64,000 bases of DNA from Paenibacillus guangzhouensis (GTDB lineage Bacteria; Bacillota; Bacilli; Paenibacillales; Paenibacillaceae), in assembly GCF_009363075.1 (NCBI RefSeq), contig NZ_CP045293.1, forward strand, positions 6,300,001-6,364,000. Direction: 5' to 3'. Below, piece after piece: positions 1 through 64,000 of the stretch. Position numbers and translations under genes: made by a program. The first letter of the stretch is position 1. The number at the start of each line of letters is the position of its first letter. Under the pieces are notes generated by a model. That model worked only from the letters and a program-made list of their open reading frames with translations. It did not search any database and was not told the origin of the DNA.

Positions 1-990
<990 letters not shown>

Positions 991-1131
991 TAAAATCACC
1001 CCAAAAAGTGACGCGAGGCTTCGAAGGTAATTCCGATTACTTTTCGGGGACCCCGGTACTGAGTAAGGGATCTAATAACGCAAATTATTTCGCATCCGGT
1101 TTTCAGGGCTCAAAGCTCTGCTAGAAATTCG

Positions 1132-1248
1132 TTTGGTGTCGATGGCGGAGGGGTTCCACGCGTACCCATCCCGAACACGACCGTTAAGCCCTCTAGCGCC
1201 GATGGTACTTGGACCGCAGGGTCCTGGGAGAGTAGGACGATGCCAAGC
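1132..1248 (+). rRNA. rrf: 5S ribosomal RNA
   Basis: The 117-base sequence starts TTTGGTGTCGATGGCGGAGG and contains CCATCCCGAACACGACCGTT, TAAGCCCTCTAGCGCCGATG and GAGAGTAGGACGATGCCAAGC. These are the conserved helices and loops of Firmicute 5S rRNA, and its ends pair (TTTGGTG with the terminal GCCAAGC). It is the last gene of the rrn operon and is followed at once by an intrinsic terminator. No tRNA genes follow it. Confidence 0.96.
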
Positions 1249-1252
1249 AGCT

Positions 1253-1294
1253 AAGACCGCTGTTGAGACGCAGTTCTCGATAGCGGTCTTTTTT
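1253..1294 (+). terminator. rrn operon terminator
   Basis: A 9-bp stem AAGACCGCT / AGCGGTCTT with a 20-base loop runs into a T tract. It lies just after 5S rRNA, as expected for a rho-independent terminator of the rRNA operon. Confidence 0.85.
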
Positions 1295-1339
1295 GTGTCC
1301 ACATGTGAATATCTGAAGTGAAAAACGAGACGAAATGAG

Positions 1340-1551
1340 TTATCCCTTGTGGATAATGCATTTATAGTCTTCCATCCACAGCAATTTCGGAGAATAATCC
1401 ACGTTTTGCTCCACAATTCATGATTTTTCCACAATTCGCACAAGTTATTATACACATATTCCTTGATTATCCACGGGTTCATCCACACATCCCACATAGC
1501 TTATTCACGTCCTGTGAATGGTGGCATTTTCATGCCTAATAATTATCCACA
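1340..1551. promoter_or_regulatory. cluster of DnaA boxes in a gene-free region
   Basis: Three perfect TTATNCACA boxes are present: reverse-strand TTATCCACA at 1348-1356, TTATACACA at 1448-1456 and TTATCCACA at 1543-1551. One-mismatch boxes lie at 1425-1433 (TTTTCCACA), 1467-1475 (TTATCCACG), 1479-1487 (TCATCCACA) and 1501-1509 (TTATTCACG). Several two-mismatch forms lie at 1372, 1395 and 1407. No gene is visible from 1295 to 1709. The known oriC neighbours dnaA, dnaN and rpmH are absent, so this is more likely a DnaA-binding cluster outside oriC. B. subtilis has such clusters, which influence initiation timing by binding DnaA. Function is inferred; box content is seen directly. Confidence 0.7.
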
Positions 1552-1709
1552 ATTCATAAATGTTAGATTAAATGTGTCAAAACGAAAATATGAAGTGCAT
1601 CTTCTTGTGATTTGCGATATTCTATTCTTATTGTGTTTAAAACCATACCGTTCGAAAGAGAGCAAATGATAAACATCCAGAATATGTAAATAATAACGAG
1701 GTGCATGAC

Positions 1710-3110
1710 ATGTTGATGATCGGGATTGATGTAGGAACAACGAACAGTAAAGTAGGGGTAATGGACGCCAAAGGACAAGTGCTAGCGATTGCGAGCCGTC
1801 CGACGATTTCATATACGCATGAAGAAGGATTCTCGTATTATGATCCAGAACAAATGTGGGATGATATTGCGAGTATGATTCAGGAAGTCACGAGCAAGGT
1901 CGATGCTGCTCAGATCGCTTCGATTGGGATTACGAGCATGGCGGAGAGCGGCCTAATCTTGAATGAATCCACAGGCAAACCCCAGTCGACATTTGTGCCG
2001 TGGTTCGATACGTGTTCTGGGGAACAAGCGCGCCATATCGCAGCAGAGTCGGACCCGTTAGAGCAATTCACGAAATCAGGTCTGAATCTGTCCTTCAAGC
2101 TGGGTCTAGCTAAAATTCTATGGGTCCGCAGTCGCAATCCCGAAGCGCTTGAACACGGAAAATGGCTGACCGTATCCGGCTATATCGCCTATCGCTTATC
2201 GGGCATCATGGCCTGCGACTATACCCTTGCTGCTCGTACGTATGCATTTGATATGAATACGAAATCGTGGGATCGTGCATTTATTGCGCATTTTGGCATC
2301 AACCCTGACTTATTCCCGGCACTGGTCCCAAGCGGTGAGCCTCTTGGCACTGTGATAGAGGAAGTACGTTCTCTGGGATTGCCTGATCATACGGTTGTTG
2401 CGATTGCAGGACATGATCATGTCAGTGCAGCGCTCGCTGTTGGCGCTATTGCATCAGGTGATGTATACAATTCCATGGGGACGGCTGAGACTTTAGTAGG
2501 GATTATCCCGGAGCGTAAGCTTGGAGCTGAGGAATATCATTCAGGATTGTCCTATGGCGTACATGCGGTACCTGGACAGCATTTCTGGATGGGCGGAAAT
2601 TCATCTTCTGGTGGATCGGTTGAATGGATCCGGAAGGTTATCGGCGTCAATATATTAGACTACATGACGATGAAGAGCGAAGTCGCTTCTTGCTCACCGG
2701 GGCCGACAGGGATTCTCTATTACCCGTACCTCTCCGGCTGTGGGGCGCCGACACCCGACTCAGGGGCTAAGGCAGCATTTATCGGCTTATCCAAAAGCCA
2801 TGGACGTCCGCAAATTCTCAAAGCTTTGTTGGAGGGGACGGCCTATCAGCAGGAATACATTCGCCGGAGCGCCGAACAAGTCACAGGTCAACACATTGAG
2901 CAAGTGCGCGTCATTGGCGGCGGGACACGTCTCGAGCCATGGATGCAGATTAAAGCAGCTGTATCCGGTGTCGAATTAATTTTGCCGGAGGTCGATGAAG
3001 CGGCTGTGGTCGGCGCAGCGATGATTGCTGCGATTGGCGCCAAGCAATATGCGAACGCGGCCCGAAGCGGTAGCTGCCATCCAGCATGCGGGGAACCTCA
3101 GACGTGTTAG
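1710..3110 (+). CDS. FGGY-family carbohydrate kinase (gluconokinase/xylulokinase-like), C-terminus frameshifted
   Basis: ATP-dependent sugar kinase of the FGGY family, cytosolic; the sugar is not identifiable. The N-terminal phosphate-binding motif IGIDVGTTNSKVGV opens the protein, with the second ATPase-fold half including AGHDHVSAAL, SMGTAE and the C-terminal GGGTRLEPWMQIKA block. The ATG at 1710 is preferred over GTG 1701 because GAGGTG sits 6 bases upstream and the next residues are the family N-terminus. The family is about 490-500 residues long, but this frame stops after 467. The missing end is encoded in the +1 frame immediately downstream, so the natural protein would be about 496 residues. 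Either an indel near 3059-3063 inactivated the gene or the base is a sequencing error. A two-component system follows 137 bases after this stop. Confidence 0.85.
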   Translation: MLMIGIDVGTTNSKVGVMDAKGQVLAIASRPTISYTHEEGFSYYDPEQMWDDIASMIQEVTSKVDAAQIASIGITSMAESGLILNESTGKPQSTFVPWFDTCSGEQARHIAAESDPLEQFTKSGLNLSFKLGLAKILWVRSRNPEALEHGKWLTVSGYIAYRLSGIMACDYTLAARTYAFDMNTKSWDRAFIAHFGINPDLFPALVPSGEPLGTVIEEVRSLGLPDHTVVAIAGHDHVSAALAVGAIASGDVYNSMGTAETLVGIIPERKLGAEEYHSGLSYGVHAVPGQHFWMGGNSSSGGSVEWIRKVIGVNILDYMTMKSEVASCSPGPTGILYYPYLSGCGAPTPDSGAKAAFIGLSKSHGRPQILKALLEGTAYQQEYIRRSAEQVTGQHIEQVRVIGGGTRLEPWMQIKAAVSGVELILPEVDEAAVVGAAMIAAIGAKQYANAARSGSCHPACGEPQTC

Positions 3111-3201
3111 CTACGCAGCGGAAGAGCATGAAGCTTATCAACAGTTCTATACTGATAAATTCGTTCCGATTCAACAAGCGTTACGAAGTTGGAAAATATA
3201 A
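3064..3201 (+). pseudogene. out-of-frame 3' end of the FGGY kinase gene
   Basis: Reading from 3064 in the +1 frame gives EAVAAIQHAGNL and a 45-residue tail ending FVPIQQALRSWKI before TAA at 3199-3201. This is the usual FGGY C-terminal helix. It joins to the upstream frame if one C is removed from the GGCCC run at 3059-3063. The tail has no start signal of its own. Confidence 0.75.
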
Positions 3202-3247
3202 TAACAATAGTACAGCAGGATCACTGCAGAAAGAGGATGACACGAGG

Positions 3248-3976
3248 ATGTATCGAATTCTCATTATTGAAGACGATGACAAAATTGCAGCCATTCTAAA
3301 ACGAAATTTAGAGAAATATAACTACGAAGTGATTCGTGGAGAGAAATTTGATCAGGTGAAGCAGGAAGTGATCGAGCATGAGCCGCATCTTGTGCTCTTG
3401 GATATTAACTTGCCGCATTTCGATGGGTACTATTGGTGCCGTCAAATTCGGACGGTATCCAATGTGCCGATTATTTTCGTATCTGCGCGGACGAGCAATA
3501 TGGAGCAGGTGATGGCAATCGAAAATGGCGGAGATGATTTTATCACCAAACCATTCGATCTGGATGTCGTTCAAGCCAAAATTAAAGGTACTTTGCGCAG
3601 AGTTTATGGAGAATACGCGCCTGCGCAGGCGGCAGAACAGGAGTCAGATGAGGACAAGCTTCAGCTTCACTACAAAGGTTTGCAGCTCGATCGGGGACGA
3701 AATGTCCTGTCTTGGAAGGATCACCGCACGGAATTGACCAAGAATGAGAGTCTGCTGCTGCAGCGTTTGTTATCCACGCCTGGGATCATTGTCAGCCGGG
3801 AAGAGTTATTAGAGCTCCTATGGGATGATGTGCAATTCGTCGATGATAATACGCTGTCGGTTAATGTGGGACGTGTTCGGAAGAAGCTCGAGGAATTAGG
3901 AATTACAAATGCCGTCGATACGATACGTGGACAAGGGTATCGGTTCGTACAAGAATGGGAGGGAACGCAGTCATGA
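3248..3976 (+). CDS. OmpR/BceR-type response regulator
   Basis: Cytosolic DNA-binding response regulator of 242 residues. It has an N-terminal receiver domain (MYRILIIEDDDK with the acidic pocket, phospho-acceptor Asp in LVLLDINLP, Thr/Ser in IIFVSARTS, Lys in DFITKPF) and a C-terminal winged helix (VGRVRKKLEELG, DTIRGQGYRF). The ATG at 3248 follows GAGGATGACACGAGG and starts exactly at the domain. Its stop overlaps the kinase ATG (ATGA), so the two are translationally coupled. Together with the BceAB-like transporter downstream it fits the peptide-antibiotic sensing and detoxification modules of Firmicutes. The inducer is unknown. Confidence 0.9.
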   Translation: MYRILIIEDDDKIAAILKRNLEKYNYEVIRGEKFDQVKQEVIEHEPHLVLLDINLPHFDGYYWCRQIRTVSNVPIIFVSARTSNMEQVMAIENGGDDFITKPFDLDVVQAKIKGTLRRVYGEYAPAQAAEQESDEDKLQLHYKGLQLDRGRNVLSWKDHRTELTKNESLLLQRLLSTPGIIVSREELLELLWDDVQFVDDNTLSVNVGRVRKKLEELGITNAVDTIRGQGYRFVQEWEGTQS

Positions 3977-5088
3977 AGCGCATGGTGCTGCAGGTTCTAC
4001 GTTCCTATCTGAAAGACAGGGCCGTTCTCATTATTACGTATTACGTGGCGATTCTCCTTACTGTTATTTTAAGCTGGTTAGATATACTAGGTCAGGATCT
4101 CGGCTTCATGAAGCCGGAGAACCTGATCTATTTGCTTATTTTATCGACATTTGTGCTCAGTCTTGGACTGGCGTATGACTTCGTAAGGCAGTACAAATTT
4201 CTGATGACGATCTATCAAATGAGCAACAACGTGAATACAGACTTGCAAGAAGTGATCGGCATGGCTGCGGGGACGACTGAGGAACAGAAATGGACGCATG
4301 GGGCGCTCCACCAGCAATACCGCGCATATATGGATCAACTGAACGGGTTGCAGCTCAGTCAGGAACAGCAGCACCATTTCACCAACCAATGGGTACACCA
4401 TATGAAGACGCCGGTCTCTGTGATTGATCTTCATCTTCAAGAGACGAAGAACAGTGATCAATTGGAGGAGATGAAGGCAGCCCTGTCGAGTATCCAAGAG
4501 GAAAACGAGCGAATACGCCTCGGTCTTGAGATGATGCTGCACACGGCTAGGCTCGATAAATTCGAGTTCGATCTTCATGTTCAGCGGATCGCTCTGATTG
4601 AAATGGTTCGGCAAGTGATCAATGAGCATAAGAAGGCATGTATCCATGGCGGGATTTTCCCGAAAATCGAATGTGAGGATCCGTTGATCGAAATCGAGAC
4701 CGATGAGAAGTGGATGCGGTTTATTTTAAACCAATTAATTATCAACGCGGTTAAATATTCCAAACTAAAACCAGGGACGAAGCAGCTTACGATTCGAGTC
4801 GAATGCTCAGCAGACGGGGAAGAGACCATCGTCCAAGTCATCGATACGGGGATCGGGATTGCGGCACATGATTTACCTCGTGTGATTGAGCCGTTTTTTA
4901 CAGGGGAGAATGGTAGAAAAGGACCGGAATCGACGGGCATGGGGTTATTCCTCGTCCATCAGGTGATCCAGAAGCTTGGCGCACAAATCGCATTCGATTC
5001 GATCGAAGGAGAAGGTACAACCGTCACCCTGCGGTTCCGCTCCACAGGAATCTTTCATGAAGTGTTGAAGAAACCAATCTTTCAATAA
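3973..5088 (+). CDS. intramembrane-sensing (BceS-type) histidine kinase
   Basis: Membrane histidine kinase of 371 residues. Two N-terminal membrane segments at about residues 18-36 and 50-68 have almost no extracellular loop, typical of kinases that sense through a partner ABC transporter. The dimerisation/phosphotransfer box reads QWVHHMKTPVSVI, as in BceS relatives. The ATPase domain has an N box (NQLIINAVKYS), a G1 box (DTGIGI) and a G2 box (STGMGLFLV). ATG 3973 overlaps the regulator stop and has GGGAGGG about 10 bases upstream; the in-frame ATG at 3955 is less well placed. The permease with a large extracytoplasmic domain is encoded 0.85 kb downstream. Confidence 0.9.
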   Translation: MKRMVLQVLRSYLKDRAVLIITYYVAILLTVILSWLDILGQDLGFMKPENLIYLLILSTFVLSLGLAYDFVRQYKFLMTIYQMSNNVNTDLQEVIGMAAGTTEEQKWTHGALHQQYRAYMDQLNGLQLSQEQQHHFTNQWVHHMKTPVSVIDLHLQETKNSDQLEEMKAALSSIQEENERIRLGLEMMLHTARLDKFEFDLHVQRIALIEMVRQVINEHKKACIHGGIFPKIECEDPLIEIETDEKWMRFILNQLIINAVKYSKLKPGTKQLTIRVECSADGEETIVQVIDTGIGIAAHDLPRVIEPFFTGENGRKGPESTGMGLFLVHQVIQKLGAQIAFDSIEGEGTTVTLRFRSTGIFHEVLKKPIFQ

Positions 5089-5187
5089 TGTAAGCTATTC
5101 GGATTGAATATGAAAGATGGATCAATAGGTGAACAGGATTGTTGTCCATATAATAGGACACATAAGGGATGAATGGAGGGACAATTC

Positions 5188-5967
5188 ATGACCGTGCTGC
5201 AAGCAGAGCAGTTATGCAAAATCTATGGTTCGAGCAAGAGCGTTCAATACCGCGCACTGAACAATTTCGGAATAAAGATCGAGGAAGGTGAGTTCGTCGG
5301 GGTTATGGGACCCTCGGGTAGCGGCAAAACAACACTCCTCAACATCCTCGCGACAATGGATAAGCCTACCTCGGGGCGGGTCTGGATTAATGGACAAGAT
5401 CCAGCAACGCTCAGCAATAAACAATTAGCCTTATTCCGGCGCCGGGAGCTCGGATTTGTATTCCAAGATTTCAATCTGCTCGATACACTATCCATGAAGC
5501 AAAATATCATTCTGCCGCTTGCGCTCGAGAAGATGCCGGCGGCCGAGATTGATCAGCGGCTGCATGCGATTGCTGAGCTGCTCGGAATCGCTCCTATTCT
5601 CGATAAAAGAACATATGAAGTGTCCGGGGGGCAGAAACAGCGTGCGGCGATTGCGCGTGCGATGGTTCATACACCATCGCTTATTCTCGCCGATGAATTA
5701 ACGGGGAATCTCGACTCCAAAGCGGCGAAAGATGTGATGGAGTCCCTGAAGGATGTCAATCAAAGGTTGCGCGCGACGATTTTGATGGTTACGCATGATC
5801 CTTTTGCAGCAAGTTATTGTGATCGGATTGTCTTCATTAAGGATGGGAGCTTCTTCTCTGAAATTCGTCGCGGTTCGAATCGCCCTGCGTTCTTCCAGCA
5901 GATTCTGGATGCGTTAAGCGTGTTGGGAGGCAATTTCGATGACCTTTCGCGAACTCGCCATTCATAA
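5188..5967 (+). CDS. BceA-type ABC transporter ATP-binding protein
   Basis: ATPase subunit of 259 residues. It has Walker A GPSGSGKTT, Q loop FVFQDFNLLD, signature SGGQKQR, Walker B LILADELTGNLDS and H-loop VTHD, matching the MacB/BceA group. ATG 5188 is chosen because GGAGG lies 8 bases upstream; the in-frame ATG at 5173 overlaps that site. A TATAAT at 5149-5154 without a good -35 box lies in the gap after the kinase, as expected for a promoter needing the adjacent response regulator. That last point is inference. The gene overlaps the permease by 29 bases. Confidence 0.9.
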   Translation: MTVLQAEQLCKIYGSSKSVQYRALNNFGIKIEEGEFVGVMGPSGSGKTTLLNILATMDKPTSGRVWINGQDPATLSNKQLALFRRRELGFVFQDFNLLDTLSMKQNIILPLALEKMPAAEIDQRLHAIAELLGIAPILDKRTYEVSGGQKQRAAIARAMVHTPSLILADELTGNLDSKAAKDVMESLKDVNQRLRATILMVTHDPFAASYCDRIVFIKDGSFFSEIRRGSNRPAFFQQILDALSVLGGNFDDLSRTRHS

Positions 5968-7876
5968 TATTAAGGGCAATTGGCATCGGTACGGCGCGTA
6001 TTTCTGGAGCAGCGTCTTCTCCGTCATGGTCTTCTTTATCTATGCGTCGTTCCTCAATCATCCAGACATCGTCCACGGTGTGATGCGTGCCGCGAAATCC
6101 GTGAAGAACAGTCTTATCATCTGCCAAGTTATCGTTATGGTCTTTTCTTTCTTTTTCGTCCTCTACGCGATTACGTCATTTATCCGAACCAGGAAGAAGG
6201 AATTCGGTCTATTCAGCTTGTGTGGAATGACGTCAGGTCAATTAAAATGGATGATCCTCCTGGAGAATATGTTGATCTCCATACTTGCGATCTTGGTCGG
6301 CATCGTGTTCGGGCTGATGTTCAGCAAGCTATTTTATATGGGGATCGGCGTTCTGCTTGGCATTGAGCTGCCGTTCCGATTTGCGGTGTCGATGAAGGCG
6401 GTGCTGCAGACGGCTATCGGATTCGCCCTGCTGTTCATGACGATAACCGTCTATTCCATCTTGAAAGTCGGTCGCGCAGAGATTATTGAACTGATCCAGG
6501 CGTCGCGACAGCCCAAGAAGCCACCGATGGCGTCGAAATGGCTGCTCCTCGTCACGGTGCTCAGCCTTGGCGGATGCTATTACATGGCGTATATCATGTC
6601 TTCACAGACAGCTCTCGCCTTCGTTATGCCCATTATGACGCTGGTGATGATCGGGACATATTTCTTGTATACCCAGGGCAGCGTTGCGATTCTGAATCGA
6701 CTGCAGCGAAGCCGCCGAATCAGTTATCGCGGAACGAATCTCGTCACGCTCGGTCAACTGCTCTTCAAGGTTAAGGATAATGCGCGCGTCCTATTTATGG
6801 TGTCCATTCTAAGCGCTGTCGTGATGACAGCGTCGAGTACGGCGTACATTATGGAACGACAAACATATGAACAGTTGATCAACAGCTTTCCACTGACCTA
6901 TAGTTATATGGAGCAAGGACTGAATACGCATCAAGTCGCAAATCCTCAGGAGATCGTTCGCGTGCTTCAGGAGAGCAGGCATACCTTAAGTTATGAACTG
7001 CATACAGCAGGGTTCAAGGTCCGACCCGAGTTGCTGAACTATCCGGGGGAGCGGAGTGAGCAAGATAATTTCGTCATTTCGGCGCGAGATTATAATGAGG
7101 CCGTATCCCATAAAGGAAAGCAGACGATCCAGGTGGAGAAGGATCATGCAGTACTTGTGCTGCCTTTTGATGATATGGGTGCTTATCAAGCCGTGTATCC
7201 AGGAGAGGTCGTGAAGAGCGTTCGTAGTGACGGCAAGCCGCTCATGCTAACGGTTGATGAGCAGCGTGGTGGATTTCCATTTGCAAGACACTCGGGATTC
7301 TCTCAGTTTCTTGTTATGAATACGGAGCAGCATGATCTGTTGATGAAAGGGATCGCCGATCAGGACAAGTTCGTGAACTATGCTCTTGAGGTGAAGGACT
7401 GGGAGAGAATCTCGTATCAGACGAATCGGAAAGTAATGGCGCTGGTGAAGGATGAATCGACATTTGAGAACCGTTCGACCTACTACTTGAATGTGAAGCA
7501 GAATTCCGGCGTTATGATATTCGTCGGGATTTTCGTGAGTCTCTTGTTCGTGATTGCGACAGGAAGCATCCTCTACTTCCGATTATTCACGGAGATTGAT
7601 GAGGACCGTGAGCATTATCGGGCGCTTGCACGGATGGGGATGACCGGAGTTGAGATTCGGAGAGCGGTCAGCACGCAGGTGGGAATCCTATTCTTTTTGC
7701 CATGCATTGTAGGGTTGGTTCATTCTGCTTTCGCAATGAAGGCACTTGCTAATCTTCTATCCATCCGTACATGGGGATATGCGTCGATTGTGGCAGGGAT
7801 TTTCGTGGGCGTACAATTTGTATATTTTGTGGCAGCGAGACGGAACTACCTTCGTCGCGTGATGGGAGAGCACTAG
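5939..7876 (+). CDS. BceB-type ABC transporter permease (FtsX-like)
   Basis: Membrane permease of 645 residues with an FtsX-like fold. An N-terminal membrane segment is followed by further segments to about residue 310. A large extracytoplasmic domain at about 330-530 is rich in charged residues, and three C-terminal segments follow. This architecture is that of BceB-type transporters, which remove cell-wall-active peptides such as bacitracin from their lipid targets and signal to the partner kinase. GGGAGG lies 9 bases before the ATG. It completes a regulator-kinase-ATPase-permease module. The specific antibiotic cannot be read from sequence. Confidence 0.88.
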   Translation: MTFRELAIHNIKGNWHRYGAYFWSSVFSVMVFFIYASFLNHPDIVHGVMRAAKSVKNSLIICQVIVMVFSFFFVLYAITSFIRTRKKEFGLFSLCGMTSGQLKWMILLENMLISILAILVGIVFGLMFSKLFYMGIGVLLGIELPFRFAVSMKAVLQTAIGFALLFMTITVYSILKVGRAEIIELIQASRQPKKPPMASKWLLLVTVLSLGGCYYMAYIMSSQTALAFVMPIMTLVMIGTYFLYTQGSVAILNRLQRSRRISYRGTNLVTLGQLLFKVKDNARVLFMVSILSAVVMTASSTAYIMERQTYEQLINSFPLTYSYMEQGLNTHQVANPQEIVRVLQESRHTLSYELHTAGFKVRPELLNYPGERSEQDNFVISARDYNEAVSHKGKQTIQVEKDHAVLVLPFDDMGAYQAVYPGEVVKSVRSDGKPLMLTVDEQRGGFPFARHSGFSQFLVMNTEQHDLLMKGIADQDKFVNYALEVKDWERISYQTNRKVMALVKDESTFENRSTYYLNVKQNSGVMIFVGIFVSLLFVIATGSILYFRLFTEIDEDREHYRALARMGMTGVEIRRAVSTQVGILFFLPCIVGLVHSAFAMKALANLLSIRTWGYASIVAGIFVGVQFVYFVAARRNYLRRVMGEH

Positions 7877-7919
7877 TGTGATATAATAGAGGCAGCAGGT
7901 ACGAGATTTGGGGGATAAG

Positions 7920-8201
7920 ATGAATTCAATACAGATTGTCTTGTGTGTGGTTTACCTCTTGATGAACATCGTAAGCTACCAAGTGATGGCGGCGGATAAA
8001 GTTCGGGCCAAGAAGCATAAGCAGCGTGTGCCTGAGCGTACGTTATTTACACTTGCGGCGCTTGGCGGCGGGTTAGGTTCTATGCTCGCCATGCAGCGTA
8101 AACGGCACAAAACGAAGCATTGGAGCTTTCGGATCGGAATGCCTTTCTTATTTCTTGTGAATGTCGTGGTATATGGTTATTTATTTCAGGTGATAGTATA
8201 A
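7920..8201 (+). CDS. DUF1294 small membrane protein
   Basis: A 93-residue protein with an N-terminal membrane segment, a basic middle (KVRAKKHKQRVPERTLFTLAALGGGLG, summarised as a KHKQRVPE motif plus a Gly-rich turn) and a C-terminal membrane segment. The basic RVPE...L..LGGG pattern and the MQRKRHKTKHWSFR block are typical of DUF1294. Function is unknown. Start ATG 7920 follows GGGGGAT closely; an in-frame TTG at 7908 is the alternative. TATAAT at 7882-7887 could be a -10 box but its -35 is weak. Confidence 0.82.
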   Translation: MNSIQIVLCVVYLLMNIVSYQVMAADKVRAKKHKQRVPERTLFTLAALGGGLGSMLAMQRKRHKTKHWSFRIGMPFLFLVNVVVYGYLFQVIV

Positions 8202-8249
8202 ACTCCCGAATCCCTTCTGCTTAATTCACACTGGAAGAGAGTGATAGGT

Positions 8250-8684
8250 ATGTTATTCACCAACGTATTAGTGCCTTATGACGGAACAGAGCAATCGAGG
8301 AAAGCACTTGAAACTGCGATCGACATGCTGAAGCTTAATCCGTCGGCCAAGCTCTTCGTACTGCATGTCTATGACTTCAAGAAAATGTACATGGCGGATT
8401 CGGTTCTTACCGTACCTGTCAGCATGAACATGGAGCAGTACGAGATCGCTGAGCAAATCGTAGAAGAGGCGAAGCAGCGGGTAGCATCGGTTACGCATGA
8501 GACGCATGTTGAGCTTCAGCAGGGTACGCCTGCTCAGATGATTCTTGACTTTGCGAAAAAGAACGCCATTGACTTCATCGTCATTGGCAGCAGAGGCCTG
8601 CGCCCGATCGGTGAATGGGTGCTCGGCAGTGTCAGCCACCATGTGGTGCAGCATACGCAAGTACCGGTTCTAGTTATAAAATAA
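8250..8684 (+). CDS. universal stress protein (UspA family)
   Basis: Cytosolic single-domain universal stress protein of 144 residues. It opens with NVLVPYDGTEQSRKAL, the usual first strand and nucleotide-binding Asp. It ends with IGSRGLRPIGEWVLGSVSHH, the G-2x-G-9x-G(S) ATP-binding motif, followed by VPVLVIK. ATG 8250 is preferred because GGAAGAGAG sits 9 bases upstream. The gene appears monocistronic, with a hairpin terminator just after it. The role (stress survival, ATP-binding signalling) is inferred from the family. Confidence 0.92.
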   Translation: MLFTNVLVPYDGTEQSRKALETAIDMLKLNPSAKLFVLHVYDFKKMYMADSVLTVPVSMNMEQYEIAEQIVEEAKQRVASVTHETHVELQQGTPAQMILDFAKKNAIDFIVIGSRGLRPIGEWVLGSVSHHVVQHTQVPVLVIK

Positions 8685-8700
8685 TAGTTGTAATATTCAC

Positions 8701-8734
8701 AAGCTGGCGTCTGATTATCAGGCGCCAGCTTTGT
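8701..8734 (+). terminator. terminator after universal stress gene
   Basis: Perfect 9-bp stem AAGCTGGCG / CGCCAGCTT with a 13-base loop and a short T-rich tail. It sits 16 bases after the stop codon. Confidence 0.75.
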
Positions 8735-8754
8735 TATGTATAACCCCGGGCTAA

Positions 8755-8763
8755 TGCTATAAT
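8755..8763 (+). promoter_or_regulatory. extended -10 promoter candidate for topB
   Basis: The sequence TGCTATAAT is an extended -10 (TG-N-TATAAT) without a good -35. It lies about 400 bases upstream of topB, on the far side of the repeat element, so that element would be transcribed as a leader. Confidence 0.45.
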
Positions 8764-8814
8764 GGGGGGGATAAGGTTGCTTATGGTTGAAAATTTTCTA
8801 AGTTCAATAGGGGG

Positions 8815-9142
8815 CAAAAAGTTGACTTATCAGCACCTGAAAGTTTCCGTAGGAAACTGCATCGAAAGCGTAAGCTCAGGTTACTTGAAGTTGAAGCCAG
8901 GCTTCCGAAGAGAGTTTTTCTTCGAAAAACTTTGAGGAGGAGCGGAGTTTAGGAGTAGCCTAAATGAGCACCGGAGTTCGAGGCTGAAAGTAAGATTCGA
9001 TGTCGATCCGACTTCATGAGTTATCTTCGTGATGAGATAAGCCCTGATCGAAGCGTCTCGAAGCTGAGCGACCGCGTTAATAGGTGGGCTTATTCGCCAA
9101 TCAGTAAGGAACTTACTGGTGTGGGCATAAGGTAACTTTTTG
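8815..9142 (+). repeat. 328-bp element with terminal inverted repeats, copy A
   Basis: The element begins CAAAAAGTTGACTTAT and ends ATAAGGTAACTTTTTG; 14 of 16 terminal positions are complementary. The core at 8934-8983 holds GGAGCGGAGTTTAGG and CCTAAATGAGCACCGGA, the two halves of a small palindrome. The same core and ends recur in reverse orientation at 55422-55588, so this is a dispersed repeat. Inside are further hairpins (CAGTAAG/CTTACTG near 9104, ATAAGCCC/GGGCTTAT). There is no open reading frame of substance. Non-autonomous mobile element (MITE-like) or structured RNA are both possible. It fills the gap upstream of topB. Confidence 0.75.
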
Positions 9143-9164
9143 ACTACCATTAAAGGAGTAGGGA

Positions 9165-11312
9165 ATGAAGACATTAGTATTGGCTGAAAAACCCTCCGTC
9201 GCGAGGGAAATTGCAAGAGTCATGGGGAGCAACCAGAAGCACAAGAGCTATTTCGAAGGCCCGAAGTATATCGTTACCTGGGCGCTTGGGCATTTGGTCG
9301 GTCTGGCAGAGCCGGAAGACTATGACGTGAAGTACCGGACATGGGAGTTGGAGCATCTGCCAATCATGCCGGAGAAGATGAAGCTGAAGGTGCTGCGTGA
9401 GACATCGCATCAATTCAAGGCAGTGCAGCAGCTGGCAGGCCGTCAGGATGTGGCGGATCTTATCATCGCAACGGATGCGGCGCGTGAAGGGGAGCTCCTC
9501 GCACGCTGGATTATGGCGATGGTGAAGTGGAAGAAGCCGTTCCATCGGCTGTGGATCTCTTCACAGACGGACAAGGCGATCCGCGAAGGATTTGCGAATT
9601 TGAAGCCTGGCTCGCAGTACAACCGGCTGTATGAGTCGGCTCGCTGCCGTGCGGAGGCGGATTGGCTCATTGGACTTAATGTGACGCGTGCGCTCACTTG
9701 TAAATTCAATGCACAATTGTCGGCTGGCCGTGTGCAGACGCCAACGCTAGGGATGATTATGGATCGCGAGAACGAGATTCGTAATTTCCGTTCCGCAGAG
9801 TATCAGACGCTTCAAGGGGAGTTCGAAGGATTCCAGGCACAGTGGCGGCCTCGAGGCGGTCAAGGGGATGGCCGGATGTTCGATCCGAATCAAGCGGAAG
9901 CGCTGCGTAAGAAGGTGGACGGCAAGAAAGGCAAGGTCACCTTGGTGAAAAAATCCGAGAAATCGGAGCCGCATCCGCTCGCGTATGACTTGACTGAATT
10001 ACAGCGGGATGCGAATAAACGGTATGGGTTCTCTGCTAAGCAGACGTCGAACGTGCTTCAGCGACTGTACGAGCAGCATAAGCTCGTCACGTATCCACGT
10101 ACGGATTCTCGCTATCTGTCCAGCGATATGACGGACACGCTGCCAGAGCGCATCCGGTCCGTAGCTGTTGGACCGTATGCCGCCATCGCCAAACCGCTCT
10201 TGCGCGGCAAGCTGCCAATCACGCGCCGTGTTGTTGATGATTCGAAGGTCTCGGATCACCATGCGATTATTCCGACGGATCAGACCGTTCTGCTGAATGC
10301 GTTATCGAATGAAGAGCGGAAGCTCTATGATCTGATCGTGAGACGGTTCTTGGCATTATTCTATCCAGCAGCGAAATACGAGTTAACGGCCTTAACGATT
10401 GAGGTCGAAGGCGAGACGTTCATGACACGCGGCAAGACGGTCATCCAGAACGGTTGGCGTGAAGTGTACGGGCAAGAGGATAGCTGGGACGATGACGAGG
10501 ACGAGTCTGGTGCAGATCGCGACGACGACCGATCCGGCATTCAGCTGCTGCCAAGCTTGCGTGAAGGGGAAGCTGTTCAAATGAAGCGGGCTAACCTTCG
10601 CAAAGATCGCACGCAGCCTCCGAAGCGGTATACCGAAGCATCGCTACTCGGTCAGATGGAGAAATACGGTCTCGGCACACCGGCGACGCGCGCGGATATT
10701 ATCGAGAAACTCGTGTCGAGCGATACGATCGAGCGGCAAGGGGCTTCCTTACATCCAACGGGTAAAGGCGTTCAGTTGATTGAGCTTGTGGCAAGCGAAC
10801 TGCGGACACCGGAGTTAACAGCGAAATGGGAACAGGAGCTTGAGAAAATTGCACGCGGTCAAGGCGGGACAGAACCTTTCATGAAAGGGATTCGCGACAT
10901 GGCTCAGAGCCTCGTCAGCGGTGTGAAGACAAGCGATGCTGCGTATAAACCGCATAACTTGCTGAACAGCCGTTGCCCAGAGTGCGGCGAGAAGATGATG
11001 GAGAAGAAGGGCAAGCGCGGTAAAATGCTCGTCTGCTCCAGCGGGGATTGCAGCTACCGTCGATCCGGCGAGAAGCAGCTCTCCAACAGACGCTGTCCGC
11101 AATGCCATAAGAAGATGGAGCTCAAAGACGGGAAGGCTGGCAAGTATGTGCAATGCCTCGGCTGTAATGTCATCGAAGTGCTGGATGGGGAACGCGGCGG
11201 CCGTGTGAATAAGCGAGAGCAGCAGAAGCTTGTGAAGCAATTCGAGAAGACAGAGTCGATGGGTTCGAGTCTCGGTGACGCACTGCGGGCAGCGCTTGAG
11301 CGAAAAGAGTGA
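9165..11312 (+). CDS. topB: DNA topoisomerase III
   Basis: Type IA topoisomerase of 715 residues, acting on single-stranded DNA junctions and decatenation. It has an N-terminal TOPRIM domain (LVLAEKPSVAREIA, then IATDAAREGELLAR with the metal-binding acidic residues). The catalytic tyrosine is in TYPRTDSRYL and the central domain has SAGRVQTPTLG. The C-terminus carries two Cys4-type zinc motifs (CPECGEKMM..CSSGDC and CPQCHKKME..CLGC), an extension seen in many Firmicute TopB proteins. ATG 9165 follows AAAGGAG. The gene stands alone between the repeat element and the pur leader. Confidence 0.95.
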   Translation: MKTLVLAEKPSVAREIARVMGSNQKHKSYFEGPKYIVTWALGHLVGLAEPEDYDVKYRTWELEHLPIMPEKMKLKVLRETSHQFKAVQQLAGRQDVADLIIATDAAREGELLARWIMAMVKWKKPFHRLWISSQTDKAIREGFANLKPGSQYNRLYESARCRAEADWLIGLNVTRALTCKFNAQLSAGRVQTPTLGMIMDRENEIRNFRSAEYQTLQGEFEGFQAQWRPRGGQGDGRMFDPNQAEALRKKVDGKKGKVTLVKKSEKSEPHPLAYDLTELQRDANKRYGFSAKQTSNVLQRLYEQHKLVTYPRTDSRYLSSDMTDTLPERIRSVAVGPYAAIAKPLLRGKLPITRRVVDDSKVSDHHAIIPTDQTVLLNALSNEERKLYDLIVRRFLALFYPAAKYELTALTIEVEGETFMTRGKTVIQNGWREVYGQEDSWDDDEDESGADRDDDRSGIQLLPSLREGEAVQMKRANLRKDRTQPPKRYTEASLLGQMEKYGLGTPATRADIIEKLVSSDTIERQGASLHPTGKGVQLIELVASELRTPELTAKWEQELEKIARGQGGTEPFMKGIRDMAQSLVSGVKTSDAAYKPHNLLNSRCPECGEKMMEKKGKRGKMLVCSSGDCSYRRSGEKQLSNRRCPQCHKKMELKDGKAGKYVQCLGCNVIEVLDGERGGRVNKREQQKLVKQFEKTESMGSSLGDALRAALERKE

Positions 11313-11342
11313 ATTATCTGAAAAGTGAATTGTCAGAAAATA

Positions 11343-11377
11343 CGAACTTTAATTTAATGTAAACAATTTAATGTTCG
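11343..11377 (+). promoter_or_regulatory. pair of PurBoxes (PurR operator)
   Basis: CGAAC at 11343-11347 and GTTCG at 11373-11377 form inverted half-sites in AT-rich context (TACGAACTTTAAT and TTTAATGTTCGTCTTT). They lie just upstream of the pur promoter -35. In B. subtilis, PurR represses the pur operon through such paired PurBoxes and is released by PRPP. The match to that arrangement is by eye. Confidence 0.72.
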
Positions 11378-11385
11378 TCTTTAAG

Positions 11386-11414
11386 TTGACATCTCATGTA
11401 ATGGACTGATAATA
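11386..11414 (+). promoter_or_regulatory. sigma-A promoter of the pur operon
   Basis: A perfect -35 TTGACA at 11386-11391 and a -10 region GATAATA around 11408-11414 are spaced 16-17 bases apart. They lie directly downstream of the PurBoxes and about 40 bases before the guanine aptamer. Confidence 0.75.
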
Positions 11415-11449
11415 TAGGGATATAAAGTGGCGAGCCACGAATAAATGAT

Positions 11450-11515
11450 CTCGTATAATTGTGGGGATATGGCCCAAAGTTTCTACCCAAAGACCTTAAA
11501 TTTTTGGACTACGAG
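11450..11515 (+). promoter_or_regulatory. guanine riboswitch aptamer (purine riboswitch)
   Basis: The closing helix P1 pairs CTCGTA (11450) with TACGAG (11510). The conserved core reads TATAAT, GGATATGGCCC, GTTTCTACC and GGACTACGAG. The specificity base next to the 3' strand of P1 is C (GAC-TACGAG), which predicts guanine or hypoxanthine rather than adenine. It would end transcription of the pur genes when guanine is plentiful. The terminator hairpin at 11679-11735 lies unusually far downstream, with another structured stretch between. Confidence 0.93.
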
Positions 11516-11678
11516 TGAAAGCCTAGCATCTGGCGAGGACAGCGATGATCCGTGGGTTACTGCTGTCGAAATTTACTGTCGAATATCGCATCATAAGGCC
11601 TGCGTTAGGCACAATGCTTGCGAATCTGCAGTGATGCGAGTGTGCAAGACTCTTTCATTTTCTTATTCCTAAAAAAAC

Positions 11679-11735
11679 GGTCCGAAGATAGAACGAAGTG
11701 TATGCTTGGCGTACACGCCTATCCGAGGACCTTTT
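11679..11735 (+). terminator. conditional terminator of the pur leader
   Basis: Imperfect long hairpin with outer arms GGTCC / GGACC, then GATAG / CTATC, and an inner GTGTATGC / GCGTACAC. TTTT follows. It lies about 45 bases before purE and is taken as the expression platform of the guanine riboswitch. Confidence 0.75.
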
Positions 11736-11780
11736 CTTATATTTATTCCATTACTGAATCGATAGAAAGTGGGTTATGAC

Positions 11781-12266
11781 ATGTCAGTACAAGTAGGCGT
11801 CATTATGGGCAGTCAGTCCGATTGGGAGACAATGAAACATGCATGCGACGTGCTGGATGAGCTAGGGATCGCATATGAGAAGAAGGTCGTATCGGCTCAC
11901 CGTACACCAGACCTGATGTTCCAATATGCAGAGAGCGCGGTAGAGCGAGGCTTAAAAGTCATTATTGCTGGCGCAGGCGGCGCAGCGCACCTCCCAGGTA
12001 TGGTGGCAGCGAAGACGATTCTTCCAGTGATCGGAGTGCCCGTGAAGTCGTCTACACTGAATGGTCTGGATTCCCTTCTATCGATTGTACAAATGCCAGG
12101 GGGCGTTCCAGTTGCTACGGTAGCGATTGGAAATGCAGGAGCAACGAATGCAGGACTGCTCGCAGCCCAAATCATCGGCGCATTCGATCCAGCGGTACAG
12201 CGGCGTGTGCAGTCACGACGCGATGCCATTCGCGATCATGTGCTTGAAGGCAGTGATTCACTATGA
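11781..12266 (+). CDS. purE: N5-carboxyaminoimidazole ribonucleotide mutase
   Basis: Class I PurE (161 residues) converts N5-CAIR to CAIR, step 6b of IMP synthesis. [10 protein letters not shown] (substrate phosphate and carboxylate binding) and the catalytic His in SAHRTPD are visible, with GGAAHLPGM and the C-terminal AGLLAAQI helix. ATG 11781 has GAAAGTGGG 8 bases upstream; GTG 11769 is the in-frame alternative. First gene of the purEKBCSQLFMNHD operon; overlaps purK by 4 bases. Confidence 0.95.
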
Positions 12267-13444
12267 TCGAGAAGAACATGATTACATCGGTTGAGAGAAT
12301 CATCGCTCCAGGCTCGACCATTGGTGTACTAGGCGGCGGACAATTAGGCCGGATGATGGCGTTATCGGGCAGTAACCTCGGTTATCGCTTCGTGACGCTC
12401 GATCCGATGCCGGATGGCCCTTGCGGTCAGGTCGCAGAGCAGATTATCGCTGCTTATGATGATCAGGATGCAGCTCGGAAGCTCGCGGACGAAGCGGATG
12501 TCATTACGTATGAGTTCGAAAATGTGGATGCCGGCGTGGCGGCGATGCTGATGTCGGAATCCTATGTTCCACAGGGCAGTGAGCTGCTCTACACGACGCA
12601 GCATCGACTGCGGGAGAAGCGGGCGATTGAAGCGGCTGGCGTGCGCGTCGCGCCTTACGCGGAGATTACGAGCGAGGAGGACCTTCGCGCTGCGGTGGAT
12701 CGCTTTGGATTGCCTTGTGTATTGAAGACGGCTACTGGCGGATATGATGGCAAAGGGCAATGGGTCATCCGTTCAGCGGATGAAATCCCAGAGGCTTATG
12801 CAACGCTTGCAGCGGCGAAGACAGAGCTCGTGCTCGAACAATTTATCCGGTTTACAAAGGAATTGTCAGTCATTGCAGCTCGTAGCCCACGAGGAGAGGT
12901 TAAAGTATTCCCTGTAGCAGAGAATATTCATGTGGACAACATTCTGCATCAATCCATTGTTCCAGCTCGGGTATCGTTCGATATACAGGATAGAGCAGAA
13001 GCGCTAGCGATTCGCATTGCGGAATCGATGAATGTCGTCGGGTTGATCGCGGTAGAGCTCTTCTTAACGGAAGACGGTGAATTATTCGTCAATGAATTAG
13101 CACCAAGACCACATAATTCTGGGCATTATACGATGGAGGCCTGTCGAACGTCACAGTTCGAGCAGCATGTGCGGGCCATTTGTAATTTACCTCTTGGAGA
13201 TACGATGTTGTTGACGCCCGTCGTCATGGTCAACGTGCTAGGAGAGCATGTTGAACCGCTGCTTGCCCATATGGTGCAGGAAGATGAAGCGGCTGAGGCG
13301 TTCAACGTCGCTCCGAAAGTTCACTTATACGGCAAAAAAGAAGCAAAAGTAAAACGAAAAATGGGCCATGTGAATGTCTTGGCAGATCATCTAGATGATG
13401 CCCTCGCATGGATCGAGAAAACACAAATTTGGAGGAATCATTAG
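12263..13444 (+). CDS. purK: N5-carboxyaminoimidazole ribonucleotide synthase
   Basis: ATP-grasp enzyme of 393 residues making N5-CAIR from AIR, bicarbonate and ATP; works directly before PurE. The N-terminal [12 protein letters not shown] motif, the ATP-grasp core [12 protein letters not shown], the metal-binding [11 protein letters not shown] and [14 protein letters not shown] are all present. The ATG overlaps the purE stop, so translation is coupled. GGAGG just before its stop serves purB. Confidence 0.95.
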
Positions 13445-14740
13445 ATGTTAGAACGTTACAGCAGACCGGAAATGAGAGCAATTTGGACGGAAGAGAATAA
13501 ATTCAATTCCTGGTTAGAAGTTGAGATCTGTGCGTGTGAAGCGTGGGCAGAGCTAGGCGTCATCCCGAAAGAAGATGTTGCGACGCTCCGTAAGAACGCA
13601 AGCTTCAACATTGACCGGATTTATGAAATCGAGCAGGAGACACGTCACGACGTGATCGCGTTCACGCGCGCGGTATCTGAGTCTCTAGGCGAAGAGCGCA
13701 AATGGGTGCATTACGGATTAACGTCGACAGACGTCGTGGATACAGCACTTGGTTATGTATTGCGTCAAGCGAATGAAATTATTGAGAAGGACATTCTTCA
13801 GTTCATCGACATTCTGAAGACGAAAGCTCTCACTTACAAACATACGCCGATGATGGGTCGTACTCACGGTGTGCATGCGGAGCCGACAACATTCGGACTC
13901 AAAATGGCGCTCTGGTACGAAGAAATGAAGCGCAACTTGGAGCGCTTCCGCCATGCAGCGAACGGTGTACAGTATGGTAAAATCTCCGGTGCAGTCGGCA
14001 CATACGCGAATATCGATCCGTTCGTTGAGAAGTTCGTGTGCGAGAAATTAGGAACAACGGCAGCGCCGATCTCGACGCAAACGCTGCAGCGTGACCGTCA
14101 TGCCGAATATATGGCGACACTTGCGTTGATCGCAACGAGCTTGGATAAATTCGCGACAGAAATTCGTGCTTTGCAGAAGAGTGAAGTGCGTGAAGTGGAA
14201 GAGGCTTTTGCGAAAGGTCAAAAAGGATCATCAGCAATGCCGCACAAACGCAATCCAATCGGTTGCGAAAATATTTCCGGTCTTGCGCGCGTCATCCGCG
14301 GCTTCATGGTATCGGCTTATGAGAACGTACCGCTCTGGCATGAACGCGACATTTCGCACTCCTCCGTTGAGCGTGTGATTCTGCCGGATGCGACGATGCT
14401 GCTCAACTACATGTTGAACCGCTTCGGGAACATCGTGAAGAACTTGACGGTGATGCCAGAGAACATGAAGCGCAATATGGAAAGAACATTCGGCGTACCG
14501 TTCTCAGGCCGCGTGATGACGAAGCTGATCGACAAAGGCATGAGCCGTGAGCAAGCGTACGATACGGTTCAACCGCGCGCGATGCAAGCATGGGAAGAGC
14601 AACGCAGCTTCCGTGAGATTATTGAAGCAACACCTGAAATTGCAACGGTATTAAGCGCTGAAGAGATTGCGGATGCATTCAACCCGGCTTGGCATTTGAA
14701 GCATGTGGATACGATTTTTGCGCAATTAGGATTGGAATAG
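13445..14740 (+). CDS. purB: adenylosuccinate lyase
   Basis: Fumarase/aspartase-superfamily lyase of 431 residues. It cleaves SAICAR to AICAR in IMP synthesis and adenylosuccinate to AMP. The family signature [10 protein letters not shown] holds the mobile catalytic serine loop. Other visible blocks are [13 protein letters not shown], with a catalytic His, and the N-terminal [11 protein letters not shown]. The ATG is immediately next to the purK stop with GGAGGAATC upstream. Length is normal for the Firmicute form. Confidence 0.96.
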
Positions 14741-14764
14741 TAGAGGGAGAAGGGGAGGAATAAG

Positions 14765-15646
14765 GTGTCTGTCAGAGCGATTTCGACTGCTGTTGATCTA
14801 GTGAAAGCGCCGCTGCTCTATAAAGGGAAAGTGCGCGAGTTGTATGATCTTGGGGAACATTATTTAATCGTCGTGACCGACCGTATTTCCGCTTTTGATT
14901 ATGTGCTGGAGCCGGCGGTACCGGAGAAGGGCAATGTACTGAATCGCCTCACGGCATTCTGGTTCGAACAGACGGCGGCGATCGAGCCGAACCATGTCGT
15001 TCATACCGATGTCGAGAAGCTTGGCGATCTGGTGACGGAACCAGAATTGTTGAAGGACCGCATCATGGTAACGAAAAAAGCAGAGCGCATCGATATCGAA
15101 TGCGTGGTCCGCGGCTATATTACAGGCGGCGGATGGCGACAGTATCAGCAATCCGGTTCGGTGAACGGGATTGCGTTACCAGCTGGCATGAAGAAGAACG
15201 AGCGCTTCGCAGCGCCAATCTTCACCCCGGCGGCGAAAAATGATGTGGGGCATGACGAGGACATCTCCTTCGATCGGATGAAGGAACTCGTCGGCGAAGA
15301 GCTTGCGCATGAACTGCAAATGAAGAGCCTTCAGCTCTACAGCTTCGCACATGCTTACTGCGAGAAGCGCGGGATCATCCTTGCGGACTGCAAGTTCGAG
15401 TTCGGCTTGATCGACGGCCAAGTCATTCTGATCGATGAATTATTCACCCCGGATTCCGCTCGGTTCTGGGTGAAAGAAAATTATGCATTGAACATCGAGA
15501 TTGACAGCATGGATAAAGAGCCTGTGCGCACGTATTTGGCGAACAGCGATTGGGATAAGAACAGCGTGCCGGATCCGTTGCCAGCCGAAGTAGTGGCGGA
15601 GACGACGCATCGGTACCAAGATATCTATCGGAGATTGACGGAGTAG
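14765..15646 (+). CDS. purC: phosphoribosylaminoimidazole-succinocarboxamide synthase
   Basis: SAICAR synthase of 293 residues, the longer form. It joins CAIR and aspartate with ATP. LYKGKVRELYDL (ATP loop), VTDRISAFDYVL, IECVVRGYITGGGWRQYQ and ILADCKFEFG mark the substrate and nucleotide sites. GTG start at 14765 with GGGAGG about 6 bases upstream. After it the operon is broken by an unusual 800-base gap before purS. Confidence 0.95.
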   Translation: MSVRAISTAVDLVKAPLLYKGKVRELYDLGEHYLIVVTDRISAFDYVLEPAVPEKGNVLNRLTAFWFEQTAAIEPNHVVHTDVEKLGDLVTEPELLKDRIMVTKKAERIDIECVVRGYITGGGWRQYQQSGSVNGIALPAGMKKNERFAAPIFTPAAKNDVGHDEDISFDRMKELVGEELAHELQMKSLQLYSFAHAYCEKRGIILADCKFEFGLIDGQVILIDELFTPDSARFWVKENYALNIEIDSMDKEPVRTYLANSDWDKNSVPDPLPAEVVAETTHRYQDIYRRLTE

Positions 15647-15658
15647 TCGCGAGGCGTG

Positions 15659-15828
15659 GCGATGATGCTGGACATAGGGGGGCGGAACGCAGGTGTATCG
15701 TCTTCCATCGCTGTTGAAATCGGGAAAGGTTTGATTGGATGTTATGGTATTTTCCCGATTTCAAAGGCGAGCGCTATCGCTCTCCAGCCGCTACACCCGC
15801 TTTTCCTTCCTGAGTCCAGCATCATCGC
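15659..15828 (+). repeat. 170-bp imperfect palindrome, repeat family 2 copy A
   Basis: Outer arms of 15 bp are perfect: GCGATGATGCTGGAC at 15659-15673 and its complement at 15814-15828. An inner 12-bp perfect stem GAAATCGGGAAA (15716-15727) / TTTCCCGATTTC (15751-15762) crowns the structure. Partial pairing lies between them (GCAGGTGTA with TACACCCGC). Flanks of the inner stem, TCTTCCATCGCTGTTG and AAAGGCGAGCGCTATCGCTC, match those of the element between purH and purD in reverse. The inner stem sequence differs yet stays paired. Confidence 0.75.
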
Positions 15829-16440
15829 AGCTTGCCCCTCCCCATCACGGGGAGGGGGCAGGGATGCACCGTTCAGCCATAGGCAAGAACGGTGTCGTGA
15901 ACAACGCTGAGAGCGAGTGCGCCGAGAATCGGCCGCACGGCAAGCGAGAAGCGCTGGGAGCAGTTGTTCAGGCATAGCCTGAAATAGCCCCGCGTCTAGC
16001 GAAAAAGGTAGTAGGGTTTAGGTGTTATAGCCGCAGTAGAGCGTGTGCGACGGGGTTGCCTAGCACAACCCCACGCACAGTAGCGCTCCTAGCACACTGT
16101 GACGCTCGAGGCACGTACTCACGCATCTCCACCGATAGATTTGAAGTTACTAGATTCGCACGCATGGCAAGCGTATGTGGGACGATGTTTCGGCCGTGCT
16201 AGAGAGCACGATCGAAACATCGTCCCACATGGGAGCGATCATTGCACACAAGTAGATAGATTCCGCCGCAGTCCGTCATCAGGCCGATTTCGGGGTCCAG
16301 GGGCGTAGCCTCTGGGGTCCCCTTTCCAGATGGAAGGGGGATTTAGGGGGATGGTAAAAAGGTTTTATCAAAGAGGGCCCCTGCCCAAAAAGGGAATAAA
16401 CAATCTCCATTTTTATATTATTTTTCACTCTAGGAGGAAA
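15829..16440 (+). other. hairpin-rich, gene-free DNA between purC and purS
   Basis: About 610 bases without a credible gene but with many inverted repeats. They are CCCCTCCCC/GGGGAGGGG (15835-15857), CACCGTTC/GAACGGTG (15867-15894), TTCAGGC/GCCTGAA (15967-15983), TGTGCG+GGGGTTG paired with CAACCCC+CGCACA (16044-16079), the long hairpin at 16175-16230, and CCTTTCC/GGAAGGGG near 16322. The stretch near 16335, GGGGGATTTAGGGGGATGG, resembles low-complexity intergenic repeats of this group. Base composition is richer in GC than the flanking genes. It may be a nest of inserted palindromic elements or a structured RNA. The distal pur genes must be transcribed through it or from an internal promoter. 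Confidence 0.6.
16175..16230. repeat. 56-base near-perfect hairpin
   Basis: Arms of 18 bp are perfect: ATGTGGGACGATGTTTCG (16175-16192) and CGAAACATCGTCCCACAT (16213-16230). A 6-bp inner stem CGTGCT/AGCACG surrounds loop AGAG. There is no T tract, so it is not a standard terminator. Confidence 0.85.
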
Positions 16441-16446
16441 TAATCG

Positions 16447-16692
16447 ATGTTCAAAGCAACCGTGTATGTCACTGTGAAGGAAAACGTATTGGATCCACAA
16501 GGTGTAGCCGTTCAAGGCGCATTGCATTCGATGGGATTCAGCGAAGTTAGCAAGGTTCGAATCGGGAAGTATATGGCGTTTGAAGTCGATACGACAGATC
16601 GCGCAGAAGCGGAAGAGCGCGTACGTCAAATGTGCGAGAAATTGCTGGCGAATACGGTGGTTGAAGACTATCGCTTTGAGTTGGAGGGTTAA
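16447..16692 (+). CDS. purS: phosphoribosylformylglycinamidine synthase, PurS subunit
   Basis: Small 81-residue subunit that bridges PurQ and the small-type PurL in the Firmicute FGAM synthase complex (FGAR + glutamine + ATP to FGAM). It begins [19 protein letters not shown] and contains [12 protein letters not shown], both typical. AGGAGG lies 9 bases before the ATG. It starts directly after the hairpin-rich gap, so its transcription may depend on that DNA. Confidence 0.95.
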
Positions 16693-16696
16693 TAGC

Positions 16697-17386
16697 ATGA
16701 ATTTTGCAGTTATCGTATTTCCAGGTTCCAACTGCGATATCGACTGCTACAAAGCCGTAGAACAAACGGTGGGGCAGCCAGTCGATTACGTATGGCATAC
16801 CGCGACGGACTTATCCAAATATGATTGCATCTTGATTCCGGGTGGCTTCTCCTACGGTGACTACCTTCGCAGCGGCGCGATTGCACGTTTCGCACCTGTT
16901 ATGACTGAAGTAGCGAAAGCAGCGGCAGCTGGCAAATATGTAATGGGTATCTGCAACGGCTTCCAAGTGCTCACAGAAGCGGGACTGCTGCCAGGCGCAC
17001 TTCGCCGGAACGTGTCTCTGAAATTCCGCTGCCATTCGACGATCTTGCGTGTGGAGAACAACCAGACAGCATTCACGAATCAATATGAAGTTGGCGAGTT
17101 GATCGATATTCCGATTGCGCACGGGGAAGGCAACTATTATTGCGATGAAGCAACGCTAGAACAACTGAAGAAGAATAACCAGATTATTTTCCGCTATTCG
17201 GATAATCCGAACGGCTCCTTGGAGGATATCGCAGGAATTTGTAACGAGCAGGGCAATGTCCTGGGTCTTATGCCGCATCCAGAGCGCGCAGTGAACCAAC
17301 TGTTAGGCTCGGAAGACGGTAAGAAAATGTTTACATCGATTTTGAATGCATGGAGGGAACAACATGACGCAGCAAGTATCGGCTAA
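16697..17386 (+). CDS. purQ: phosphoribosylformylglycinamidine synthase, PurQ glutaminase subunit
   Basis: Class I glutamine amidotransferase of 229 residues supplying ammonia to Pur[16 protein letters not shown] is at the N-terminus, the nucleophile Cys in [11 protein letters not shown], and the His-Glu pair in [13 protein letters not shown] 16697 follows GGAGGG of the purS end by 8 bases, 4 bases after the purS stop. The reading frame stays open further upstream but the family begins here. Overlaps purL by 23 bases. Confidence 0.95.
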
Positions 17387-19607
17387 GGAGCCAACAGCAC
17401 AGCAAATCGCTGACCAGCAAATTTATAAGCAATTTGGCGTATCCGAATCCGAGTACGCATTAATCTGTGGATTTCTAGGCCGTCAGCCGAACTATACCGA
17501 GATTGGCGTATTCAGCGTTATGTGGTCGGAGCACTGCGCATACAAGAACTCGAAACCGCTGCTTCGCCGCTTCCCGGTAACGGGAGAACGCGTCCTGATG
17601 GGACCGGGCGAAGGCGCAGGGATCGTCGATATCGGCGACAATCAAGCGGTTGTATTCAAAATCGAAAGTCACAATCACCCTTCCGCGGTTGAGCCGTATC
17701 AAGGCGCAGCGACAGGGGTGGGCGGGATTATCCGCGATATTTTCTCCATGGGCGCAAGACCTGTGGCGCTACTAAATTCACTCCGTTTCGGTAAATTAGA
17801 ATCCGAGCGGGTCAAATATTTGTTCGAGCATGTCGTGTCCGGGATTGCGGGATACGGGAACTGTATCGGGATTCCAACGGTTGCAGGCGAAGTCATGTTC
17901 GATGAGAGCTATGAAGGCAATCCACTTGTCAATGCGATGTGCGTAGGGTTAATCGACCACGATAAAATCCAACGCGGCGTAGCCAAAGGGATCGGCAACC
18001 CGGTGTTCTACGTTGGTCCTCCAACTGGACGCGACGGAATTCACGGTGCGACGTTCGCATCGGAAGAATTGACGGCTGAGACGGAAGCGAAGCGTTCGGC
18101 GGTGCAAGTCGGCGATCCATTTATGGAGAAGCTGGTTATGGAATCCACGCTTGAGCTGATCAATGCAGGAATCGTCGTCGGGATTCAAGATATGGGCGCA
18201 GCGGGCCTTACATGCTCGAGTGCTGAGATGGCAAGTAAAGCAGGTAATGGCTTAGAGCTATACCTGGATGAAGTACCGCAGCGCGAGCCGAACATGACGG
18301 CGTATGAGATGATGCTCTCCGAGTCGCAAGAGCGGATGCTGTTCGTCGTTGAACCGAAGGACGAAGCGCAAGCGATGGAGATTTTCGAGCGTTGGGGCGT
18401 GATTTGTGCCAAAGTCGGTAAAGTAACAGACGACGGACGTCTGCGTCTGATCCACAAAGGCGAAGTGGTCGGCGATATGCCGGTTCAAGCGCTTGTTGAC
18501 GAGTGTCCGGTATACAACAAACCATCGGCAGTACCAGCGTATTACACAGCGAACGAGAACGTAGACACGACGCGTTACGAAGAAGTGACGGATTTGAACC
18601 GCGCATTGGAGCAAGTACTTGCTTCTCCAACGGTAGCGAGCAAAGAATGGGTCTACAATCAATATGATCACATGGTACGCACGAACACAGCAGTTCGTCC
18701 GGGTTCGGATGCGGCTGTCGTGCTCGTAGAAGGCACGCGCAAAGGTCTGGCAATGACAACGGACTGTAACGGCCGTTATGTCTACCTGGATCCAGAAGTC
18801 GGCGGACGGATCGCAGTCAGTGAAGCAGCGCGCAACATCGTATGTTCCGGTGCTGAGCCGCTTGCGATTACAGATAACCTGAACTTCGGCAGTCCGGAGA
18901 AGCCGGATATTTTCTGGCAAATGGAACGTGCTGTAGACGGCATGGCAGAAGCTTGCCGCGAGCTCAATACGCCGGTAATTGGCGGTAACGTGAGCTTGTA
19001 CAACGAGAATAAGAAGGGCGCGATCTATCCGACACCTGTTGTAGGGATGGTTGGCCTTGTACATGATACGGATCATATTACGACTCAAGCATTCAAGAAC
19101 GAAGGCGACGTGATCTTCCTACTCGGGGAGACGCATGCAGAGCTTGGCGGAAGCGAATTCCAATATGTCGTGCATGGCGTAACGGAAGGCAGACCTCCGC
19201 AGTTGGATCTGGCCACGGAACGTACATTGCTGAACTCGGTGCTTGGCGCGATTCAGCAAGGACTAGTGGCATCGGCGCATGATTTGTCCGAAGGCGGTAT
19301 TGCTGCAGCGGTAGCAGAGAGCTGCATTAGCGGCAGCATCGGCGCATCGGTCAATATTGCAACGGAGTTGCGTCCGGATTTCGCGCTATTCAGCGAGAGC
19401 CAATCTCGTATTCTATTGACGGCATCGGCAGCACAGGCAGAAGCATTAGCGGCTTATGTACGTGAACAAGGTGTTCCTGTTCAGCGAATCGGAACCGTGC
19501 AAGGCAGCGATCTGACGATCACAGTGAACGGCAAACCAGGGGTCGCGGCACCTGTATCTCAATTTGCGAAGGTCTGGAAGGATGCGATTCCATGTCTCAT
19601 GAAATAA
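17364..19607 (+). CDS. purL: phosphoribosylformylglycinamidine synthase, PurL subunit (small type)
   Basis: Catalytic subunit of 747 residues. This is the small PurL that needs PurS and PurQ, unlike the 1300-residue single-chain enzyme. Two AIR-synthase-like halves are visible, with [36 protein letters not shown] and the second-half [11 protein letters not shown] and [15 protein letters not shown] 17364 has GGAGGG 7 bases upstream inside the end of purQ; an ATG at 17346 is in frame but poorly placed. Its end overlaps purF by 16 bases. Confidence 0.95.
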
Positions 19608-21088
19608 AATCCTCCGAAGCGATCGCTCCGAAGTTATGGGTCGGCGATTACTACAACGAGGGAATGGGCCGGGACGATATTTTCGATAAGTTAAAAGAAG
19701 AATGCGGCGTGTTCGGGGTGTTCGGTCACCCCGACGCAGCGTCCTTGTCTTATTATGGTCTCCATGCCCTGCAGCATCGCGGCGAAGAGAGCGCGGGAAT
19801 CTGCACGACGGACGGCGGTGATTTCAACTATCATCGCGGGATGGGTCTTGTAAAAGAAGTGTTCGATAAGGATCGCTTGGCGTCCTTAGTCGGCTCTCGA
19901 TCGATCGGCCATGTTCGTTATTCGACGTCAGGGGAGAGTAAGCTGGCGAATGCGCAGCCGCTCGTATTCAAATATCGGGATGGCGATCTGGCGATCGCAA
20001 CGAACGGCAATATCGTGAATGCCAATCAAATCCGTCGCGAGCTCGAGTCTTCGGGTTCGATCTTCCAGACGTCGAGCGATACGGAAGTACTGGCGCATTT
20101 GATCGCACGATCGCCGAAGGATTTCGTAACGGCGACGAAAGAAGCCCTGCAGAAGCTGGTCGGCGGTTTTGCCTTCCTCATCATGACGAATGATAAGCTG
20201 ATCGTTGCTTCCGATCCGAACGGACTTCGTCCGATAACGATGGGACGACTCGGGGATGCGTATTTGTTCGCTTCGGAGACTTGTGCATTCGAGGTTGTAG
20301 GAGCGGAGCAAATTCGTGACATTCAACCGGGAGAAATGCTCATTCTGGATGCGACAGGGATGAAGGAAGATCGTTACACCGAGATGCAGCGCCGTTCGTT
20401 ATGCGCGATGGAGTATATTTATTTCTCCCGTCCGGATACGGATTTGAACGGTTCGAATCTTCACGCGGCTCGCAAACGGATGGGCAAGAAGATGGCGCAG
20501 GAATCCTTCGTGGATGCAGATATCGTCACAGGGGTACCGGATTCCAGTATCTCCGCGGCGATCGGATATGCAGAAGAGACAGGTATACCTTATGAGTTAG
20601 GGCTCATTAAAAACAAATATACTGGCCGTACCTTCATTCAACCGAGCCAAGAGCTGCGGGAGCAAGGCGTGAAGATGAAGCTGAGCGCCGTCCGCAAAGT
20701 CGTGGAAGGTAAACGCGTCGTCATGATCGACGATTCGATCGTACGCGGCACCACGTCTCGCCGGATCGTGAACTTGCTGCGGGAAGCGGGTGCGACGGAA
20801 GTGCATGTGCGGATTACGTCGCCGCCGTTTAAGAATCCATGCTTCTACGGGATTGATACCCCAAGCCGCAAGGAATTGATCGCCTCTTATCAATCGATCG
20901 ATGAGATTCGCCGGGAGATTAATGCAGATTCGCTTGCTTTTCTAACGAAAGATGGCTTGATTGAAGCGATTGACAGCTACTCGACGAACGAGATGAACGG
21001 CGGTTTGTGCCTGGCATGTTTTGATAATGATTACCCAACAGAAGTGGAGTTCCACGGAACAGAGAAATTCGGTTGCGGATGCGACTGA
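19592..21088 (+). CDS. purF: amidophosphoribosyltransferase
   Basis: First committed enzyme of purine synthesis (PRPP + glutamine to phosphoribosylamine), 498 residues. A short propeptide precedes the N-terminal nucleophile Cys in [12 protein letters not shown]. The glutaminase domain has [14 protein letters not shown], and the PRPP-binding loop reads [15 protein letters not shown]-terminal cysteines (CLACF and FGCGC) match the iron-sulfur type known in Bacillus. GGAAGGA lies 9 bases before the ATG, within the purL end. Confidence 0.96.
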
Positions 21089-21147
21089 TCGAATAGATAT
21101 GACGAGTACAAAGAGAAAGACCACCAGAATGTAAAGGAGTGTACATG

Positions 21148-22194
21148 ATGTCCTCAGAAGCCTACAAAGAAGCCGGCGTCGATATCGCGGCAGGAAATGA
21201 AGCGGTCGAGCGCATGAAGAAGCATGTCAAAAGAACGTTCCGTCCTGAGGTGATGACTGACCTGGGAGGATTCGGCGGCTTGTTCGGATTGAACAAAGAC
21301 AAATACGAAGAGCCAGTTCTCGTATCCGGTACCGACGGTGTAGGGACGAAGCTCAAAATTGCATTCGCGATGGATAAGCACGACACGATCGGGATCGATG
21401 CAGTGGCGATGTGCGTCAACGATATTATCGTGCAAGGGGCAGAGCCATTGTTCTTCCTCGATTACTTGGCTTGCGACCGTGTCATTCCGGAGAAAATCGA
21501 AGCGATTGTCAAAGGAATTGCAGATGGCTGCGCAGAATCAGGTTGTGCGCTGATCGGCGGCGAGACAGCAGAGATGCCGGGTATGTACGCAGAAGGCGAG
21601 TATGACATTGCGGGCTTTACGGTCGGGATTGTCGATAAAAAGAAAATCATTGACGGCTCCACGATTGCACCTGGGGATGTTGTTCTTGGTCTAGCATCGA
21701 GCGGCGTACACAGCAACGGATTTTCGCTGGTTCGTAAGCTATTGCTAGAGAAGCATGGTTATCAATTGACAGATGCGCTGCCTGAGCTTGGTGGTGCAAC
21801 ACTCGGCTTGACACTGCTCGAGCCGACGAAGCTCTATGTGAAGCCGATCCTGAAACTGATCGAAGAGGTACAAGTGAAAGGCATGGCTCACATTACGGGC
21901 GGAGGCTTCATCGAGAATATTCCTCGTATGCTTCCTTCGAACGTGAACGTGAATATTGAATACGGCACATGGCCAATTCTGCCGATCTTCCAGTTGATGC
22001 AGCAGAAAGGCGAGATCACGAACCGTGACATGTTCACGACGTTCAACATGGGGATCGGGATGGTTATCGTCGTACCTGCGGATCAGGCTGATCAAGCTGT
22101 TGCTGTACTCAATGTGCAGGGCGAGCAAGTCTATCGCTTAGGCTCCGTTACTGAAGGAGAGCGTGTGGTCACCTTCACAGGAGCGGACGTGTAA
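21148..22194 (+). CDS. purM: phosphoribosylformylglycinamidine cyclo-ligase
   Basis: AIR synthase (348 residues) closes FGAM to AIR with [36 protein letters not shown] and [15 protein letters not shown] are the ATP and substrate blocks. Two adjacent ATGs (21145 and 21148) follow AAAGGAG; 21148 gives 8-base spacing. Its stop TAA shares one base with the purN ATG. Confidence 0.95.
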
Positions 22195-22805
22195 TGGAAC
22201 GATTGCGTGTGGCGGTGTTTGCTTCCGGGAACGGAAGCAATTTTCAAGCGCTGGTCGACGCGATCGAGGCAGGACAGCTCCATGCGACCATGGAGCTGCT
22301 CGTCTGTGATCGGCCGTCCGCCCTCGTGGCGGAGCGAGCAGCGCAGGCAGGCGTGGACACCTTCTTGTTCTCGCCGAAGCAGTACCCGAATCGCGAAGCG
22401 TACGAAGCGGAAATCTTGAAGCAGCTAGAGGCAAAGAAGATTGATCTCGTCGTGTTGGCGGGGTATATGCGGATTATTACCGATACGCTCGTCAAGCCGT
22501 TCTATGGCCGTCTGATCAATATCCATCCGTCGCTGCTGCCTGCTTTTCCCGGCATGAACGCGATTCAGCAAGCACTGGACTACGGAACGAAGGTGACGGG
22601 GGTCACGGTTCATTTCGTTGATGGCGGCATGGATACAGGTCCGATCATTGCACAGCGTGTTGCCCTGATTGAAGAGGGAGCAGGGATAGAAGAGGTTACA
22701 CAGTCGGTTCAACGTATCGAACGCGAGCTGTACCCGCAAGTGGTGCAGTGGTTCTGCGAAGAACGTATACAACTAATCGATCGAATTGTTCATATAAATT
22801 CATAG
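22194..22805 (+). CDS. purN: phosphoribosylglycinamide formyltransferase
   Basis: GAR transformylase (203 residues) using 10-formyltetrahydrofolate. [13 protein letters not shown] is the phosphate-binding start. Catalytic residues are in [12 protein letters not shown] (Asn, His), and the Asp in GGMDTGPII. The start overlaps the purM stop by one base, so translation is coupled. Length matches the family. Confidence 0.95.
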
Positions 22806-22822
22806 CATGGGAGGAATCAGAC

Positions 22823-24370
22823 GTGGCTATTCGTAGAGCGCTGATCAGCGTATCGGATAAGACGGGGATTGTAGATTTTGCACGTGAGCTTGCGGCAGCA
22901 GGGGTAGAGATTATTTCGACGGGTGGCACGAAGAGCCTGCTCGAGAAGGAGAATGTTCCTGTGATCGGGATCTCCGAAGTAACAGGATTTCCGGAGATTA
23001 TGGACGGCCGTGTCAAAACATTGCATCCAGCGGTTCACAGCGGCTTGCTCGCAGTGCGTGACAATGAAGAGCATACGGCACAGATGAAAGAGCTTGGGCT
23101 TGATTATATCGATATCGTGGTCGTGAATTTGTATCCGTTCAAAGAAACGATTGCTAAACCGGGCGTCTCATACGAGGATGCGATCGAGAATATCGATATC
23201 GGCGGACCGACGATGCTGCGTTCCGCTGCGAAGAATCACGCGTTCGTCACCGTGGTTGTGGATGCAGCGGATTATGCGCAGGTGATCGAGGAAGTACGTG
23301 CTGGCGGCGATACGACACTTGAGACTCGTAAACGCTTAGCGGCCAAAGTATTCCGTCACACGGCAGCATACGATGCGCTTATCTCGGACTACCTCTCCAA
23401 GCAAGTCGGCGAGCCATTGCCTGAGACGTTCACTGTGACGTATGAGAAGGTGCAGGACCTACGATATGGAGAGAATCCGCATCAGAGCGCGGCGTTCTAT
23501 CGCAAACCGCTCGCAGGCCTAGGCAACATTACGACAGCAGAGCAGTTGCACGGCAAAGAACTATCCTACAACAACATCAACGACGCGAACGCAGCGCTCT
23601 CGATCGTACGTGAATTCGATGAGCCTACGGTTGTCGCGGTGAAGCATATGAACCCATGCGGCGTGGGCATCGGCGAGACGATCCACGAAGCGTATCAGAA
23701 AGCCTACGCAGCTGACCCGACTTCAATCTTCGGCGGTATCGTGGCTGCAAACCGTGTGATCGGCGCAGAGACAGCATCGTTGCTTGGCGAGATCTTCCTT
23801 GAGATCGTGATGGCGCCAGACTTCACACCAGAAGCATTCGATATTCTGGCGAAAAAGAAAAACATTCGTCTATTGAAATTAGGCGAGTTCTCGGCTTCTG
23901 CTGATCGCAAGACCGAATTCGCGGTGACATCGGTTGATGGCGGCATGCTCGTCCAAGAGACAGATATCCGTCAATTGGATGAGTCAGACCTGAAAGTAGT
24001 AACTGATCGTCAGCCAACGGCAGAAGAGCTGAAGCAGCTCTTGTTCGGTTGGAAAGTTGTGAAGCACGTAAAATCCAACGCAATCGTATTAGCCAAAGAC
24101 GATATGACAATCGGTGTAGGTGCAGGCCAAATGAACCGCGTCGGTGCAGCGCGTATCGCAATTGAACAAGCTGGAGAGAAAGCGCAAGGCTCCGTACTCG
24201 CTTCCGACGCATTCTTCCCGATGGGCGACACCGTTGAACTGGCTGTCAAAGCTGGCGTAACGGCAATCATCCAACCAGGCGGGTCGATCAAGGACGAGGA
24301 GTCCATTCGCGTGGCGAACGAGCACGGCATTGCGATGATCTGCACAGGTGTGCGTCATTTCAAGCATTAA
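22823..24370 (+). CDS. purH: bifunctional AICAR formyltransferase/IMP cyclohydrolase
   Basis: Last two steps of IMP synthesis in one 515-residue protein. The N-terminal cyclohydrolase is an MGS-like domain ([28 protein letters not shown]). The C-terminal transformylase has [25 protein letters not shown] and [13 protein letters not shown] 22823 is chosen because GGGAGGA lies 7 bases upstream and the family starts at this residue; the frame is open further upstream without homology. A palindromic repeat lies between it and purD. Confidence 0.95.
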
Positions 24371-24412
24371 GATATAGGTTTAGGCATTTACATGGTTCAT
24401 GTTCAATACGTG

Positions 24413-24564
24413 GCGAGTGTAGCGCAGGGGACGGAATCGTGCTGGAAAAGCGAAAGCGTTCGCCTTTGTCCTCGGATTTCAACCATTAGGTATTAGTTAG
24501 ATCAAGAAATCCGAGGACAACAGCGATTGGGAAGTACGATCCGTACCCGGAGCGGTTGGCTCGC
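24413..24564 (-). repeat. palindromic element, repeat family 2 copy B
   Basis: A 15-bp perfect stem TTGTCCTCGGATTTC (24466-24480) / GAAATCCGAGGACAA (24506-24520) sits inside a longer imperfect palindrome whose ends pair GCGAG with CTCGC. Read on the minus strand, the flanks ACTTCCCAATCGCTGTTG and AAAGGCGAACGCTTTCGCTT match those of the purC-purS element. The central stem has a different but self-complementary sequence. The purD ribosome site follows about 30 bases later. Confidence 0.75.
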
Positions 24565-24606
24565 AAGGTATACGAGATTTAATTTATAAAATGTGAGGTG
24601 AGCTTG

Positions 24607-25872
24607 ATGCGTGTTATGGTAATTGGCCGCGGCGGACGTGAGCACGCGATCGTGTGGGCCTTGAAGAAGAGCGAGAAAGTGAAGCATCTCGTCTGCGCGC
24701 CAGGAAATGCAGGGATTGCGCAAATCGCCGAGTGCGTCGATATCGCAGAGAGTCAGTTCGAAGAGCTTGCTCAATATGCGCTGGATCAAGCGATCGACCT
24801 CGTGGTCGTCGGACCGGATGATCCGCTCGCAGCAGGCATTGTAGATGTGTTCGAGGCGAAGGACATTCCCGTCTTCGGACCACGGAAGAACGCAGCCATT
24901 ATTGAAGGCAGCAAGACATTCATGAAGGATTTGCTGCGCAAATACAACATTCCGACGGCCGCATACGAGAAGTTCGATAACTACGAGGATGCACTTGCCT
25001 ACCTGCGTCAGCAGTCAGCACCGATTGTTATCAAAGCTGACGGATTAGCAGCAGGCAAAGGCGTCATCGTCGCGCAGACGATGGAAGAGGCGGAGCAAGC
25101 ATTGCAGGAGATGATGGTCGGCAAAGTATTCGGCAATGCCGGCAATCAAGTCGTTATCGAAGAATTCATGGCCGGTCAAGAGATGTCGATTCTCGCATTC
25201 GTCGATGGGGAGACTGTCCGTCCGATGAGCCCGGCACAAGACCATAAGCCTGTCTACGACGGCGACAAAGGACCGAATACTGGTGGGATGGGGACGTACT
25301 CCCCGCTGCCACATATTCCCCAGTCCATTATCGATGAGGCGATTGAGACGATTGTCATTCCAACAGCTAAAGCAATGGTTGCGGAAGGACGTCCTTTCCG
25401 CGGCGTATTGTTCGCGGGTCTGATGATTACGCCGGACGGCAAGCCGAAGACGGTCGAATTTAATGCACGCTTCGGTGATCCTGAGACGCAAGTGGTGCTG
25501 CCTCGTCTGAAGACGGATCTCGTCGATATTTTCATGGCAGCGGTGAACGGGACCTTGCATGAGCTTGAGATCGAGTGGAGCGATGAAGCAGCGGTATGCG
25601 TCATTCTGGCTTCCGGTGGTTATCCGGCATCGTATCCGAAAGGATTGCCTGTGAAGGGATTGGATGAAGTGCAGGAAGCGCTCGTGTTCCATGCCGGAAC
25701 AGCGCTTGATGATCAAGGGCAATTCGTCACGAACGGCGGTCGCGTATTCGGGGTTGTGGGCCTTGGATCGACCATCGCGGAAGCGCGTGCGAAGGCCTAT
25801 GCCGATGCGGAGCGCATTCAATTCGAAGGCAAGCAGAATCGTACAGATATTGCGAACAAAGCGCTCGTCTAG
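24607..25872 (+). CDS. purD: phosphoribosylamine-glycine ligase
   Basis: GAR synthetase (421 residues), an ATP-grasp ligase joining phosphoribosylamine and glycine. VIGRGGREHAIVWAL, the PGNAGIAQ turn, IKADGLAAGKGVIV (ATP-grasp), DHKPVYDGDKGPNTGGMG and FNARFGDPETQVVLPRL are visible. GTGAGGTGAG stands just before ATG 24607; GTG 24598 is an in-frame alternative. Last gene of the pur operon. Confidence 0.95.
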   Translation: MRVMVIGRGGREHAIVWALKKSEKVKHLVCAPGNAGIAQIAECVDIAESQFEELAQYALDQAIDLVVVGPDDPLAAGIVDVFEAKDIPVFGPRKNAAIIEGSKTFMKDLLRKYNIPTAAYEKFDNYEDALAYLRQQSAPIVIKADGLAAGKGVIVAQTMEEAEQALQEMMVGKVFGNAGNQVVIEEFMAGQEMSILAFVDGETVRPMSPAQDHKPVYDGDKGPNTGGMGTYSPLPHIPQSIIDEAIETIVIPTAKAMVAEGRPFRGVLFAGLMITPDGKPKTVEFNARFGDPETQVVLPRLKTDLVDIFMAAVNGTLHELEIEWSDEAAVCVILASGGYPASYPKGLPVKGLDEVQEALVFHAGTALDDQGQFVTNGGRVFGVVGLGSTIAEARAKAYADAERIQFEGKQNRTDIANKALV

Positions 25873-25878
25873 TCGCGA

Positions 25879-25995
25879 TTACTCTTTGCGGAACAACAGA
25901 GCACGGTGGGTATAGACATAGAGAGTAGCCAGTAAAACAATAAGAATCAGGAAAACCGACAGCCAATGAGTACGTAGAAAATCTAGAAAAGTCAT
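25879..25995 (-). CDS. 38-residue single-span membrane protein
   Basis: Encoded convergent to purD, seven bases after its stop. The protein has a hydrophilic start MTFLDFLRTHW, one hydrophobic span of about 20 residues (LSVFLILIVLLATLYVY) and a basic tail RALLFRKE. GAGGAGGG lies about 11 bases upstream of the ATG on the minus strand, which supports real translation. No family recognised. The pur transcript has its likely terminator beyond this gene, so it would be covered by antisense RNA. Confidence 0.6.
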   Translation of the reverse strand: MTFLDFLRTHWLSVFLILIVLLATLYVYTHRALLFRKE

Positions 25996-26085
25996 AGTTA
26001 ACGGACCCTCCTCTGTGAACTGTGAATTGCCCCTATTGTTGCCGATCGAGGGCAGAACTATCCAGATCACCAATGGAATCCGATG

Positions 26086-26114
26086 AAGCTTAAGCAGATG
26101 CTTAAGCTTTTTTT
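26086..26114 (+). terminator. intrinsic terminator, probably of the pur operon
   Basis: A 10-bp stem AAGCTTAAGC / GCTTAAGCTT with a 4-base loop and a run of T. Orientation is plus, and no other plus-strand gene lies between purD and it. Confidence 0.75.
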
Positions 26115-26197
26115 CTTGCCCGTATGCATAGAATACGGGACACTTTTGCCACACTAGCGAAGAAGCAATGTACAGAACTAAAGTGGGGTGATGGAGC

Positions 26198-26377
26198 ATG
26201 GAACGTTATGACGTAGACTATGGTGAGCAGGAAGAATCCGCAGCAGCTGCCCAAGCGGTGCAGAATACAGCGGATGCGACGAATGCAGTAAGTTCGGAAG
26301 CGGATCAAGCAGGAGTCGAAGCGAACCACAACGATACGGATTTCTTGTTGAAGCAATTCTACGGGATGTACGAATAA
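26198..26377 (+). CDS. 59-residue acidic protein of unknown function
   Basis: A short gene reading MERYDVDYGEQEES, then an Ala-rich hydrophilic stretch (AAAAQAVQNTADATNAV), ending FLLKQFYGMYE. It is acidic with no membrane segment or cysteine. GTGGGGTGAT and GGAG lie upstream of the ATG, and a hairpin terminator follows 35 bases after the stop, so it looks like a free-standing transcription unit. No family recognised. The aromatic C-terminus (KQFYGMYE) might be an interaction tail; this is a guess. Confidence 0.6.
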   Translation: MERYDVDYGEQEESAAAAQAVQNTADATNAVSSEADQAGVEANHNDTDFLLKQFYGMYE

Positions 26378-26412
26378 GATTCGAGACATCTTAAGGAAGT
26401 TCTTCAGACAGA

Positions 26413-26454
26413 GCCAATGGATCTGACAATGACACGTCAGGGCATTGGCTTTTG
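26413..26454 (+). terminator. terminator after the 59-residue gene
   Basis: Arms AGCCAATG / CATTGGCT with an inner CTGAC / GTCAG stem and TTTTG after it. It overlaps the end of the convergent PAP2 gene. Confidence 0.6.
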
Positions 26455-27111
26455 TTGTTCTTGGACACGAGGTACAGCAACCGCAGGTCGATAGCCAAAT
26501 AACTGGCGGAGCAGCAGGGCCGCGAATCGAAAGACGATTTCTGCGAGGGCGATCGCACCGACCGCATCCAGTAAGGCATGCTGCTTCACGAAGAAGGTTG
26601 ATAAGATGATCGACCACGAAATCGCACCAATCATAGTTTTGACGGAGGAAGGGATGGCATGACAGGATCGGGCACCAATCCAGAGCAGATAGCTCGTCAT
26701 GACATGAATGCTGGGAAAACAGTTATATGGGCCGTCCAGCGTATAGATCCCTTGCACCAATTGAATGAGTATCCCATTGCCGTGTAGTTCGGGTCTCGGT
26801 ACGGTGGTCTGAAAAACATAATAAATGAGATAGCTCCCGATCAGCCCGAGGATGACTGCGAGCAGCGTCTGGTAATAGATCGAACGGTTTTTAAGGCATA
26901 ACAAGACGAAGCCGCCAATCAGGAAAGGGTACCAGAGCACATAAGGGACGATGAAGACCGGTAGGAACGGAATGGCATTGTCGAGGTCTGTCATGAGATT
27001 GTATACTCGCTCTCCGCCGTGGTTCAGCACCATGTAGAAGACATTCAGTACAGGAATCACGAGCAGCCAGAGGAGCGGGAGCAGGGATTGCAGAAGCGTG
27101 TTTCGTTTCAC
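26437..27111 (-). CDS. PAP2-family membrane phosphatase-like protein
   Basis: Integral membrane protein of 224 residues with about six hydrophobic spans. The PAP2 motifs are recognisable but altered. A VPRPEL segment stands for the first motif, CFPSIHVMTSYL (PS-x-H) for the second, and STFFVKQHALLDAVG (HxxxD) for the third. Family members dephosphorylate lipid phosphates such as phosphatidylglycerol phosphate or undecaprenyl pyrophosphate at the outer face. GTG start at 27111 with GGAGA 7 bases upstream. Substrate not identifiable. Confidence 0.8.
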   Translation of the reverse strand: MKRNTLLQSLLPLLWLLVIPVLNVFYMVLNHGGERVYNLMTDLDNAIPFLPVFIVPYVLWYPFLIGGFVLLCLKNRSIYYQTLLAVILGLIGSYLIYYVFQTTVPRPELHGNGILIQLVQGIYTLDGPYNCFPSIHVMTSYLLWIGARSCHAIPSSVKTMIGAISWSIILSTFFVKQHALLDAVGAIALAEIVFRFAALLLRQLFGYRPAVAVPRVQEQQKPMP

Positions 27112-27245
27112 GATAGATTCTCCTTTTTTGCATGCCGCAGCATGTTGATGGCTCTATCCTAACGTGAGAATCTGTAGATTCGGCTAAGAGCGAACTAAAG
27201 AATATCTGAAGATACAGCGCGTCACAACGATTGATATTCGCCCCG

Positions 27246-27275
27246 TTGACAGTTCTCGGAGGTTCATGATAAGAT
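27246..27275 (+). promoter_or_regulatory. sigma-A promoter for the alpha/beta hydrolase
   Basis: TTGACA at 27246-27251 and TAAGAT at 27270-27275, with an 18-base spacer. They lie about 70 bases upstream of the hydrolase ATG in otherwise gene-free DNA. Confidence 0.6.
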
Positions 27276-27345
27276 GTCTTTAATAATTCATAGTAAGTTT
27301 ATCGGAATTAATGGTTAATGGAAATTGAAGTAAGGGGATGAGCGT

Positions 27346-28182
27346 ATGGAACGTCATATTACGATCAAACACGAGGATTTGCAGCTGGCAGGAACGATTC
27401 ATTATCCGGAGGGTGTCTGCTCTGCAGGGAAGCAAGGCCAAGAAGGCTTTCGGGTTCCGCTAGTTGTCATCTGTCATGGGTTCGTGGGCAACCGGATCGG
27501 CGTCGATCGGTTATTCGTGAAGACCGCGCGCGAGCTCGCGCTGGCAGGCAACCTGGTGCTGCGATTCGATTATGGCGGATGCGGGGAGAGCTCAGGGGAG
27601 TATGGCGACTTAGGGCTGGAATCCATGATCGCTCAGACGCGTACCGCACTCGACTATGCGCTGGATTGCTGTGATGTGGATCTGTCGCGTGTGACGCTGC
27701 TTGGCCACAGCTTAGGCGGAGCGGTTGCGCTGCTCACGGCGGTGAAGGATCGCCGGGTGAAAAGGCTCGTGATGTGGTCGGCGGTAGGCTATCCTTTTAA
27801 CGATATTGTGAAAATTATTGGACGCAGCGGGTATGATGAATCGAAGCTCAAAGGGAAAACGGATTATGCGGGGTACAGCTTTACGCCCAAATATTTCGAT
27901 TCACTCGGGCTCTATCAACCTTTTCAAGAGACGAACCGATTCGCTGGCGACGTCCTCTTGATTCATGGCACAAGTGATGACGTCATTCCTGTCGATTATA
28001 GCTTCTTGTATGAGAAAACGTTCTGGCTGCGCAGTGATGGCCGGTGTGATAAAGAGATCATTTTTCAAGCGGATCATACGTATTCGACAGGAACGCACCA
28101 GACGCAGGTGATCGGCAAGACGAAGATGTGGCTGCGCGCGCTGGAGGAACGCCAGTCCGATTGGCAGCATTGGAGCATTTAA
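27346..28182 (+). CDS. alpha/beta hydrolase (serine esterase-like)
   Basis: Cytosolic hydrolase of 278 residues with the alpha/beta fold. The oxyanion strand reads PLVVICHGFVGNRIG, the nucleophile elbow LLGHSLGGAVAL. The acid residue is in LLIHGTSDDVIPV and the catalytic His in ADHTYS. The architecture is that of small carboxyl esterases and acyl hydrolases, with an uptake-independent cytosolic location (no signal peptide). AAGGGGATGAGCG precedes the ATG. Followed by a small conserved-looking gene. The substrate is unknown. Confidence 0.88.
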   Translation: MERHITIKHEDLQLAGTIHYPEGVCSAGKQGQEGFRVPLVVICHGFVGNRIGVDRLFVKTARELALAGNLVLRFDYGGCGESSGEYGDLGLESMIAQTRTALDYALDCCDVDLSRVTLLGHSLGGAVALLTAVKDRRVKRLVMWSAVGYPFNDIVKIIGRSGYDESKLKGKTDYAGYSFTPKYFDSLGLYQPFQETNRFAGDVLLIHGTSDDVIPVDYSFLYEKTFWLRSDGRCDKEIIFQADHTYSTGTHQTQVIGKTKMWLRALEERQSDWQHWSI

Positions 28183-28272
28183 GTCGAGGGCGACTGCAGG
28201 GGCTGATTTCATCACCATTTCCTAGTACAATAGAGCTTAGTAGTTATGGAAATCGCGTGAAGGAGTCGGCAG

Positions 28273-28572
28273 ATGAATAGACAAGAAATGGAACGTCAGA
28301 TGGTAGAGCAATTTGAACGGGATGAGCGCATGATGATTCTCGTCTTTGCACAGTGGTGCATCAATCATGATCTGGACCCGGTTGCATTGTATACGCGGGC
28401 ATACCCGCAGCAAGCGGATAACGTGGAACTGCGCGAAGCGCTGAAGATTGCGGTGCCGAAGGAAGAAGCGGGACCGATCGGGGAGCATATCGTGCTCGGC
28501 ATGCTGGCGGCGTACAACAATGATGAGCTCGCGGCTGTCGTGACGGAGGAAATTGCGAAGCTAAAGAAGTAG
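28273..28572 (+). CDS. 99-residue protein of unknown function
   Basis: Hydrophilic, mostly helical protein starting MNRQEMERQMVEQFERDER, with WCINHDLDP in the middle and a Lys-rich end. No signal peptide, membrane segment or recognised domain. GAAGGAGT stands 9 bases before the ATG, and a strong hairpin follows the gene. It may be co-transcribed with the hydrolase 90 bases upstream, but there is no direct evidence of a shared role. Confidence 0.75.
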   Translation: MNRQEMERQMVEQFERDERMMILVFAQWCINHDLDPVALYTRAYPQQADNVELREALKIAVPKEEAGPIGEHIVLGMLAAYNNDELAAVVTEEIAKLKK

Positions 28573-28588
28573 TTATGATGACGAAAAA

Positions 28589-28643
28589 AAGAACCTTCGG
28601 TTCCTGTCCCCGTAGTAGATGAGGAAGGATCGAAGGTTCTTTT
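28589..28643. terminator. bidirectional terminator
   Basis: 11-bp arms AAGAACCTTCG / CGAAGGTTCTT with A-rich and T-rich flanks. It serves the 99-residue gene on plus and the DUF3784-like gene on minus. Confidence 0.75.
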
Positions 28644-28646
28644 GCA

Positions 28647-28943
28647 TTAATCGCGTCGTTTCATCTTCGCCATGAAGCTTGCTGCACCGATGACGACGAC
28701 CGCCGCATAAATGATGCCGGCCATGGAGCCGATATAATCGAGCCCAAAGGGGAGTAATAGCGTAAGTATACCGATAATCACATATGCCATGCCAACCGTT
28801 TTGGCTAGCTTGTCTTTATTCCCCGTAAACGTCTCTTCACGATATCCCGCGATGAGCACGAGCATTTTCTTCACAGCAATGAAATAACCAAATACGATAA
28901 ATACCAATCCGAGCAGTCCCATAACGACCATCGAAGAACTCAA
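28647..28943 (-). CDS. small three-span membrane protein (DUF3784-like)
   Basis: A 98-residue membrane protein with three hydrophobic spans (about residues 5-24, 46-62 and 68-88) separated by a soluble loop AGYREETFTGNKDKLAK. The layout and loop resemble DUF3784 proteins, whose function is unknown. The start is TTG at 28943 with GAGGTGG about 6 bases upstream; ATG 28931 is the alternative. It stands alone. Confidence 0.7.
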   Translation of the reverse strand: MSSSMVVMGLLGLVFIVFGYFIAVKKMLVLIAGYREETFTGNKDKLAKTVGMAYVIIGILTLLLPFGLDYIGSMAGIIYAAVVVIGAASFMAKMKRRD

Positions 28944-29127
28944 GCGATACCACCTCGTGATATTAAGAATCTATATATTATAAGTGCAGCGACTTAAGAA
29001 TGTCGAGGGGAGACTAACCACGAAAAATCTAGTGATTCTATCAAAGAACTGTTATTATTTAACTATACGAAATACCTATATTGGGTGTAATGGGTATTTT
29101 TAACTATGATTTGGAAGGGGAAAAAGA

Positions 29128-31476
29128 ATGCTTCAAGATATTCGTAAAAAAATATCAGCAATACTTGTTTCATCTATGCTATTTGCTTCTTTTATGTCAT
29201 CCTTTGCGTTTGCGGACAGTGCATCGGAATCAAAAAACGCCTTGAACGACATCGATGGGTCCTATGCTAAGAAGGAGATCATATCACTAGTCAATGCTGG
29301 GATTATTGCAGGATATGAAGATGGGACGTTTAAACCTGGAGAAGCCATGACTCGCGCGCAATTAGCAAAGGTTCTAGTGCTGTCATTAGGTATCGAGCAA
29401 GACACAAGTTCGGCGAAGGTCTTCCAAGATGTGCCGAGTAGTTCATGGTATGCAGGTTATGTTGGTGCTTTGGTGAAATTAGGGATTACACAAGGGTCTT
29501 CGCCTACTAGTTTTTCTCCAAATGCTTCTGTTAGCCGTGAGGAACTTGCGGTGTTGTTTATACGTGCATTGAAGCTAGAGGATACAGCAAAGAAAGCAAC
29601 GTTTGATTTAAATTTAGTTGATATCAACGAAGTTGCTCTATGGGCCAAACCCCATGTATCGCTTGCTTATCAAATTGGATTAATAAAAGGGATTAGCGAT
29701 AAAGATGGCGTTCGATTTGCTCCTCAAGCCAAAGCTGATCGCCAGGCACTAGCAAGGCTCGTCTATGAAGTGAAAAACAATCAAGCGAAATATATTGAAA
29801 AAGCAAAACTTCAGGATAAAGATACTTCTACTACCAAACCAGCACCGAATAAAGAAAATGATAAAACTACACCGCCTCCAACTAGCAACACAGGATCAGC
29901 TGGAAATGGCGGCAGCACTGGCGGATCGGGTGGATCTGGCGGTGGCGGGGGAGGTGGCAATAACGGTGGTCAACCTCCTGTGACAGGTGCTTACATAATT
30001 AATCAAGCGGGTACATACACGTTGGGACAATTGAATAGAAACGTTGAGATACTTGCTGGAAAAGTGATTTTGAAAGATACAAAAATAAATGGAAATCTAT
30101 TGTTGAGTAAAAGTGTTGGAGACGCTCCTGTTGTTCTTGATCATGTTGAAGTGACGGGAACCATTACGGTTAATGGTGGAGGCATTTTAGAAAACGAGAT
30201 CGTTCTAAAAGACTCAAAAATAAATAAAGTGGTCGTATTTAAAGAAAATGGCTTGATGTCGTTGAGCGCCGAAGGATCTACGAATGTAGATCATTTAACT
30301 CTACAATCAGGCGCGAACATTATTGAGTACAGTATCTCAGAAGGTTCAACAGGATATAAAAATATTGTAATTGAACGTAAAGGTACATACATGTTACATG
30401 TGAATATAGATGAGATGGATGTGAAAGCTGAAGATAGCATTATTATGTTTGGTGGAGGATCGAAGGTACATCTTCTTCATATTTCTAAAACAGCTACGGG
30501 GAACTTGTTCGGTTTTGATCCAAATACAACGGTTGAGAAGTTAGTGGTGAACGGAGATTACACAAGTATCGTTGGGCCAGTAAGCATTCGATATGCTGAA
30601 GTTGATGCTGAGCATACTAATTTTAATGGTAATGATCCTGTTGTCATCTTGGATAAATCCGTAACAAATGTTGTCTATAACACGGAGGATGTATTATTAA
30701 CAACGATCGGGTCCACACATCAAATCGCGTTAGCGGCAAAGTATAAAAACGGAAGTACGAGAGATGTCACCAAACTAGGTGTATGGAATACTGCTGACCC
30801 TGGGGTCGCAACCGTTTCTAAAGGGCTGGTTACAGCAAAAAGAGAAGGGCAGACCCTTATAAAAGGGGAATACAGCGGTTATACGGTTACGATTCCTGTA
30901 AAAGTAGAAGTGATTGACGGGGTACCGCAATTAAAATCTATTTCTCTAGAGCGCGATACGATTCATTTGAGTTTTAATCAATCCGTTGCAGCTAATGTCT
31001 ATGACGATCTAGAGGTTATTGGAATTGTGAACGGTGAGCCACAAGAGTTAAAGATACTCAGTCGTTCCAAAGATGAACTGACCTTGGTTTCTCCGTATTC
31101 CAATGATAAACTCTACGGAAAAATGCTGCATATCAATGTCAAAGCGAAGAGTGGAAGTCAACTCGCTGCAGGTAGTCAAAGTGTTTCCGTTTTATTATCC
31201 GCAATTGCTGGGCGAGTGACTGAAATGGATGGAGCAGCAGTACCGGGATTAGAGATCCGCTTCAGGGATGGGAAGTATGATGATCCTAAAAATGGAGAAT
31301 TTGTGGCGACTGTCACAACAGATCAAAACGGATACTTTTTCGTCAATTTACCTTCAGGTTTATATGTTGGTGAATATGGGGGAGAGGGAACAGACTTTGT
31401 GACTTCCTATGTGGAATGTTATGTACCAGACAATCGCTTTGAAGATAATATTTCAGCTAAAGCGTCAAGACGCTAA
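29128..31476 (+). CDS. S-layer homology domain surface protein with Ig-like and CNA-type modules
   Basis: Secreted, wall-attached protein of 782 residues. There is a signal peptide at residues 1-30 (ending FAFADS) and three SLH domains at about 45-215 (AGIIAGYEDGTFKPG is the best repeat), which bind pyruvylated wall polymer. A Pro/Thr/Gly-rich linker runs to about 290, and a beta-strand-rich segment to about 510. A Big_2-type Ig-like domain lies at about 520-595, and a C-terminal carboxypeptidase-regulatory-like domain (AIAGRVTEMDGAAVPGLEI). No catalytic motif seen. Codons are clearly richer in A/T than in neighbouring genes, suggesting transfer or a different expression history. GGAAGGGG precedes the ATG. 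Confidence 0.88.
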   Translation: MLQDIRKKISAILVSSMLFASFMSSFAFADSASESKNALNDIDGSYAKKEIISLVNAGIIAGYEDGTFKPGEAMTRAQLAKVLVLSLGIEQDTSSAKVFQDVPSSSWYAGYVGALVKLGITQGSSPTSFSPNASVSREELAVLFIRALKLEDTAKKATFDLNLVDINEVALWAKPHVSLAYQIGLIKGISDKDGVRFAPQAKADRQALARLVYEVKNNQAKYIEKAKLQDKDTSTTKPAPNKENDKTTPPPTSNTGSAGNGGSTGGSGGSGGGGGGGNNGGQPPVTGAYIINQAGTYTLGQLNRNVEILAGKVILKDTKINGNLLLSKSVGDAPVVLDHVEVTGTITVNGGGILENEIVLKDSKINKVVVFKENGLMSLSAEGSTNVDHLTLQSGANIIEYSISEGSTGYKNIVIERKGTYMLHVNIDEMDVKAEDSIIMFGGGSKVHLLHISKTATGNLFGFDPNTTVEKLVVNGDYTSIVGPVSIRYAEVDAEHTNFNGNDPVVILDKSVTNVVYNTEDVLLTTIGSTHQIALAAKYKNGSTRDVTKLGVWNTADPGVATVSKGLVTAKREGQTLIKGEYSGYTVTIPVKVEVIDGVPQLKSISLERDTIHLSFNQSVAANVYDDLEVIGIVNGEPQELKILSRSKDELTLVSPYSNDKLYGKMLHINVKAKSGSQLAAGSQSVSVLLSAIAGRVTEMDGAAVPGLEIRFRDGKYDDPKNGEFVATVTTDQNGYFFVNLPSGLYVGEYGGEGTDFVTSYVECYVPDNRFEDNISAKASRR

Positions 31477-31494
31477 ATAGGCCAATACCAAAAA

Positions 31495-31525
31495 ACGCCC
31501 CCCGCATGAAGCGGAGGGCGTATTT
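31495..31525. terminator. bidirectional terminator between SLH protein and doxX
   Basis: Arms ACGCCCCCCGC / GCGGAGGGCGT around a 5-base loop, with A and T flanks, between two convergent genes. Confidence 0.75.
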
Positions 31526-31536
31526 CCTATGTGCCG

Positions 31537-32040
31537 TTATTGGTAGGTATTCGCTCGTTCCTTACGGCCGAAGAGGCGGCGGATGTAAGGGATGACGAAG
31601 TAGTCAAGTCCGATGCGGCCTGCGTTGAAGCCAGCGACGACGATGAAGATTTCAAGGACTAACATTTGAGCGTTGGTGCTCACGGTTCCTGCCATCAGGA
31701 AGGCGAAGTTCATGATCATACCCATGAGGACAGCGAATGTTGTGAATGTACCAAGGATGAGTCCAAGTCCGACTAAGAATTCGCCCCAAGGAACGAGGAC
31801 GTTAAAGAGTTTGACGTTCGGCAGTGCGAAATGCTCTAGGAAGTTCGCGAACCACGTTTGAACAGCGGGATGATCGCCTGTTGCTTTCGCGATTGCGCCT
31901 TGCATAAATCCTGCGGCATCGAAACCTCCGCCTGTGATTTTGCCCCAGCCGCCCGTGATCCATTGATAGCCGAGATACACGCGAATGATGGTGAGCAGCC
32001 AAGCTGCGACGATGTTGTTTCTTAACCAATGTGTGAACAT
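31537..32040 (-). CDS. DoxX-family membrane protein
   Basis: A 167-residue membrane protein with four spans. The family pattern LTIIRVYLGYQWITGGWGKI is at the N-terminus, and LVPWGEFLVGLGLILGTFTT in the middle. DoxX proteins are linked to quinone or thiosulfate-type redox chemistry, but most members have no assigned reaction. ATG at 32038-32040. A CRP/FNR-type palindrome lies about 80 bases upstream, pointing to oxygen or redox control (inference). Confidence 0.85.
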   Translation of the reverse strand: MFTHWLRNNIVAAWLLTIIRVYLGYQWITGGWGKITGGGFDAAGFMQGAIAKATGDHPAVQTWFANFLEHFALPNVKLFNVLVPWGEFLVGLGLILGTFTTFAVLMGMIMNFAFLMAGTVSTNAQMLVLEIFIVVAGFNAGRIGLDYFVIPYIRRLFGRKERANTYQ

Positions 32041-32120
32041 TGATACCAGCTCCAGTCCGTTTTGTAGTTAATATTGTTTATCTCTATGGCTTTATCATAC
32101 ATCCAGTTTTCTCCTCGACA

Positions 32121-32136
32121 TGTGATTTATATCACA
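32121..32136. promoter_or_regulatory. CRP/FNR-type operator palindrome
   Basis: TGTGATTTATATCACA matches TGTGA-N6-TCACA exactly. It lies between the divergent doxX gene (start at 32040) and the DUF3048 lipoprotein (start at 32337). In Bacillus, Fnr recognises this kind of site; a Rex site has a similar core. Nothing else of note is visible in 32041-32336. Confidence 0.6.
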
Positions 32137-32336
32137 TAAATACCCCTAATTTGAAAATTTCGAATTCAAAGTACACACTTTGTTCAAATTTTCACAAGCG
32201 CAAATGTCACACTCGTCCAAAAACTTTTTTCCACGGCCATCTGTCGTCTAAAGAACAGACAAATCTTCCATTTTATGCTTAAATAAAAACCATGGACATG
32301 CCGTATCCAAAATATTGCCATTTGAAAGGGGTCTTC

Positions 32337-33404
32337 ATGAAGTCGAAATCATTCTATCGTACATTTGGTGTTCTCATTATTCTACTGACGCTGCTGCTAA
32401 GCGCTTGCACGAGCAAGTCACCTGAAGCAGAGAACACGCCTGAACCGCAATCCACTGAACAACCAGCACCGGAAGAAGAATCTTCACAAGAGCCGGGTGC
32501 ATCCTATATCGCGCCACTAACGGGATTACCGATGACCGAGCAAGTTACAGCGAGACCGATCGCTGTGATGATCAATAATATGTCCAAGGCAAGACCACAG
32601 TCTGGCCTTACGCATGCGGATATGCTGTATGAAGTGCTGGCGGAAGGCGGCATTACACGGATTGTGGCCATTTTCCAGAGTGAGCAGTTCCAAGAACCGA
32701 TCGGCCCGATCCGCAGCATTCGTCCCTATTTGATCGATATCGGGGACAGCTACCAGGGGGTGCTGGTGCATGCCGGGGCGAGTACCGATGGGTATGCCAT
32801 TCTCCAACGTCAGCGCAAGGAGCATCTAGATGAAATATCAAACGCGGGGCCGTTCTTTTTCCGAGATAAATCACGTAAAGCGCCGCATAACCTGTATTCA
32901 ACCTTAGAGAAACTGCGCGAAGGCGCGGACAAGAAAAAATATAAGACGAATGTGCCGGTGACGACGTATCCTTTTGCCAAGGAAGAGGATATGCCGGTAG
33001 GGGACGATGCGACGAAGATTACCGTCAACTTCCTGCTCAAGAATTATAAAGTCTCTTATGATTATGATGCAGCAAGCAAATTGTACACCCGTTCGATCAA
33101 CGGGCAGCCGCATATCGATCTGAATACGAAGACGGCGATCACCGCGACGAATGTTGTGGTGTTGGGCGCGGATCATCGCACGCTTGACGATGTAGGTCGA
33201 TTGGATGTGAACTTAATGAAAGGCGGAGAAGCCATCCTCTATCAGCGTGGCAAAGCGATCTCGTGCAGGTGGTCGCGCAGCAAGACAAACGATGTCATTC
33301 GATTGTACAAAAACGGACAAGAATTGCCGCTCTATCCAGGCAAGACGATTTTCAATATTGTCCCGAATAATCCAACATTTGCAAGCCATGTCCAAGTGGG
33401 GTAA
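32337..33404 (+). CDS. yerB: DUF3048 (YerB-like) lipoprotein
   Basis: Membrane-anchored lipoprotein of 355 residues. The lipobox is LLSAC at about residues 19-23, followed by a Glu/Pro/Ser-rich spacer, then the DUF3048 domain (APLTGLP, RPIAVMINNMSKARPQSGL, GPIRSIRPY) and its C-terminal half (KAPHNLYSTLEKLR). Function is unknown; some family members are annotated as putative lipoproteins near pcrA. ATG 32337 has GAAAGGGG in place and starts the signal peptide; the frame is open from 32292. In B. subtilis yerB sits next to yerC; here about 30 kb separate the two. Confidence 0.9.
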   Translation: MKSKSFYRTFGVLIILLTLLLSACTSKSPEAENTPEPQSTEQPAPEEESSQEPGASYIAPLTGLPMTEQVTARPIAVMINNMSKARPQSGLTHADMLYEVLAEGGITRIVAIFQSEQFQEPIGPIRSIRPYLIDIGDSYQGVLVHAGASTDGYAILQRQRKEHLDEISNAGPFFFRDKSRKAPHNLYSTLEKLREGADKKKYKTNVPVTTYPFAKEEDMPVGDDATKITVNFLLKNYKVSYDYDAASKLYTRSINGQPHIDLNTKTAITATNVVVLGADHRTLDDVGRLDVNLMKGGEAILYQRGKAISCRWSRSKTNDVIRLYKNGQELPLYPGKTIFNIVPNNPTFASHVQVG

Positions 33405-33410
33405 TTTGAC

Positions 33411-33446
33411 AAATCCGGCAGGGATTCCTTGTCGGATTTATTTTTG
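33411..33446 (+). terminator. terminator after DUF3048 gene
   Basis: AAATCCG / CGGATTT arms with T-rich tail, 6 bases after the stop codon. Confidence 0.7.
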
Positions 33447-33496
33447 TCGAAGGGACTGGATAATTGTAGGCGAATATCGACAAACTGTAAAAAGAA

Positions 33497-33552
33497 TTTC
33501 ACGATTTTGCTTTACAATTCCTTTACAAGCCCTATGTCACATGTGATAAGAT
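33497..33552 (+). promoter_or_regulatory. Pho box and -10 of the phosphate transport genes
   Basis: Two TTTACA repeats start exactly 11 bases apart (33511 and 33522), with a TTTCAC upstream at 33497. This is the spacing of PhoP-binding repeats known from B. subtilis. A possible -10 TAAGAT lies at 33547-33552. It controls a phosphate-transport pair, which agrees with the site. Confidence 0.6.
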
Positions 33553-33615
33553 AACAAAGGTTATATTTCTCATTATTAAGGTAATCTAAGCAATTTGAAG
33601 CAGAGGGGACAGCGT

Positions 33616-34227
33616 ATGTTTAAGAAGAACGATGTATTTTTTCAAAATCTGCAAAACATGGCCGATGCCATTGTCCAAGGTGCGGATGTGTTTGCGAAGT
33701 ATGTAGCTAAGCCAGGAGACACGGCAGCGTTCACCAAAGAGATGAAAGAGCTGGAGTCGAAATGTGACGTATTTACGCATACGATCATTAAAGAGTTGAA
33801 CAAAACGTTCATTACGCCAATCGAGCGTGAAGATATTATGTCGCTTGCTACTTCGCTGGACGATGTGTTAGACGGGCTTGAGGCTTGTGCATCGCGCTTT
33901 GATATGTACCATGTGAAGGAGTACGATGCTTCGATCGACCAATTTGGTAAAGTGCTGCTTGAGAGCGCATTTGAGATTCAAAAAGCGATTCGACTATTAT
34001 CACAGAAAAAATTGCTCGCGATTCGCGAACATACGATCCTTATTAATGACCTTGAGAACCAAGCAGACGACATTCTGCGTAAAAGTATCAAAGATCTATT
34101 CGCAGCGGTGAAAGATCCGATTGAGCTAATTAAGAAAAAAGAAATCTATGAGCGTCTGGAACAAACGACGGATAACTGTGAAGACGTTGCTAATATTCTT
34201 GAAACCATTATTATGCGCAACTCCTAA
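33616..34227 (+). CDS. DUF47 (PhoU-like) PiT accessory protein
   Basis: Cytosolic helical protein of 203 residues with the DUF47/PhoU-like fold. It starts MFKKNDVFFQNLQNMADAIVQG and has the E/D-rich metal-binding helices (PIEREDIMSLATSLDDVLDGLE and LENQADDIL, summarised). Members sit next to PiT phosphate transporters and are thought to regulate them. ATG 33616 has GAGGGGA 6 bases upstream. The downstream gene is PiT, in the same operon. Confidence 0.9.
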   Translation: MFKKNDVFFQNLQNMADAIVQGADVFAKYVAKPGDTAAFTKEMKELESKCDVFTHTIIKELNKTFITPIEREDIMSLATSLDDVLDGLEACASRFDMYHVKEYDASIDQFGKVLLESAFEIQKAIRLLSQKKLLAIREHTILINDLENQADDILRKSIKDLFAAVKDPIELIKKKEIYERLEQTTDNCEDVANILETIIMRNS

Positions 34228-34251
34228 GGTCGCGTGAACGATAGGTGAAAT

Positions 34252-34337
34252 AAAGGAGGACAGAGTTGCGCGGGAACACCTACATAGTGTGTTTCAAAAA
34301 GGTACCTTTTTGAAGTACCTCTAGTCGTTCTGTGCAA
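34252..34337 (+). promoter_or_regulatory. structured leader separating a Shine-Dalgarno from the PiT start
   Basis: A strong AAAGGAGGA at 34252-34260 is followed by an inverted repeat. TTGCGCGGGAAC (34266-34277) pairs with GTTCTGTGCAA (34327-34337), allowing two G-U pairs and one bulge. Between them is a perfect 22-base palindrome with arm TTCAAAAAGGT (34293-34314). No other ribosome site stands before the PiT ATG at 34347. A TTG at 34266 opens a 15-codon frame ending at the TGA 34311-34313. The hairpin may bring the ribosome site close to the ATG, or the region may be a small repeat element. Confidence 0.5.
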
Positions 34338-34346
34338 TACATTTCT

Positions 34347-35351
34347 ATGGATCAGACCATGATCGTTTTAGGTATTGTTATCTTTCTAGCTCTAGCATTT
34401 GACTTTATTAACGGATTCCACGATACTGCGAATGCCATCGCGACTTCCGTCTCGACACGCGCGCTGAAGCCTCGCCATGCGATTCTGCTCGCAGCGACGA
34501 TGAACTTCGTCGGCGCCTTGTCCTTTACCGGGGTTGCGAAGACCATCGGAGGAAGTGTGGCCGACCCCTCCAAGCTGGATAATGGGGTAGAGATCGTTAT
34601 TGCAGCCCTCATCGCGGCGATTATATGGAACCTTGTGACCTGGTGGTTCGGTATTCCTTCGTCCTCATCCCACGCACTCATTGGTGCACTCGCGGGTGCT
34701 GTCTTTATAGGAGCAGGTTCGGACAGCTTGAACTATGGCGGATTTACGAAGATCGTCGAAGGACTTATCTTCTCGCCGCTCATTGCTTTTGCGGTTGGTT
34801 TTATCGTGATGTGGATCCTGAAGATCATATTCGGTCGGATGAGCCCTCATACCGTCAACAAAGGCTTCCGTACGGGTCAGATTATGACGGCGGCACTTCA
34901 GTCTTATACACATGGTACGAATGACGCCCAGAAGGCGATGGGAATTATGACCTTCGCACTCGTCGCGGCAGGTATTCAAGATCATCTAGAAGTTCCGTTC
35001 TGGGTTAAAATTTCAGCAGCAACAGCGATGGCGCTCGGTACGTCTGTCGGTGGTTGGAAAATTATCAAGACGATGGGAACGAAAATTTTCAAAATTGAAC
35101 CGATTAACGGTTTTGCAGCAGACTTGTCCGCCGCATCCGTTATTATGACAGCGACACTAACACATTTGCCGGTAAGTACAACGCATGCGATTACATCCGC
35201 GATTCTGGGTGTAGGTTCTGCGAAGCGTTTTTCCGCGGTAAAATGGGGCGTAGCAGGTCGTATCGTCATCTCTTGGATCGTGACGATTCCAATTGCATTC
35301 GTGCTTGCAATGGGTGTATTCAAATTAATTGATCTTTTCTATATACATTAA
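34347..35351 (+). CDS. pit: PiT-family inorganic phosphate transporter
   Basis: Membrane symporter of 334 residues with about ten spans. The signature DFINGFHDTANAIATSVSTRAL is at the N-terminus (given here as FDFINGFHDTANAIAT), the second duplicated motif reads SYTHGTNDAQKAMGI, and SSSSHALIG and PVSTTHAITSAILG belong to the Pi-binding core. It imports phosphate with a cation. ATG 34347 matches the family start, but no ribosome site stands next to it; see the leader entry. Partner of the upstream DUF47 gene and probably in the PhoP regulon. Confidence 0.93.
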   Translation: MDQTMIVLGIVIFLALAFDFINGFHDTANAIATSVSTRALKPRHAILLAATMNFVGALSFTGVAKTIGGSVADPSKLDNGVEIVIAALIAAIIWNLVTWWFGIPSSSSHALIGALAGAVFIGAGSDSLNYGGFTKIVEGLIFSPLIAFAVGFIVMWILKIIFGRMSPHTVNKGFRTGQIMTAALQSYTHGTNDAQKAMGIMTFALVAAGIQDHLEVPFWVKISAATAMALGTSVGGWKIIKTMGTKIFKIEPINGFAADLSAASVIMTATLTHLPVSTTHAITSAILGVGSAKRFSAVKWGVAGRIVISWIVTIPIAFVLAMGVFKLIDLFYIH

Positions 35352-35361
35352 AAGTGGAGAG

Positions 35362-35396
35362 AAGCTAACCTTCGATGAAGAGGGTTGGCTTTTTTT
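35362..35396 (+). terminator. terminator after PiT gene
   Basis: AGCTAACC / GGGTTGGCT arms followed by six T, 11 bases after the stop. Confidence 0.8.
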
Positions 35397-35484
35397 GTAT
35401 GCGGCGTTGCGATGACCGGATGCCATATGAGAAGATGATAGAATAGCAAGTCATCGCTGCTAGAGAGAGGAGTTATGGGCTGTT

Positions 35485-36804
35485 ATGCAAATCAAGATAG
35501 GCATCATTGGCTTGCAGCAAGTCGTGGATAAGCTGCTCAAAGTAATCAAAGCGTTCCCGACGTTCGCTCCGGTAGTCCGGATTGTGAGCGATGTAGAGGA
35601 AGTCTCTTCAGCTGCCGAGTCATTGGCGACAGAAGTAGAGGTGCTTCTTGTCTTCGGCGCGCATGCGCATCGTCAGATCAAAGACCATGTGGACGTCACG
35701 ATTCCTGTTCACTATGTCCCGTTAACAGGCGCAGGTCTGTACAAAACTTTATTTCGTGCTTTGCAGACAGGTCGCCTAAACGGAGGGTTTTCCATCGATT
35801 CGCTCACCAAATCCATGGTGATGAATGTGCTGCAAGACCTAGGAATCGAGTCTGCCAAGTGCGTCGTCTATAATGGCCCCGCACATGCGTCACCGGACAA
35901 GCTGTACGAATTTCACCACCAACTCCTAAGCACGGGGGCCTGTGAATTCGCTATTACCGGGGTGGAATCGGTCGCCCGAAGATTGTCAGCCGATCAGGCA
36001 GCGAATGAATGGCTTGTTCCCTCAGATCAAGATATGAGCGTGACGCTGGAGCGTGCGCTGCTGTCGACAGAATCGCGTCGTATCAAAGAATCGCAGATTG
36101 TCGTCGGCATGATCAAGGTGGACGAGTTCGGCAAGCTGGTCATGAAACGCAGCAACGAACATGAGGTACAGAAGCTGAAGCTCGACATTCACCGCATGGT
36201 ATTGGATTACGTCGAATCGTTGGACGGTTATTTGACGCCGATCGGTGGAGACGAATATTTATTTTTTACGACGAGGGGGATTTTTGAACGGGAGACCGGC
36301 GGCTACAAGACGATACCACTCGCGAAAGACGCCAGTCAATCGCTAGGCATCTCGCTCAGCTTCGGCGTTGGATTTGGAACATCGGCCAATGAGGCGGGGA
36401 CCAACGCGCGGGCAGCGCTCCGCAATTCGAGGGAAGCCGGAGGGAATACCTGCTTCATTATCCGCGAGGATCAGACGTTGATCGGGCCGCTCGAAATGTC
36501 GGATCCGATCCAGACCGCGCTGTCGCCGACGCATACGGCCTTGATCAAGCAAGCGGAGGATGCCGGCATGACCAGCGCTTATCTAAGCAAGCTGTTATCT
36601 CATACCGCGAAATTCGGCAAATATGAGTACACCGTCCATGAGTTAGCCACGCTGCTGGATATTACCGTAAGAAGTGCACACCGACTGCTGCTCCTCTGGA
36701 TGGATAATGGACTCGTCGATATATCCGGTATGGAGAAGGTGCCGAAGGGACGGCCGCGTCAAATTTTCCGTTTTTCTTTTTTGAAGGATAAGACGATAAC
36801 GTAG
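35485..36804 (+). CDS. transcriptional regulator with GGDEF-like sensor and winged-helix domain
   Basis: One-component regulator of 439 residues, cytosolic. Residues 1-100 form an alpha/beta sensor (IKIGIIGLQQVVDKLL, VEVLLVFGAHAH) reminiscent of periplasmic-binding or PrpR-type N domains. About 200-340 look like a nucleotide-cyclase/GGDEF-like fold (VVGMIKVDEFGKL, PIGGDEYLFF in the GGDEF place, then LGISLSFGVGFGTSANEA and a final SREAGGN). About 360-435 form a winged helix (VHELATLLDITVRSAHRLLLLWMD). The active-site residues of a diguanylate cyclase are not complete, so ligand binding rather than catalysis is likely. A perfect palindrome just downstream may be its operator. It precedes the carbohydrate genes. 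Confidence 0.65.
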   Translation: MQIKIGIIGLQQVVDKLLKVIKAFPTFAPVVRIVSDVEEVSSAAESLATEVEVLLVFGAHAHRQIKDHVDVTIPVHYVPLTGAGLYKTLFRALQTGRLNGGFSIDSLTKSMVMNVLQDLGIESAKCVVYNGPAHASPDKLYEFHHQLLSTGACEFAITGVESVARRLSADQAANEWLVPSDQDMSVTLERALLSTESRRIKESQIVVGMIKVDEFGKLVMKRSNEHEVQKLKLDIHRMVLDYVESLDGYLTPIGGDEYLFFTTRGIFERETGGYKTIPLAKDASQSLGISLSFGVGFGTSANEAGTNARAALRNSREAGGNTCFIIREDQTLIGPLEMSDPIQTALSPTHTALIKQAEDAGMTSAYLSKLLSHTAKFGKYEYTVHELATLLDITVRSAHRLLLLWMDNGLVDISGMEKVPKGRPRQIFRFSFLKDKTIT

Positions 36805-36814
36805 TTCATTTGCC

Positions 36815-36849
36815 GATATAAAGACGATTTAAAGATTTGTCTTTATATC
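36815..36849. promoter_or_regulatory. perfect inverted repeat, candidate operator
   Basis: GATATAAAGAC (36815-36825) and GTCTTTATATC (36839-36849) are perfect 11-bp arms. The 13-base centre repeats the half-site (GATTTAAAGATTT). It sits between the regulator and the sugar operon that starts at 36903. A transcription-factor site is more likely than a terminator, because there is no T tract and the centre also carries half-sites. Confidence 0.55.
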
Positions 36850-36902
36850 ACTCTTGTCGCTATGATGGAGACAGATCCACATGGCGAAAGGGGAAGAGTA
36901 CA

Positions 36903-37919
36903 TTGCGAACGATAGAGGAATTGGAAGCCAAGTTAGCTGAGCCTTCTGAGGCATTGATCAAGGATTTATCTTCCGTAGACGGCGACATCTTAATTCTTGG
37001 TGTTGGCGGGAAAATGGGACCGAGCCTTGCTCGCCTCGCGAAAAATGCGATTCGTGAAGGCGGATTGAACAAACGCGTGATCGGTGTATCGCGGTTCTCG
37101 AATGAAGAAGCGAGACGTGAGCTGGAGGATGCGGGAATCGAGACGATTTCCTGCGATTTGTTGAATGATGATGAGTTGATGCAGCTGCCGCATGCCGACA
37201 ACATGATTTATATGGCGGGCAATAAATTCGGGACGACAGGCAGAGAGCATTTCACGTGGGGCATGAATACCTATTTGCCAGGCAGAGTATCGGAGAAATA
37301 TAAGGGCTCCCGAATCGTCGTCTTCTCTTCGGGCAATATTTACCCGTTCATGCCGATCGGCAGCGGCGGAGCCAGCGAGTCGGTAACGCCCGAGCCGCTT
37401 GGGGAATATGCTCAGTCTACCTTGGGCCGCGAACGCATCTTCGAGTTCCATTCCCACAAGAACGGAACCCCAATGGTGTTCTATCGCTTGAACTACGCCA
37501 TTGATATGCGGTATGGTGTGCTGCTCGAAATTGCAAAATCGGTGAACGAACAACGTGCCATTAATCTAACGATGGGCCATGCGAACGTGATCTGGCAGGG
37601 GGATGCCAATCAGATGGCGCTGCGCTGCCTGACGGAATGCACGAATCCGCCGAGCATTATGAACATTACAGGGCCGGAGACGATGTCTATTCGCTGGGCT
37701 GCCGAAGAATTTGCCAAGCGGCTCGCGAAGGAAGCGATATTCGAAGGCACGGAATCGGAGCTGGCGCTGCTGAATAACGCCTCGAAATCGCATCAGCGCT
37801 TTGGTTATCCATCGGTATCTATGCTCCAGATGATCGACTGGGTCGCAGAATGGATTCAAGCCGGCGGCACAACGTGGAATAAGCCTACGCACTTCCAGGA
37901 ACGAAAGGGGAAATACTAG
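36903..37919 (+). CDS. NAD(P)-dependent epimerase/oxidoreductase (extended SDR-like)
   Basis: Rossmann-fold protein of 338 residues. The dinucleotide motif is ILGVGGKMGPSLA near residue 28. Later blocks are VIGVSRF, DNMIYMAGNKFGT, RIVVFSSGNIYPF, then EYAQSTLGRERIFE in the place of the YxxxK helix. YxxxK itself is not clear, so the catalytic step is uncertain. TTG start at 36903 with GAAAGGGG-type ribosome site upstream. First gene of a three-gene run with a DHDPS-like aldolase and a Gfo/Idh dehydrogenase, suggesting sugar-acid or inositol-like catabolism. Confidence 0.75.
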   Translation: MRTIEELEAKLAEPSEALIKDLSSVDGDILILGVGGKMGPSLARLAKNAIREGGLNKRVIGVSRFSNEEARRELEDAGIETISCDLLNDDELMQLPHADNMIYMAGNKFGTTGREHFTWGMNTYLPGRVSEKYKGSRIVVFSSGNIYPFMPIGSGGASESVTPEPLGEYAQSTLGRERIFEFHSHKNGTPMVFYRLNYAIDMRYGVLLEIAKSVNEQRAINLTMGHANVIWQGDANQMALRCLTECTNPPSIMNITGPETMSIRWAAEEFAKRLAKEAIFEGTESELALLNNASKSHQRFGYPSVSMLQMIDWVAEWIQAGGTTWNKPTHFQERKGKY

Positions 37920-38989
37920 TGGCTGCAACTACACTTTCATCTGAATTGTTCAGCGCGCTGCATGAGGGACTGGTCATTCCGGCGCATCCCTTAGCACTGG
38001 ATCAGAACCGCCAATTGGACGAGCGTCATCAACGCGCTTTAACCCGTTATTATGCGGCTTCGGGAGCGGGCGGGATTGCGATTGGCGTTCATTCGACGCA
38101 ATTCGAAATTCGCGACGAACCATACAATTTGTATGAGCCTGTCCTGCGCATGGCGGCGGAAGAAATCGCAAAGGCGAACATCACGCGTCCGTTCTTGAAG
38201 GTCGCGGGCGTGTGCGGACTGACGGAACAGGCCATCCAGGAGACCCGGTTAGCTGCGTCGCTTGGCTATGATGCGGCGCTGCTGAGCATGGGCGGTCTGG
38301 TCGACTGGAGCGAGCAGGATGTGCTGGAGCGTACGAAGCAGATTGCAGCGATCATGCCGGTCATCGGTTTCTATTTGCAGCCATCCGTGGGCGGCCGTAT
38401 CTTCAGCTTCGACTTCTGGCGCCAGTTCGCGGACATACCTAACGTCGTGGCGATCAAGATGGCGCCGTTCAATCGCTATCAGACGATTGATGTAGTCCGC
38501 GCCGTGTGCAATTCCAGCAGGCGCGATGAAATCGCGTTATATACCGGAAATGATGACAATATCATCAATGATCTACTAACGACCTATCGGTTCGAAGTAG
38601 GCGGAGAGACGGTCGAGAAAGCCGTCGTTGGCGGATTGCTGGGACACTGGGCCGTCTGGACGAACAAGGCCGTGGAGCTGCTGGAGGAGATCAAGCTTGC
38701 AAGAGCGAACGGAGAAATCGCAACAGAATGGCTAACGCGGAACGTAGAAGTGACGGATGCGAATGCGGCATTCTTCGATCCGGCGCACCATTTCGCAGGC
38801 TGCATTCCCGGCATTCATGAAGTGCTGCGACGTCAAGGGCTGCTGCAGGGCATATGGTGCTTGAACCCGCATGAAACCTTGTCTCCGGGACAACGTGAGG
38901 AGATTGATCGCGTCTATCAGGCGTACCCGCATCTGAATGACGATGCGTTCGTATCCGAGCATCTGGCGACGTGGCTTGGCGACAAGTAG
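37919..38989 (+). CDS. dihydrodipicolinate synthase-family aldolase/lyase
   Basis: TIM-barrel class I aldolase relative of 356 residues, longer than DapA (about 290). The Schiff-base lysine is in PNVVAIKMAPFNRY, and the tyrosine in VIGFYLQPSVGG. The start GLVIPAHPLALDQNRQLDER resembles sugar-acid aldolases of this family (keto-acid cleavage). GTG start at 37919 shares a base with the upstream stop, so coupling is tight. Its reaction is presumably retro-aldol cleavage of a keto-deoxy sugar acid, not lysine synthesis; this is inference from context. Confidence 0.8.
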   Translation: MAATTLSSELFSALHEGLVIPAHPLALDQNRQLDERHQRALTRYYAASGAGGIAIGVHSTQFEIRDEPYNLYEPVLRMAAEEIAKANITRPFLKVAGVCGLTEQAIQETRLAASLGYDAALLSMGGLVDWSEQDVLERTKQIAAIMPVIGFYLQPSVGGRIFSFDFWRQFADIPNVVAIKMAPFNRYQTIDVVRAVCNSSRRDEIALYTGNDDNIINDLLTTYRFEVGGETVEKAVVGGLLGHWAVWTNKAVELLEEIKLARANGEIATEWLTRNVEVTDANAAFFDPAHHFAGCIPGIHEVLRRQGLLQGIWCLNPHETLSPGQREEIDRVYQAYPHLNDDAFVSEHLATWLGDK

Positions 38990-39011
38990 AGATCCGAAAG
39001 GGGAGAACATC

Positions 39012-39914
39012 GTGGATGTGATGAACATAGGTCTTGTCGGTACGGATTCCTCTCATGCCGTTGCATTTACGAAGCTGCTGAGCGATCTAACCGACGCGAA
39101 TCACGTGCCAGGAGGGAAGGTTATAGCAGCTTTTTCAGGCGGATCCATCGATTTCCCGCTTAGCGCAGATCGGGTAGAGGGCTTTATGGCGACGCTGGTA
39201 AGCGAGTTCGGCGTTCGGAGAGTGCAGACGCCTGAAGAAGTTGCTGAAGCCTGCGACGCCATATTGCTAACATCCGCAGACGGCCGGGTCCATTTGGATC
39301 AATTCCGGCGAATCGCGCCATACGGCAAACCGGTCTTTATCGATAAGCCGTTAGCGTTAACTAGTAGGGATGCCGATGAAATCTTTCGGATCGCCCGGCA
39401 GCATCAGGTTCCGTTCATGAGCAGTTCAGCTTTACGATATGTCCAGCCAATTGCTGACGAGTTAGAACTGAGAGGCGCTACGGCGGTCACTGGCGCTGAC
39501 GTCATAGGCCCTCTGGCTGTGGAACCTACGCAATCCTATTATTTTTGGTATGGCATTCATTCGGTAGAGCTGCTGTATGCCCTGATGGGTAGAGGCTGCT
39601 CAGAAGTCCAGGTAACCACGACGGACGCCTATGATCTCATCACTGCGACTTGGGAGGACGGGCGGTTGGGGACGGTCAAGCTCAGCCGCTTGCCAGAGAC
39701 ACCCTTCAGCGCCATCATCCACCGGGAGGGACAGAGCTCGGCAGTCGAGATAGACCTGGTTCGAAAGCCTCTTTATGCCGGTTTGCTAGAGCAGATCATC
39801 AGGCTGTTCCACACGCAAATCCCTCCGCTGGATTGGGTAGAGACCTTGGAAGTTATCCGTTTCGTGGAGGCGGCAGAGGAGAGCAGGAGATCGGGGCGTC
39901 CTGTGCGTTTATAA
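39012..39914 (+). CDS. Gfo/Idh/MocA-family oxidoreductase
   Basis: NAD(P)-dependent sugar dehydrogenase of 300 residues, shorter than the usual 330-390. The Rossmann start is MNIGLVGTDSSHAVAFTKLL, and the family EKP motif appears as PVFIDKPLAL. The C-terminal half holds GIHSVELLYALMG, with the usual catalytic His region. GTG 39012 follows GGGGAG by 7 bases; ATG 39021 is the alternative. Last gene before the importer promoter. Confidence 0.85.
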   Translation: MDVMNIGLVGTDSSHAVAFTKLLSDLTDANHVPGGKVIAAFSGGSIDFPLSADRVEGFMATLVSEFGVRRVQTPEEVAEACDAILLTSADGRVHLDQFRRIAPYGKPVFIDKPLALTSRDADEIFRIARQHQVPFMSSSALRYVQPIADELELRGATAVTGADVIGPLAVEPTQSYYFWYGIHSVELLYALMGRGCSEVQVTTTDAYDLITATWEDGRLGTVKLSRLPETPFSAIIHREGQSSAVEIDLVRKPLYAGLLEQIIRLFHTQIPPLDWVETLEVIRFVEAAEESRRSGRPVRL

Positions 39915-40019
39915 AATCGAGCATTTTCCACCACTTTAGCAATTTCCACACCCGAAAATGCTTGATATATAAGGGTTTTTCTGAATTTCTATCATCATAT
40001 GAACCGAAAAATCACGATA

Positions 40020-40063
40020 AATGAAAACGCTTCATTTACGGAATTTGATGCCCCGTCTATCAT
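40020..40063 (+). promoter_or_regulatory. promoter with cre-like site for the importer operon
   Basis: TTTACG (40035-40040) and TATCAT (40058-40063) are spaced 17 bases. Abutting the -35 is ATGAAAACGCTTCAT (40020-40034), which fits the catabolite-responsive element consensus WTGNAANCGNWNNCW at all but one fixed position. This suggests CcpA control of the operon starting at 40131. Confidence 0.5.
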
Positions 40064-40130
40064 TTGAATTGTCCGAACGAACGCTTCGGGCGAGGGGGAA
40101 AAATCACAGATTACAAGGGGAGGTACACAC

Positions 40131-41747
40131 ATGTCAAAAAGGATTCTCAGCATGGCGCTTGTCCTGACGCTGGCGGGTTCGCTGCTCGCTGCATGCGGCT
40201 CGGGAAGCGACAACAAGAATGAGAAAGCTTCAGATGGAGGAGCGAATGCTCCAAGCAATACGGTGGTGGAAGATACTTCGAAACAATATGGCGATACGGG
40301 TGGTCTAAAACTTCCGCTCGTCGATAAGCCGACGAAGATCACTTGGATGGTCGTGAGCGAGACGCCGCTGAACGATAAGCTGGTGGCGAAGGAAATCGAG
40401 AAACGCACGGGGATCACCGTCGATTTCCAGAATTATTCTTCGGCGACGTTCCAAGACAAACTTCGGTTGATCGTCGCATCGGGTAAGCTTCCGGATATTT
40501 TCCACGGACTTAAACCGGCTGAGCTGAAGAAAATCGGTCAACAAAAAGCGGTCGTAGCTATCAACGACTACGTCGATATGCTGCCGAACTTCAAAAAATT
40601 GTATGTCGATGAGAATCCATGGGTTGCCAATTCGTTCGGTGATGAGAATAACAAGCTTTATTCATGGCCGATTCATAATATGAACCGCGACGTGAACCAC
40701 GGCATGATGTATCGTAAAGATATTTTTGATAAAAACAATATTCCGGAATGGACCAATACGGAAGAGTTCTATCAGGCGCTGAAGAAATTAAAAGAAATCT
40801 ATCCGGATTCCTATCCGATGGCTTCCAAGACCAAAGAAAATATTTTTAGCGATCTTGCTTACGGCTGGGGCATCGGCGGCTTGAGCTACCCTGCTTATTA
40901 TGCTGAGAAAGATAAAACATGGAAATTCGCAGGCACACAGCCGGAGTATAAAGAAATGCTCGATTTCCTGAAAAAGCTGTATAACGAAGGCTTGCTGGAC
41001 CAAGAATTCCTGACCGATACAAGTGAATCTTGGACGTCCAAAATGACGACGGGTAAATCATTCGTAACATGGGATTGGATCGGACGTCTGGATCTGTTCT
41101 ACAACCAAGTCAGCGCGCAAAATCCGGAATACAACCTGCGTTATGGCAATCCGGTCGGGCCTACGGGCAATATCCGTACGCTGCCGAGAATCGATGCGGA
41201 TTTCGGGATCACGGTTGCTAATAACGCGAATAAAGAAGCTGCACTCAAATTGCTCGACTATTTGACGAGTCCATCGGGTTCAGAACTGATTACGCTTGGC
41301 GTGGAGGGCGTCAACTTCAACTTCGATGACAAAGGGAAACCGGTCTATCCGGAGCTCAAAGACCTTGCAACCGTAGAGATCAAAGCATTGGAAGAGCATT
41401 ACGGTATGTGGGTAGAGGGCATGTATCTGAATCCGGATCATCGCTCCGTCTACTACAACTACACAGAGAAAGAACAAGAGGCGCAGGACAAGATTGTCTC
41501 TGCCAAGAAATTCGAGCCGCTGGATCCGGTGCTCAATCTAACGGAGGACGAAATTGCAACCGTTGCCGAACTTCAGACCTCGATTATGAAATCGCAGAAT
41601 GAGTTTAATGCGAAGTATATCTTGAACAAGAGTTATGGCGACAAGGAATGGAATGATTGGTTGGTAACAGCTGAGAAGATGGGTGCAGCTCAATATGCAG
41701 ACGTGTATAACCAGGCTCAAAAACGTTATGATGCGAACCAAAAATAG
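40131..41747 (+). CDS. LplA-type extracellular sugar-binding lipoprotein
   Basis: ABC-importer solute-binding protein of 538 residues. The lipoprotein signal is MSKRILSMALVLTLAGSLLAAC with lipobox LLAAC. The mature part has the large-lobed fold of LplA-type binding proteins (KITWMVVSETPLNDKLVAKE near the start, LRLIVASGKLPDIF). Members bind oligosaccharides outside the cell. AGGGGAGG precedes the ATG. First gene of a roughly 14-kb operon. A hairpin after it may keep its mRNA at higher level than the permeases. Confidence 0.92.
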   Translation: MSKRILSMALVLTLAGSLLAACGSGSDNKNEKASDGGANAPSNTVVEDTSKQYGDTGGLKLPLVDKPTKITWMVVSETPLNDKLVAKEIEKRTGITVDFQNYSSATFQDKLRLIVASGKLPDIFHGLKPAELKKIGQQKAVVAINDYVDMLPNFKKLYVDENPWVANSFGDENNKLYSWPIHNMNRDVNHGMMYRKDIFDKNNIPEWTNTEEFYQALKKLKEIYPDSYPMASKTKENIFSDLAYGWGIGGLSYPAYYAEKDKTWKFAGTQPEYKEMLDFLKKLYNEGLLDQEFLTDTSESWTSKMTTGKSFVTWDWIGRLDLFYNQVSAQNPEYNLRYGNPVGPTGNIRTLPRIDADFGITVANNANKEAALKLLDYLTSPSGSELITLGVEGVNFNFDDKGKPVYPELKDLATVEIKALEEHYGMWVEGMYLNPDHRSVYYNYTEKEQEAQDKIVSAKKFEPLDPVLNLTEDEIATVAELQTSIMKSQNEFNAKYILNKSYGDKEWNDWLVTAEKMGAAQYADVYNQAQKRYDANQK

Positions 41748-41770
41748 ATAAATTTACGATGATTGAAGAG

Positions 41771-41814
41771 GGTGAATGGCGCGAAGGACTTGTAATTCCA
41801 GCGTGCCATTCACC
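41771..41814 (+). repeat. intra-operon hairpin between binding protein and permease
   Basis: GGTGAATGGC (41771-41780) pairs perfectly with GCCATTCACC (41805-41814), with CG pairs inside. No T tract, so it is more likely an mRNA-processing or stability element than a terminator. Confidence 0.7.
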
Positions 41815-41835
41815 AGCATCCAGGAGGGAAGAAAC

Positions 41836-42813
41836 GTGCCAAACCCTAACACGGAGAAGATCCTTACAAGGCATAAGCCATCGCTTGCGTCACGGATTTC
41901 CGTCTCGCTGATCGGGACGCTGAAGCATATGAAACGGGACAGACAGTTATTGGTTCTCTTTCTGCCATGCCTCATCTTTTATATTGTTTTCAGGTACGGG
42001 CCGATGTTCGGCTTAACGATTGCGTTCAAGGACTATAACGTATTCGAAGGCATTTTGGGCAGCAAATGGGTCGGTCTTAAGCATTTCATCAAGTTTTTCT
42101 CAAGCAATGATTTTTGGCTGCTGTTCAGAAACACGCTGGCACTAGGATTTTTCTCATTGATCTTCGGATTTCCGGTTCCAATTCTTTTGGCGATCATGCT
42201 GAATGAACTTCGGGTGAAATGGATGAGAAAATCAATTCAGACGCTGACGTATTTGCCGGCATTTTTGTCCGTTGTCATTATTAGCAGCATGGTGATCGAC
42301 TTTTTGTCACCAAGCAGCGGCTTGATCAACAAGCTGATGGCCGCGCTAGGGTTTGAGAAAATTTACTTTTTGATCATGCCGGAATGGTTCCGAACCATTT
42401 ATGTCGCGTCGGATATTTGGGCGAACATGGGCTATGAAGCAATCATCTATCTCGCTGCGATCGCAGGCATTAGCCCGACGCTGTACGAAGCGGCCAGGGT
42501 CGATGGATGCAGCAGGCTTCGGAGTCTGTGGTACATTACGATCCCAAGTCTCATGCCGACGATTCTCATTATGTTCATTTTGAAAACGGGGAACATGCTT
42601 CGGATCGGATATGAGAAAGTGTTGCTGCTCTACACGCCGACGACGTACGAAGTAGCGGATGTATTCTCTACTTATGTATACAGAAAAGGATTGCTTGAAT
42701 CCAATTACAGCTATGCTGCCGCTGTTGGCATGTTCGAAGCGTTAATCGCCATGATTATGCTGCTGTCGGCAAACTTCATAAGCAGAAAGGCTGGAGGTAA
42801 GGGGCTATGGTAG
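41836..42813 (+). CDS. LplB-type ABC sugar permease
   Basis: Integral membrane permease of 325 residues with six spans. The cytosolic EAA loop reads YEAARVDGCSRLRSLWYITIP (in part). The N-terminus is basic (KHMKRDRQ) before the first span LLVLFLPCLIFYIVF. GTG 41836 has AGGAGGG about 9 bases upstream; the frame is open from 41776 but the lipoprotein-permease hairpin lies there. Overlaps the second permease by 7 bases. No ATPase gene is nearby, so a shared MsmK-like ATPase is expected (inference). Confidence 0.9.
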   Translation: MPNPNTEKILTRHKPSLASRISVSLIGTLKHMKRDRQLLVLFLPCLIFYIVFRYGPMFGLTIAFKDYNVFEGILGSKWVGLKHFIKFFSSNDFWLLFRNTLALGFFSLIFGFPVPILLAIMLNELRVKWMRKSIQTLTYLPAFLSVVIISSMVIDFLSPSSGLINKLMAALGFEKIYFLIMPEWFRTIYVASDIWANMGYEAIIYLAAIAGISPTLYEAARVDGCSRLRSLWYITIPSLMPTILIMFILKTGNMLRIGYEKVLLLYTPTTYEVADVFSTYVYRKGLLESNYSYAAAVGMFEALIAMIMLLSANFISRKAGGKGLW

Positions 42814-43670
42814 GAGAATCCAAGCTTAATCTGTTCGGAGTCATCAACGCCCTGATCCTATGCTGCATTGGACTGATGACGGTCTATCCGATCATTTATA
42901 TTTTCTCGATATCGATCAGCGATACGGCTTCCGTTGTTCAGGGGAAAGTCACGTTGCTACCGCGAGGCATTAACTTTGATGCTTACTTGGAGGTTCTCAA
43001 GGACAAACGGATACCGAGAGCGTACCTGAATACGATTTTTTATACGGGATTCGGGACCTTTATCAACTTGTTGTTGACTGCGATCGCGGCGTATCCGTTG
43101 TCCCGTCCAGATTTCTTCTGGCGTAAATATTGGATGATCGGGATCGTGCTCACGATGTTCCTCAATCCGGGCATCATTCCGAATTATCTAATCGTACAAG
43201 GGCTGGGACTTACCGATACCGTGTGGGCGCTCGTCATTCCAAATGCGATCTGGACGATGGAGCTTATTATTCTGAAGAGCTTCTATGAGAGCATGTCTTC
43301 GCAGGTCCGCGAATCGGCATTGATCGACGGGGCCTCGGAATACAGGATTCTGTTCAACATCGTCATTCCGCTATCCAAACCGGCGCTCGCGTCGATCGGG
43401 CTCTTCTATTTCATGGGACACTGGAACAGCTTCTTCCTGCCGATGATCTATCTAACAGATTCAAGCATGTATCCGCTGCAGGTCGTTCTACGGGATATGC
43501 TCATCTTCGATGATGGCGCCAAGACAGGATTGGTCGATGCGGCGGCACTCGCGCCTCAAGCGAAGAAGAATGCAACGATCGTATTGTCGATGATCCCTGT
43601 CTTATTGATGTATCCGTTTGCCCAAAAGTACTTTGCGAAAGGAATTATGTTAGGTTCCGAGAAAGGGTGA
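42807..43670 (+). CDS. LplC-type ABC sugar permease
   Basis: Second permease of the importer, 287 residues and six spans. The family N-terminus VINALILCCIGLMTVYPIIYI and the EAA loop ESALIDGASEYRILFNIVIPLSKPALAS (in part) are visible, with C-terminal YFAKGIMLGSEKG. Start ATG 42807 overlaps the first permease end. Followed 46 bases later by the membrane AraC-type regulator, the typical order in Paenibacillus. Confidence 0.9.
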   Translation: MVGESKLNLFGVINALILCCIGLMTVYPIIYIFSISISDTASVVQGKVTLLPRGINFDAYLEVLKDKRIPRAYLNTIFYTGFGTFINLLLTAIAAYPLSRPDFFWRKYWMIGIVLTMFLNPGIIPNYLIVQGLGLTDTVWALVIPNAIWTMELIILKSFYESMSSQVRESALIDGASEYRILFNIVIPLSKPALASIGLFYFMGHWNSFFLPMIYLTDSSMYPLQVVLRDMLIFDDGAKTGLVDAAALAPQAKKNATIVLSMIPVLLMYPFAQKYFAKGIMLGSEKG

Positions 43671-43716
43671 CTCATGTATAATTGGATAAACAACAATGAG
43701 AAAGGATGGCTACGAC

Positions 43717-45960
43717 TTGAAGCGTTTATTTACGAATACGGGTATCGTGCAAATTTTTTGTTCGCTGCTCCTAGTCATCGGCATCATGTATGTATCCAAT
43801 TATATTGTCTATAAGAACTCTATCTCCGGGATCTACGAGAAGGTCGCGCAGAACAACAATCTTGCGGTCAAAACGATGATTCAGTCCTTCGACGACAGCT
43901 TTCGGTCGGTCAACAACATCATCCATGCCATTCACGGGCTTCCTTACAGCAGCCTGGAATCGGAAGAAGACGGGCGTATTGACATGGCCAAGGTATATAC
44001 GATGCAGGACAGCATTTCCACACTTGTCTCCTCCGTGGATTTCATCGAGGAAGTGATCGTATTCTACGACGATATGGATCTCGCCATTACCTCCATCGGA
44101 ACGAGCAGCCTCAACCAATTGTTCGATAAGAAATACAAGCATGATCTGTATAACGAGAACTATTGGCGCACGTACGTGAAGGGGAAGCACGGCTTCAAGG
44201 TGATGCCCGGACAATATTTCAAGGTTGCAACGGATGCATCGTGGCAGCGCAAGAAATTGATGGTCGCTATCGCCGGAAATAAGATCCGTATCTCGAACAA
44301 GAACATCATTATTCTCATGGATGAGACGGCTCTGCTCAAGCATCTGAATCAGAAGATGATACCGGGCGCTTCGCTGATCGTGCTCGATCAAGACCGCAGC
44401 GTGGTCATGAGCACGGATGCGAGCACCGATTTATCGGGCGTGATGGACGAGGTTTATTTCAATGCGTCCGATGAAGGGTCGTTGACGAAGGAAGATTATC
44501 AATACAACTTCTACAAGTCGGAATTCAACGATTTTGTGTATATCAACAAAGTGCCGTACCAGTTCCAGAATATCGATTCCGTCATCAGTGCCAATGAGAT
44601 GATTATGATCTCGGCCATCATCAGTGCGATCCTGTTGTCTGTGCTGCTCAGCATTTATTTGAACAGGCCGGTCAAGAAGATCATTCGTCAGCTTGGCGGC
44701 ACCAGCAGGGGAAATGATTTCCGCAAAATATTGAGCGGTGTCGTGAAAATGCAAATGGAGATCGATGAGACGAAGCAGCAATTGAAGGTAGCGGAGTCAG
44801 AAGCGCGTCGAAGCTTATTCCTGCAGGCTGTCGATGAATACGCTTACGCTGCCGATCCTGATCTGCAGCCGCAGAGCATCTATAGCGATCCGGTGCGCAG
44901 CAAATATTTCGCCATCACGATGGTGCATTTGGATCCGAAGGATAAAGAGCAGCAGCCGATGTTACCGGTGGAGAAGATCATCGAGGTTCTGCATCAAGTT
45001 CTGCAGAAGGTAAGCGACGATGTCCATGTGTTCTATGACAAGAACCTGCACTTCATAACGCTCGTCGGCATGGAGCAGCCGAATGATCGGTCCCTGCTGT
45101 TGAAGCGCTTGAAAGGGATGTTCGCTCAGCTGGAACAGGAGGAGCTGCAAGGGTATTCGGTGTGGGCGAGCGTGAGCAAGCTGTACACTGCCGAACTGGT
45201 GAACTATAAGCCGGCCTATCGCAGTGCGATGAATGGCTTGTTATACCGGGCCGTGAACGAGTCGTCTCATGTGCTGGATGTGGAGAAGATTCATTACGGA
45301 TGGAGCCTGTATTTCCCGTTCGACCGCATTGAGAAGCTGTCCAACTACATGGCGAACGGCAAGCTGCAGGAGGCCAAAGAGATCATCTCCGAGACGCTCC
45401 GGGAGAACGCGAATCGCAATGTTCATCATCATCAGATGGGGCATATCGCCAAAACGATGTTCCTGTACATGCTGCGGCATGCGAGCGTAACGGCCAATGC
45501 AGATGATGAAATGTATAAGCTGGAGCAGCGGTTCCTGCACAGGATCGATTTCGCCCATGACTATCTGGATATCGAGCAAGCGCTGATCGAGGCGGCGAAG
45601 CATATTGCCAAGCACAGCAAGCAGGAGGAGACGAACCGACTCAATCCGAACTTCATTTCGCAGTACATCGAGCTGCACTATATGGAGAATTTATATCTGG
45701 ATCATATTGCGGAGATTGTGGAGACGTCGCCGAAATATTTTTCGAGTTATTTTAAAAAGACGTTCGGGATCAACTACGTGGAGTATCTCAATAAGGTGAG
45801 ACTGTCGCATGCCAAAGAATTGCTGAAGGACAGTTCCTTGTCGATTAGCGAAATCGGAGAGAAGACGGGATATCTGAATTCTTCTACCTTCACGACGACA
45901 TTCAAAAAGTATTACGGCATTTCACCGAGCGAATATCGTAAACAAAATTCGAGCGAATAA
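43717..45960 (+). CDS. membrane-bound AraC-type transcriptional regulator with Cache-like sensor
   Basis: Regulator of 747 residues. First membrane span about residues 9-28, an extracytoplasmic sensor to about 285 (dCache-like layout, not certain), second span at about 290-312 (MIMISAIISAILLSVLLSIY), a cytosolic middle, and two AraC helix-turn-helix motifs at the C-terminus (LYLDHIAEIVETSPKYFSSYFKKTFG and LSISEIGEKTGYLNSSTFTTTFKKYYG in part). It probably senses a sugar outside and activates the operon. TTG 43717 with AGAAAGGATGG upstream is preferred over ATG 43696, which has no ribosome site. Confidence 0.88.
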   Translation: MKRLFTNTGIVQIFCSLLLVIGIMYVSNYIVYKNSISGIYEKVAQNNNLAVKTMIQSFDDSFRSVNNIIHAIHGLPYSSLESEEDGRIDMAKVYTMQDSISTLVSSVDFIEEVIVFYDDMDLAITSIGTSSLNQLFDKKYKHDLYNENYWRTYVKGKHGFKVMPGQYFKVATDASWQRKKLMVAIAGNKIRISNKNIIILMDETALLKHLNQKMIPGASLIVLDQDRSVVMSTDASTDLSGVMDEVYFNASDEGSLTKEDYQYNFYKSEFNDFVYINKVPYQFQNIDSVISANEMIMISAIISAILLSVLLSIYLNRPVKKIIRQLGGTSRGNDFRKILSGVVKMQMEIDETKQQLKVAESEARRSLFLQAVDEYAYAADPDLQPQSIYSDPVRSKYFAITMVHLDPKDKEQQPMLPVEKIIEVLHQVLQKVSDDVHVFYDKNLHFITLVGMEQPNDRSLLLKRLKGMFAQLEQEELQGYSVWASVSKLYTAELVNYKPAYRSAMNGLLYRAVNESSHVLDVEKIHYGWSLYFPFDRIEKLSNYMANGKLQEAKEIISETLRENANRNVHHHQMGHIAKTMFLYMLRHASVTANADDEMYKLEQRFLHRIDFAHDYLDIEQALIEAAKHIAKHSKQEETNRLNPNFISQYIELHYMENLYLDHIAEIVETSPKYFSSYFKKTFGINYVEYLNKVRLSHAKELLKDSSLSISEIGEKTGYLNSSTFTTTFKKYYGISPSEYRKQNSSE

Positions 45961-45977
45961 GTTGGAGTGACGACGTG

Positions 45978-46973
45978 ATGAAGACGATTGCAACACAACA
46001 TGGAAAAATAATCATTGCGGAGAAAGAGAAGCCGGCATTGCTGAACGGACACGTACTGATCCGGACGACGTACTCGGCAATTAGTCCGGGCACGGAAATG
46101 ATCTTCGTCCGGAAAGCCTCGGATCAGCTCGCAACGCTTGGCTATAATGCGGTCGGTGTGGTCGAGCGGGTAGGAGAGGGTGTGGAGCATATTCAGGTTG
46201 GCCAGCTGGTCGCTTGTTATGGCGCGCCTTATGTCCACCATGCGGAATGGCTGGCAGTTCCGGCGAATTTGGTCGCCGTCGTGCCGGATCACGTTGATCC
46301 GCAGGAGGCTGCCTTTGCCGGTCTTGGCGCGATTGCGATTCATGCGCTTCGTACGGCGGATTTGCGGTTCGGCGAGTCGGTCATTGTCGTCGGGCTCGGC
46401 ATTCTCGGCAACCTCATCACGCAGATTGCGGGTGCGGCTGCATACCGAACCGTAGGTCTCGATGTCAGAGGCGACCGGGTCGCGATGCTGCAAGAGCAGG
46501 GATTCACGCACATGTATCAGGACCAAGCGGAGATGGAGGAGCGGCTCAAGGAGGCGGTCGGGCGGTTCGGGGCGGATGCCGTCCTGCACTGTGCCAGCGG
46601 TCCAGGGGAGCAGCTTATCAATAGCTCGATGGGATGGATTCGTGATCGCGGGAAAATCGTCATTGTCGGCGATTTGACGGCCGAGTTCTCCAGGGAGCTC
46701 ATGTTCGGGCGGGAAGCGCAGGTGCTGATATCGCGCGCAGGCGGTCCTGGACGGTATGACGCGCAGTATGAGCGGGAGAATCGGGATTATCCGATCGGCT
46801 ATGTCCGCTGGACGGAGGGCCGCAACGTCGAGGAATACATTCGTTTATTGGCGGAGGGACGCATCTCGATCAAGAAGCTCATCACGAATGTGTATGCGGT
46901 CGACGATGCTGCAAAGGCCTATGAGAATTATCGACAGCCAACAGAGACGATCGCGACCGTCATCAAATACTAG
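45978..46973 (+). CDS. medium-chain dehydrogenase/reductase (zinc-binding-dehydrogenase family)
   Basis: Oxidoreductase of 331 residues. The GroES-like half opens LNGHVLIRTTYSAISPGTEM, and the NAD(P) site reads VIVVGLGILGNLITQIAG. The classical zinc-ligand cysteines of alcohol dehydrogenases are missing, so a zinc-independent or altered site is likely. GTG 45975 or ATG 45978 both fit TTGGAGTGA upstream. It is in the importer operon, and probably oxidises or reduces a derivative of the imported sugar. Confidence 0.82.
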   Translation: MKTIATQHGKIIIAEKEKPALLNGHVLIRTTYSAISPGTEMIFVRKASDQLATLGYNAVGVVERVGEGVEHIQVGQLVACYGAPYVHHAEWLAVPANLVAVVPDHVDPQEAAFAGLGAIAIHALRTADLRFGESVIVVGLGILGNLITQIAGAAAYRTVGLDVRGDRVAMLQEQGFTHMYQDQAEMEERLKEAVGRFGADAVLHCASGPGEQLINSSMGWIRDRGKIVIVGDLTAEFSRELMFGREAQVLISRAGGPGRYDAQYERENRDYPIGYVRWTEGRNVEEYIRLLAEGRISIKKLITNVYAVDDAAKAYENYRQPTETIATVIKY

Positions 46974-47012
46974 ATAAGAGAGTTCACGCTTCTATAGCAC
47001 CGGGAGGGCTAG

Positions 47013-48218
47013 ATGTTCATGACAAGAGAGCAGCCAGAAATTCGAAGCATCACGAACCGCGCTGAATTGGAAGCCGTATACGATGTGCTCGGCGACGCAT
47101 TTCCTATTGGGAGAGATTTCTTCCGACAGCGCATGGAACATGATTCAACCTATGATCTATCCACGACCTGGATCGCCGCGCAGGGGCCGGATATTGCATC
47201 TACTGTGCAGCTGTTCCCTTTCATCGGCCGTGTGGACGATGCAGCGGTGAACATCGGAGGGATCGGCAGCGTGGCGACGGTTGCCGCCTATCGGGGACAG
47301 GGGCATTGCAGGCACATGCTGCACGATATCACGGCATGGATGGAGGAGCAGGAATATGACCTTTCCTTGCTATTTGCCGTGATCAACCCGTTCTATGAGA
47401 AGGCCGGTTGGAGTACCGTCCCGGAGACGATGTACGAACTGGACCTCGCAGGGGTGACGACCGGCAGCAATGATAGCTACGAGATCGTTCCGTTCGATCC
47501 GTCCGATACGGATGTCGTTGCCAGCATTTACGAGCAATTTAACGAGCATCGAACCGGTACGGTCATTCGCCCATCCAGCTATTGGCTTGATCGGCTGCAT
47601 TGGCCGAAATGGCGGTCGACGACTTGCCTGCTCGCGAAGCGGGAAGGGGTTGTGGTTGCTTACGGCCATATCACCAAACCGGAGGAGGACGGAACCGTCT
47701 ATCTCGATGAATTATGTTATCGCAAGGGCGAGGAGGGCGCAGCTATCCCGTTGTTCTATGCACTGGCCGAGCAGCGGCCGGAAGCGAAGTGTATGCTGGC
47801 TAATCTTCCCGCCGACCATATACTCGCCGAACATTTACTGGTACAGGGTGCCGTGAAGAAGACGCTAACGTACATGATGTGGAAGATCATCCGGTTTCAG
47901 CTGCTGCTGGCGAAGCTGGTTCCCGTCTTCCAGCGCAGGCTGCAGCATCATGGAGCACTTGCAGATCAGCCATTGCTTATCGAATGGGAATGCGCAGGGC
48001 AAAAAGCCTATTTTCATGCCTTGGATGGGCAAGTTGCTGTCGCCGCTGTTCCGCGCGAAGGAAGTGAATACGTACGCATCAGCATGACACAGCAGGAATT
48101 CATGCGTCTGCTGCTGCATGGGATTGACGAAACCGCTCTGGATGAGCAGCATTCGCTTGTGCTCGAAGCGCTATTTCCGAAGCAAAACACCGTTTTCTAC
48201 CTGATGGATCGATTTTAA
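47013..48218 (+). CDS. GNAT-family acetyltransferase (Eis-like)
   Basis: A 401-residue protein of Eis layout: an N-terminal GNAT domain (IGGIGSVATVAAYRGQGHCRHML holds the acetyl-CoA loop), a second GNAT-like part from about 150, and a C-terminal sterol-carrier-like domain from about 300. It transfers acetyl groups to amines; the natural acceptor is unknown. GGGAGGGC precedes the ATG. It lies in the importer operon, 21 bases ahead of the cohesin protein gene, which is an unusual partner. Confidence 0.85.
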   Translation: MFMTREQPEIRSITNRAELEAVYDVLGDAFPIGRDFFRQRMEHDSTYDLSTTWIAAQGPDIASTVQLFPFIGRVDDAAVNIGGIGSVATVAAYRGQGHCRHMLHDITAWMEEQEYDLSLLFAVINPFYEKAGWSTVPETMYELDLAGVTTGSNDSYEIVPFDPSDTDVVASIYEQFNEHRTGTVIRPSSYWLDRLHWPKWRSTTCLLAKREGVVVAYGHITKPEEDGTVYLDELCYRKGEEGAAIPLFYALAEQRPEAKCMLANLPADHILAEHLLVQGAVKKTLTYMMWKIIRFQLLLAKLVPVFQRRLQHHGALADQPLLIEWECAGQKAYFHALDGQVAVAAVPREGSEYVRISMTQQEFMRLLLHGIDETALDEQHSLVLEALFPKQNTVFYLMDRF

Positions 48219-48239
48219 CCGAAGAAAGGAGAAATAAGG

Positions 48240-49892
48240 ATGAAAAAGATGATTTTCACCCTATGCCTGATTTTGTTCAGTTCTGCGTTCTTCACCATGG
48301 GAAGTGCAGACGTAAAGGCAGCTGAAGGTGCACAGATTACAATCAGCAGCCCATCGAACAGCGTGCGTATCGGGGATACGTTCAAGCTGCAAGTGAGCGG
48401 AGAAGGGTTCAATGATCTATTCGGCGTTGAGGTTGCGTTAACCTATGATGCCCAGGCGCTGAAGGTGCAAGGTGTTGCAGCTGGTGAGGCATACGATGCC
48501 TTCGATGCCTATACGATCAATGCCAGTGAGGGGAAGCTGTTCCTGCCGCTTGTAAGGAAGCAGTTGCAGTCTACCCCGCAGGCGACAGTCCGTCTAGCTG
48601 AGATTACATTCCTAGCGCAGCAAGTGAAAGACGCGGTGATCACAATCCAGAGTGTTAAAGCTGTGAGCAGCGAAAGGCTCATCAATGCCCAAGGATACAA
48701 AGATTTGAAATCGCTTACAACCGGGATGGGTGACGCGGTTACGGTTAAAATTGCAAAGCAGGACAGTACGGCGCCAGGGGGGACGCCAGGAGGGAACGGA
48801 CCTAGTCAACCATCAACGCCGTCAACATCCACAAATCTGACTGAGCGTCTGAATGCCGTCTTGAAGGAAAAGGATGCGGTTCGGGCCGCAGAGATGCTGC
48901 AAGCGCTGCTGAACGGGATGACATCGGAGCCGGCCGCTGCGGATAAGGAAGCACTGCTGAAGGCTGCGGCATCGATTGTTAAGGATCTTTCCCAAGTTGC
49001 TGTGAGCCAAGATGGGACGGGAAAAGATGCGGTCTATGCCATTTCTGCGGACGATGTGCGTCAACGTGATGCGTTACTTCACAGCGTTCAAGCTTCACTG
49101 TCCAAATGGAATATGAATGCTCCACAAATCTCGCAGGCCCAGCTGAAGGCAGTAATGGTCTATACACTGGCTGGTCGGGATGCCAGCAAGCTCGGCGTAT
49201 ATCGATATAACGAGAATGCCGGAACATGGGAATATGTACGGGGAGCCGTTCATCAGATCGATGCCGCGACATTCACGATCGGTGTGAAGCAGGCGGGGAA
49301 ATACCGTATCCAGGAATACGTCAAGACCTATACAGATACATCCCGTATTTATGAGGAGGCTCGGTATGCGATCGACGTATTAACGGCAAGACATATCGTG
49401 CAAGGCACATCGGAGACGTTATTCACTCCGGAGAGACCAGTGACCCGCGCCGAATTCTCCACCATGATCGTGAACGCGCTTGCCTTGGATCAGCTAGCTG
49501 CGCAAGGTGGCACGTCTGGGACCGCCTATGCTGACGTTGCAGCGGATGCGTGGTATTCCCCATCGATTAAGACGCTGCGTGAGCTTCATATCATCAACGG
49601 ATTTGAAGATGGTACCTTCAGGCCGAATGATCAAGTGACGCGTGAGCAGATGGTTGTTATTGCGATGAATGCATGGAAGGCCTTGAAGCCTGTGCCGGAC
49701 AGCACCTTGGGATCTGGCGAGAAGTTCGCGGATGACGCAGCAATCAGCGGCTGGGCGAAGGAAGCCGTGAGCAAGGCAAGAGGCATGAACCTCATATCGG
49801 GTACAGGACAGAACCAATTCATGCCGAAGCAGTCATCGAATCGAGCAGATACGTCTGTGTTCATTTGGAAGATGCTTCAGCAATTGAACTAA
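48240..49892 (+). CDS. SLH-anchored protein with an N-terminal cohesin-like domain (anchoring scaffoldin candidate)
   Basis: Secreted 550-residue protein. Signal peptide residues 1-27 (ending VKAAEG). A cohesin-like domain spans about 30-170 (RIGDTFKLQVSGEGF, DLFGVEVALTYDAQALKV, then VRLAEITFLAQ). A Pro/Ser/Thr/Gly linker follows near 177-198, a helical part, and a beta domain. Three SLH domains run from about 370 to 547 (IINGFEDGTFRPNDQVTRE is the clearest), binding the cell wall. Cohesin plus SLH is the layout of anchoring scaffoldins in cellulosome bacteria. GAAAGGAG precedes the ATG. The next two genes encode dockerin proteins. Confidence 0.83.
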   Translation: MKKMIFTLCLILFSSAFFTMGSADVKAAEGAQITISSPSNSVRIGDTFKLQVSGEGFNDLFGVEVALTYDAQALKVQGVAAGEAYDAFDAYTINASEGKLFLPLVRKQLQSTPQATVRLAEITFLAQQVKDAVITIQSVKAVSSERLINAQGYKDLKSLTTGMGDAVTVKIAKQDSTAPGGTPGGNGPSQPSTPSTSTNLTERLNAVLKEKDAVRAAEMLQALLNGMTSEPAAADKEALLKAAASIVKDLSQVAVSQDGTGKDAVYAISADDVRQRDALLHSVQASLSKWNMNAPQISQAQLKAVMVYTLAGRDASKLGVYRYNENAGTWEYVRGAVHQIDAATFTIGVKQAGKYRIQEYVKTYTDTSRIYEEARYAIDVLTARHIVQGTSETLFTPERPVTRAEFSTMIVNALALDQLAAQGGTSGTAYADVAADAWYSPSIKTLRELHIINGFEDGTFRPNDQVTREQMVVIAMNAWKALKPVPDSTLGSGEKFADDAAISGWAKEAVSKARGMNLISGTGQNQFMPKQSSNRADTSVFIWKMLQQLN

Positions 49893-49908
49893 GGGAGGAG
49901 AATCACAC

Positions 49909-51333
49909 ATGATAGACTCCAAATATAAAAAGGTGCGCAAAATCGCATGTATGGCGATGTTAACGGTATTGCTGGCACTGCCGTCGTTCATGATGGCTCC
50001 CGGCCCGATTCAGGCTTCTACGTCGAATCAGGAACAGCCGACGGATGGGCAAGTGGGTGAATCTACCGATCCCCAGATCGATGAGTCAGGCAATACACCG
50101 GATGATGCGCAAGTTGTAGAAGATGGTGAAGCGGCTCCGCTAGTCGAGCTAGCAGAACAGGCTGCTTCGGTGACCCAGACGGTCTATACCAATATTCCTC
50201 TCACGAACCATGACTTTGAGACGCCGCTGAATACCAATGGAACGATCCCAGGCTGGAGCATGTTTTTCGCCGCGAATGAGGCAACTTCCCATGGAATCAC
50301 ACAGGATGTGCGGTATTACGGCAGTTCGAGCCTCAAGCTTGTCGATAAGTCCAATACACTTCCGATCTATTTGCAGAGCGATCCGCGCCGAGTCACGCCA
50401 GGCTATTCGTACAACGGTTCAGCGATGATTTATATCGCGCCAAATGCGGGGAATGCAGGCGGGGCCAGTCTCGTGCTACGGTTCTACGATGAGGCAGGCA
50501 AACAGGTCAATACTGATAAGGACGGGGAGAACATCGTTCATTTAAGAAAAGTCGGAGAGTGGACGCGGGTGACCGTCACGGGGATTGCCCCAGCCAATGC
50601 GGCATATGCAAGAATGGCGGCCTCGATCTCTAACTATTTTACGGCGGAATCCGGGGCATTTTATGACGATTTCACCTTAACTTCGCCACAGGAGGAGAAG
50701 GCCCCAGGCACCCTGCACTTGCAAATGCCGACAGGGATTATCGGCAGTCAGCTCCTTGAAGCGAAGGTGATGCTGAGCCGAGGGATTGACGTTCAGACGG
50801 CATCTGGAAGCTTGGCCTATGATCCGGCGGTGCTTACGGTGATAGATGTTGCTGTAGCCGATGATTTTAATACGGGCGGGGCGGCCGAGATGCATTGGAG
50901 TGCCCAAGATCCAGGTCTGCTCACCTTCGATGTGTCGAGACCAGCAGGCGCTACCGTGAGCGGCGACAAGCAAGTCTTGAATGTGACTTTCCGATTGTCA
51001 GGAGATGCGGAGACAGCAGATGTCACGCTGTTGCAAAGCTCCGGTGTGCAGGATACGGACGGGGTTCAGAATAACAAGATGTATGTCCGCGCTGCGGATG
51101 AACGATCAAGCGCCCATGTTCGCAGAGCATCGCTGGATGTGAACGGCGACGGCAAGGTCGATCTCTATGATGTGATGGCCGTAGCCAAGCTGACAGGCCA
51201 AATGGTGACCAATGAGAACTGGAAGTACGATATCAATAACGACGGCAGAGTGGATCGGTCGGATGTTGACATGCTGACCCATGCGATCTTGTCGAAGCTG
51301 CTGAATTCGAACGAAGGAGGGCACAGTCTATGA
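49909..51333 (+). CDS. secreted CBM-like/cohesin/dockerin protein
   Basis: A 474-residue exported protein. Signal peptide about residues 1-38 (MMAPGPIQAS), then an acidic low-complexity part. A carbohydrate-binding-like module at about 90-225 (NHDFETPLNTNGTIPGWS is a CBM4/9-type start). A cohesin-like domain at about 265-395 (ASGSLAYDPAVLTVIDVAV). A dockerin at about 405-465 with two calcium loops, DVNGDGKVDLYD and DINNDGRVDRSD. Carrying both cohesin and dockerin it could link to the SLH-cohesin protein and to a further dockerin. GGGAGGAG precedes the ATG. Overlaps the next gene by 4 bases. Confidence 0.83.
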   Translation: MIDSKYKKVRKIACMAMLTVLLALPSFMMAPGPIQASTSNQEQPTDGQVGESTDPQIDESGNTPDDAQVVEDGEAAPLVELAEQAASVTQTVYTNIPLTNHDFETPLNTNGTIPGWSMFFAANEATSHGITQDVRYYGSSSLKLVDKSNTLPIYLQSDPRRVTPGYSYNGSAMIYIAPNAGNAGGASLVLRFYDEAGKQVNTDKDGENIVHLRKVGEWTRVTVTGIAPANAAYARMAASISNYFTAESGAFYDDFTLTSPQEEKAPGTLHLQMPTGIIGSQLLEAKVMLSRGIDVQTASGSLAYDPAVLTVIDVAVADDFNTGGAAEMHWSAQDPGLLTFDVSRPAGATVSGDKQVLNVTFRLSGDAETADVTLLQSSGVQDTDGVQNNKMYVRAADERSSAHVRRASLDVNGDGKVDLYDVMAVAKLTGQMVTNENWKYDINNDGRVDRSDVDMLTHAILSKLLNSNEGGHSL

Positions 51334-54300
51334 AACTGCGTGGTTGGAAGAACTGTTCGCTCGCCGTATTACTCATGGCAGCGCTGGGACTGAGCTTGTT
51401 CATGCCGCCTAGGGCGGATGCAGCAGCAGAACAAGGGAGTCCATTGTCCAAAATCAAGTTCGGCACGCCCGAAAATATGGGCTATCCGATTCGTACGGTT
51501 TCGATTAACGATGGCGTGATGGGGAAGGAAGACGGGAAGAACGTGCTGTACACCACCGCATCGACGACGCCGGCCGTATTTAACGTGATTGATGTGAAGA
51601 ATAATCAGTTGATTCGCGATTTCGAGCTGGAAGGTGTAGCCCAGTCTTGGCGACATGTCATCGCACCGGATCAGACCGTCTATATCGGTGCCATCACTTC
51701 GTCAGGCACGGGCGAGCTCTGGAGCTATTCCCCGGTGACCAAGAAGGTGCAGAAGCTGAAGGTGCTCGGAAGCGAGAAATCCGTATGGTCCATGACGACC
51801 GATCCGGACGGCAATGTCTATATCGGGACCTACGATCATGGCAAGCTGTTCCGCTACAATCCGAAGACACAGGAGCTTAAGGATTATGGCAGCTTGCTGG
51901 CAGACCACAATTATATCCGTTCCATGGCGTATCACGACGGATACATTTATGCCGGCATGGCGCTGCCGTTCGAGGTTGTGAAGGTGAATGTGGCTACAGG
52001 AGCTTCGGAAGTCATCTCCGATGCGGTGCCGGGCATTCTCGGCGTCCCCCATGAAGATCTGGAATTCGCCTATGACATGGCTGTCGTGGACAAATACCTG
52101 TTCGTGAAGGCGAGCGGCAAAGCAGGCTTGATCATGGTGTACTTCAATCTGGAGACACAGCAGTGGGAAAATAAATCGATCGGCATCGATCCGGTAAGCG
52201 GCCGGGGTGTGATGAGCTACAACCAAATTCCCGTGGCTGACGGCAAAGCTTATGTTCCTGCGCACGGCGGCATTCTGGAAGTTGACCTCGGGACGCTTCA
52301 GACGAGAAATACCGGTATCAGCTTCGCGACGTCGCTCCGAGGAGCGGCTTGGATCGATATGGGGGACCCTGAGCTAACCCCGGATCGCACCATTGTTACG
52401 ATTCAAGCGAACGGCAAATTGTCGGCGCTGGATGTGAAGAAAGGCATTCGTAAAGATATGCCGGGCGTCGCCGCCAAAGGCGGACCGCTTCCGATCCATA
52501 ACATGGAGAAGGGAACGGACGGACGCCTCTACATGTCGGCTTATCCGGGCGGCGTCGGCGGTGTGTTCGATCCGAGAACGAAGCAATCTTCGAATTTCTT
52601 GATCGGGCAGGCGGAAGGCATCGTGTCGGTTGGCAATAAGGTCTACTACGGCATCTATCCTGGCGGATATATTTATGAGGTGGACATCTCCGGCGGCAAG
52701 ATGAGCGAACCGAAGCAGCTGTTCCAGATCGGATCAGACCAAGATCGGCCTTACAAAATGGCGTATGCCGACGGCAAGCTGATCATCGGTACCATACCGG
52801 ATTATGGGCAACTAGGCGGGGCGATAACGATTTACGATTTGGTGAGCGGAGAGAAGCAAGTCTACCGCAATCTGATCAAAGATCATAGCATTATTGGGCT
52901 CGCATACAAGGATGGCAAGATTTATGGCTCGACTACGAAATCGGGCGGATTGAACACGACAATGCCAGAGAGCAATCCAGAAGTGTTCGTCTTTGATATG
53001 GCGACAACAGAAATGACGATGCATAAAGAGCTTACCGGGCTAGCAGGGCTCGGCAAACATCGCATGATCAGCGGTCTGACCTTCGGGAAAGACGGATTGC
53101 TGTGGGGCGGTGTCGATGGTATCCTGTTTGCATTAAATCCGAATGATCTGTCGATTGCGAAACAGAAAAATATCTATCCGGATGTAAAGGATTACGGCAT
53201 GTGGCGTCCATACTACTTCCGCTGGGGCGAGGATGGTCTCCTCTATGCCGGACTTGCGAATCGGATGACGGTAGTGGATCCAGACACGCTAGAGTATCGC
53301 TCGCTAACGCCAAGTAATTTCGAGATGAGCTTCATGACGCTGGCCAAGGATGCGGAAGGACAAGAGCAAATCTATTACACCGACGGCACGAAGCTGATGA
53401 TGATTCCAATCTCCGCATCGACGAGCGTGAAGCTGCCGGTGCGTAACGGATGCTTCGAAGAGCCGCTCAAGCCAGATAACAGCATTCCGGGCTGGAGCAA
53501 TGCTTATACGACAACGGTGACAGAATTTAGTCTCTCGAGCGAGCAGAGTTATTGCGGAGATCCGGGACAGAGCTTGAAGGTCGTAGACCAAGCGCAAGGT
53601 AGTGCGGGAACGGGCAGCTATCTCAGCGATCCAATCCCAGTCGTCCGCGGCGCTGAATATACGGCCGCTGCGAAGCTCTATATTGAGCAAGGACTCATTG
53701 AAGGGTCAAGAACCGATGATTCTGGCATCATACTCTATTTTTACGACAAATCCGGCAAGCAGATCAGTACAGTAGCAGGTACGGTTATTAAAGGCATGCC
53801 GCAAAAGCAATGGGTCGATATCTCTGCATCTGGTGTGGCTCCGGAGCAAGCAGCCTATGCGAGGATTGCTTTGTATTCGTCGGCATGGAACATGATGATC
53901 GGCTACTATGATCAAGTCACCTTCGAGGGACAATCGCCAGGCAGCTTGAAGTTGAAGGTTGATGGCCAAGTCGCTGTCGGGGAATCGTTCAAGGTTACCT
54001 TGCAGGCGCAAGATGTGACCGACTTGGCTGCCGTGCAGGCATCCTTGGCATTCGATCCGGCACTCTTCGAAGTCGTGGATGTGCAGATGGCTAGCAGCTT
54101 CGGTTCTGATTCCAACGCCTATCTCGGCTGGAACCAGGATCAGACGCACGGCAAGGTCAACATCATCGCTACGCTATTGGGAGCAAGGGCGCTTGGCGGC
54201 AGCGTGGACGTGGCACAGATTACGCTGAAGGCGAAGCAATTCGGAGATCCAGCGGAAATCGTGCTTACGAAGGAGTCGCTATTTGCCGACAAGAATGCAG

Positions 54301-54539
54301 ATCTGACAAAGCTGTCTTACACGCTGCCTGCAGATGTGAAGCTTGGCGTACAGTTCGCGTACGATGTAGAAGACGTGAACCAAGACCATCAAGTGAACGC
54401 ACAGGATGTCACGCTTGTTGCCCAGCAATTAGGCAAATCGCTGGAAGAAGGTAATCGCATGATGGATCTGAACGGCGATGGAAAAATCGATATCAGTGAT
54501 TTGTCGCTGGTCGTATTGAAAACGCTGGAACAGAAGTAA
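51330..54539 (+). CDS. secreted beta-propeller/CBM-like/cohesin/dockerin protein
   Basis: A 1069-residue exported protein. Signal peptide 1-32 (MPPRADAAAE). A beta-propeller-like part runs about 45-700, with many repeats of the type DGNVYIGTYDHGKLFRYNP and DGLLYAGLANRMTVVDP. A CBM-like module at about 703-870 (NGCFEEPLKPDNSIPGWS) is related to that of the upstream protein. A cohesin-like domain spans 872-1005 (QASLAFDPALFEVVDVQ). A dockerin follows at about 1011-1068 (DVNQDHQVNAQD and DLNGDGKIDISD). No catalytic residues could be assigned; a lyase or binding role for the propeller is open. Start overlaps the previous stop; last gene of the operon. Confidence 0.8.
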   Translation: MKLRGWKNCSLAVLLMAALGLSLFMPPRADAAAEQGSPLSKIKFGTPENMGYPIRTVSINDGVMGKEDGKNVLYTTASTTPAVFNVIDVKNNQLIRDFELEGVAQSWRHVIAPDQTVYIGAITSSGTGELWSYSPVTKKVQKLKVLGSEKSVWSMTTDPDGNVYIGTYDHGKLFRYNPKTQELKDYGSLLADHNYIRSMAYHDGYIYAGMALPFEVVKVNVATGASEVISDAVPGILGVPHEDLEFAYDMAVVDKYLFVKASGKAGLIMVYFNLETQQWENKSIGIDPVSGRGVMSYNQIPVADGKAYVPAHGGILEVDLGTLQTRNTGISFATSLRGAAWIDMGDPELTPDRTIVTIQANGKLSALDVKKGIRKDMPGVAAKGGPLPIHNMEKGTDGRLYMSAYPGGVGGVFDPRTKQSSNFLIGQAEGIVSVGNKVYYGIYPGGYIYEVDISGGKMSEPKQLFQIGSDQDRPYKMAYADGKLIIGTIPDYGQLGGAITIYDLVSGEKQVYRNLIKDHSIIGLAYKDGKIYGSTTKSGGLNTTMPESNPEVFVFDMATTEMTMHKELTGLAGLGKHRMISGLTFGKDGLLWGGVDGILFALNPNDLSIAKQKNIYPDVKDYGMWRPYYFRWGEDGLLYAGLANRMTVVDPDTLEYRSLTPSNFEMSFMTLAKDAEGQEQIYYTDGTKLMMIPISASTSVKLPVRNGCFEEPLKPDNSIPGWSNAYTTTVTEFSLSSEQSYCGDPGQSLKVVDQAQGSAGTGSYLSDPIPVVRGAEYTAAAKLYIEQGLIEGSRTDDSGIILYFYDKSGKQISTVAGTVIKGMPQKQWVDISASGVAPEQAAYARIALYSSAWNMMIGYYDQVTFEGQSPGSLKLKVDGQVAVGESFKVTLQAQDVTDLAAVQASLAFDPALFEVVDVQMASSFGSDSNAYLGWNQDQTHGKVNIIATLLGARALGGSVDVAQITLKAKQFGDPAEIVLTKESLFADKNADLTKLSYTLPADVKLGVQFAYDVEDVNQDHQVNAQDVTLVAQQLGKSLEEGNRMMDLNGDGKIDISDLSLVVLKTLEQK

Positions 54540-54561
54540 TAGGAACAAGGAATTTCTGAGC

Positions 54562-54610
54562 ATCTCCTCTCGGTGAACGGTGTGCGACCACTGGCCGAGG
54601 GGAGATTTTT
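54562..54610 (+). terminator. terminator of the importer/cohesin operon
   Basis: ATCTCC and CGG arms pair with CCG and GGAGAT around a long loop, with TTTTT after. It is the first terminator after position 40131. Confidence 0.75.
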
Positions 54611-54852
54611 GTGTGCTGCAGAAGCAATCGAATCCAGGTAGTTAGCATACATGGAATTGGATTGATTTGGATAGATTCAGAGTATGGAAAAAAACGACAA
54701 ACTTTTAAGCTAGCAGTGTGTATTCATCCTGAAATATGCGTGAACGTGATCTAACGAGCGAAAATAGGAGATTTCGAGAGATTCACCTCATTCATAACGC
54801 TTTCATGGTTATTTCCAGTATTTTCAGATTCTATTTACGCGATTTATTCGGT

Positions 54853-54881
54853 TTTACAAGTTGCAACGCGAGGAGTATGAT
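54853..54881 (+). promoter_or_regulatory. sigma-A promoter of the kdp leader
   Basis: TTTACA (54853-54858), a 17-base spacer and TATGAT (54876-54881). It stands about 15 bases before the first c-di-AMP aptamer. Confidence 0.65.
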
Positions 54882-54896
54882 ACGATTCATGAACAT

Positions 54897-55070
54897 TGCT
54901 GAGTCCTTGCATGAGCAAGGAGCGGGGGAACCAAATAAGTCATGAACCTGTTGTTCGTGTGAGAGCGAGCGCGGGTACATGTGGGGTGAATCCTGGGTAC
55001 AACGGTACCGAGGTAGGGTGACTCTCACCATCCGAATCCGACAGCTAACCTCGTAAGCGAATGAGAGAGG
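54897..55070 (+). promoter_or_regulatory. c-di-AMP riboswitch (ydaO/yuaA), first of two
   Basis: The conserved core is present: GAGCGGGGGAACC after a CCTTGC/GCAAGG stem, then GGGGTGAATCC, GGTAGGGTGACTCTC, and CCGAATCCGACAGCTAACC with TCGTAAGCG. These are the ydaO-type consensus blocks. It would bind cyclic di-AMP and turn the genes off. No T-tract hairpin follows directly; the second aptamer begins about 85 bases later. Confidence 0.93.
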
Positions 55071-55154
55071 ATGAAGGAAAGTGTAGATGTATGCTGGCTG
55101 TAGCAGCGAAGGCGCTGCAGCTTCGATCATGCAATTCGAAATGAACATGTCTTT

Positions 55155-55312
55155 ATCGCTGAGTCTTTGCTATAGCAAAGAGCGGGGGAACCAACGGTCG
55201 GCAGAGCTGACCATGGGGTGAATCCAAGGCACCGTCTTGTACGGCGCTAAGGTAGGGCGACTCTCTAGGCCCGAATCCGACAGCTAACCTCGTAAGCGTC
55301 TCGAGAGAGGCA
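55155..55312 (+). promoter_or_regulatory. c-di-AMP riboswitch (ydaO/yuaA), second of two
   Basis: Same consensus blocks as the first: a TCTTTGC/GCAAAGA stem, AGCGGGGGAACC, GGGGTGAATCC, GGTAGGGCGACTCTC, CCGAATCCGACAGCTAACC and TCGTAAGCG. The variable helices differ from copy one, so it is not a recent duplication of the DNA. The terminator at 55365-55405 is its likely expression platform. Confidence 0.93.
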
Positions 55313-55364
55313 ACTTGAACGTATTCAATGCACAGGTGCATGGCGATTTGCCGTGTCCTTAATT

Positions 55365-55405
55365 GAAGCCGCGATGGATAACCTCCCCCGCAGGCTTCTT
55401 TTTTT
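55365..55405 (+). terminator. conditional terminator of the kdp leader
   Basis: GAAGCC (55365-55370) pairs with GGCTTC (55393-55398), followed by seven or more T. It stands after the second aptamer and before kdpA. Confidence 0.8.
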
Positions 55406-55421
55406 ATGCCCAAATAAGGAA

Positions 55422-55588
55422 GTTCAAAAGTTAACTCCTTATGACGAGGTGCTTCAAAGATGTTAATTCGACGTCGAATCTTGCGTTCACCCTCGAAGTC
55501 CGGTGCTCATTTAGGTTTCGCCTAAACTCCGCTCCTCCTTCTTCGGGTTCACGCAACCTTCTCGGTCCTAAGAAGCCAACTTTTGAAC
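55422..55588 (-). repeat. 167-bp element with terminal inverted repeats, copy B
   Basis: Perfect 11-bp ends GTTCAAAAGTT (55422-55432) and AACTTTTGAAC (55578-55588). On the minus strand the core at 55491-55538 reads GGAGCGGAGTTTAGG ... CCTAAATGAGCACCGGA, as in the element upstream of topB. The next block, AAGATTCGACGTCGA, is also shared. This copy is half the length of the other. It sits between the leader terminator and kdpA, so it becomes part of the kdp 5' region. Confidence 0.78.
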
Positions 55589-55639
55589 AACATCTGAACA
55601 GAACATGAAAACCTGAATTCTTGAAAAGGGAGAATGAAC

Positions 55640-57331
55640 ATGAACGTCCTTATGGATATATTGCAAATCGTGATTGTCATCGGGCTATTGCTCTTGATCG
55701 TGAAGCCGCTCGGGACTTATATCTATCATATTTTTTCGAATGAGCCGAATCGGTCGGATCGGATTTTCGGACCGGTGGAGAAGGGCATCTACTGGCTGAT
55801 TGGGCTCAAGAACAAAGGCGACATGTCGTGGAAGCGATACGCGCTTAGTCTATTACTAACCAACCTCGTATTGACGCTCATCGGATTTGGGGTCTTACTC
55901 GTGCAGCGCTGGCTGCCGCTCAATCCGAACGGGATCGACAATATGGAGCCGACGTTATCTTTTAATACGATTATCAGCTTTATGACCAATACGAACTTAC
56001 AGCATTACAGCGGGGAATCGGGTCTATCGTATTTCTCGCAAATGATCGTCATCATGATGATGATGTTCACCTCGGCGGCGACGGGAATTGTGGTGGCAAT
56101 TGCCTTTATCCGCGGATTAACGAAGAAGGGCACAGGCCTTGGCAACTTCTTCACAGACTTCGTGAAGGCTCATACCCGGTTGCTGATTCCGATGGCGATC
56201 GTGATGACGCTGGTGCTCGTTGGACTGCAAGTGCCGCAGACGCTGAATGCGACGGTGGAAGCTCATACGATTGCAGGAGAGACGCAGCAGATCGCGGTCG
56301 GGCCAGTCGCTTCGCTCGAATCGATTAAGCATCTAGGGACGAACGGCGGGGGATTTTTCGGAGCGAACTCTTCGCATCCATTCGAGAATCCGAACCCGTT
56401 AACGAACGTGCTCGAAATGTTAATGATGTGGTGTATCCCAGCATCGCTGACGTATACGTACGGACGCTTCGCTCGGAATCAGAAGCAGGGCTGGATCGTG
56501 TTCGCGGTCATGGGCATTTTGTTCGCAGCGTTCCTAAGTCTTGTCTATGTCTCGGAGAGCAACGGCAATCCAGTCTTGAATTCGATCGGCGCCGATACGT
56601 CGCAGGGCAGCATGGAAGGGAAGGAAGCGCGATTCGGTATTGCGCAATCCGCTCTGTTCACAACTGTAACAACCTCGGCCACGACGGGGACGGTCAACAA
56701 TATGCATGATACATTAACGCCGCTTGGCGGTCTCGTACCGATGTCGCTGATGATGCTGAACGTGGTGTTCGGCGGTGACGGCGTAGGGCTTGTCAACATG
56801 CTGATGTATGCGATCCTTGCGGTATTCTTGGCAGGCTTAATGGTCGGTCGTACGCCGGAGTTCTTGGGTCGCAAGATCGAACCGCATGAGATGAAGCTCA
56901 TCGCGATTGCGATTCTGGCGCATCCGCTCATCATTCTCGGACCGACGGCGATTGCGTTTTTAACGGATCTCGGATCCGGCGCGATTACCAATCCTGGGTT
57001 CCACGGGATCTCGCAAGTGCTCTATGAATATACCTCCTCGGCAGCCAATAACGGCTCGGGCTTCGAAGGCTTGGCGGATAACACGCCGTTCTGGAATATC
57101 ACAACTGGGATTGTCATGTTCCTCGGACGTTATGTCTCAATTGTGGCCTTGCTCGGCGTCGCAGGTTCACTCGTGCGCAAGAAATGGGTGCCTGAGACGA
57201 TCGGGACATTCCGTACCGACAACAAGCTGTTCGCAGGGGTACTGCTCGGAACGGTCATTCTCATTGGCGCACTGACATTCCTGCCGGTGCTCGTCCTTGG
57301 ACCGATTGCAGAGTACCTGACATTAGGGTAG
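55640..57331 (+). CDS. kdpA: potassium-transporting ATPase subunit A
   Basis: Potassium-channel-like subunit of KdpFABC, 563 residues and about ten membrane spans. KPLGTYIYHIF at the N-terminus, SFMTNTNLQHYSGE (selectivity-filter region), TNGGGFFGANSSHPFENP and TTSATTGTVNNMHD mark the four pore loops. It takes up K+ at very low external levels. ATG 55640 fits AAGGGAG upstream; ATG 55634 is in frame. No kdpF-like small gene is visible before it. Confidence 0.95.
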   Translation: MNVLMDILQIVIVIGLLLLIVKPLGTYIYHIFSNEPNRSDRIFGPVEKGIYWLIGLKNKGDMSWKRYALSLLLTNLVLTLIGFGVLLVQRWLPLNPNGIDNMEPTLSFNTIISFMTNTNLQHYSGESGLSYFSQMIVIMMMMFTSAATGIVVAIAFIRGLTKKGTGLGNFFTDFVKAHTRLLIPMAIVMTLVLVGLQVPQTLNATVEAHTIAGETQQIAVGPVASLESIKHLGTNGGGFFGANSSHPFENPNPLTNVLEMLMMWCIPASLTYTYGRFARNQKQGWIVFAVMGILFAAFLSLVYVSESNGNPVLNSIGADTSQGSMEGKEARFGIAQSALFTTVTTSATTGTVNNMHDTLTPLGGLVPMSLMMLNVVFGGDGVGLVNMLMYAILAVFLAGLMVGRTPEFLGRKIEPHEMKLIAIAILAHPLIILGPTAIAFLTDLGSGAITNPGFHGISQVLYEYTSSAANNGSGFEGLADNTPFWNITTGIVMFLGRYVSIVALLGVAGSLVRKKWVPETIGTFRTDNKLFAGVLLGTVILIGALTFLPVLVLGPIAEYLTLG

Positions 57332-57356
57332 AGATCATTTAACGAGGTGAAAGAAC

Positions 57357-59396
57357 ATGGATCAGACCATGAAACGAAAATCATTAATAACTTCAGATAT
57401 TGTGAAATATGCGCTAGGCCAGAGCTTCGTCAAATTAAACCCACTGATCATGATCAAAAATCCGGTCATGTTCGTGGTCGAAGTAGGGACGTTCATCGTC
57501 CTGCTGTTAACCTTATTCCCGTCCTTATTCGGGGCGGAAGCGAATTTCGGTTTTAACTTAACGGTATTCATCGTCTTGTTGTTCACCGTGTTGTTCGCGA
57601 ACTTCGCTGAAGCAATTGCGGAAGGACGCGGGAAAGCCCAGGCGAATGCGCTCAAGCAGACGAAGAGTGATGTGCTGGCGAATAAAGTACAGCCTGGCGG
57701 CGGCGTGAAGCAAGTGCCGGCAACCGAGCTCCGCAAAGGCGACATCGTCGTCGTATCGATGGGCGAGATGATCCCTGGAGACGGGGAAGTGATCGCGGGG
57801 CTGGCAACGGTCGACGAATCCGCGATTACCGGTGAATCTGCGCCAGTGATGAAGGAAGCGGGCGGCGACTTCAGTTCCGTCACAGGCGGTACACGTGTCG
57901 TCAGCGACCAGATTAAAGTGCGGATCACGAATGATCCGGGCGAATCGTTCCTCGATCGCATGATCTCCCTCGTGGAGGGAGCAGAACGTCAGAAGACGCC
58001 GAACGAAATTGCGCTGAATATTTTGCTCATTACATTGACCGTGATCTTCTTGATCGTTGTGGTGACACTAGCACCGATTGCAAAGTATGTCGGAGTCGAC
58101 TTGGAAATTCCAGTGCTTATCTCCTTGTTAGTCTGCTTGATCCCGACTACAATCGGCGGGCTGTTGTCCGCAATCGGGATTGCAGGGATGGACCGGGTGA
58201 CGCAGTTCAACGTACTCGCGATGTCCGGTAAGGCCGTTGAGGCAGCAGGGGACATCAACACGATGATTCTTGATAAAACCGGAACGATTACATTCGGGAA
58301 TCGGATGGCGAGCGACATGGTGCCTGTCGGCAAAGCGACGGTCGAAGAAGTATCCCAGTGGGCTGCGGTGAGTTCGATGCACGATGAGACACCAGAAGGC
58401 CGTTCTGTATTGGAATGGGTACGAAGAGAAGGACATTCGTTCGATGAATCGCTGGCGAAGGGTGCGGAGTTCATTGAATTCCGGGCAGAGACGCGGATGA
58501 GCGGCGCTGATCTCTCCAACGGCTGGAAGGTTCGTAAAGGCGCTATTGATGCGGTGAAGCACTGGGTGCTTGAACAAGGCGGCGTGATTCCGGCGGATCT
58601 GACGGACAAAGGCAATAAGATTGCTTCGGAAGGCGGAACACCGCTTGCGGTGGCAGTGAATGACCGATTGGTTGGGATTATTTATTTGAAGGATACCGTC
58701 AAACCGGGGATGCGCGAGCGGTTCGAACAGCTTCGCCGCATGGGAATCAAGACGATTATGTGTACGGGGGATAATCCACTGACCGCAGCGACCATTGCGC
58801 GTGAAGCGGGCGTGGATGATTTTATCGCTGAGAGTAAGCCGGAGGACAAAATCGCGGTCATACGCAAAGAGCAAGCTGAAGGCAAGCTCGTCGCGATGAC
58901 AGGCGATGGCACGAATGATGCGCCGGCCCTAGCGCAAGCGGATGTGGGTCTCGCGATGAACAGCGGGACGATCGCCGCGAAGGAAGCAGCGAACATGGTG
59001 GATCTAGATTCGGACCCTTCGAAGATTATCGAAGTCGTATCGATCGGGAAGCAGCTGCTCATGACGCGCGGTGCGCTGACGACGTTCAGTGTGGCGAACG
59101 ATGTGGCGAAATATTTTGCCATCATCCCAGCGATGTTCATGTTAGCTATTCCGGAAATGCATGTCTTGAACGTGATGGGGCTCGGGTCTCCGATGTCCGC
59201 GATATTATCGGCATTAATATTTAATGCGGTCATTATTCCGCTCTTGATTCCGCTCGCGATGAAGGGCGTGGCTTACCGGCCGATGAGCGCGAGCAAGCTG
59301 CTCAGCCGGAACTTATTGATCTACGGCCTAGGCGGCGTGATCGCACCATTCATTGGCATTAAGCTGATTGACCTCGTCGTCCACATCTGGATTTAG
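57357..59396 (+). CDS. kdpB: potassium-transporting ATPase subunit B
   Basis: P-type ATPase of 679 residues powering K+ uptake. The actuator motif is [12 protein letters not shown], and the phosphorylated Asp is residue 306 in [12 protein letters not shown]. The hinge [16 protein letters not shown] is near the end of the P domain, and [13 protein letters not shown] follows. Membrane spans are as in the family. GAGGTGAAAG precedes the ATG by 6 bases; 25 bases after kdpA. Confidence 0.96.
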
Positions 59397-59428
59397 TACG
59401 GAATCGATAAGAAAGGGATGGAATATCC

Positions 59429-60055
59429 ATGAATATGAATCTTCAGACAAATACAACGGTTGAGGTGCCTGCCCGAACATCGGTCGGCTCCATCGTCGCG
59501 ATAGCAATTCGTGTCAGTCTCGTCTTTATTATCCTCTGCGGGCTGGTGTATCCGCTCCTGTCCACGGGGCTTGCGCAGGTGCTCTTGCCGAAGCAGGCGA
59601 ATGGCAGTCTCATTAAAGACGCGAACGGCACGGTGATTGGGTCCGAGGTGATCGGACAGATGTTCAAGGATCAGAAGTATTTCCAAGGCCGGGTATCCAG
59701 TATTGAATATAATGCTGCGGGCTCAGGGTCGAATAACTATGCGCCTTCGAACCCCGACATGCTGAAGCGGACGCAGGAATCGGCGGCGGCGTGGACGAAG
59801 AGTAACCCGGATGTGCCGCTCAGCGAGGTACCGATTCAATTGCTTACGAATTCGGGGTCGGGTCTAGACCCGCATATCTCACCGAAGAGTGCTGAGGTAC
59901 AGATTCCGCGGATCAGCAAACTGACGGGCATTAGCACAGAACAGCTGGAGAAGCTGGTGGAGAGCCATACGGAAGGCCGGGATCTCGGCGTATTCGGAGA
60001 GCCGCGCGTGAATGTCTTGATGCTGAATATTGATCTGCAGAAATTAATGAAATAG
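59429..60055 (+). CDS. kdpC: potassium-transporting ATPase subunit C
   Basis: Single-span subunit of 208 residues with membrane segment about residues 22-44 ([22 protein letters not shown]), then the KdpC domain ([42 protein letters not shown] with the conserved DPHIS). It joins KdpA and KdpB. AAAGGGATGG precedes the ATG. The next gene is 174 bases away, further than the kdpA-B-C gaps. Confidence 0.95.
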
Positions 60056-60229
60056 ATGAGAGAGTGTCCACTTGATCCTTGCGGTCGAGTGGGCATGTTC
60101 AAATATAAGAATTTATAAGTTTCACAAATAAATTGTTCTTATATTTCTCGCTTAAACGCTTCCCGTCCTTGGAAGGACGCCGTTGGCGTTTATGCTTGAT
60201 GGGAATCGATAAACCAAAGGAGTAGGGGC

Positions 60230-62671
60230 ATGGAGCAGTTTCGGAGGAAAACACCGGAGGAAATTCTGGAGTCGATTACGCGGTTGTCGCGAGGCTATCT
60301 GAAAATATTGATCGGCGCGGTCAGCGGCTCGGGCAAGACGTACCACCTGCTACGCGAAGGACATCAGCTCGCGAAGCAAGGGGTGGATGTCGTCTTCACG
60401 GCGATCTCGACGCGGCAGCGGCCCGAGACGATGGAGCAGATTGGCGATCTGGAGCGGGTGCCGAGCATTCATTGGCTCAAGGATGGAGTCGAGCAGAAGG
60501 ACATCGATCTGGACGCGCTAGTACAGCGTAATCCGGAGGCGGTGCTCATCGACGGCCTCGCACATCGGAATCGGCCTGGTGCGCTCCATGCCACACGGCT
60601 GGAGGATATCCAGTATTTATTGAAGCAAGGCATTAGCGTCACGACGACGGTCAATGTCTACGAGCTGCAGGAGGTTGCAGCGTTCGCGAAGCCGTATATC
60701 GGCTTCATGCCCGAGATGACCGTACCGACGGATACGCTCGAAATGGCGGATGAAGTTCGGTTGATCGACGTGACGCCGGAGACGCTGCTCAAGCGGTTGG
60801 AGGAAGGGCATTTGTCTGGATTGCAGCTGCCAGCAGACCTCTCTGTCTTCCGGCACGGCAATCTGGCGGTGCTGCGCGAGATAGCGCTGCGGCTGGTCGC
60901 GGAGGGCGTGAACGAGTCGCTGGAGCGGCATCGGGAACGGCTGGGGCTCGTCGGGCCGTCATGGGCCGCGGAGCGGATTCTCGTCGCAGCGCAGTATCAC
61001 TGGAACGGCTCGATCTATATTCGAAGAGGCCAGCAGATTGCGAAACGGCTCAATGGCGATCTGCGCGTTGTCACCTTCGTGAAACCCGGCATGGAGCTAT
61101 CGAAGGAGAAAGCGACGTTCAAGCGGTCGATCGTGAAGCTGACAGAGAAGCTCGACGCGCCGTTTGAAGAGCTATCGCTCTCATCGCAGAGGCATCTGCC
61201 GCGCACATTAATGAAGTATGCGCTCGATCATCAGGTGACACGGATCGTAATCGGGCATTCGAAGATGACGCGCTGGCAGGAGTTCCTCAAGGGTTCGGTA
61301 TTGAACGGCCTGATCGCGCGAATGAAGCAGGTGGATATGTTCATCGTCGCAGATCGAGCAGAATCGGAGGGGGAACGGATCCTGCCGACCAAACGGTTGT
61401 CTTCGCGCGGGGATGGCGCTGGCGAGCAGGTTACGAGCGGCGAAGCGAAGCAGCCGCTAGGCAAGGTGCGCGTTCGCGGTCAGCTGAGAGACTTGGAGCG
61501 GAATCGCTATCGCCGATTAACGCAGGAAGAGATTGAGCGGGAAGTCGCATCGATGCAGCGCGGGCATTTCAAGGTCTATATCGGGGCTGCTCCGGGGGTG
61601 GGCAAGACCTATACGATGCTGCGGGAAGGCAATGAGCTGCTGCGCAAAGGGGTAGACCTGTGTATCGGCTACTTGGAGACGCATGGCCGACGGGAGACGG
61701 CGGCCCAAGTAGGCGCTTTGCCGCTCGTCCCAAGGCGGAAGATCGATTATCGCGGCGTGCAGATGGAAGAGATGGACACGGATGAGATTCTGCGCCGCAA
61801 CCCCGAAGCTGTGTTGGTCGACGAGCTGGCGCATACGAATGTACCGGGCAGCGAGCTGAAGAAGCGGTACGAGGATGTCGAGCGGCTGCTGACCGCGGGC
61901 ATCTCCGTCATCTCGACGATGAATGTGCAGCATCTAGAGAGCTTGAATGATGCGGTGGAACAGATTACCGGCATACGCGTGCGAGAGACGGTGCCGGATC
62001 ATATTTTGCGGCTAGCTGATGAAGTAGAGTTGATCGATGTCGCACCGAAGACGCTGCAGCAGCGGCTGCGGGATGGACATATCTATCGCAGAGAGCAGGT
62101 AGAACAGTCGCTGAATCATTTTTTCAAGACGGGGAACTTGATTGCATTGCGTGAACTAGCCTTGCGGGAGCTGGCGGACGATGTGGATGAACGTCTGGAA
62201 TCGTGGGAACGGAAGCCTTCGCTTCGCGGCCCCTGGCGTCGGAAGGAAGTGATCTTCGTCGGGGTCACGTTAAGTTCGAACGCGGAACGGCTCATTCGGC
62301 GTGGATTCCGTATCGCGTATCGGCTCAAGGCAGCGCTCTATGTTGCGTATATTCACACCGGGGGGCCGATGACGGTGGAGCAGCAGGAGCGGGCGAAGGC
62401 GATTGAAGCACTCACGGAACGTTTTGGAGGCACCTTCAAGGTTAGTCACGCCCCGCATGCGAGCAAGCTGGCAGACGTATTCATGCAGGAAGCGAACCTC
62501 GTGAAGAGCACGCAGCTGATTCTCGGGCAATCGGCTCGTCCATGGCATGTGCGTCTACTGCGTGGATCGGTGATTAACAAGCTGCTGCGGATGGCGCGGC
62601 ATATGGATGTATTGATTGTGGCGAAGCATAGAGGACTCGCGAGAGATGGAAGAGTGATAGAAAAAGGTTAG
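60230..62671 (+). CDS. double KdpD sensor-module protein without kinase domain
   Basis: Protein of 813 residues made of two tandem copies of the KdpD N-terminal unit, each a KdpD ATP-binding domain followed by a universal-stress-like domain. Copy 1 (1-380) has Walker A GAVSGSGKT at 29-37 and IDGLAH in the Walker B place. Copy 2 (about 430-813) has GAAPGVGKT at 452-460 and VDELAH at 530-535. There is no membrane part, HisKA or ATPase domain, and no kdpE nearby. In Staphylococcus aureus the KdpD universal-stress domain binds c-di-AMP, so this soluble protein may sense c-di-AMP or ATP near the Kdp pump. The first copy carries Gly in place of the Walker B Glu. AAAGGAG precedes the ATG. Confidence 0.85.
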   Translation: MEQFRRKTPEEILESITRLSRGYLKILIGAVSGSGKTYHLLREGHQLAKQGVDVVFTAISTRQRPETMEQIGDLERVPSIHWLKDGVEQKDIDLDALVQRNPEAVLIDGLAHRNRPGALHATRLEDIQYLLKQGISVTTTVNVYELQEVAAFAKPYIGFMPEMTVPTDTLEMADEVRLIDVTPETLLKRLEEGHLSGLQLPADLSVFRHGNLAVLREIALRLVAEGVNESLERHRERLGLVGPSWAAERILVAAQYHWNGSIYIRRGQQIAKRLNGDLRVVTFVKPGMELSKEKATFKRSIVKLTEKLDAPFEELSLSSQRHLPRTLMKYALDHQVTRIVIGHSKMTRWQEFLKGSVLNGLIARMKQVDMFIVADRAESEGERILPTKRLSSRGDGAGEQVTSGEAKQPLGKVRVRGQLRDLERNRYRRLTQEEIEREVASMQRGHFKVYIGAAPGVGKTYTMLREGNELLRKGVDLCIGYLETHGRRETAAQVGALPLVPRRKIDYRGVQMEEMDTDEILRRNPEAVLVDELAHTNVPGSELKKRYEDVERLLTAGISVISTMNVQHLESLNDAVEQITGIRVRETVPDHILRLADEVELIDVAPKTLQQRLRDGHIYRREQVEQSLNHFFKTGNLIALRELALRELADDVDERLESWERKPSLRGPWRRKEVIFVGVTLSSNAERLIRRGFRIAYRLKAALYVAYIHTGGPMTVEQQERAKAIEALTERFGGTFKVSHAPHASKLADVFMQEANLVKSTQLILGQSARPWHVRLLRGSVINKLLRMARHMDVLIVAKHRGLARDGRVIEKG

Positions 62672-62680
62672 CAGGGAGAA

Positions 62681-62708
62681 AGGCTGAAGCGAGGAGGCTT
62701 CAGCCTTT
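62681..62708 (+). terminator. terminator of the kdp operon
   Basis: 10-bp perfect stem AGGCTGAAGC / GCTTCAGCCT with a 6-base loop and a short T tail, 10 bases after the stop. Confidence 0.75.
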
Positions 62709-62744
62709 CGTGCATGGTAAGGGGAGGGTGAAGAAGGGGATTGC

Positions 62745-63263
62745 TTATCTTTTAGGCTTGTAGCCTTTGTAACCTTTGGAGCCTTTGGAGCTGGTAGGAC
62801 GGCGGCGCTGTTTCGATTTGTTCGTCGATTGGCGCTTGCGTCTGCGGCGCCGTCTGCGTTTTTTTGAGGACCAATCGTCATCACCATCCTTCTTTTTGCC
62901 GGGAAGCAGGACGTCGGCCATCATTTTCACGACAGGTGCGATCTGGGAGACGCTCTGCATCACCTTCTGCACCTTCGACACCGTGCTCACAATCCCGTCA
63001 ATGCCGCCCATACGGTCGATGAAGCCTTTGATGTCACCAAAATTAAAATTGAAAGGGAACTTGCTCGTACTGGCGACAGGCGTGACAGGGGTGACAGATG
63101 GATTAGCGAAGGGGACGAGGGAAGAAGACTGGGCTGCGTCAATGGCCGCTGGCGTCGTCTCCGGAATGGTCAATTCTTCTTGCAGGGGATGCCGATTATA
63201 TGGATTACGCACGCCGGGGTACGGTGAGACGTGACGTGTACGCGCGGGATGGTGCTGCGACAT
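62745..63263 (-). CDS. VrrA/YqfQ-like protein
   Basis: A 172-residue hydrophilic protein. N-terminal His/Pro-rich part (SQHHPARTRH), a helical middle FNFGDIKGFIDRMGGIDGIVS and VQKVMQSVSQIAPVVKMMAD as in YqfQ/VrrA proteins, and a very basic tail with an eight-Arg-rich run (KKRRRRRRRKR) and GSKGYKGYKPKR. ATG at 63261-63263 has AAGGAAGTGA upstream; the frame is open further but without a ribosome site. Function unknown; the family is connected with Bacillus spores by some authors. Confidence 0.7.
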   Translation of the reverse strand: MSQHHPARTRHVSPYPGVRNPYNRHPLQEELTIPETTPAAIDAAQSSSLVPFANPSVTPVTPVASTSKFPFNFNFGDIKGFIDRMGGIDGIVSTVSKVQKVMQSVSQIAPVVKMMADVLLPGKKKDGDDDWSSKKRRRRRRRKRQSTNKSKQRRRPTSSKGSKGYKGYKPKR

Positions 63264-63465
63264 GGGAATTTCACTTCCTTTATGGGTGGATGTATAGAAT
63301 ACTGTATGTGTTAGGCGAACAACATGACTGGACGAATGCCCGGTTTTTGACAAAAAATGTGGGCAGATTTTCGCTCTGTAGTGCAGGAAAACGGTAATGC
63401 TTGAAATAGATTTGCACTCTACGTTACAATGGGGGTAAGTACCAGTAGCTGGGGGATGAGATAAA

Positions 63466-63756
63466 GTGCAACTTAAGAAACTTAATGATAAAACAATCGA
63501 TCAATTATTCGAGGCAGTGCTAACGCTCAAGTCGGTAGAAGAATGCTATATTTTCTTCGATGATCTATGCACGGTGAACGAGATCCAGTCGCTGTCACAG
63601 CGTCTGGAAGTGGCAAGAATGCTCGGCAAAGGCTGCACGTATAATCAGATCGAAGCGGAGACGGGTGCGAGCACGGCGACGATCTCGCGCGTGAAGCGCT
63701 GCCTGAACTACGGCAATGACGGCTACACGATGGCGCTCGAGCGGTTGGAACGTTAA
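63466..63756 (+). CDS. yerC: YerC-like TrpR-family DNA-binding protein
   Basis: Small 96-residue protein with the Trp-repressor-like helix-turn-helix. LFEAVLTLKSVEECYIFFDDL (in part) leads, then EIQSLSQRLEVARML and the recognition helices GCTYNQIEAETGASTATISRV. In B. subtilis the orthologue lies between yerB and pcrB. GTG start 63466 with GGGGGATGAG upstream. The target is unknown, and tryptophan binding is not implied by the family fold. Confidence 0.9.
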   Translation: MQLKKLNDKTIDQLFEAVLTLKSVEECYIFFDDLCTVNEIQSLSQRLEVARMLGKGCTYNQIEAETGASTATISRVKRCLNYGNDGYTMALERLER

Positions 63757-63759
63757 GGC

Positions 63760-64000
63760 ATGCGTCCGGGTATACTGATCATTGGCCACGGGTCACGGGA
63801 TCGCGATTGGGTCGCGCTCGTGGATGAAGCTGTGCGACATGCGGAGCTGCCAGAGGGAATACCCGCCGAGGTTGTATTTCTGGAAATCGTCGAAGGGCGA
63901 CTTATACAAGATGGCATAGACCGTCTCGAAGCAAAGGGAGTTACGGACCTGTTCGTGATCCCTTTCTTTGTGTCGGGCGGAAGTACGCATGTCGACGAGA
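63760..64000 (+). CDS. CbiX/SirB-family chelatase, 5' part (runs off the window)
   Basis: First 80 residues of a protein starting MRPGILIIGHGSRDRDWVAL, with VVFLEIVEGRLIQDGIDRL and VIPFFVSGGSTHVDE. The GHGSR motif and the PFF..GG.H metal-site pattern are those of sirohydrochlorin cobalt/iron chelatases. It starts 3 bases after the yerC stop, so the two are likely in one operon. The rest of the gene lies beyond position 64000. Confidence 0.85.
   Translation, partial: MRPGILIIGHGSRDRDWVALVDEAVRHAELPEGIPAEVVFLEIVEGRLIQDGIDRLEAKGVTDLFVIPFFVSGGSTHVDE

Follow-up and report, generated by a model that had tools for sequence, protein, structure and literature searches.

A cohesin-dockerin trio with its own SLH anchor as the probable extracellular arm of an importer operon in Paenibacillus guangzhouensis

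In the genome of Paenibacillus guangzhouensis, nine consecutive forward-strand genes place an LplABC-type importer and a membrane AraC regulator ahead of one SLH-cohesin protein and two cohesin-dockerin proteins. We consider it probable, if well short of certain, that these last three proteins form a private, scaffold-free, SLH-anchored complex that acts as the extracellular arm of the importer operon, such that a single transcription unit would hold both halves of glycan acquisition. The genes occupy positions 40131-54539 of the window, that is, the whole stretch of 64,000 nucleotides analysed here (positions 6300001-6364000 on contig C1 of a 6.95-Mb genome in two contigs), and our nine open reading frames agree in their coordinates with the first-pass annotation of this DNA.

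The run is compact. Reading gene 2 from the GTG at 41836, a start suggested by its relatives (in several of them the alignment begins at residue 21), the gaps from gene 1 to gene 9 are 88, -7, 25, 14, 39, 21, 16 and -4 bases, and a purine-rich ribosome-binding site was recognized by eye at eight of the nine starts, gene 4 being the exception. One hairpin precedes gene 1, and a second, strongly terminator-like one (-28.9 kcal/mol, z -3.6) starts 22 bases past the gene 9 stop codon; the consensus terminator scan, being limited to short loops, missed the latter. Promoter-like consensus sites between 38500 and 56500 numbered 13 (19.5 expected from shuffles), as did terminator-like sites (15.0 expected), a few of them lying on the forward strand within the nine-gene unit. 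These counts, no higher than chance, give no evidence for splitting the unit, and the earlier description of a closely spaced run lacking an internal terminator holds. With short gaps and hairpins at both borders favouring a single unit that spans genes 1 to 9, the layout supports the reading of this run as one putative transcription unit. Coordinates of all features are given in Table 1.

Table 1. Positions in the window of the nine genes, their domains and the bordering elements
Feature	Position	Strand	Evidence or remark
Upstream genes: regulator, SDR-like, DHDPS-family, Gfo/Idh/MocA oxidoreductase	35485-39914	+	
Hairpin between upstream oxidoreductase gene and gene 1	39916-39966	+	13-nt arms, 92% complementary; z -3.3
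8-5-8 palindrome, operator-like (putative)	40018-40038	+	Beside weak sigma-70-like site 40035-40063
Gene 1: extracellular solute-binding lipoprotein (SBP_bac_1)	40131-41747	+	Pfam PF01547 1.3e-20
Gene 2: importer permease	41836-42813	+	PF00528 2.9e-9; alternative ORF start 41776
Gene 3: importer permease	42807-43670	+	PF00528 below cut-off, 21.3 vs 26.4 bits
Gene 4: AraC-type regulator	43696-45960	+	PF12833 2.6e-22; hydropathy
Gene 5: zinc-binding dehydrogenase	45975-46973	+	PF00107 1e-10
Gene 6: GNAT acetyltransferase	47013-48218	+	PF13527 8e-21
Gene 7: SLH-anchored single-cohesin protein (anchor)	48240-49892	+	PF00395 2.6e-27, PF00963 3.7e-7; orthologues align
Gene 7 cohesin domain	48342-48674	+	
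Gene 8: jelly-roll-like (CBM4/9-like) + cohesin + dockerin	49909-51333	+	PF00404 1.1e-9, PF00963 3.1e-5
Gene 8 cohesin domain	50791-51066	+	
Gene 8 dockerin	51136-51291	+	
Gene 9: probable double beta-propeller + jelly-roll + cohesin + dockerin	51330-54539	+	PF00963 3.7e-14, PF00404 3.2e-9
Gene 9 probable double beta-propeller	51501-53429	+	11 full and some partial blades, low-confidence model
Gene 9 cohesin domain	53961-54326	+	
Gene 9 dockerin	54369-54512	+	
Strong terminator-like hairpin, probable 3' end of unit	54562-54606	+	12-nt arms, 92% complementary; 21-nt loop; T-rich tail

Genes 1 to 3 have the make-up of an LplABC-type importer, namely a solute-binding protein (SBP) lipoprotein and two permeases without an ATPase of their own; a Pfam search of this run and of the four genes upstream of it found no ABC ATPase. 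The gene 1 sequence contains LAAC, which we take to be its lipobox, and the solved chains nearest to it are AlgQ1/AlgQ2 and the SBP 5gub/5xs8. Gene 3 matches NCBIfam permease models with values down to 3.8e-19, all below the models' own cut-offs, and has 92 homologues elsewhere in the genome (93 LplC-like permease matches in all). In gene 4, hydropathy marks two hydrophobic segments (10-39 and 295-326), and an external sensor part is the probable prediction. Pfam bears out the parts list of the first-pass annotation for the SBP, the gene 2 permease, the AraC helix-turn-helix, the zinc-binding dehydrogenase, the GNAT protein, the SLH-plus-cohesin protein and the two cohesin-plus-dockerin proteins, as well as its statement that the run contains no glycoside hydrolase.

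Synteny shows the upstream set of regulator, SDR-like, DHDPS-family and Gfo/Idh/MocA genes accompanying the importer in several relatives. The SDR-like label is our assumption, the protein having neither a Pfam nor a PDB match. SDH-beta-like, SDH-alpha-like and M20 genes are inserted between the DHDPS and oxidoreductase genes in G001, G032, G110 and G280; in Paenibacillus sp. D2_2 (NZ_CP133605.1), the stretch in view (L035) starts inside the M20 gene. Guessing from these neighbours, that is, the DHDPS-family, SDR-like and oxidoreductase genes together with the SDH-like and M20 genes of relatives, we regard an N-acylated amino sugar as a possible substrate.

Turning to the surface proteins, gene 7 has the composition of an SLH-cohesin anchoring protein of a classical cellulosome, and genes 8 and 9, with one cohesin, one dockerin and an N-terminal hydrophobic segment each, fall into the class of monovalent adaptors (PMC11557425). 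In both, cohesin and dockerin stand together at the C-terminus, separated by linkers of 16 (gene 8) and 15 (gene 9) residues. The gene 8 cohesin barely exceeds the Pfam cut-off (24.6 vs 24.1 bits), and the sole basis for the gene 8 jelly-roll is 31% similarity to the jelly-roll part of gene 9. That part has no Pfam match of its own and is recognized from CBM_4_9 in relatives and from a profile match, at positions 703-850, to the xylanase chains 2wys/2w5f. A multi-cohesin primary scaffoldin is absent: genes 7 to 9 have one cohesin each, and the maximum in the genome is two PF00963 matches (L024). The two single-chain AlphaFold models were both poor (mean pLDDT 44.7 and 38.7). CsaB, presumably needed for SLH attachment, is encoded in the genome.

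The arrangement we favour would have the LplABC-type importer and the transmembrane AraC regulator on the inside, along with upstream enzymes for an unusual sugar. On the outside, three secreted proteins would join up with no multi-cohesin scaffold: gene 7, the SLH-cohesin protein, would be seated in the wall, and the cohesin-dockerin proteins of genes 8 and 9 would dock on it and, probably, on one another, as a head-to-tail chain. Such a complex would display two jelly-roll binding domains and the double propeller, the latter binding or cutting a polymer beside the importer. A stricter version, which we offer tentatively and regard as rather doubtful, is a daisy chain in which the gene 7 cohesin takes one dockerin and that protein's cohesin the next, yielding an ordered, wall-anchored arm over its own importer. 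Head-to-tail linkage of this kind would also account for a genome-wide pattern in which 29 of 30 dockerin proteins also carry a cohesin; if it were true, surface enzymes would for the most part be strung together in daisy chains and not on scaffoldins.

How the trio relates to the other cohesin proteins of the genome bears directly on this reading. PF00963 identified 36 cohesin domains (one of 14 control genomes also matched) and PF00404 identified 28 dockerins (two of 14), while our own models returned 35 cohesin proteins, 29 with a dockerin and six with SLH, plus one dockerin-only protein. Linkers between cohesin and dockerin measure 11-16 residues in 24 of the 29, 87-92 in four and 170 in one. 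Pfam searches of the dockerin-only protein and of the 32 cohesin proteins that lie outside the window, with border-cut genes searched in pieces and the first part of one left out, placed a GH or PL domain on 15 of these 32: GH2 (2), GH20 (2), GH29, GH31, GH43, GH84, GH85, GH95, GH101 (2), GHL10 and PL8 (2). In genes 7 to 9, Pfam found neither a GH nor a PL domain. Cohesins outside clostridia are not unusual, since PF00963 has matches in 93 of the 148 Paenibacillaceae genomes sampled, representing 17 of 19 genera; with 35 cohesin proteins in the source genome alone, the initial view that such parts are known mainly from clostridia is not supported.

With so many cohesin proteins at hand, genes 7 to 9 might be ordinary members of a cohesin-dockerin network that spans the genome, interchangeable with its 27 other cohesin-dockerin proteins and located behind an importer by chance. 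The 35 cohesin proteins, 29 of them with a dockerin, the common C-terminal layout and linker lengths of genes 8 and 9, and the ease of landing next to one of 93 LplC-like permease matches all fit this explanation. The sequences themselves, however, set the trio far apart from the main group. Mean identity to the 26 main cohesins is 18, 18 and 22% for genes 7, 8 and 9, and 16-20% among the three, whereas the main cohesins average 39% among themselves; the dockerins of genes 8 and 9 average 35 and 38% identity to the main dockerins and 34% to each other, as opposed to 59% within the main set. Each trio cohesin forms one supported clade with its orthologues (gene 7, 0.998; gene 8, 0.996; gene 9, 0.96), in an arbitrarily rooted tree that did not recover the main cohesins as one clade. 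In addition, the trio is kept in G032, a genome with only two PF00963 matches, one of them the gene 9 cohesin, and it can therefore hardly depend on a wider network. Given also the conserved gene order and an importer next to the trio in five of seven genomes, we consider ordinary membership of the network, with a chance position behind an importer, unlikely. The simplest reading of the sequences is that the three cohesins and two dockerins would be a self-sufficient set with private interfaces.

The idea that cohesin genes of this genome generally lie next to importers was considered separately and rejected, a result that weighs against the importer-arm reading. The 21 cohesin clusters, that of the window included, are no closer to LplC-like permeases than circularly shifted positions, with one cluster within 5 kb (3.5 expected), seven within 10 kb (5.6), nine within 15 kb (7.4) and 12 within 20 kb (9.0).

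Relatives of gene 8 (E <= 1e-40) were found in seven of 295 genomes, namely G000, G001, G032, G137, G280, G292 and, at 34% identity, G151; G292 and D2_2 are counted as one genome. L037 (P. ihumii), a short partial match, was left out of the comparison. A close trio is present in seven genomes, the window's included (G000, G001, G032, G137, G280, D2_2 and the MAG Fux382_bin13), and its gene order is identical in all of them. All seven also encode the importer SBP, which adjoins the trio in five (G000, G001, Fux382, G280 and D2_2) and lies about 45 kb from gene 9 in G137 and 122 kb from it in G032. In D2_2, both the AraC gene and the propeller gene are broken into several ORFs. G151 carries a diverged trio (29, 33 and 46% identity; no jelly-roll in its gene 9) with this gene order, and its genome gave no SBP match at E <= 1e-60.

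The union of importer, membrane AraC regulator, SLH-cohesin gene and two cohesin-dockerin genes that the first-pass annotation had pointed out recurs as one run in four of the six other close-trio genomes, but it is not obligate: importer and trio are unlinked in G032 and G137, and the diverged trio of G151 comes without an importer SBP, observations that speak against the importer-arm reading. The zinc-binding dehydrogenase and GNAT genes are absent at the corresponding place in D2_2 and G280, so neither is needed for assembly, and with the trio unlinked in G032 and G137 an obligate nine-gene device is ruled out. Otherwise conserved loci missing the last three genes had been named at the outset as evidence against the proposed unit, and this was borne out in part, in the form of five importer loci without a trio (L080, L082, L084, L085 and L086), together with the unlinked trios of G032 and G137 and the importer-less one of G151.

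The broadest tie is that of the importer with the propeller family of gene 9. SBP orthologues (E <= 1e-120, 60% identity or more) occur in 15 of 148 Paenibacillaceae genomes, and 26 of the 148 have the propeller family; gene 9 itself matches 28, of which G002 and G140 were dropped because they match only its cohesin-dockerin part. All 15 importer genomes are among the 26 propeller genomes (hypergeometric 5.9e-14, a statistic that ignores kinship). By coordinates, SBP and propeller lie less than 25 kb apart in 10 of the 15; in G010, G032, G104, G128 and G137 they are farther apart or on different contigs. In five genomes (G008, G079, G102, G118 and G122), the propeller sits inside the importer gene run with no cohesin found there. 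The order in G008, G079 and G122 is SDR-like, DHDPS, oxidoreductase, SBP, two permeases, zinc-binding dehydrogenase and propeller; G102 has an AraC gene ahead of the dehydrogenase, and in G118 the propeller directly follows the permeases. Neither cohesin, dockerin nor SLH was found in these five propellers, of which that of G118 ends in FIMAH and that of G102 has a sub-threshold Ig-like match, while the remaining three have tails without an assigned domain.

Among the relatives, the mode of attachment is swapped. The propeller is fused to SLH in L091, L092 and L093, and propeller proteins ending in SLH are found in G110, G051 and one G010 gene. A dockerin alone is present in the second gene of L081 and in another propeller of G118, and no SLH, cohesin or dockerin was found in further relatives such as L080 (which has FIMAH) and L082-L088. 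In the window, the propeller bears a cohesin-dockerin pair beside a separate SLH-cohesin gene. This would show that importer operons can exchange the means by which a surface glycan protein is tied to the cell, be it a fused SLH or a cohesin-dockerin pair with an anchor protein of its own, and it draws attention to an unassigned double-propeller family associated with one importer and catabolic gene set.

As for the propeller itself, searches for a family name in Pfam, NCBIfam, PDB sequences and folds gave generic propeller matches only. Those leading the PDB-sequence and Foldseek results are sensor propellers of Bacteroides, with low TM-scores; GH74, PL22 and similar families were not among the matches listed, a listing that does not exclude them. 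Blade periodicity by autocorrelation was uninformative. The sensor-like matches with their low TM-scores would suit an explanation in which the trio forms a binding-only structure for adhesion or of the envelope, inherited with the operon and outside nutrient uptake. The same holds for the failure of Pfam to find a GH or PL domain in any of the three, and for the diverged, importer-less trio of G151. Against this stands the propeller family in all 15 importer genomes, including five in which it lies within the importer run without a cohesin, and we hold a purely adhesive role to be improbable.

An explanation compatible with the importer-arm reading is that gene 9 encodes an extracellular depolymerase, a lyase or hydrolase of an undescribed family, which would make the unit a small degradative surface machine; we place its likelihood slightly below even. 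Seven residues (Y195, R197, Q427, Y443, Q471, R473 and Y492) are invariant across the 22 relatives of alignment A1, which leaves out L091-L093, although identity to gene 9 falls as low as 29%. AlgQ1/AlgQ2, to which the SBP is related, carry alginate pieces. In Paenibacillus sp. JDR-2, moreover, the importer is partnered by an SLH protein that is itself an enzyme, according to the available portion of the published account (PMC4765114). Conversely, Pfam found no PL or GH in gene 9 or the six relatives scanned, and the fold matches suit many propellers equally. The initial proposal of a device that captures without degrading is not supported as such: Pfam finds no glycoside hydrolase in the unit, but the conserved, probable double propeller of gene 9 could be catalytic.

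Several known systems share parts of this architecture. In Clostridium perfringens, non-cellulosomal cohesin and FIVAR-dockerin modules occur on glycan-active glycosidases, cohesin and dockerin being found on different enzymes. A GH84 protein with cohesin, FIVAR and dockerin is also encoded in the source genome; compared with C. perfringens, cohesin and dockerin here share one polypeptide and SLH-cohesin anchors are present in addition. Ruminiclostridium cellulolyticum possesses a true multi-cohesin cellulosome. As described in the accessible part of the report on its xyloglucan system, cohesin-dockerin surface enzymes feed an importer with a family-1 SBP and an AraC-type regulator, an arrangement that resembles the one proposed here; unlike here, the importer cluster comprises cytoplasmic enzymes and the regulator, without cellulosomal proteins (PMC4780118).

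The closest functional model is the coupling of SLH enzyme and importer in Paenibacillus sp. JDR-2. As far as the available sections of that work go, SLH-anchored xylanase/glucanase and ABC importer regulons have been described there within a model of vectorial uptake (PMC4765114), and the union with an importer, initially taken as a surprise, is therefore not one as such. As in JDR-2, a surface-anchored, CBM-bearing protein would here be coupled to an oligosaccharide importer and regulators; importer and regulator are clustered with the surface protein in the window and four further of the seven close-trio genomes. The two systems differ in that JDR-2 has SLH and a known GH on one polypeptide, whereas here the anchor is split off from a cargo without a known GH, the two presumably rejoined by cohesin and dockerin (PMC4765114).

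For P. guangzhouensis itself, the accessible part of a 2024 study gives 35 cohesin proteins, with 28 monovalent adaptors and five SLH anchors, one dockerin outside scaffoldins, and no protein with more than two cohesins (PMC11557425). Our analysis agrees on the 35 cohesin proteins, single cohesin-dockerin pairs, SLH-cohesin anchors, one dockerin-only protein and a maximum of two cohesins per protein, while our own models assign 29 adaptors and six anchors; the general architecture is thus already in print, within the accessible sections of that study (PMC11557425). The word "transporter" is absent from its main text, and its accessible part yielded no link to an importer, no such locus, no propeller and no private trio. 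Likewise, our literature search found no paper combining Paenibacillus, cohesin, SLH domain and ABC transporter. The trio would offer a three-protein, genetically simple test case for the puzzle of many one-cohesin-one-dockerin proteins without a large scaffoldin (PMC11557425). The parts, then, were already known, and what is new is their combination.

Elsewhere in the P. guangzhouensis genome, two cohesin-dockerin genes (GH101 and GH20) adjoin a second SLH-cohesin gene, an anchor-plus-two arrangement as in the trio of operon genes 7 to 9, but with partners from the main cohesin-dockerin group. At another locus, overlapping ORFs encode an SLH protein with two cohesins and an X2-dockerin protein, the latter being the sole dockerin protein lacking a cohesin found in this genome. 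At two loci, a FIVAR domain inserted between cohesin and dockerin extends the linker, elsewhere nearly constant in length, to ∼90 residues.

Coordinates of the features described
Feature	Location	Coordinates
Second SLH-cohesin locus	L021	G000:C1:2536050-2546257
X2-dockerin locus	L024	G000:C1:3744393-3750003
FIVAR-containing linker	L013	657579-660761
FIVAR-containing linker	L023	3665008-3670380
KdpD-like ORF	window	60230-62671
Palindrome	window	40018-40038

LplC-like permeases gave 93 matches in the genome. At loci of relatives (L042/L043, L095, L096/L097, and L091), SDH-beta-like, SDH-alpha-like, and M20 genes lie between the DHDPS and oxidoreductase genes; in the window, all three are missing from that one place. 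Also in the window, a kdpD-like ORF following the kdp genes carries a Usp domain and two stretches of the KdpD sensor domain, with no histidine kinase domain detected by Pfam (E 0.001).

Finally, gene 1, which encodes the solute-binding lipoprotein, has a weak promoter-like site, and next to it lies a perfect 8-5-8 palindrome that resembles a CcpA/LacI-type operator.
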